DNA from: a virus
Direction: 5' to 3' (one strand)
IMG/VR virus record: IMGVR_UViG_3300025174_000113
Location: 1 to 22,515 of that record
Length of the DNA: 22,515 nt
The position numbers were made by a program, and so were the translations under genes. The notes beneath the pieces are model-generated. The model was given only the letters and a program-made list of their open reading frames with translations. It had not been told where the DNA came from and searched no databases. Positions 1 to 22,515 of the stretch are shown here, piece by piece; within the stretch, counting starts at the first letter, position 1; every line of letters begins with the position of its first letter.

Positions 1-142
1 GGACTCCGCCGAAGCTGGGGCGAGCCGGACGTGCGCTAGTCGCCCGTACCGCGCGAATCGCCTGAATCTCCTGCTGAGTCCGTTGCGCCCGCGCCTTCTT
101 CCGCGCCTGTTGCGCCAGTTTGATTTGCGCCTTGGTCGCCAT
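1..142 (-). CDS. Basic helical protein, N-terminal fragment (cut by window edge)
   Basis: Only the first 47 codons are inside the window; the gene runs off the left edge. It starts at ATG 142, immediately after the TAA stop of the preceding gene, so translation is probably coupled. The visible part begins MATKAQIKLAQQARKKARAQ and is rich in Lys, Arg, Gln and Ala, which predicts a long positively charged helix, then turns to Ser/Pro/Gly (RPARPSFGGV). No cysteines, membrane segment or catalytic motif is visible. Its position at the downstream end of the tail cluster suggests a virion or assembly protein, but that is inference from context only. I do not recognise a family. Confidence 0.7.
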   Translation of the reverse strand, partial: MATKAQIKLAQQARKKARAQRTQQEIQAIRAVRATSARPARPSFGGV

Positions 143-1111
143 TTACAGCCTCCCCGCCTGCCGTTGCGTCGCATCAAACGCAGCCTGCCCCAACCCCGCC
201 TGAGTTTGAAACCCAGCCTGCGTCAACGCCGCCTGCACCCCCGACAGGTACTCGAGCAGTTGCTTGCGCGAGTCATACTCGGTTTGCTGGCGTTGCAGGC
301 CGAGCTCGGCCAACTGGGAGGCGGTCTCCCCGGATTGCAACATGCCCCTCGCGGTGAGGTCGTTTACCGAGCTGCGCCGAGCGAGATCAGCGGCGTGTTG
401 GATGCGGGCCAACGTGGACATGCCCGCTTCGGTGTTCTGCTTCGCGAGCTGACGAACGAGATCGGTAACCCACGGGTTCTGGTTAGCCGCCCCGACAGCC
501 TTGTCGTAGATGGCTTTCTTCGCGTTGTAGGCACCCATCTGGTTTTGCCACGTCCGCAAGTCGTTCGTGTACTGGACGACGGCTGCAGCACGTTGAGGGT
601 TAGAAGTCATGTTCGCGTAGTCAGGTACGGCAGGTCTGATAGGCGCAGCCCCCGGACTAGCAGGCAGGTTCGTCGTTGGATCTAGCGCGCCCACGTCCCC
701 GAAACCGATCAGCGCCTCCTGTATCTTCTGCTGCGCTTGCGCCTGCTGAGCAACCCACTGGGCGTTCAACAGGCCGGTCTGTTGGATGTACCAGGGGTCG
801 GCGAGTATCGGGTTCGACTTCGCCTGCGACCGCTGTTGATTGGCCCACTGCTGCCGCTCGTACGCCTCGCCACCGGGGGCATAGGGATCCTGAAACGGTG
901 GGGGTGGCATGGACTTCCACGGCGCTCCCGCCGTGGGCATCCCGTAGTTCGTTTGCCGCCCCGTCATCGGATCCGTGTACTGAACGAACTGGACAGGCGT
1001 CGCTTCCGCCTCCCAGTTGGCCGCATCCGACGGTGGCAAGCCGGTCATGATCTGCGAGTAGTTTGGATCTACGCCCCCGGCTGGGAGCGGCTGCCATGGG
1101 TTGTTTGCCAT
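143..1111 (-). CDS. Gln/Ala-rich helical virion-associated protein, function unknown
   Basis: This 322-residue protein starts at ATG 1111 behind a strong ribosome binding site (GGGAGG, about 5 nt before the start). The first 110 residues are rich in Pro, Gln, Asn and Trp with little predicted structure. Residues 110-322 are Ala/Gln-rich and look helical, with a conspicuous C-terminal stretch of short Gln-Ala-Gly units (QAGFQTQAGLGQAAF). No signal peptide, membrane segment or enzyme motif is seen. Context at the end of the tail and fibre cluster makes a structural, internal-virion or fibre-assembly role plausible. Its stop TAA abuts the start of the next gene. Family not recognised; the existence of the gene is well supported by length, ribosome site and tight packing. 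Confidence 0.75.
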   Translation of the reverse strand: MANNPWQPLPAGGVDPNYSQIMTGLPPSDAANWEAEATPVQFVQYTDPMTGRQTNYGMPTAGAPWKSMPPPPFQDPYAPGGEAYERQQWANQQRSQAKSNPILADPWYIQQTGLLNAQWVAQQAQAQQKIQEALIGFGDVGALDPTTNLPASPGAAPIRPAVPDYANMTSNPQRAAAVVQYTNDLRTWQNQMGAYNAKKAIYDKAVGAANQNPWVTDLVRQLAKQNTEAGMSTLARIQHAADLARRSSVNDLTARGMLQSGETASQLAELGLQRQQTEYDSRKQLLEYLSGVQAALTQAGFQTQAGLGQAAFDATQRQAGRL

Positions 1112-1120
1112 CTGCCCTCC

Positions 1121-2122
1121 CTAGCTCAATCTCGCGATGATCATGTTCGAGTTCGCTGTCGCGGTCGCTGTTGACCAGGACTGCGTTTTCTTCGCACGCA
1201 ACTCAGCCGTTTGGGAAGCCGCAGTCGTGGTCACATACCATTGATTCGCCACCAATCGAGTCTCACTCGCAACAACATTCGGAACCGACAGCACAGGACT
1301 TTGCTGCGTACCACCGACGTACAAGTACCCAGTCAGAGTCTCAGCGAAACCGGAGCCGTACACAGTGACCGTCACGACATCGACATCGTGGTTGCGAGTC
1401 GCACCACTAAACGTAGCCCAGACGGCGACACCAAGTTCCAAGTTGTTGATCTCAGATGCCGTCCACACCGGCATCGTGCTCCACAGATCGGTGGATGTCC
1501 CGAGCGTGTGAGTCGTGAAATCCGTTTGGGCGGCTGTGGTCTTAGCCGCCCCCACTAGATTTCCGGCTCTTAGAAGCTGAACGTTCCAAGTGCTTCCAGA
1601 AACAGTGGTTTTGCCGATGAACTTGACTTCAACCCCTTGCACTGTTGCGTCGCCAGGAATCCCAGCTCCGAAACCGTAGAGTTCAAGGTAGTCGGACTCA
1701 CCGAGAGCACAGTTGGCGGTCCCACCGGTAACGGCCAGAGCAAGATCCGTGCTCGTCCAAGCCACGTTGCCACCTCGGTCTACGTTCAAGGTGGACGTTC
1801 CATTCGTTTCCCCTGAGTTACCTGACTGTGAGCCCAACGTGAACTCGAAGCTGCCGGTGACAAGGTAGTTGCCGGGGTTGTAGATCGTCGCCGAAGCCCC
1901 GGTGAGAGCCGCAATGGATGTGGTGAGGGTCGTGGCGGTCGCTGCTGTCTTCCCGTTGTTGGCGATCTGGGCGTTCCAGCCGAGCAACTGATTCAGATGA
2001 AATGCTGGTTGGTTGATCTCCAAGTAGGAGCCCAACCATGTCTTGAACTCACGTGGGAATGCGAGCGGGTCAGCCATTGATTCACGCATGATCCGTCGCA
2101 CATCCTGTTCGGTTAGCGCCAT
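1121..2122 (-). CDS. Beta-sandwich tail/fibre protein with a probable nested domain
   Basis: This is a 333-residue protein. The N-terminus (about 1-45, ALTEQDVRRIMRESMADPLA) is helical and may be the attachment segment. The rest is Thr/Ser/Gly-rich and strongly beta-patterned. Residues about 65-85 (NPGNYLVTGSFEFTL) and about 265-333 (YLYVGGTQQSPVLSVP through NMIIARLS) read like the two halves of one C1q/TNF-type jelly roll. Between them sits a different beta domain, about 95-255, with the pattern LWSTMPVWTASEINNLELGV often seen in phage structural proteins. The start ATG overlaps the preceding stop by one base (TGATG). A receptor-binding or fibre-tip role is inferred from fold pattern and position, not from a recognised family. 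Confidence 0.75.
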   Translation of the reverse strand: MALTEQDVRRIMRESMADPLAFPREFKTWLGSYLEINQPAFHLNQLLGWNAQIANNGKTAATATTLTTSIAALTGASATIYNPGNYLVTGSFEFTLGSQSGNSGETNGTSTLNVDRGGNVAWTSTDLALAVTGGTANCALGESDYLELYGFGAGIPGDATVQGVEVKFIGKTTVSGSTWNVQLLRAGNLVGAAKTTAAQTDFTTHTLGTSTDLWSTMPVWTASEINNLELGVAVWATFSGATRNHDVDVVTVTVYGSGFAETLTGYLYVGGTQQSPVLSVPNVVASETRLVANQWYVTTTAASQTAELRAKKTQSWSTATATANSNMIIARLS

Positions 2123-3594
2123 CAGACCCTCGAAGCCTCGCGGGCGTGAACTTCCGCCCCCAACCCGTAGAACTTAGTGACCGAGCTTGCGTTCGTCTGC
2201 GCCACCTTGAACCCCAATCCTTCCGCTGACACGTTCAGGAACCGGCGCGCGTACGTGTACGCGGTCGATTCCGCGAACGTGTTCGACGTGGTACCGTCGA
2301 GCTTCTTGACCGTGATATAACTCGTCGCCTCCGGGGTCGCCACGTAACTAAGAGTAAGCAAAGGGTTGTCTGTGGCAGCGTCCTGACAGTCGTATGTCAT
2401 GTATGCGCGCTTCCACGACAGCTTCCCAAGCTTCGGCTTGAAGAACGCGGTTTCCAACACCGGGGTTACCGCTGTCGTGTCCGCGTCGTTCTTCACCCCG
2501 GCGGCCGGACTCCACATCGACGAGAGAGAGTTCACCCGCGGCTGAGCCCGGCTTCCGTAGTACGTCTCCGCAGCCGTGCCGACCGCATCCCAAAACATGA
2601 CCGCTTTCACATTCGACAACCGCAACCACCGCCGCGTTTCCGGGTCAACCAGGAACGAATCCTTGAACGTGGCCCCGTCCATGACCGAGATGACGTAACG
2701 GCGCCTGTGCCGTCCGGCCGCGATCCTCCACGTCGAGGCGTATGAGGCCACCGTGTCCCGCCAATACCGTTGCATCCCCCCGGCCTTCGTGAGATCCAAG
2801 ACGGCGGCCCCATCGGTGATATACACCCCAGTCGTGTTGGCAAAGATCACTTGGTCGTCGATTACCACGACCGAGCGGGCGTCGATACAACCGGGCTCGT
2901 ACAGGGGCTCTTGCACCATGTCCGTGCCGGGCGGCGGGGTCGCACCTCTGATCCGCTCGACTCGCTGGTTCGAGAACAGTAGGAGCGCGTTGCGAAGGGC
3001 AGCAACGGCGACGATCGGGAACGATGCGCTTATCCACGAGTTCGTCGTATCCCACGAGGTCGGATCTCCGGCCCCGGAGAAATAGGCGTACGTGGGTTGG
3101 GCGCTCGTGTTGGCGAGGACGGTGCGGTCCTTGTAGACGGCGGCGAACTTGGCGGCCGGCGGGCTGCCTGCTAGAGCGCCCAGGGTAGAGCCGTCGTAGT
3201 AGCCGGGGGCGGTGGTGCCGTTGCCACGTGGGATGATCAGCTTGTTGCGGTGAAACGCGAGCGGCCCTACTGGGGTCGAGGAGTTGGAGATCCCGACGTC
3301 GGTGACGGTACCGGCGGCTGCGATCGTGTAGAACTCTCCGTCCTCGTCGATCGCACAGTTCTTCGCTGCCGCGGCGAACGGGGCGTACGCTCCGGCGACA
3401 ATGTAGCTGGCAGTGCTCTTGGTCGCCGAGATGTCAGCGGACCCGTACGACCAGCCGCCCCTCTTTGTCAGCGGTGCGTCCAACCCCGGCAGGTAATCGA
3501 CGAGGTTCCAACATGCATTCCCTGGAAGCCGGTCACGGGAAACGTCACGGACCATCATGTCGAAAGTGCCCTGCAAAGGCGTGACTTTAGCCAC
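2122..3594 (-). CDS. Tail structural protein, probable beta-propeller (nozzle/hub-like)
   Basis: This 490-residue protein starts at GTG 3594, one base after the stop of the preceding gene. It is beta-rich throughout. The N-terminus has LPGNACWNLVDYLPGLDAPL followed by KRGGW, a pattern I associate with podovirus-like tail proteins whose first strand leads into a WD-like propeller. Repeated short blades are visible (for example YKDRTVLANTS, LLLFSNQRVERIRG, VVIDDQVIFANTTGVYI, WLRLSNVKAVMF). The C-terminal 100 residues (from about WKRAYMTY) form a further beta domain. No protease or lyase motif is seen. Likely role: a ring or nozzle at the distal end of a short tail, or a tail hub; this assignment is inference. 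The stop TGA overlaps the next ATG by one base. Confidence 0.7.
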   Translation of the reverse strand: MAKVTPLQGTFDMMVRDVSRDRLPGNACWNLVDYLPGLDAPLTKRGGWSYGSADISATKSTASYIVAGAYAPFAAAAKNCAIDEDGEFYTIAAAGTVTDVGISNSSTPVGPLAFHRNKLIIPRGNGTTAPGYYDGSTLGALAGSPPAAKFAAVYKDRTVLANTSAQPTYAYFSGAGDPTSWDTTNSWISASFPIVAVAALRNALLLFSNQRVERIRGATPPPGTDMVQEPLYEPGCIDARSVVVIDDQVIFANTTGVYITDGAAVLDLTKAGGMQRYWRDTVASYASTWRIAAGRHRRRYVISVMDGATFKDSFLVDPETRRWLRLSNVKAVMFWDAVGTAAETYYGSRAQPRVNSLSSMWSPAAGVKNDADTTAVTPVLETAFFKPKLGKLSWKRAYMTYDCQDAATDNPLLTLSYVATPEATSYITVKKLDGTTSNTFAESTAYTYARRFLNVSAEGLGFKVAQTNASSVTKFYGLGAEVHAREASRV

Positions 3595-3595
3595 G

Positions 3596-5125
3596 TCAGC
3601 ACTCCTCGATCAGATCAAGAGCATTCACGGTAACGGCCGCCAACGTCAACGTGTCCGAACTAAGAGCAGTAAGCGTCAACGCGCCCGGCGTGATCGTCGA
3701 CAATGTGAGCGCCCCTGGAGTGAGAGTAGAAAGCGTCAGCGTGTCGGGCGTGAGCGCCGTGGCGATGACGGTGTGGCATACGACCCGCCCGCCGGATACG
3801 GAGACTGCGCTGGCAACCTTGCCGGTCTTCTGGTAGATGGTGCCGGCCGCTATGTACTCTGAGGCACCGGATGGGACGGCGGCCGATACGACCTTGCCTG
3901 TCTCGGCGGCGGTGAAAACGTCAGTTGCAGAGACCGCCGCGGCGCTGGCGACCATGCCCGTCTCGGCTGCGGTGCGTACGTCAGCACCTGCCACAACAGC
4001 AGCAGACACCACCGAACCGGCCTCTACGGCCTCGCGGGCATCCGCGCCTGACGTGACACCCACAGAGACGATAGAACCGGTATCTACAGCCTCGAACACA
4101 TCGGTGGCTGCAATCGCGACAGCACTCGCCACTAAGCCAGCCTCGACGGCTTCGTACACATCTACTCCCGCTGCGACTACCGCAGAGACGACCACCCCAG
4201 CCTTCTCGTAGGTCGCCGCCTTTGTGCCAACGCCGCTGATGACGGTATCGGAGATGGCCGCGCCAGTCTCAGCGGCCGTGAACACGTCGGCCGCGCTGAC
4301 GACGGCGGCACTAACGACAGCGGCCGTCTCCGTTGCCTCGAACACGTCGGCGCCCTTGGCGACGGTCGCGGAGACTACAGCGCCCGTCTCTGACGCGGTG
4401 AGCACGTCGGGGCCTGCGGTGGCGGCTGCGGAGACGACCGCCCCTGCCTTCGTGTACGTCGTGCCCGCGGCCGCCTTGATCTCGGCAGCGACCGCTCCGG
4501 CCCGAGTGCTCGTCACCCACGAGTACGATGGCGACGTATCCTGTCCAAGCAAGTAGGCGGCCGCGAACCCATCACCCGGAGTGGACGCAGACACGTCGCC
4601 AAGCTCGGTATATCCGGTCTCTTGCGCTTTGGCCTCATTTTTACCGTGCCCACAGAAGATGACGGCCAGGTTGTTAGTCGCATCAGCGAACGCGGCTAGA
4701 GTGACCGTGAGCGACGTGCCTGCTCCAGTCAGTGTGTTAGTGGCCGACTGGACGATGGCCCCAGACCCGTTCGTTCCCGACGTGTCGATGCCAGTCAGTT
4801 GCCACCAATCGTAGTGGCATCCGGTCTGCGTCACACCGTTGAAGTCGATCGTGAGCTGACCCGTGGTAGGGCTTGCACCGAGGGCACGCCAGAGCGAAAC
4901 CATCTTGATTCCGTCAACACCCCATGCCGCAGTCTCAGCGACTTTCACCCAGGTAAGACCACAGCCGGTGATGCTGGTCGGAGCAAGCGCCGGACCTGTC
5001 CCGATCGAGTTATGGACTCCGATCAGTTGCAGCGCGTTCGCGGTCGGCGTCTGCGACGAGGTGAGGTAGCTAGTCGCATCAGTGGTGGACGCCGCGGCTG
5101 CGAGAAGGGAGGCGGAGATCGCCAT
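3596..5125 (-). CDS. Repeat-built tail fibre or decoration protein
   Basis: This 509-residue protein has three parts. Residues 1-222 form a beta-sandwich-like domain ending in the pattern TSTRAGAVAAEIKA, common in phage and bacterial surface proteins. Residues about 223-446 contain roughly 11 imperfect copies of a 20-residue unit with consensus TAxETGxVVSAxVxxGADVF. Residues about 457-506 hold five decads of the type LTPGALTLST, which resemble pentapeptide-like or beta-helix coils. The protein ends in LDLIEEC with a C-terminal Cys. There is no membrane segment. ATG 5125 overlaps the upstream TAA by one base (TAATG). Composition (Ala, Val, Thr, Gly) and repeats fit an elongated fibre or fibrous decoration; family not recognised beyond that. 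Confidence 0.75.
   Translation of the reverse strand: MAISASLLAAAASTTDATSYLTSSQTPTANALQLIGVHNSIGTGPALAPTSITGCGLTWVKVAETAAWGVDGIKMVSLWRALGASPTTGQLTIDFNGVTQTGCHYDWWQLTGIDTSGTNGSGAIVQSATNTLTGAGTSLTVTLAAFADATNNLAVIFCGHGKNEAKAQETGYTELGDVSASTPGDGFAAAYLLGQDTSPSYSWVTSTRAGAVAAEIKAAAGTTYTKAGAVVSAAATAGPDVLTASETGAVVSATVAKGADVFEATETAAVVSAAVVSAADVFTAAETGAAISDTVISGVGTKAATYEKAGVVVSAVVAAGVDVYEAVEAGLVASAVAIAATDVFEAVDTGSIVSVGVTSGADAREAVEAGSVVSAAVVAGADVRTAAETGMVASAAAVSATDVFTAAETGKVVSAAVPSGASEYIAAGTIYQKTGKVASAVSVSGGRVVCHTVIATALTPDTLTLSTLTPGALTLSTITPGALTLTALSSDTLTLAAVTVNALDLIEEC
3608..3757 (-). repeat. Five 30-bp coding repeats (decapeptide units)
   Basis: Inside the 3' end of the fibre gene, about five tandem 30-bp units encode decads such as TLTPGALTLS and TITPGALTLT. 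Hydrophobic Leu/Ile residues recur every five residues, as in pentapeptide-repeat or beta-helix proteins. The units have diverged and the last one (VTVNALDLIE) is degenerate. This is a coding repeat, not an intergenic array. Confidence 0.8.
3788..4459 (-). repeat. About eleven 60-bp coding repeats (20-residue units)
   Basis: Tandem imperfect 60-bp units in the middle of the fibre gene encode copies such as TASETGAVVSATVAKGADVF, EAVEAGSVVSAAVVAGADVR and TAAETGMVASAAAVSATDVF. Two copies (about residues 281-302 and the last two copies, from about 411) carry small insertions. Copies differ enough at DNA level that recent expansion is not obvious, although some adjacent pairs are closer than others. 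Confidence 0.85.
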
Positions 5126-5487
5126 TACATTCTCGATTCGCTATTCAGCATGTAAACGGCCTGCACCATGTTCCTCGCCCCGGCCTTGCGCATCACGGCG
5201 CGGCGCTTGCCCTTGATCGTCTCCGGCGAATAGCCAAGCCGCTTGCCCGTCTGGGCGACCGTCAACCCGTCCGCCGCAGCCCGCAACACCGCCAGCTCAC
5301 TCTCCGTCAATCGCTCATGGCGGTGCGTGAGACGCTCAGGAAGCTCCGTGCGCGCAAGCTCAAGGAGCGCCCGGCCTGCCAGCCGATGGGGCAAGCAACG
5401 TCGCAAGGCCGTGTAGGCGTCCCACGTTCGGCCAGAAGCGAGCGCCCTGCTGATCCCCGGCATCAGATCAGGAAGCGCCAGCGTCAT
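5125..5487 (-). CDS. LuxR/GerE-type helix-turn-helix protein
   Basis: This 120-residue protein starts at ATG 5487 behind a good ribosome site (GGAGG, about 6 nt upstream). Residues about 58-113 match the C-terminal DNA-binding domain of LuxR/NarL/GerE regulators: LTESELAVLRAAADGLTVAQ, then GKRLGYSPETIKGKRRAVMRK with the recognition helix, then a final helix NMVQAVYML. The first 55 residues are helical and carry no receiver or PAS-like motif, so this is a stand-alone DNA-binding protein. It sits inside the tail cluster, just downstream of a terminator that closes the HNH unit, and its stop overlaps the fibre gene start. It could be a late-gene regulator or a host-directed regulator. The domain call is confident; the target is unknown. 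Confidence 0.85.
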   Translation of the reverse strand: MTLALPDLMPGISRALASGRTWDAYTALRRCLPHRLAGRALLELARTELPERLTHRHERLTESELAVLRAAADGLTVAQTGKRLGYSPETIKGKRRAVMRKAGARNMVQAVYMLNSESRM

Positions 5488-5509
5488 TCGGTCCTCCGAT
5501 CACCCATGG

Positions 5510-5530
5510 AAAAGGCCGCTAACGCGGCCT
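5510..5530 (-). terminator. Rho-independent terminator after the HNH gene
   Basis: On the minus strand a 7-bp GC-rich stem (AGGCCGC / GCGGCCT) with loop GTTA is followed directly by a T run (TTTT including the last stem base). It lies 25 bases after the HNH stop and ends about 22 bases before the LuxR-type gene. It should stop minus-strand transcription of the HNH gene. It would also block readthrough from the head operon into the tail genes unless it is antiterminated or leaky. Confidence 0.8.
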
Positions 5531-5554
5531 CCCCACATCCTATGGGAAACGCTC

Positions 5555-6025
5555 TCAATCGAAACACCGGCACGTCGGGCAATGCGGCGAGGACGCACCC
5601 CTACCGTGGTTGCCTATCCATAGCTCGAGGTTCTCGATGCGGTTGTCCAGCTTGTCGCCGTTCAAGTGATGCACGGTCTCGTGAGATCCAAGGGAACGTC
5701 CGAGCTCGCGCTCCATCACCACACGATGCTCAGGGCGGTACGAACGTCTTCCCTTACCTACTTCCCCTACAAGCACTTGCCGATACCCATTTGTATCGAT
5801 GTACGACCCTTTGGCCGCCAACCCTCGCAGACGTCGGCCAACCTTGTCAGCCCGATTCGCGCATGCTCGCGAGCAGAAGGTGCCAGGTTGGAACTTCGTT
5901 CTGCCCACAATGAACGGGAAGGTCTTCCCGCATTGAAGGCAGGTGCGCTCCTCGCCTCGATGCCGCTGACGGGAGTCTTGATACCACCACTGACCTGATC
6001 CATCCTTGAACCATGTAGCTGCCAT
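5555..6025 (-). CDS. HNH endonuclease, likely homing or mobile
   Basis: This 156-residue protein belongs to the HNH superfamily. N-terminal Cys pairs C29-x2-C32 and C51-x3-C55 (CSRAC) form a zinc-binding ribbon. The HNH core follows: [20 protein letters not shown] (first His at residue 100), then [18 protein letters not shown] with H119/H120, N128 and the terminal Asn-Leu. A further Cys cluster CPTCRC closes the protein. It should cut double-stranded DNA using a divalent metal. I chose ATG 6025 because a consensus promoter ends 6 bases before it; the longer reading from 6124 would run into the neighbouring structural gene. It has its own promoter and terminator, and it interrupts an otherwise contiguous structural gene string, as expected for a free-standing homing endonuclease. 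Confidence 0.9.
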
Positions 6026-6031
6026 ACCATT

Positions 6032-6060
6032 AATATAGCAGGTGAGCGGGTGGCCGTCAA
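6032..6060 (-). promoter_or_regulatory. Sigma-70-type promoter for the HNH gene (leaderless)
   Basis: On the minus strand there is TTGACG at 6060-6055, a 17-base spacer, then TATATT at 6037-6032 preceded by TG plus one base (extended -10). Six bases (AATGGT) separate the -10 box from ATG 6025, so the predicted transcription start is the A of the start codon. No Shine-Dalgarno sequence precedes the ATG, which agrees with a leaderless transcript. Confidence 0.8.
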
Positions 6061-6080
6061 ACATGCCAATTTGCGGGAGT

Positions 6081-6512
6081 TTACGAATTGTATTGGAAGC
6101 TGGGCGTGACTTTAATGATATCATTTGTGGCCAGGACCACGGCGGTCACGTCGTCGAAGTTCGCCGCCCCCTCGCACTTGTCGCCGGTCGTCGAAAGGAT
6201 GTCGCTGAGGAAGAGGCCGTTGATCGTCGCGCCGGTCGCCCCTACGGTCGGGAACGTGATCTGCGAATACGTCGTCTTCCGCCCGCCCGTGCCGGCGGCC
6301 ACCGCCCCCCACGTCGCGGTTGTGAGCTCCTGCCGTGCGTAGTTCGTGAACACGGTCTCGGTGATGTCGGCCATCGTCTGACCGGACGTGATCACCGTCG
6401 ACGCTGTCTGTGACGTGAACAGGCACAGCCAGCAGCTCGTCTGCCTGGTTGAGTTCTTCGGGAACTGGCCGAGGAGCAGGTCGAGCCCCTCATCTGGGAT
6501 GATTTCGGAAAT
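6081..6512 (-). CDS. Beta-rich phage structural protein, apparent ATT start
   Basis: This 143-residue reading frame ends in [15 protein letters not shown]. It resembles a common phage family of about 140 residues with the pattern [14 protein letters not shown] near the N-terminus, [10 protein letters not shown], then [15 protein letters not shown] in the middle and DIIKVTP at the end; the comparison is from memory. The conserved N-terminal part (6396-6509) has no ATG, GTG or TTG before GTG 6395. The frame opens right after the TAA of the preceding gene, so ATT at 6512-6510 is the likely start, with a G-rich ribosome site (AGGGGGGG) 8 bases upstream. If only canonical starts were allowed the protein would begin at GTG 6395 (104 residues) and lose the conserved segment. 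Position between neck and tail genes suggests a minor head/neck or tail component. Confidence 0.75.
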
Positions 6513-6740
6513 TTATTTCACCCCCCCTCGCGGCTCGTGCGTGTGTCCGGTGTCGGCGCCTGGCTGGCCGCAGTTCGGGCAGACGCCCTCGCCGGCCAGA
6601 CCCTTTTCCTCGATCTCCTCGTACGCCTTCCCGGTCAGTACGTGGAGTTGCTGGGAGGTGATGCCGCCTGTGAAGTGGCCGGGCTCGCCGACGGCGCCGA
6701 GCGAGCAGGCCGGGTTGTCGCACTGGTAGACGACGCTCAT
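6513..6740 (-). CDS. Small zinc-ribbon-like protein
   Basis: This 75-residue protein starts at ATG 6740, with a strong AGGAGG site about 6 bases upstream, and overlaps the preceding gene by ATGA. Four cysteines in two pairs (C7/C12 and C54-x2-C57, the latter as CPNCGQ) are arranged as in a zinc ribbon with a helical insert between them (LHVLTGKAYEEIEEKGL). The C-terminus is His/Gly-rich (TGHTHEPRGGVK). It ends at TAA, and the next gene continues in the same reading frame directly after that stop. Function unknown; similar mini-proteins occur among phage structural genes, where they may be assembly or adaptor factors. Confidence 0.75.
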   Translation of the reverse strand: MSVVYQCDNPACSLGAVGEPGHFTGGITSQQLHVLTGKAYEEIEEKGLAGEGVCPNCGQPGADTGHTHEPRGGVK

Positions 6741-7012
6741 ATCGCTCCTCCTGGTTCGGGTAGCGGCCCCCCAAGCGGATGCTTGGGCGGGCCCTGGCAC
6801 GGGTCGCACAGCCGCGGCGTGTCGTCGTACGCCACGAACAGGTTCATGCAGCACGCGCAGAGCTGGAGCGTGTGTTTCCGCGGGTCGTACTGGACGCCGA
6901 GGGTGCGGCCGAGCCTCTTGACCGCGTCGGGGTCGCGCACTTGCCGCTTCTGGCGGTCGTGGACGCAATACACCTTGGCGCTACCGCCGATCCCGAGTTT
7001 CACAGCAGCCAT
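6737..7012 (-). CDS. Small Cys-rich zinc-binding-like protein
   Basis: This 91-residue protein has C52, C54 and C55 (LCACC) with C69-x2-C72 (CDPC), which looks like a zinc-ribbon or treble-clef fold; an extra C16/H18 pair lies upstream. Residues 20-50 are basic (RQKRQVRDPDAVKRLGRTLG). ATG 7012 overlaps the preceding stop by one base (TGATG) and the gene ends in an ATGA overlap with the next. It may bind nucleic acid or act as a structural adaptor. No exact family recognised. Confidence 0.75.
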   Translation of the reverse strand: MAAVKLGIGGSAKVYCVHDRQKRQVRDPDAVKRLGRTLGVQYDPRKHTLQLCACCMNLFVAYDDTPRLCDPCQGPPKHPLGGPLPEPGGAI

Positions 7013-7695
7013 CAGCGAGCGATACGCGATGGGTCAGAGTAGACGGGACGTGGGTAACGACCGAGTTTCATCGCCGCCGGCCGAGTACCGCCCAACCGCC
7101 GTTCCGCCGTCTTCATCTCCTGACATGTGCGCTCGAACAATGCTCGCCAGTAGGAGCCGAACTGTGACGGCCCCTGCTCGTTGTACTCGGCTGCTCTCGC
7201 GAAGGCGTAGTATTCGAGCGCCACATGCCACTCCGCTGGAACAGAATCAGGGGTGTTCGCCCCGGTCGTCATCGCGGTCGGACGGGGAACGTAGAAGATC
7301 GTCAACGTCTCCCCCGACCCCGGGGTCGGGTACAGCATCAGTGTGTTCGCCTGCTGGCAGTACCACTGAGCTGTTGTTGGCGAGGACGGCTGGTTCATCC
7401 GGTACGTCAGCAAGTCCTGTGTCGTCAACCGGATCAGCGGATAATCCGTTGTGGAGACGGTGTTGTACAGGTCCAGGATCGACAGGATCGCCGAGTCCAA
7501 CGTGTAGTCGTCGGTGCCGGATGTGAGGGCCATCGTCGCGGTCCCGACCTTGCAATGGGTTTTCAGCAACACCTGCTCCTGCGCCTCGTTGACCCACCCG
7601 TCGATCAGCGTTTGTTCATCCCCGGCGGCGGTACCTGTCAGGCCGATGATCGCGCTCACCCTGAGCCGGTATTGCGTCAAAGTGGTGGAGGCCAT
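7012..7695 (-). CDS. Head-tail adaptor (connector)-like protein
   Basis: This 227-residue protein has an N-terminal helical part with TLIDGWVNEAQEQVLL, a beta-rich centre (DYTLDSAILSILDLYN, NTLMLYPTPG, ETLTIFYVPRP) and a helical C-terminal third (PAEWHVALEYYAFARAAEYN and WRALFERTCQEMKTAERRL). This order matches the adaptor or gp4/gp6-type connector proteins that dock under the portal, including the adaptor of SU10-like phages. The assignment is based on pattern and on the SU10-like capsid and portal nearby. It would form a dodecameric ring between portal and tail. ATG 7695 sits directly after the preceding TAG, and the stop overlaps the next ATG by one base. Confidence 0.7.
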   Translation of the reverse strand: MASTTLTQYRLRVSAIIGLTGTAAGDEQTLIDGWVNEAQEQVLLKTHCKVGTATMALTSGTDDYTLDSAILSILDLYNTVSTTDYPLIRLTTQDLLTYRMNQPSSPTTAQWYCQQANTLMLYPTPGSGETLTIFYVPRPTAMTTGANTPDSVPAEWHVALEYYAFARAAEYNEQGPSQFGSYWRALFERTCQEMKTAERRLGGTRPAAMKLGRYPRPVYSDPSRIAR

Positions 7696-8046
7696 CTAGG
7701 GGATCCACACTCCTCTCGTGCGTAACCGTTGCTCCGCCTGCTCCGCCTCACGTTCGCGGAGCTCAGCGTCGGTGACCATGTACTTGTCGTCGCCGGCGTA
7801 CAGACGGGAGAAGTCGATTCTTTGCTGGTCTTTCACTGGGTAGCCACAACCTGGGAACGAGCACACCTCCGGATACGACGCGGTGAACTTTTGGTAGCAG
7901 TTCAGGCACCGGTAGCCTTTCGCAACCTGATCCAACCACTCGGCGCTGAGCCAGGTTACGTGATCGAGGGTGAGCCGGCCGGTCGCATCCGTGACCGTTA
8001 TGGAGTCGTCTTCGATGTCGATGTTGCCCTTCCACTCGTCGCTCAT
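7696..8046 (-). CDS. Zinc-ribbon-like protein, unknown function
   Basis: This 116-residue protein has an acidic N-terminus (EWKGNIDIEDDSITVTDATG), then the Cys pairs C47-x2-C50 (CLNC) and C62-x4-C67 (CSFPGC), which fit a single zinc ribbon. A charged helix rich in Glu/Arg (AELREREAEQAEQRLRTRG) follows at the C-terminus. ATG 8046 overlaps the glycosyltransferase stop by ATGA, and its TAG is followed immediately by the adaptor gene. It may be a head-completion or neck assembly factor; this rests only on position. Confidence 0.75.
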   Translation of the reverse strand: MSDEWKGNIDIEDDSITVTDATGRLTLDHVTWLSAEWLDQVAKGYRCLNCYQKFTASYPEVCSFPGCGYPVKDQQRIDFSRLYAGDDKYMVTDAELREREAEQAEQRLRTRGVWIP

Positions 8047-8597
8047 GGGACCCCCTCCCAAAAGTCGAGATGGGAAGCAAACAGGCTCTTGTTGTGCCCG
8101 TGGAACCGGTAAACCCACGTGATTTCGGGAACGCAGAAGAAGCGGGCGCCTTTCTGTTGGCAGAGCCGCCAGAACTCATTGTCTTCTGCCCGCTGCTCTT
8201 TCCCCCACCTGACCTCTTCCCACAATGACCGACGGATCAGAGCGGTGGCCGGAATCTGCGGAATGTCCGCATCCGGGTCGTACGGAGTGTTAGGCGACCA
8301 GCCGCGACCGGTCACCTCACAATAGGAGTAGATGACATCCGCCTCATTCGTGTGAGCCGCCAGGGTTTCCAAGTGATGGGGGAGCATTAGGTCATCGTCA
8401 GCCAACGTGGCTAGCCACTCGCAGTCCGTTCGTTTCGCCATCCTGTTGAGCTGGGGGCCGCACCTCTCGGTGCGCTTCTCGTCCAGCTCGATCAGGTGCT
8501 CGACTGGTTGCAACGTTTGGGCGCGCACACTGGCTTTGCACTCCTCGAGCATGTCGGCGCGCTCCGGGATGGTGGGGGTGATCACCGCGATTCGCAC
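8043..8597 (-). CDS. GT-A (family 2-like) glycosyltransferase
   Basis: This 184-residue protein carries hallmarks of a small GT2 enzyme. It begins with the nucleotide-binding strand RIAVITPTIPERADML and has helix CKASVRAQTLQPVEHLIEL. The metal/nucleotide DxD site is DDD at residues 67-69 in LATLADDDLMLPHH, and the likely catalytic acidic pair is E138-D139 (RAEDNEFW). It should transfer a sugar from a nucleotide-sugar donor. I chose GTG 8597, which overlaps the preceding gene by 16 nt, because the alternative GTG at 8585 (GTGA overlap) would remove half of the first beta-strand. It is shorter than typical GT2 enzymes (about 220-300 residues) and is the last member of a four-enzyme sugar cassette. 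Acceptor unknown; a virion protein is likely. Confidence 0.85.
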   Translation of the reverse strand: MRIAVITPTIPERADMLEECKASVRAQTLQPVEHLIELDEKRTERCGPQLNRMAKRTDCEWLATLADDDLMLPHHLETLAAHTNEADVIYSYCEVTGRGWSPNTPYDPDADIPQIPATALIRRSLWEEVRWGKEQRAEDNEFWRLCQQKGARFFCVPEITWVYRFHGHNKSLFASHLDFWEGVP

Positions 8598-9310
8598 CTG
8601 TAGAACTCCTCAGCGGCGAGAACAACGTTCTCCGGGTAGAGAGATTCGAGCTGCCAGAACGGCTCCGGCCCCACTGACTCCCATAAGTGCTCAAACTGAT
8701 CGAACGAGTGCAGGTTCAGGTGGCTCTTGAAGCCGACCCAGGCGAGATGATCGATCTCCCTGAACGTGAGCCTCGCCCCGGGGTTCGCCCCGGTTAGATT
8801 GGAGATGGTACTCGCGTCAATCCCGTTCTCCGCCTCGTCCGTCGCCGGCCTGTCCCCGCACGCTTTCAGAAGCTCTGCGGGGATCACGAACGGGCCGGCA
8901 CCGTAACGGTTGAACTGATCCATCACGCTCAACCTGGCCAACCGTGTCCCTGTTTCGTCGACCATCGCGTGTTGCCTGGATGTGAAAATCTCGTCATTTG
9001 CGGGGAGTTCTGTGAACACGGTTCGGGGGAGTATCCAGTTGTCCGAGCCAACCGGAACCACGTAATCCGCACCACAGTTAGCCGCGAACTGAAAGCCATC
9101 GTTGTACTTCCTGCCGAGTGGCGATGACGCCTGCGTCACGGTGTGAAACCCGAGCTTCCTGGCTATGTCGATGTTTCCGTCATCGGCGATGACGACCGCG
9201 TATCCGTCCGCCCCAGGCAGATGATCGAGCGCCCAGCGAAGCTCCTGGAAACAGACGGCGGACAGAGCAACGCGGCCCCAGGCAGGGATCACGAACCAGA
9301 CGCTCGGCAT
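8582..9310 (-). CDS. GT-A-type glycosyltransferase
   Basis: This 242-residue protein has a GT-A fold outline: first strand VWFVIPAWGR, AVVIADDGNIDIAR at residues 38-51, and GADYVVPVGSDNWILP around 80-95 where SDN (89-91) takes the place of the usual DxD. A helical C-terminal region follows (FREIDHLAWVGFKSHLNL). Replacement of the second Asp by Asn may change metal use. ATG 9310 overlaps the preceding gene by 22 nt; GTG 9292 would give a GTGA overlap but would cut off the first strand. It lies between the nucleotidyltransferase and the second GT-A enzyme, so both probably work on one glycan. Donor sugar and acceptor cannot be read from sequence. Confidence 0.75.
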   Translation of the reverse strand: MPSVWFVIPAWGRVALSAVCFQELRWALDHLPGADGYAVVIADDGNIDIARKLGFHTVTQASSPLGRKYNDGFQFAANCGADYVVPVGSDNWILPRTVFTELPANDEIFTSRQHAMVDETGTRLARLSVMDQFNRYGAGPFVIPAELLKACGDRPATDEAENGIDASTISNLTGANPGARLTFREIDHLAWVGFKSHLNLHSFDQFEHLWESVGPEPFWQLESLYPENVVLAAEEFYRCESR

Positions 9311-9711
9311 CTCTCGATCAGCTCCGACGTGGAGATCCCAGGCGTGTATGGCGGATGCACCGTTACGATCTGGTGCTTCGCCAGAAACGCCTCCGTGACC
9401 CCCATCTGCGCATACAGGGGCAGCCCCGTCCAGTCCGACCCATGAATCAGGTAGTTCGGCTTCACGCCCAGGATCGCCCGGGTGGAGTCCTCGTCGTCAT
9501 CGTTGACGATCACGCTGCTGACGTAGCGGCAGGCGTCGACGACAGCCCACCGTTCCTCCAAGGTCATGACCGGCGGGCGCTTGTACCGTGTGACGAACTC
9601 GTCCCGGTTGAGGGAAACGACGACGTTTCCGTATCGGGCGGCGCTACGGAGAATGTTCACGTGACCTGGGTGGAACAGGTCGAATGTGCCTCCCACATAG
9701 CAGACGCTCAC
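9289..9711 (-). CDS. TagD-like cytidylyltransferase
   Basis: This 140-residue protein starts at GTG 9711 (GTGA overlap with the previous stop). It has the full nucleotidyltransferase signature: GGTFDLFHPGHVNIL with HPGH at residues 14-17, a Lys/Arg-Pro segment RYKRPPVMTLEERWAVVDAC, then YLIHGSDWTG at about 87-96, and GISTSEL near the C-terminus. Length and the combination of GSDW with ISTSE fit the glycerol-3-phosphate cytidylyltransferase group (CTP plus glycerol-3-phosphate giving CDP-glycerol). Related enzymes use ethanolamine phosphate, ribitol phosphate or heptose phosphate, so the substrate is uncertain. It likely makes the activated donor for the neighbouring transferases. An earlier in-frame start at 9825 would run deep into the upstream gene and is rejected. 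Confidence 0.85.
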   Translation of the reverse strand: MSVCYVGGTFDLFHPGHVNILRSAARYGNVVVSLNRDEFVTRYKRPPVMTLEERWAVVDACRYVSSVIVNDDDEDSTRAILGVKPNYLIHGSDWTGLPLYAQMGVTEAFLAKHQIVTVHPPYTPGISTSELIERCRASGS

Positions 9712-9965
9712 GCTGCCACCCGCTCCCTCACTCCGACAGCTTCCCGCCGTGCTTTCGTCCAACCGCAGTAGTGACACATCCGCCCAATTGGGACGTATCG
9801 CGGAACCCAGTGCTTCCCTACACACGAGAGTGAACGAGAATCCGCGAGCGTTTCGTCCGACACCAACTCAATCTCGCGCAAGAGTTGGGCACGCCAGTGC
9901 TTGGGCCAATCAGTCCTGCTCTTTACGTAGGCGATGTGTCGCTCACGGCACGACGTTGTTTTCAT
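9708..9965 (-). CDS. Small Cys-containing protein in the sugar cassette
   Basis: This 85-residue protein starts at ATG 9965 (ATGA overlap). The N-terminal half is basic and helical (RTDWPKHWRAQLLREIELVS); the C-terminal half has C48, C64 and C67 (MCHYCGW), which could bind a metal with a His. Its last residues, RREAVGVRERVAA, closely resemble the end of the preceding glycosyltransferase (WREAVRVEERVAA), and the DNA is similar too. It may be a small partner of the cassette enzymes. Family not recognised. GTGA overlap with the cytidylyltransferase gene indicates coupled translation. Confidence 0.7.
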   Translation of the reverse strand: MKTTSCRERHIAYVKSRTDWPKHWRAQLLREIELVSDETLADSRSLSCVGKHWVPRYVPIGRMCHYCGWTKARREAVGVRERVAA

Positions 9966-10993
9966 GCCGCCACCCTCTCCTCAACCCTCACAGCTTCCCG
10001 CCACGCCGAGACGGTACGCTTGATATCCCTGTGCTCGAGCACGTACTCACGAGCCGCTCGGGCGAGCATCAGCACCTCCTCGGGACTTCTAACAAGATGC
10101 TTGACGATCTTCTTGAAGTCCCACGAATGCTCAGCAACCAAGCCGGGTGCTTCCCCATCCCACCATGGCCGGTACGGCTCCACCTTCGACACGACGACAC
10201 AGGCACCACCCATCGCTCCCTCAAGCGCCTTCACGTCACTTTTACAGTCCTCCCATTCCCCCTGCCTGAGCGGACACAACATCACGTCGAGTAGACCGAC
10301 ATTACGCCGGTACTGGGAGAGAGAGTCAGTCCATTCGACGTGCCGGTACGGAAAACGGTAACGCGCGAAGTCCGGGTGGATCCCGATGATCACCACTTCT
10401 ACGTTCGACTGTCTGCTTGCCCATTCCAGGGCGTCCAAGATCAGAGGGGCGTCGTACACGTGGGAGTCCGAGGCGGCCCAGCCGATCCGTAGAATCCCGT
10501 CCTTCTGATGCGTCGGCTCAGGCCAATCATCTGGGTCAACCGAGTTGCGGCACACGTGGATCTCCGAGTTCAGGTGTGCGTATACCTCGGCGAGTTTCGG
10601 GGTGGAGACGATCATCCCGTCCACGAACTTACTAACCTTAGAAAACACCTCGTATGAATGGCGATCGGAGCCGTCAAATCGTTCCCGCCAATCCGAAAGG
10701 TTGAGCGGCGGATGCAACAAGTAGTTGTCATCCGCTTCGGCGAGCACCCGTATCCCCTGGGATTTCATCTGCGCGATCAACAGGGCTCGGGTCGTGTTGC
10801 CCGGAAACAACCAGATAGCGGTTTCCCCCTCCTGCCTCGGGAACCGGTACTCGCCTTCCTGGTCTCCAGGTTGCAGGTCCGCGGGAGTCAGTTTCACTAC
10901 CGTGCCCGGCAAGTGACGGGCAGGCAGCCTGGCCCGGTAGTAGTTGACGCCGGCTGTCGCCTGTGCCCAGTACGTGGCTAGCGAGTCGGTCAA
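9962..10993 (-). CDS. GT-B-type glycosyltransferase (GT4-like)
   Basis: This 343-residue protein shows a GT-B layout. N-terminal domain: VNYYRARLPARHL and a Rossmann-like stretch IRVLAEADDNYL. Linker and C-terminal domain: ILRIGWAASDSHVYD at about 167-181, VEVVIIGIHPDFARY, then CKSDVKALEGAMGGACVVVS at about 250-269. In GT4 enzymes that last segment contacts the nucleotide sugar, and the Glu (258) is typically catalytic or donor-binding. It is a likely retaining transferase, cytoplasmic, with no membrane segment. The start is TTG 10993, forming a TTGA overlap with the preceding stop; no better start lies nearby. It opens the sugar cassette behind the head genes. Confidence 0.85.
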   Translation of the reverse strand: MTDSLATYWAQATAGVNYYRARLPARHLPGTVVKLTPADLQPGDQEGEYRFPRQEGETAIWLFPGNTTRALLIAQMKSQGIRVLAEADDNYLLHPPLNLSDWRERFDGSDRHSYEVFSKVSKFVDGMIVSTPKLAEVYAHLNSEIHVCRNSVDPDDWPEPTHQKDGILRIGWAASDSHVYDAPLILDALEWASRQSNVEVVIIGIHPDFARYRFPYRHVEWTDSLSQYRRNVGLLDVMLCPLRQGEWEDCKSDVKALEGAMGGACVVVSKVEPYRPWWDGEAPGLVAEHSWDFKKIVKHLVRSPEEVLMLARAAREYVLEHRDIKRTVSAWREAVRVEERVAA

Positions 10994-11589
10994 GCAGTGA
11001 CCTCCACCCCATCCTCCTCCGGCACCCGCACCAACTCCTCCAAGGCTTCGAGGACTTCCTGACGGTTCAGGTTCTGCCGTTCGTAGGCGAGCACATCATC
11101 CGGCGAGTACCCGTCCTCGCGAACCTTCGCGACGATCGACTCTGCGACCATCTCCACCGTCCGTCGGCCCGCCGCCCGCAACTCGTCATACCGGGGCCAC
11201 GGCTTCCCGACCTTCGGCTGCTCCACAAGCAGGAAATCACGGCCGTGCTGATCATGGGAAATCAACAGTTCCTCCACCCGTGCGCGCAACTTCGGATCCT
11301 GAATCTGGTGCGTGTCGAACGTACCAATCCTGTCGTCGTTCGACACCGGGGTCACCATGTCGTCCCGTAGTCGACCACCCTTATTGAGCGCCGCACCGAA
11401 CCTGTCGTACGCAACCTGCTTCTCGAAATCGGTGTAGTCGTTTCGCTGGAATTTCGCGACGAATCCGCGGGGGAACTCCGTCTCAGCACGCTCCTTCGGC
11501 TTCACCTGCATCGACCCGTCCGCGAGCCGTTCCACCTCCTCATGCACCAGCACAATCCTGTAGTTCGCGTGCGGACTGATAAATCTCAT
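10990..11589 (-). CDS. Head-associated protein downstream of the capsid gene, unknown
   Basis: This 199-residue protein starts at ATG 11589 with a GGGAG ribosome site about 6 bases upstream; that site lies inside a possible hairpin. The N-terminus is beta-like (MRFISPHANYRIVLVHEEVE). The centre carries aromatic and charged motifs (FPRGFVAKFQRNDYTDFEKQ), and the C-terminal half is highly charged with helices (YERQNLNRQEVLEALEELVR). The segment RIGTFDTHQIQDPKLRARVE may be a structured linker. Location directly after the capsid gene suggests a capsid-associated or stabilising role. I do not recognise a family. Confidence 0.75.
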   Translation of the reverse strand: MRFISPHANYRIVLVHEEVERLADGSMQVKPKERAETEFPRGFVAKFQRNDYTDFEKQVAYDRFGAALNKGGRLRDDMVTPVSNDDRIGTFDTHQIQDPKLRARVEELLISHDQHGRDFLLVEQPKVGKPWPRYDELRAAGRRTVEMVAESIVAKVREDGYSPDDVLAYERQNLNRQEVLEALEELVRVPEEDGVEVTA

Positions 11590-11593
11590 CGAG

Positions 11594-11620
11594 CTCTCCC
11601 TTCGTTCGGGAACGAGAGAG
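11594..11620 (-). promoter_or_regulatory. Possible RBS-sequestering hairpin before the post-capsid gene
   Basis: On the minus strand CTCTC (11620-11616) can pair with GAGAG (11598-11594), with an inner stem TCGTT/AACGA around loop CCCG. The outer pairing covers most of the GGGAG ribosome site of the gene starting at 11589. Because CTCTC is also the last part of the longer hairpin just upstream, the two structures exclude each other. Inference from base pairing only. Confidence 0.45.
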
Positions 11621-11639
11621 GGGCCAGAAGGCCCCTCTC
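11616..11639 (-). terminator. GC-rich hairpin after the capsid gene (terminator or processing site)
   Basis: A perfect 10-bp inverted repeat, GAGAGGGGCC and GGCCCCTCTC separated by 4 bases, lies 25-48 bases downstream of the capsid stop. On the minus strand it is not followed by a strong T run (TCGTTCCC). It may be a leaky terminator or an mRNA 3' stabiliser that lets the capsid message be more abundant than the downstream genes. Confidence 0.6.
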
Positions 11640-11663
11640 GTCGTCCTAGTTCTTCCCGATCGC

Positions 11664-12836
11664 TTACGTAGCGGAGTACGAGGTGACGTTCTTCAGGATT
11701 CCATGAGCCTGCTGCTGTCCGAACTCCAGGCTCAGAGGCGAGTAGAACTCGTCCGCCTGCGCCGTCGCCGACGGCTCCTGGATCTTCCTTCTAAGTGACC
11801 CGATCGGCCAACCCCGGAACGGCCGCAGCCGCACCTTCGCCATGTCGATCAGGAACCCCCACGTACCGTAGTTCGACCCGGTCGCGTTGAGATCCGACCA
11901 CTCCTTCTTGACGATGATCGGAATGTTGCCACCGTATGTCGAGTCGATCCACCCGTTGACCTTGACCCCGAACTTCTGGGTTCCACCGTCACGCGGAGCC
12001 CAGATCCCCCGGTACATCTGGGAGAGGACCGTTGCGACCGTGGGAGCGCAGAAGAACACGGGATCTTCGGCGTAGCCGAGAGGACCCTGAAGGAACGTGT
12101 CCATCTCCGCTGGCGTCAGAGCACCACCCGCAGACGTGATGTTCGTCGAGATGAACTCGACCGCACCACCGCAGGAGCCACGCACACCCGCGCTGTTGTA
12201 GTCGCGAGCCCCCCAGAACAGGGTGGACTCGATCGACTGCTTGTGCTCGACGCCCTTGCGGACGATCTCCTTCTCCGGCTCCCGGCCACCGTACAGCTCG
12301 TTGCCGATCTCGATGAACGACGTGAGCATCGGGTGGCGGATCTCCTGCACGTAGTTGTACCCTCGGACGCGCTGCGTGTACCGGTTGACACCGGACGAGG
12401 CGCCCTGCGTGTAGGCGTTGCCGACAACGAGGATCTTTGCCGCTGACGTTGCGGACGCGGCTGCGGTGCCACCCCAGGTGCGGGTGACGGCAGCCGAGTT
12501 GGCCGAGACGCCGGTGACGAGCAGGCCCTCGCCGGTCTCCATGACGCGGAGCACGTCGTTGATCTGAAGAACGGTGTTGCCTTCCCCTGTGGTGACGGTG
12601 ATCGCGGTGGCGGCCGACGTTGCGGACGCTGCGAGACCCGTCGTTCGGGGGGTGTACTGCTCCTCGAGCCAGTCGATGACTTCCCTAGTGGCTTCCTTAC
12701 GGCTGATCTCCATGAGCATGGTCGTGAACTGCGTGCGGTCCTCCTGCAAACGGTGGATCCGCTCGGACATGTCGACGACGAGCTCGTTGGAGAGCACCTG
12801 TTCGTTGGTGATTAGTCCTGTTTTGATCGTTGCCAT
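11664..12836 (-). CDS. Major capsid protein (SU10-like, HK97 fold)
   Basis: This 390-residue protein forms the capsid shell. The N-terminal arm (1-55) is helical (SERIHRLQEDRTQFTTML). Residues about 70-140 are Ala/Thr-rich beta sequence (SAATAITVTTGEGNTVLQ to AAKILVVGNAYTQG), which fits an inserted beta-barrel. The central and P-domain part contains GYNYVQEIRHPMLTSFIEI, the long helix EPEKEIVRKGVEHKQSIEST and LFWGARDYNSAGVRGS; the C-terminal part has MYRGIWAPRDGGTQKFG and YGTWGFLIDMAKVRLRPFRG. This layout matches the DUF5309/SU10 major capsid family. ATG 12836 has GGAG about 8 bases upstream. It is preceded by a scaffold and followed by a hairpin, the classic head-gene context. The 71-base gap on its 5' side shows no convincing promoter. 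Confidence 0.9.
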   Translation of the reverse strand: MATIKTGLITNEQVLSNELVVDMSERIHRLQEDRTQFTTMLMEISRKEATREVIDWLEEQYTPRTTGLAASATSAATAITVTTGEGNTVLQINDVLRVMETGEGLLVTGVSANSAAVTRTWGGTAAASATSAAKILVVGNAYTQGASSGVNRYTQRVRGYNYVQEIRHPMLTSFIEIGNELYGGREPEKEIVRKGVEHKQSIESTLFWGARDYNSAGVRGSCGGAVEFISTNITSAGGALTPAEMDTFLQGPLGYAEDPVFFCAPTVATVLSQMYRGIWAPRDGGTQKFGVKVNGWIDSTYGGNIPIIVKKEWSDLNATGSNYGTWGFLIDMAKVRLRPFRGWPIGSLRRKIQEPSATAQADEFYSPLSLEFGQQQAHGILKNVTSYSAT

Positions 12837-12907
12837 GATTGTTTCTCCGTTCGGTTCGGCTAGTGCTTCCTATGTCGGCCGACCGGACGTGTCGGAAACC
12901 GGGTCGC

Positions 12908-13810
12908 TCAGCGTTGGCTGAAGCCGGTTTCCTGGTCCCAGAGGTCGTAGAGCCGTTGTGTGTCCGCCGGTGTCTGCTGCCCGGTCCCCTGGGGGACCTG
13001 GGTTGCTGAGGCGACGGTTGCTGCGACGCGCTGCGCCAATGAGTCTGCCTGCGGTGAGGGTGCTGACTCTGGTGCTGGGGGCTGGCCGGGTGTGCCGACC
13101 ATGCCGCGCGCCATGTAGTAGAGGGTCTCGAAGACCCGTTCCTTCTGCTCCTGGGATCCCTGCTGGAGGGGCATGAGCAGCTCGGGGGCTCGTTCCGCGG
13201 CGGAAGCCATCGCTTCCTGCAACTGGTCGAACTCCGGCAGCTTCGCACGGGCCGAGTTCCACGCGGACGTGAGCGTCTGCTGATGGTACGTCGTCTGCAT
13301 CGGCTGGATCACCTGCTGCACGAGCTGCTGCTGGTTCTCAGCAACAACCCTCCTGGCGTGCAGGTCGAGGGCGGCGAACTGGTTCTCGGTGGCGAGAGTC
13401 TCCAGTGACCGCTGGTACAGCAGCTCGTTGCCGGTTTGCATTGCGTACACGGCGGCGCCACGAGGGTCACGTTCGATCCAGTCCTCGATGTCCGCCTCGT
13501 CGTACTGCGGTTGCTGAGGTTGCTGGGCCTGCTGGCGGGCCAGGCCGAGCTCGTTGCCCATCTCCCCCAACTTGGACTGAAGTTCCCCGTAGGCGCGCTC
13601 TAGCTCCTCCGGCGTCTTGTACTTGCCGGCCAGCAGCTTGGCGCCCAGGCTGCGGATCTCAGCGGACTGATCGGGCTCGTCAGGTTCCGCCTGTGGCGGC
13701 TGCTCACCCGGCGCTTCGTCCGGTGTGATCTCCTGTGCGGGTGCCCCAGTGGGGGCCGCCAGGTCGAGGCCCTCGAGGAAACGGGCCTCCTCGTTCTCAG
13801 TGACGCTCAC
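12908..13810 (-). CDS. Capsid scaffolding protein
   Basis: This 300-residue protein starts at GTG 13810 (GTGA overlap). The N-terminal 50 residues are acidic and Pro-rich. Next comes the motif GKYKTPEELERAYGELQSKL (about 62-81), frequent in phage scaffold proteins. The middle is a long Gln/Glu/Ala-rich coiled coil (QQPQYDEADIEDWIERD, VVAENQQQLVQQVIQPMQT). The C-terminus (TPADTQRLYDLWDQETGFSQ) is a compact amphipathic helix of the sort that binds the capsid protein. Its position directly before the capsid gene supports the role. It would be a transient core for procapsid assembly. No protease domain is seen, so a separate maturation protease is not evident here. Confidence 0.85.
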   Translation of the reverse strand: MSVTENEEARFLEGLDLAAPTGAPAQEITPDEAPGEQPPQAEPDEPDQSAEIRSLGAKLLAGKYKTPEELERAYGELQSKLGEMGNELGLARQQAQQPQQPQYDEADIEDWIERDPRGAAVYAMQTGNELLYQRSLETLATENQFAALDLHARRVVAENQQQLVQQVIQPMQTTYHQQTLTSAWNSARAKLPEFDQLQEAMASAAERAPELLMPLQQGSQEQKERVFETLYYMARGMVGTPGQPPAPESAPSPQADSLAQRVAATVASATQVPQGTGQQTPADTQRLYDLWDQETGFSQR

Positions 13811-14100
13811 GACGTCCCCTTCCCGTTGACATCACGCAACGTGTCCTCAAGTCGCTTCTCGGCCTTCTCAGGGGTATCGAGAAGCGTGAACACACCATCC
13901 CAGAACCCGTGCTCGTAATCAGCCTTGCGCTGGTCGATCGGCTCGAAGGTGCGGATCACGGACCGGCCGACCAACAGGGCTTTCTGATCACGGATGTTCT
14001 CGTAGTAGTGACGCAAATCCGCCCAGGACGGGTGCTGCTTCAACGCAGCCAACCTAGACGTTTCCGTCACTTCAGGTGGGGTGAGCAGCCGGTTACGCAT
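13807..14100 (-). CDS. Small conserved phage protein between portal and scaffold
   Basis: This 97-residue protein starts at ATG 14100, overlapping the portal stop by 8 nt, and ends in a GTGA overlap with the scaffold. It has helical sequence with the notable segment DYEHGFWDGVFTLLDTPEKA near residues 62-81, where aromatic and Gly residues line one face, a pattern I have seen in small proteins next to phage portal genes. No Cys and no membrane segment. Role unknown; an assembly accessory factor is plausible. Confidence 0.75.
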   Translation of the reverse strand: MRNRLLTPPEVTETSRLAALKQHPSWADLRHYYENIRDQKALLVGRSVIRTFEPIDQRKADYEHGFWDGVFTLLDTPEKAEKRLEDTLRDVNGKGTS

Positions 14101-15928
14101 TCTTGGTTCCTCCGCGCATCGCCATCGCCCGTTGCAGGAACTGCTGCCCCGACAGGCTCGTTCGGTTCGACGGGCTGGCAGGCCCGTACGCTGACGGGGC
14201 CGTCACCCCCATGTTCGGCTGCCCGTTCGGCCCAGGAGACGCCCCAGGAGGCTGCTGTGAAGCCTGGGGAGGCATTCCCGGCGGCCCGGATGGCTGCCCT
14301 TGCAGCTGGGGTGGCGGGGTAGCGGAGAAGTACCGTTCGAGGTCATCGACCTCCCACTCGCGTAGATAGTCCTCCGCGAAAGCGCGCATGTTCCACGGGT
14401 TCCCTGTCTGATGCATCACCGGGGCTGTTTGCGCCGCAACCTGAAACTTCGCCTGCGCCTCAGCCCGCCGCTCCTGCCGCATCATGCTCTCGTTCACCGG
14501 ATCAACGTTCACATGAAACTCACCTTGGATCTCATCGGGGAACACCTCACGGAACGCCTGCGCCCCATCAGCCCCAACGATCGACACCAACCGGGGTTCG
14601 CGCATGAACTGCTGCAACAAACCAACCCACTGGTTGGCTGTGCGCTCGTCATCCCAGGCGATCTGCTGCTTCTGCGCCGCCACCATCCGCTGAGCGATCG
14701 TCGTCACAATCGACACGCCCGTCGCCGTCTTCTGATCCAACGTTTGGGTTGCAACCCCGGACATGAACGGCATCCCACCCGACACGTTCTGCATGTCACC
14801 CTTCGTGTCCGCCATCACCTGCGTCAACATCCCGATCATGCTCGCATCAGGATGAAACTGCGTCACAGCCTCCGAAGCGTTACCCCCAGGGATAGGCCAC
14901 ATCGCCCCTGGATAGAACTCCAACACGTCCCGGTCGACCATGTCCTCCCGGTAGGCGAACACCGGGCCGCCCAACAGCATTGCTGCGTCCATCCGCATGT
15001 TCATCACCTGCCAGATGTACTGCTGCAACGCAATGATCTTCTCGACAATCGAGATGCCAGGAATCCGAAACAGATCGGGGCTCGTGGTAAGCACCGTGAA
15101 TGGGTACTCACCATGGGAGAACACGTCCGTGCGGTCGGACAACAGCACCTTGCGGTCAGCGACGGTGACAGTCCGAACCTTCCCGTCCTCCTTCGCCCAA
15201 AACTCGAGGATCTCAACCCGATCCTTCCACCTCTTGTCCCGGTCCAACTCCTCGTCCAGGTTCGTGAACTCATCCTGAAACCCTGAGCCTTTCTCATCAC
15301 GGGAGAGCTGGTCGACGTTCTGGTACAAGCCCAACCTTTCGGCCGCCTTGATCTCCTCCATCGTCGCCGCCACCCTGTGACAAACCCATGGGGACTTCTG
15401 GATCTCGACCGCCCCCTCCTCCCAGAGGAAATCCTCGACCCGGATCACCTCCGTCGTCGGATCATCCTTGACCAGCTTCTCCTCCGGGGTGTCCAACCCC
15501 TTGAACGCGGTCGTCCAGTAGCTCTTGCGGACGCTCATGCCCTTGATCGCGCACTGCTGAATGTGCTGACGACGCTTCTGCGAGTAGTCATCCTGATCCT
15601 GCTCGTAACTGAGGAGGATTTCGAGGGCTCTGGCACCCTGACCCATCCGGACAAGCTCGGCCGGGTCAGCCATCGACGGGCGCGCACGACACATGAACCT
15701 GATCCGGTCATCCGCCAGGTTCGCAACAACCCCGTCGACGATCTGCATGATGAACGGCGGGAACAGCTTCGACTGCCAGTCGTTCGCGTCATCCGCAGGC
15801 TTGACGATCGCGTAATACGCTTCCATCCGCTCCTGCCACTCCCGACACAGCTTCTCGTGACCGCCCTTTCGTTCGCTGTAAGCCTTGAGAACGCGCTGAA
15901 CGCCGTCGTCACGGGTAGAACGAGCCAT
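14093..15928 (-). CDS. Portal protein (P22/SU10-like)
   Basis: This 611-residue protein should form the dodecameric ring through which DNA is packaged. The N-terminal half shows conserved portal features: HEKLCREWQERMEAYYAIVK, then NDWQSKLFPPFIMQIVDGVV at about 50-69, and MSVRKSYWTTAF near 150. The wing and stem region includes FAYREDMVDRDVLEFYPGAM and helical stretches after DQKTATGVSIVTTIAQRMVA. The last 90 residues are Pro/Gly/Gln-rich and disordered (SGPPGMPPQASQQPPG), ending in a helix-like LSGQQFLQRAMAMRGG. ATG 15928 directly follows the TAG of the preceding gene. Terminase on one side and scaffold/capsid on the other confirm the context. The assignment to the podovirus-like portal group is by pattern and length. 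Confidence 0.88.
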   Translation of the reverse strand: MARSTRDDGVQRVLKAYSERKGGHEKLCREWQERMEAYYAIVKPADDANDWQSKLFPPFIMQIVDGVVANLADDRIRFMCRARPSMADPAELVRMGQGARALEILLSYEQDQDDYSQKRRQHIQQCAIKGMSVRKSYWTTAFKGLDTPEEKLVKDDPTTEVIRVEDFLWEEGAVEIQKSPWVCHRVAATMEEIKAAERLGLYQNVDQLSRDEKGSGFQDEFTNLDEELDRDKRWKDRVEILEFWAKEDGKVRTVTVADRKVLLSDRTDVFSHGEYPFTVLTTSPDLFRIPGISIVEKIIALQQYIWQVMNMRMDAAMLLGGPVFAYREDMVDRDVLEFYPGAMWPIPGGNASEAVTQFHPDASMIGMLTQVMADTKGDMQNVSGGMPFMSGVATQTLDQKTATGVSIVTTIAQRMVAAQKQQIAWDDERTANQWVGLLQQFMREPRLVSIVGADGAQAFREVFPDEIQGEFHVNVDPVNESMMRQERRAEAQAKFQVAAQTAPVMHQTGNPWNMRAFAEDYLREWEVDDLERYFSATPPPQLQGQPSGPPGMPPQASQQPPGASPGPNGQPNMGVTAPSAYGPASPSNRTSLSGQQFLQRAMAMRGGTKNA

Positions 15929-16240
15929 CTACCCCATCCCTCCCGGCATCCCGCCGCCCTGCATCCGCATCAGCACCTTCTGCGCCGGAGACACCCCCAA
16001 CGCGGCGTCACCTTCCTTCTGATCCTTCGCCAGAAGTTGCTGCAACCCGGCCAGAAACTTCAGCGCGGCCGCCTTGTCCTCCTCATCAGGCTCGGCGCGT
16101 GCGTAGAGCTGTAGGTGTTCCATCGCGGCTTTCAGGTGCTCGAGCGCCTGCGTCTCCCCGCCACCCTGCGGAGCCGGCGGTCCGGGTGGGGGACCCATCA
16201 ACCCGGGCGGAGGACCGCCCATCATCGGCATCTGACTCAT
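15929..16240 (-). CDS. Small Pro/Met/Gly-rich protein between terminase and portal
   Basis: This 103-residue protein starts at ATG 16240 with a strong GAGGAGG site about 5 bases upstream, 10 bases after the terminase stop. The N-terminus is disordered (MSQMPMMGGPPPGLMGPPPG). A helical core follows (ETQALEHLKAAMEHLQLYAR and DKAAALKFLAGLQQLLAKDQ). The end is Gly/Met-rich (QGGGMPGGMG). The earlier in-frame start at 16324 would overlap the terminase gene by 74 bases without a ribosome site and is rejected. Similar low-complexity proteins sit next to portal genes in other phages. Function unknown. Confidence 0.75.
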   Translation of the reverse strand: MSQMPMMGGPPPGLMGPPPGPPAPQGGGETQALEHLKAAMEHLQLYARAEPDEEDKAAALKFLAGLQQLLAKDQKEGDAALGVSPAQKVLMRMQGGGMPGGMG

Positions 16241-16250
16241 CAGAACCTCC

Positions 16251-17903
16251 TCATGCAGCAACCTTCTGCCACGGATACGAAGCCCTGTACGGACGCTTAC
16301 CCCGACGCTTACCCCGAACGTCATCAGCGTGCTGCCCGTACTGACGGAACAACTCGGTGGTGATCGCCGCAGCCATCACCCGATCATCGTTACAACCATC
16401 CTGCGCCCTAGGCGACGGATGCGTAGGGCGTCTGACGAACGTACCGAGTTCACCCAACAGACCGTCTGTGACCCACGGAAACGCCTTCTCCCTGATTGCC
16501 CTTTGCAAGCCTTCGAGGACTAGCGGTCGGGTCTTGACGTTCATCGGGAACCCGAATGGCTTATGCTCAGGCACATCCCCCCGTGAGAACTGACGGTGAC
16601 GGTACTGCGACGGATATGCCGGCCGTCCCTCCTTGCCGTCACGAAGGAAGATGATCACCGGCTCACCGAATCCACCACCCGTCTCGACGGCGATCAGGGC
16701 CGAGTTGTAGTAGCGGCCCAGGTAGTGCAACTGCTCCGCGTAGACGTCAGCGTCACACTTCCCGTGAAACTCGGCGCACAAACTCATGTTCGACAAGTCG
16801 ATCACGTAAGCGGCCGAGTAGTCCTGGCCGCGACCCGTAGCAACGTCCGCTCCGATCGCGTACTTGTGATCCTCCTGGGGCTCCCCGAACACCCGGATCA
16901 AGCCAAGATCATGCTTCGCCCGCATAGACTTACGCGCCGACACCCGTTCCCAGTTGAACCGGTACAACGGCTTCGACGTCGCCTCAGCCTCATACCAAGA
17001 GAGTGCCTCCTCGTCGAAATACACGTTCTGCGTCAACCGGAAAGCCTCCCGCGGTGAGGACGGGTACTCGCGGCCCCTCCTCACAGAGTCAGGGATCGCC
17101 ATCACCTCACGGTCGTAGAACGCCTGATCCCGATCAGGGTGCGTCTGCCACCCGTAGAAGCGATTACCGACACCTACAGCGTCAGCGGTCGCCCAGATCC
17201 GGTGAAAATGATTACCCTCCCCCGTCTCTTCATTGCTGACACCGTTCGCCGTCGAAATCACAAGGATCCGGCCACCCTTCGCCGCCGTCGGCAACGCCGC
17301 CGTGTACGTGTCAGCCGCATACTCGTGAAACGCGAACTCGTCCAAGATCACCAACGCCGCAGTCTCAGACCTACCAGCCTTCGGAGTCGACGGAAGGCCG
17401 AGCACAGTCGACAGCTTCCCGTTCCGATGCCGCACCTCGATCGTGTCCGACGGCTCAGCGTCCCGAGCTGGCTTCACAACCACCACACCGTTCCGCAAAT
17501 GCTCCGGTAGCGACTGAAACTGCACCCACACCTTCCGAATCACCTTCTGCGCCTCCATCTGATTGAACGACACAACCAGAGAGCGCGTACCCGGCCGGTA
17601 CAACAAGTGCCACAGCGCGAGGCCGGCAGCAAGCCAACTAACCCCGAGCTGCCGAGCTTTCAACACAACCGTCTTCGGGTTACTGAGCCACCAGTCCAGC
17701 AGGTCCCGCTGCCAGTACCAACCATGCTCAGGATCGTCAAGGTGGAACTCGAACTCGTCACCGATCTCCGTATCCAAACAATGAACATGACGGAGCAACC
17801 CGGCCGGGTGCTCCCTGCACTCACGGATCTGCTCCAGCTCAGCCAGGGCAGCCTTGACCGCCAGGAACTCATCCTGGAAGTCAGGCGCCAGAACGACCGT
17901 CAC
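16251..17903 (-). CDS. terL: Terminase large subunit (packaging ATPase-nuclease)
   Basis: This 550-residue protein is the DNA packaging motor and nuclease. ATPase domain: a Walker A variant KARQLGVS at residues 82-89, Walker B LVILDEFAF with D188/E189, and coupling motif STANG at about 217-221. Nuclease domain, RNase H-like, with acidic residues in IGADVATGRG (D353), VETGGG (E407) and CNDDRVMAAA (D506/D507). The start is GTG 17903, giving the GTGA overlap used throughout this operon; an ATG-type extension from 17945 would overlap the upstream gene by 46 nt. The C-terminal tail is basic (RGKRRGKRPYRASY), which suits DNA or portal contact. No separate holin-like or protease motif occurs. The small terminase subunit is not clearly identifiable but may be among the upstream genes. 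Confidence 0.93.
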   Translation of the reverse strand: MTVVLAPDFQDEFLAVKAALAELEQIRECREHPAGLLRHVHCLDTEIGDEFEFHLDDPEHGWYWQRDLLDWWLSNPKTVVLKARQLGVSWLAAGLALWHLLYRPGTRSLVVSFNQMEAQKVIRKVWVQFQSLPEHLRNGVVVVKPARDAEPSDTIEVRHRNGKLSTVLGLPSTPKAGRSETAALVILDEFAFHEYAADTYTAALPTAAKGGRILVISTANGVSNEETGEGNHFHRIWATADAVGVGNRFYGWQTHPDRDQAFYDREVMAIPDSVRRGREYPSSPREAFRLTQNVYFDEEALSWYEAEATSKPLYRFNWERVSARKSMRAKHDLGLIRVFGEPQEDHKYAIGADVATGRGQDYSAAYVIDLSNMSLCAEFHGKCDADVYAEQLHYLGRYYNSALIAVETGGGFGEPVIIFLRDGKEGRPAYPSQYRHRQFSRGDVPEHKPFGFPMNVKTRPLVLEGLQRAIREKAFPWVTDGLLGELGTFVRRPTHPSPRAQDGCNDDRVMAAAITTELFRQYGQHADDVRGKRRGKRPYRASYPWQKVAA

Positions 17904-18154
17904 AGGTCCGTGATCGCCTCCCCCAACAACCCCCGCGACCGCCACTGCGTCTGATCAGGATGACGGGTGTAAGTGATCCAATGCATCCCATCGTTACCCA
18001 TCCACTCACACACCAAATAGAAACCAGTCAACACCCCACCATCCGGGGGTTCCTCATCCACAGAGTCATCCGAACGAGAGAACAAATCCGAATCTATCCC
18101 CTGCAACAACTCCCGCACCTGCTCCGCAGTCTGACGAACCTTCTGCTCACTCAC
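17900..18154 (-). CDS. Small acidic protein upstream of terminase
   Basis: This 84-residue protein starts at GTG 18154 (GTGA overlap). An N-terminal helix with KVRQTAEQVRELLQGIDSDL is followed by an acidic linker (DDSVDEEPPDGG), then an aromatic beta-like segment (FYLVCEWMGNDGMHWITYTR) and RSRGLLGEAITDL. It is translationally coupled on both sides. It could be a packaging accessory factor, but I recognise no family and its acidic, aromatic make-up does not decide the role. Confidence 0.7.
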   Translation of the reverse strand: MSEQKVRQTAEQVRELLQGIDSDLFSRSDDSVDEEPPDGGVLTGFYLVCEWMGNDGMHWITYTRHPDQTQWRSRGLLGEAITDL

Positions 18155-19521
18155 AGCAACGCACTCGGCGTAGTCGGAGACGCAGCCAACGCCAACAACC
18201 GACGCCGATCCTCATCAGAAAGAGTCTTCCACGGAGCAAAATTCGGCTCAGCCCAGAAGTCAGGAAACATCGACTGCCCTGTTTGGAACGGGCTCTCAGA
18301 CACCTGATACTGCTCGATCTGCCCCGTCACCGGATTCCTACGCACACGGGTCCCTGACACCAACCCGGAGGCGTTCGAGCTGCCCTCACCCGGATACCCG
18401 TACGCCGACCACCTGTTGTAAAGGCCTCCGCCAAGACCCTTGCCGAGCGCAAACGGATCAGACACCCCCGTAAGACCCTGCGCGCTCAAGACACCAGCCC
18501 CCACCTGCTGCGGCCCCCCCGTCATCCCCTGCACCGGACTCCTCGTATAGTTCTGCGTCTGAGGGTTCCAAACCGGCGACCCAAACGTCAACCCGGCCTC
18601 GAACCCCTCCGGCGGAGGGGTCCCAGCCGCCCGATGCGAATACGCCCAATCCAAGGGTCCAAGAGTCCTCAGCACCTCCTGCGGCGACAGGCTCCGCAGA
18701 AACGACGTCTCCCCAGCCTGCAACGACCCGAACTGCCCCAAACTATTCGGCCGAGCCCCCGGCCCATACAACGGCTCCCCCGCACCCGGCAGGCCAAGGC
18801 CGAGCTTGCCCCCCTCATCCGAAGGACGCATAATCGACGGATCAGCTAGAAGAGACACGTCAAGATACGGGATCCCCAAACCCCTGAGATCCGACTGCAA
18901 CCCAGAAGCCCACCCAGGCACCAACCCCCGCCTTTGCTCCAGAACGTTCCGCACCTCGGCCGGAGACAACCTACTCTCCCGGTCAGGTGTGATCGATCCC
19001 GAAACAGTCTCCCGCAACGGGCCAGCCAAACCACCGAAAAACAAATTGAACGCAGACGGATCAGACAACCCCACCATCGACACATTCTGCAACGCCGGGT
19101 TACGCCTCACAAGATCCGTGTTACCAGCCTGATTCGCTGCCCACTGAGCAGCCCCAGCAAACTGAAAACCAAGCCCGAGCGCGTCCTTCGCGCTCTCCAA
19201 CGACGCGTAATCCGTCCCAGCACGCTGATTGATCAGATGAAGCTGCCCAGCCTCCTTCGGAATCGCAGCCACATTCTGCATCTGACGAGGATCACTACCC
19301 ACTGTGAACTGCTGAGTCCCAGCCCCCGTCACCCTACCCGGCTGCAAAGCACCAACCAACTTCTGACCCGAAGTAGAAGCCCACTTCACAGGCGACATCC
19401 CCATACGACCCGTGAAATCCTGCCATCTCTGCACAAACTGCTGAGGACTAAGACCCGTACCCGCAGCACCCCCCTCTCGCGTGTACTCAGCCCTCTGAGT
19501 CGGAGACAGAGACACAGGCAC
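18151..19521 (-). CDS. Large Gly/Pro/Gln-rich protein of unknown function
   Basis: This 456-residue protein starts at GTG 19521, overlapping the preceding TAG by one base. It has low predicted order, being rich in Gly, Pro, Ser, Leu and Gln, with no Cys and no membrane segment or enzyme motif. A short motif recurs at the start of likely helices: LSPTQRAEY, LSPQQFVQRW, LSPAEVRNVL, LSPQEVLRTL and LSDEDRRRLL. The last 45 residues are more ordered (FPDFWAEPNFAPWKTLSDED). It lies directly upstream of the terminase region, a place where a packaged internal protein or packaging cofactor would fit. Family not recognised; the reading frame is secure from its length and from coupling on both sides. Confidence 0.75.
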   Translation of the reverse strand: MPVSLSPTQRAEYTREGGAAGTGLSPQQFVQRWQDFTGRMGMSPVKWASTSGQKLVGALQPGRVTGAGTQQFTVGSDPRQMQNVAAIPKEAGQLHLINQRAGTDYASLESAKDALGLGFQFAGAAQWAANQAGNTDLVRRNPALQNVSMVGLSDPSAFNLFFGGLAGPLRETVSGSITPDRESRLSPAEVRNVLEQRRGLVPGWASGLQSDLRGLGIPYLDVSLLADPSIMRPSDEGGKLGLGLPGAGEPLYGPGARPNSLGQFGSLQAGETSFLRSLSPQEVLRTLGPLDWAYSHRAAGTPPPEGFEAGLTFGSPVWNPQTQNYTRSPVQGMTGGPQQVGAGVLSAQGLTGVSDPFALGKGLGGGLYNRWSAYGYPGEGSSNASGLVSGTRVRRNPVTGQIEQYQVSESPFQTGQSMFPDFWAEPNFAPWKTLSDEDRRRLLALAASPTTPSALL

Positions 19522-19739
19522 TACCGCTTCCCCTTACCCTTCTTCTTCCCCCGCTTCATCTTCTTCGACCCAGACCCAAACAACATTGCATCAGCCACCT
19601 TCTCAAGCTCACGCCTCATATCAGGACCCACCAAAGCATCAGTCTCATCCTTCATACGCTGAGTATCCCGCTCCATAAGATCAAGGCGCAACAAAAGAAG
19701 ATCACTCTCACGACCCGACACCGCAGGTAACCCCTTCAC
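19521..19739 (-). CDS. Small protein with a Lys/Arg-rich tail
   Basis: This 72-residue protein starts at GTG 19739 (GTGA overlap) and ends in a one-base overlap with the next gene. The first 50 residues are helical with acidic patches (DLLLLRLDLMERDTQRMKDE); the tail is strongly basic (KKMKRGKKKGKGKR), as expected for DNA binding or capsid interior contact. Function unknown. Confidence 0.65.
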   Translation of the reverse strand: MKGLPAVSGRESDLLLLRLDLMERDTQRMKDETDALVGPDMRRELEKVADAMLFGSGSKKMKRGKKKGKGKR

Positions 19740-19873
19740 TTTCGTCCCTTCTTCTTCGACTCAGACTTCACTTTCTCAGGCAACCGCTTACCCTTCGGAG
19801 TCCTCGCCTCAAACTCAGCCGCCAACTCAGGATGCTTCGCATGCAAAAACCGGCGCTGAGCCTTAGACTTCAT
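19736..19873 (-). CDS. Tiny basic phage protein (KAQRRFLHAKHPELAAEFE type)
   Basis: This 45-residue protein was found by reading the minus strand from ATG 19873. The sequence MKSKAQRRFLHAKHPELAAE continues with FEARTPKGKRLPEKVKSESK and a poly-Lys tail. I recognise the pattern of a Lys-x-x-x-x-Arg-Phe-Leu followed by His-Pro and then TPKGKxLPEKV as a widespread tiny protein of phages, of unknown function. The stop forms a GTGA overlap with the next gene, which supports it being real. Only a weak ribosome site is present, so it may rely on coupling to the gene upstream. Confidence 0.8.
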   Translation of the reverse strand: MKSKAQRRFLHAKHPELAAEFEARTPKGKRLPEKVKSESKKKGRK

Positions 19874-19885
19874 GGGCACGACAAA

Positions 19886-20023
19886 TCACACCCACTCAGA
19901 GAAGGAGGGACCCAGACAAGGGACCCGCGCGTCTTCACGAGTTCGGGGGGGTGGGGGGGGGGGGGCTGGTCGCCGACCCTGGAACTCGAGGCCTCGCGCG
20001 CGCGTCATCTGATCCTCGGTCAT
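19886..20023 (-). CDS. Small gene containing a poly-C tract, possibly frameshifted
   Basis: ATG 20023 overlaps the preceding stop (ATGA). In the printed sequence it encodes 45 residues: MTEDQMTRARGLEFQGRRPA, then six Pro from the 13-C/A/7-C tract, then a Cys- and Trp-containing tail ending at TGA 19886, 12 bases before the next start. If the tract had one C fewer, the frame would read on (PELVKTRGSLVWVPPSL) to a TGA at 19870 that overlaps the next ATG in the ATGA style used by its neighbours. The gene may therefore be broken by an error, or phase-variable. Function unknown. Confidence 0.55.
   Translation of the reverse strand: MTEDQMTRARGLEFQGRRPAPPPPPPRTREDARVPCLGPSFSEWV
19945..19965. repeat. 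Homopolymer tract G7-T-G13 (plus strand)
   Basis: The plus strand has seven G, one T, then thirteen G; on the coding strand this is 13 C, A, 7 C. It is the longest homopolymer in the window and lies inside a small gene. Such tracts slip during replication and are also error-prone in sequencing. Confidence 0.95.
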
Positions 20024-20511
20024 GGTGTCCCCTGAGGGCTGGTCACCCGGTCGATGAACTGACTCAGCACACCGCGCTCCTCGTCTGTCATGAGCTCGAG
20101 CCAGGCGCGTAGTTGGCCTAGGCCGTGCAACGTGTCCTGTTCCACTGTGATGGTCTGCGCCGGCTTCCCGTACCCGCGATCCCACAACGCTTCGAGGGCT
20201 TTCGTGCGAGCTGTCCAGTCAGGAACGATGACCGGCACGTTCTTCGCTTTACAGCGGGTGCAAGCCCCGAGGTACTCCCGAGGAGCGGCGAGCGCATCGA
20301 CGAGGTTGACCTCGACCAAGCGCATGAAATCACGCTCATCGAGCCTGATCTTGAGTCGCTCGGTGGCCGTCCCAGTGGAAGTGACTGGTGCGCGCACGAT
20401 AGGCAACGAATCAGGGGCGGCGACCAGCCTCTCGGAACCACGATCAATGATGAGGTTGTCGGGATGAAACGAGTGCGAGGTGCCTCTTGGGAGCTGACAC
20501 TCGATGGTCAA
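20020..20511 (-). CDS. Possible packaging/terminase-small-like protein
   Basis: This 163-residue protein starts at TTG 20511 (TTGA overlap; AGGGG about 9 bases upstream). Motifs: RLKIRLDERDFMRLVEVNLV, a CTRC pair (GACTRCKAKNVPVIVP), then ARTKALEALWDRGYGKPAQT, and a C-terminal acidic helix LELMTDEERGVLSQFIDRV. The helix followed by RGYGKP-x-Q is a pattern I have seen in small terminase-like and related DNA-binding phage proteins, and the location upstream of terL agrees, but this is weak evidence. The frame stays open upstream of TTG as far as a TGA, reading SEAVQGIETL before the start, so the real N-terminus may be longer (see finding on 20508-20597). Confidence 0.65.
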   Translation of the reverse strand: MTIECQLPRGTSHSFHPDNLIIDRGSERLVAAPDSLPIVRAPVTSTGTATERLKIRLDERDFMRLVEVNLVDALAAPREYLGACTRCKAKNVPVIVPDWTARTKALEALWDRGYGKPAQTITVEQDTLHGLGQLRAWLELMTDEERGVLSQFIDRVTSPQGTP

Positions 20512-20597
20512 CGTCTCGATCCCCTGGACAGCTTCGCTGCTGTCGTCGTTCGCTCCTGGGAGTTGATCCCGGTCAACCGTCGAACCTGATCAGTCAT
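20508..20597 (-). CDS. Candidate micro-ORF or broken 5' end of the next gene
   Basis: ATG 20597 opens a 29-residue basic reading frame (MTDQVRRLTGINSQERTTTA, then AKLSRGSRR) whose TGA overlaps the TTG start of the following gene (TTGA). It could be a coupling leader peptide. Alternatively its MTDQ is the true start of the following protein and a one-base indel shifted the frame. The ribosome site is weak (GAGAA). Confidence 0.4.
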   Translation of the reverse strand: MTDQVRRLTGINSQERTTTAAKLSRGSRR

Positions 20598-20614
20598 CTT
20601 GTTCTCGGTTCGGG

Positions 20615-20632
20615 GCGGCCTTTCGGGGCCGC
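20615..20632 (-). terminator. GC hairpin after the Cys-rich mini-protein gene
   Basis: A 6-bp stem GCGGCC/GGCCGC with a 6-base loop begins 5 bases beyond the stop of the gene at 20638 on the minus strand. There is no T run behind it, so it may be a weak terminator or an mRNA end stabiliser. It occupies most of the 40-base gap before the next reading frame. Confidence 0.45.
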
Positions 20633-20637
20633 TTCGT

Positions 20638-20883
20638 TCATGCTTCCCTCACGTCATTGAGCACGTCGATACGCACCCTGATCCGGCAACCAGCGAGGTC
20701 TTTCAGGATCTCGTCGAAATCGTTCTCGGCTTTGTAGTTATCAGGGTCGTCGAGGCAGAAAGACGTGTCTCCCCAGAAGTTGACAAGCAGCTCGCCTTCC
20801 CAGGTGCGGCTACCGTTCAGTGGGACTGCGCCGCAGACGTGCGGGTAGTCGGTTTCTCCGCATTTTCCGCAGAGTACGTTCAT
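20638..20883 (-). CDS. Small Cys-containing (zinc-ribbon-like) protein
   Basis: This 81-residue protein starts at ATG 20883 (ATGA overlap). N-terminal C5-x2-C8 (LCGKCGE) and HVCG at 15-18 can form a zinc knuckle. The rest is acidic and mixed alpha/beta (ELLVNFWGDTSFCLDDPDNY, FDEILKDLAGCRIRVRIDVL). Two extra Cys (43 and 66) are present. It may be a regulatory or nucleic-acid-binding mini-protein. A hairpin follows directly. Family not recognised. Confidence 0.7.
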   Translation of the reverse strand: MNVLCGKCGETDYPHVCGAVPLNGSRTWEGELLVNFWGDTSFCLDDPDNYKAENDFDEILKDLAGCRIRVRIDVLNDVREA

Positions 20884-21191
20884 CTCCCGACCCGTTCCCT
20901 AGCCCGATCGATTCGTCCGAGGCAGTCCTCGGGCTTCGTGCCGGGACTAGCACCACCCATGCCGTCTCGGCTGATGGCTGGGATGCCTCGGAGACGACGG
21001 GCGTCTCCGGGGAGGGTTGCCGGCCCGTGTCTGCCTGGCATCTGGGCGAGCTCGCCGGGGCTCATGGTGTCGATGACTTCTCGGAGGGCATTGGCTTGTG
21101 CTCGTTCAAGTCGTGTTCGGTCACGGTAGCGAGGGAGTAGCCGGCGCTCGTCGTGCTCTTCGATCCGGTGTGTGGGAATGGATTGGAGCAT
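20880..21191 (-). CDS. Arg-rich small protein, unknown; start uncertain
   Basis: From ATG 21191 the frame gives 103 residues, rich in Arg (EEHDERRLLPRYRDRTRLER), with a Pro/Gly-rich middle (SPGELAQMPGRHGPATLPGD) and a helical end (DCLGRIDRARERVGR). Its stop overlaps the next ATG (ATGA), which supports the frame. The start lies directly behind a terminator-like hairpin with a T run; the AAGGG in the hairpin arm is the only ribosome-site-like sequence. The frame is open back to the TAG at 21261-21263, and CTG 21248 (giving SKPPLTPHHVQATPERAIFM) or ATG 21065 are alternative starts. Function unknown. Confidence 0.55.
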   Translation of the reverse strand: MLQSIPTHRIEEHDERRLLPRYRDRTRLERAQANALREVIDTMSPGELAQMPGRHGPATLPGDARRLRGIPAISRDGMGGASPGTKPEDCLGRIDRARERVGR

Positions 21192-21211
21192 AAAAATCGC
21201 CCTTTCGGGCG
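21192..21211 (-). terminator. Rho-independent terminator-like hairpin with T run
   Basis: On the minus strand the stem CGCCC/GGGCG with loop GAAA is followed by ATTTTT. This is the second hairpin in the window with a clear T run and would end transcription coming from the gene at 21261-21632. The T run touches the ATG at 21191, so it may also serve as an attenuator for the next gene. The stem has only 5 bp, but it is all GC with a stable GAAA loop. Confidence 0.65.
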
Positions 21212-21260
21212 TGGCTTGGACGTGGTGCGGTGTGAGCGGTGGTTTGCTCAGGCTCGGAGT

Positions 21261-21632
21261 CTAGCAACTGTGATCGGATGGTGTATCAACTTCGATCTGA
21301 ATGAGGACGTCTTTGGCCTCTCGTAGTGCTCGTTTGACGTTCTTCGCCATCGGATCTTGCCTGCCGCTGATTCTTTTTCGCCAGACGATGTTCGGTCCGA
21401 GTGTTTCTCGATCTTCGATGTAGATGTAGGTTTCGGGCCAGCCGGCTGTCGTGAATCCTTGGAGGGTGCTGATCCGGTAGCGCCCCCCCTGGCCCCACTT
21501 CACTTCCTGTAGCTTTGACGCCCTGGGAGCCGTTCTAAGCTCCTGATCCCCCTGTCTGAGGGTTCCCCTACCTTTTCGCCCTGTCGTCGTCTCTCGTGAC
21601 GAACGGTGAGCTCCTGGGGGCATCTCAGACAT
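21261..21632 (-). CDS. Small protein of unknown function
   Basis: This 123-residue protein starts at ATG 21632, overlapping the HTH gene stop by 8 nt. The first 50 residues are polar and disordered (SSRETTTGRKGRGTLRQGDQ). From about residue 55 a folded domain is likely: WGQGGRYRISTLQGFTTAGW, PETYIYIEDRETLGP, then a basic helix AKNVKRALREAKDVLIQIEV. The longer frame from 21788 would run through the HTH gene and is rejected. Context next to an HTH regulator suggests an early-region protein. No family recognised. Confidence 0.7.
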   Translation of the reverse strand: MSEMPPGAHRSSRETTTGRKGRGTLRQGDQELRTAPRASKLQEVKWGQGGRYRISTLQGFTTAGWPETYIYIEDRETLGPNIVWRKRISGRQDPMAKNVKRALREAKDVLIQIEVDTPSDHSC

Positions 21633-21834
21633 GGGCGGCGAGTTTCCGCCACGCTTCGGCTCGGTGAGAGCGGATCGTAGAGGGGTGTAGTCCAAGCACG
21701 TAGGCTGTTCGTTTGATCCCGGCTCCTGCCGCCCACCATTCGCAGATTTCGAGTTGCCGGGGGGTGAGTAGGTTGTCCCTACGGGCAATGCTGAGCAGCT
21801 GTTTGCGTTCGTGCTCGGGGAGGTCGCCCATCAC
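21625..21834 (-). CDS. Small LuxR/sigma-like helix-turn-helix protein
   Basis: This 69-residue protein starts at GTG 21834 (GTGA overlap; a second possible start is ATG 21831). Residues about 22-69 form a GerE-type HTH: LLTPRQLEICEWWAAGAGIK, then RTAYVLGLHPSTIRSHRAEA with the recognition helix, and WRKLAAHV. Compared with the LuxR-type protein at 5125-5487 it keeps the Leu-Thr start, the Gly turn and the x-Thr-Ile recognition helix, but lacks the fourth helix. It should bind DNA; target unknown, perhaps an early-region regulator or a small packaging protein, since small terminases also carry HTH folds. Confidence 0.8.
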   Translation of the reverse strand: MMGDLPEHERKQLLSIARRDNLLTPRQLEICEWWAAGAGIKRTAYVLGLHPSTIRSHRAEAWRKLAAHV

Positions 21835-22439
21835 GCGGACGGTTCCTCGGCTGTCAGCGCTCTCAGCGCGTCAGCTTGGTCGACGGTCAGGATGTGTTTG
21901 AGTCGAGGCAAGATTCCTTTCAGGTTGCGTCGGTTGATCTTGCCTTGCCGGATCTGGTCGGTGTAGTAGCGGAGTGTCTCGTGCTGGGCGTTTTGGTCTC
22001 GTTGCTCCTGTCCGAGCTCGTGGTTTTCTCGCATCTTGGCCGCTTCCCGTAGTAGCCGGTTGCGATCTTTGGCGGTGAGGGTGGCGCCGTTACCGACCTG
22101 GGCTAGCCGGCTGATCCTGTCGAGTTCTTCCTCGAGGTCTTCGGGCCAGTATTCGTGTCCGGTGTTGGTGACGAGGGCTTGGGTGCAGCGGAGCAAGGTC
22201 GGGTAGTCGGGGCCTTTGCCGGGTGTGTTGCCTCGCCAGGCTTGCGGGTCTGGTGCTGTCCAGCCTGATCGGAGTTTGGTGAGGAAGAGGCCGGCGGGGT
22301 TGGTGACTCCGCTTTGCTCGCGGAGCCAGAAGAGGATGCCCCAGGAGCGTTCCTCGTCGATCTCGGCTTCGTGGATCTGAGCGGGGGTGAGACCCAGACT
22401 GGTGAGGGCTTCGGTGAGGGTTTGGGTTTCTTCGCTCAT
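21831..22439 (-). CDS. Protein with replication-accessory (DnaD/Rep-like) look
   Basis: This 202-residue protein starts at ATG 22439 (ATGA overlap with the edge gene). The N-terminus is helical (TQTLTEALTSLGLTPAQIHE). The motif GVTNPAGLFLTKLRSGW at about 44-60 resembles the N-P-x-G-x-L-x-x-x-L-R-x-G element found in DnaD-like and plasmid replication initiator C-terminal regions. A long charged coiled-coil segment follows (LTAKDRNRLLREAAKMRENH) and a basic C-terminus (QGKINRRNLKGILPRLKHIL). It may load or regulate the replication machinery; this is an inference from one motif. The coding strand here is C-rich, unlike the terminase region. Confidence 0.7.
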   Translation of the reverse strand: MSEETQTLTEALTSLGLTPAQIHEAEIDEERSWGILFWLREQSGVTNPAGLFLTKLRSGWTAPDPQAWRGNTPGKGPDYPTLLRCTQALVTNTGHEYWPEDLEEELDRISRLAQVGNGATLTAKDRNRLLREAAKMRENHELGQEQRDQNAQHETLRYYTDQIRQGKINRRNLKGILPRLKHILTVDQADALRALTAEEPSA

Positions 22440-22515
22440 GTGGTTCGGCCTTTGGCTGTGAGCCAGGCTTGGACTGTCGGATCGTCGTCGCCGACGGAGA
22501 CAGTCGGCCTTGGCC
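22436..22515 (-). CDS. C-terminal end of a gene cut by the window edge
   Basis: The minus-strand frame that ends in TGA at 22436-22438 overlaps the next ATG (ATGA), matching the operon style. The visible last residues are DDDPTVQAWLTAKGRTT. The short acidic then amphipathic end carries no family signature. Identity cannot be determined. Confidence 0.55.
   Translation of the reverse strand, partial: PRPTVSVGDDDPTVQAWLTAKGRTT

Follow-up and report, generated by a model that had tools for sequence, protein, structure and literature searches.

Gene organization at the locus

The stretch of DNA analysed here in full (22,515 nucleotides, hereafter called the window) is a viral contig carrying SU10-type podophage genes, and its portal, major capsid and adaptor proteins match SU10 Pfam families. 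The features that concern us are all coded on the minus strand:

6081..6512, minus strand: Gp80-like tail-fibre/structural gene of 143 codons, from ATT (6512-6510) to TAA (6083-6081)
6510..6512, minus strand: proposed start codon ATT, aligned with ATG (29) or GTG (1) in 30 of 32 non-redundant relatives
6518..6527, minus strand: extended Shine-Dalgarno GGGGGGGTGA, separated from the ATT by a 5-nt spacer and predicted to pair with the 16S 3' end through 10 bp, including three G-U
6513..6740, minus strand: zinc-ribbon gene (75 amino acids), whose TAA (6515-6513) abuts the ATT; its synteny with the fibre gene is shared by relatives
6396..6506, minus strand: conserved N-terminal codons 3-39, absent from the product if GTG 6395 is the start
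6393..6395, minus strand: GTG (codon 40), the first in-frame canonical start, rejected as main start

The first-pass annotation proposed that the fibre gene opens with ATT immediately after an in-frame TAA, and inspection of the minus strand confirmed this arrangement (CGA GGG GGG GTG AAA TAA ATT TCC GAA ATC ATC CCA GAT GAG). The fibre frame harbours no ATG, GTG or TTG codon 5' of GTG 6395. The zinc-ribbon and fibre genes share one frame, and the TAA alone separates them.

The fibre protein scores 28.6 bits against the Pfam PF23140 signature (Gp80, podophage GP4 fiber I), for a cut-off of 27, and 18 of the 33 members of the fibre-family alignment match the same signature. The similarity is weak and covers the middle of the profile (positions 19-98 of 128). 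An AlphaFold model of the protein has a mean pLDDT of 81.5, with values of 70-90 over residues 11-40, and its helix 9-14 and strand 26-32 are encoded 5' of GTG 6395. A fold search of the PDB with this model gave no match with E < 0.001; the model resembles predicted viral structures, several of which are named tail or minor tail protein, at E values of ~1e-4. Its predicted product makes 6081..6512 a fibre or structural gene of a short-tailed phage.

Two other genes of this region are of note. An HNH endonuclease frame (5555-6124, minus strand) lies directly 3' of the fibre gene and overlaps its end, and the DNA similarity of the window to four relatives (L003-L006) stops between ~5704 and 6082. 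Further on, positions 3596-5125 (minus strand) code for a 509-residue protein with degenerate Ala/Val/Ser-rich repeats (like AAVVSAAVVSAADVFTAAETG), which has no family match and may be a surface protein or form a fibre shaft.

The N-terminus and start codon in relatives

We collected 32 non-redundant relatives of the fibre gene from IMG/VR and GTDB genomes. The stretch 5' of GTG 6395 is conserved in every relative found, with a family-wide motif near the N-terminus that begins E-I-x-P-D-E-G-L-D. Compared with the nearest relative, L003, the 37 residues of codons 3-39 are all identical in spite of 12 synonymous differences (dS 0.68), and four residues are changed over codons 40-143. The conservation and the exclusively synonymous changes relative to L003 show that the region 5' of GTG 6395 is truly coding and under purifying selection; these changes may be older than the ATT. 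The alignment with homologues that the first-pass annotation had called for thus bears out its view that a conserved N-terminal part is encoded upstream of the first canonical start.

The codon aligned with ATT is ATG in 29 of the 32 relatives and GTG in one (L044), followed by an alanine codon. The two others (L027 and L060) lack a start at the aligned codon, but their frames are open upstream and contain an in-frame GTG or ATG there. Thus, in all relatives with a frame closed immediately 5' of this position, the codon is ATG or, once, GTG. Codon 2 is TCC in the window and GCN in the others. Among the relatives compared, the combination ATT TCC is carried only by the window and by contig IMGVR_UViG_3300025314_000080, which is 100% identical to the window over positions 6-19998, has different ends and the same ATT, and may share reads with it. 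A scan of the viral contigs with a degenerate pattern for the ATT junction (AARTARATHTCNGARATHATHCCNGAYGARGG, viral_contigs) revealed no carrier beyond the same phage, and isolate phage genomes gave no hits when searched at the DNA and protein levels. Any persistence of the ATT over time would therefore have to be judged from the one phage genotype that carries it.

Other start arrangements were observed in the family. In L027 and L028 (codon 1 at 1486) and in L060-L062 (1498), GAT or GGG replaces the usual start. The frames of these relatives are open upstream and must therefore start further 5'; candidates are a GTG at -17 codons in L027 and an ATG at -3 in L060. In L015, L016, L019 and L064 (3401, 3372, 3432 and 1642, respectively), a conserved N-terminal extension (pattern HYRDY-P-E---LF-MAQMMPDEGLD) begins ~20 codons 5' of the usual start; its ATG or GTG is near the zinc-ribbon stop codon or overlaps it. 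In these four, translation of the fibre protein may start at either of two sites.

The Shine-Dalgarno and the junction with the zinc-ribbon gene

The G-rich ribosome site that had been noted 8 bases before the ATT corresponds to a 10-bp extended Shine-Dalgarno at 6518-6527. In the arrangement GGGGGGGUGA-N5-AUU, the element GGGGGGGUGA (6527-6518) can pair with the 16S 3' end over 10 positions, of which three are G-U pairs. Among 20 gene starts of the window for which it was calculated, the energy of this site (-16.2 kcal/mol) is the strongest, with the proviso that the host's anti-Shine-Dalgarno may differ. Sites at least this strong make up 0.19% of the coding positions; if the spacing is constrained, they account for 0.09% of positions on the whole minus strand. 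Elsewhere in the frame, GTG 6395 reaches -1.5 kcal/mol and CTG at codon 12 -7.7 kcal/mol. Most of the relatives with ATG have energies between -7 and -14 kcal/mol, and L011 alone (-16.4) equals the ATT site. That the weakest start is paired with the strongest Shine-Dalgarno among the starts scored suggests compensation.

In the predicted RNA fold, the Shine-Dalgarno is part of a 7-bp helix with codons 4-6 (downstream UCAUCCC), and AUU is in the loop. Such a hairpin could hide the Shine-Dalgarno unless the upstream gene is translated. It is only suggestive, since the local fold is no more stable than shuffled sequences (z -0.61).

The zinc-ribbon and fibre genes are adjacent in many relatives, with several types of junctions: TAA-ATG in L014, TAG-ATG in L011, and TAATG overlaps, which place the two genes in different frames, in L007, L013, L029, L045, L048 and L049. 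Because this stop/start adjacency or overlap recurs, termination-coupled reinitiation at the junction is plausible, and the coupling between the two genes would be older than the ATT. Termination-coupled reinitiation is well documented in general (PMC12548453), and in E. coli reinitiation falls when IF3 is overexpressed (PMC2268962).

Probable initiation at AUU, alternative explanations and known systems

The first-pass annotation had left three options: an unusual start at ATT with coupling to the gene upstream, readthrough of the TAA, or a sequence error. The alignment, the Shine-Dalgarno, the purifying selection and the adjacency of stop and start favour the first. We consider it probable that translation is initiated at AUU with the help of the extended Shine-Dalgarno, at reduced yield and probably with coupling to the end of zinc-ribbon translation. 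The start codon of the fibre gene would have changed from ATG to ATT, and ribosomes would begin at AUU with the initiator fMet-tRNA, with the exceptional length of the Shine-Dalgarno helix (GGGGGGGUGA, 5-nt spacer) holding them in place. These ribosomes would probably be the ones that have just completed the zinc-ribbon gene, the UAA of which is contiguous with the AUU, and translation of that gene would open the predicted helix over the Shine-Dalgarno. The expected product is the full-length protein of 143 residues with an N-terminal fMet, made at a yield below that of AUG and probably under IF3 restraint. We infer initiation at AUU, the coupling, the reduced yield and the IF3 dependence from the sequence and by analogy; low, IF3-controlled expression in particular is deduced from the known AUU genes. 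Translation starts of this sort are rare but already known, and imply no new mechanism.

A more elaborate scenario appears rather unlikely to us. In it, the combination of AUU with a strong, possibly hairpin-masked Shine-Dalgarno would cause the structural protein to be made only by termination-coupled reinitiation, which would set the fibre copy number relative to the zinc-ribbon protein and render it sensitive to host IF3.

The main rival of initiation at AUU is a recent start-loss mutation, with ATG changed to ATT and Ala to Ser at codon 2, that would leave the fibre gene barely expressed or not at all. The ATT is one base away from ATG, as in any single start-loss mutation, and is confined to one genotype; the TCC found at codon 2 in place of GCN would also be consistent with a GG-to-TT double change, provided that the ancestral sequence was ATGGCC. 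However, the remaining frame is intact and conserved, none of the other gene starts scored has so strong a Shine-Dalgarno, and the same genotype has been assembled twice, perhaps from shared reads. We therefore regard start loss as unlikely.

A sequencing or assembly error, the true codon being ATG, would account for the presence of ATG or GTG in all comparable relatives. Nevertheless, it is very unlikely, as the second contig, with different ends, agrees on ATT and is identical over ~20 kb, although it may not be fully independent if reads are shared; moreover, codon 2 differs as well, and no change in homopolymer length yields a sensible alternative. A frameshift within the G7 run was also considered and rejected: the in-frame TAA stays, so that no upstream start is rescued. 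Thus, ATG does occur in relatives (29 of 32), as the first-pass annotation had envisaged for a mistaken ATT, whereas the correction of the codon by resequencing that it coupled to this finding is, so far as a second assembly can tell, contradicted by the ATT of that assembly.

Also very unlikely is a functional protein whose translation begins further 3', at GTG 6395 or CTG codon 12. The former is the first canonical start and the one that a gene finder would pick, but it has no Shine-Dalgarno (-1.5 kcal/mol) and that of the CTG is weak (-7.7 kcal/mol), and conserved residues and structural elements would be deleted from the product.

Readthrough or recoding of the TAA into a zinc-ribbon/fibre fusion of ~219 residues is suggested by the presence of both genes in one frame with the TAA alone between them, but we consider it extremely improbable, as the six relatives with TAATG overlaps hold the two genes in different frames, the relatives possess their own ATG, no in-frame zinc-ribbon fusion is present among the loci examined, and TAA, TAG and TGA are all used as stops in the window. 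An alternative genetic code with TAA as a sense codon was rejected, as TAA terminates the portal, the capsid and other genes of the window.

If AUU is the start, gene finders limited to ATG, GTG and TTG would place the start of the fibre protein at GTG 6395 and miss the first 39 residues. Because of this limitation, phage structural genes of like kind may be mis-annotated. Our literature searches found no AUU start in a phage structural gene.

The product itself can be compared with known phage proteins. The window resembles SU10-type podophages by its portal, capsid and adaptor, and the fibre protein resembles Gp80/GP4 fiber I (PF23140) in scoring above the Pfam cut-off, as do 18 of the 33 family members. 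The latter similarity is nevertheless weak and restricted to the middle of the profile, and a GP4-like placement in the virion is conjectural.

As for the start, experimentally characterized AUU starts are few, namely those of infC, pcnB and cvfC1. The infC gene of E. coli has an IF3-controlled ATT start (PMC5472188), and an AUU start of pcnB is reported in a reference of PMC13009471. The fibre gene resembles infC, with its IF3 autocontrol, and pcnB in that AUU is the sole plausible start of a conserved frame, and low, IF3-sensitive initiation would be expected; it differs from them in being a phage structural gene, located directly after a stop codon and with ATT in a single phage genotype. 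In S. aureus, extended Shine-Dalgarno sequences accompany AUU and AUA starts, whose yield is ~10% of that of AUG (PMC13009471). The fibre gene shares with cvfC1 (AUU) and ccpN (AUA) of that species the association of a non-canonical AUH start with an extended, start-proximal Shine-Dalgarno helix (PMC13009471), but the starts of cvfC1 and ccpN are conserved across species and were mapped by Ribo-Ret, whereas that of the phage is lineage-specific and known from its sequence. Finally, sigR of Streptomyces, which has a GTC start and is repressed by IF3 (PMC5472188), similarly has a rare start, missed by gene finders, within a tightly coupled gene pair; it differs by its codon, its regulatory function and the experimental proof of its start.
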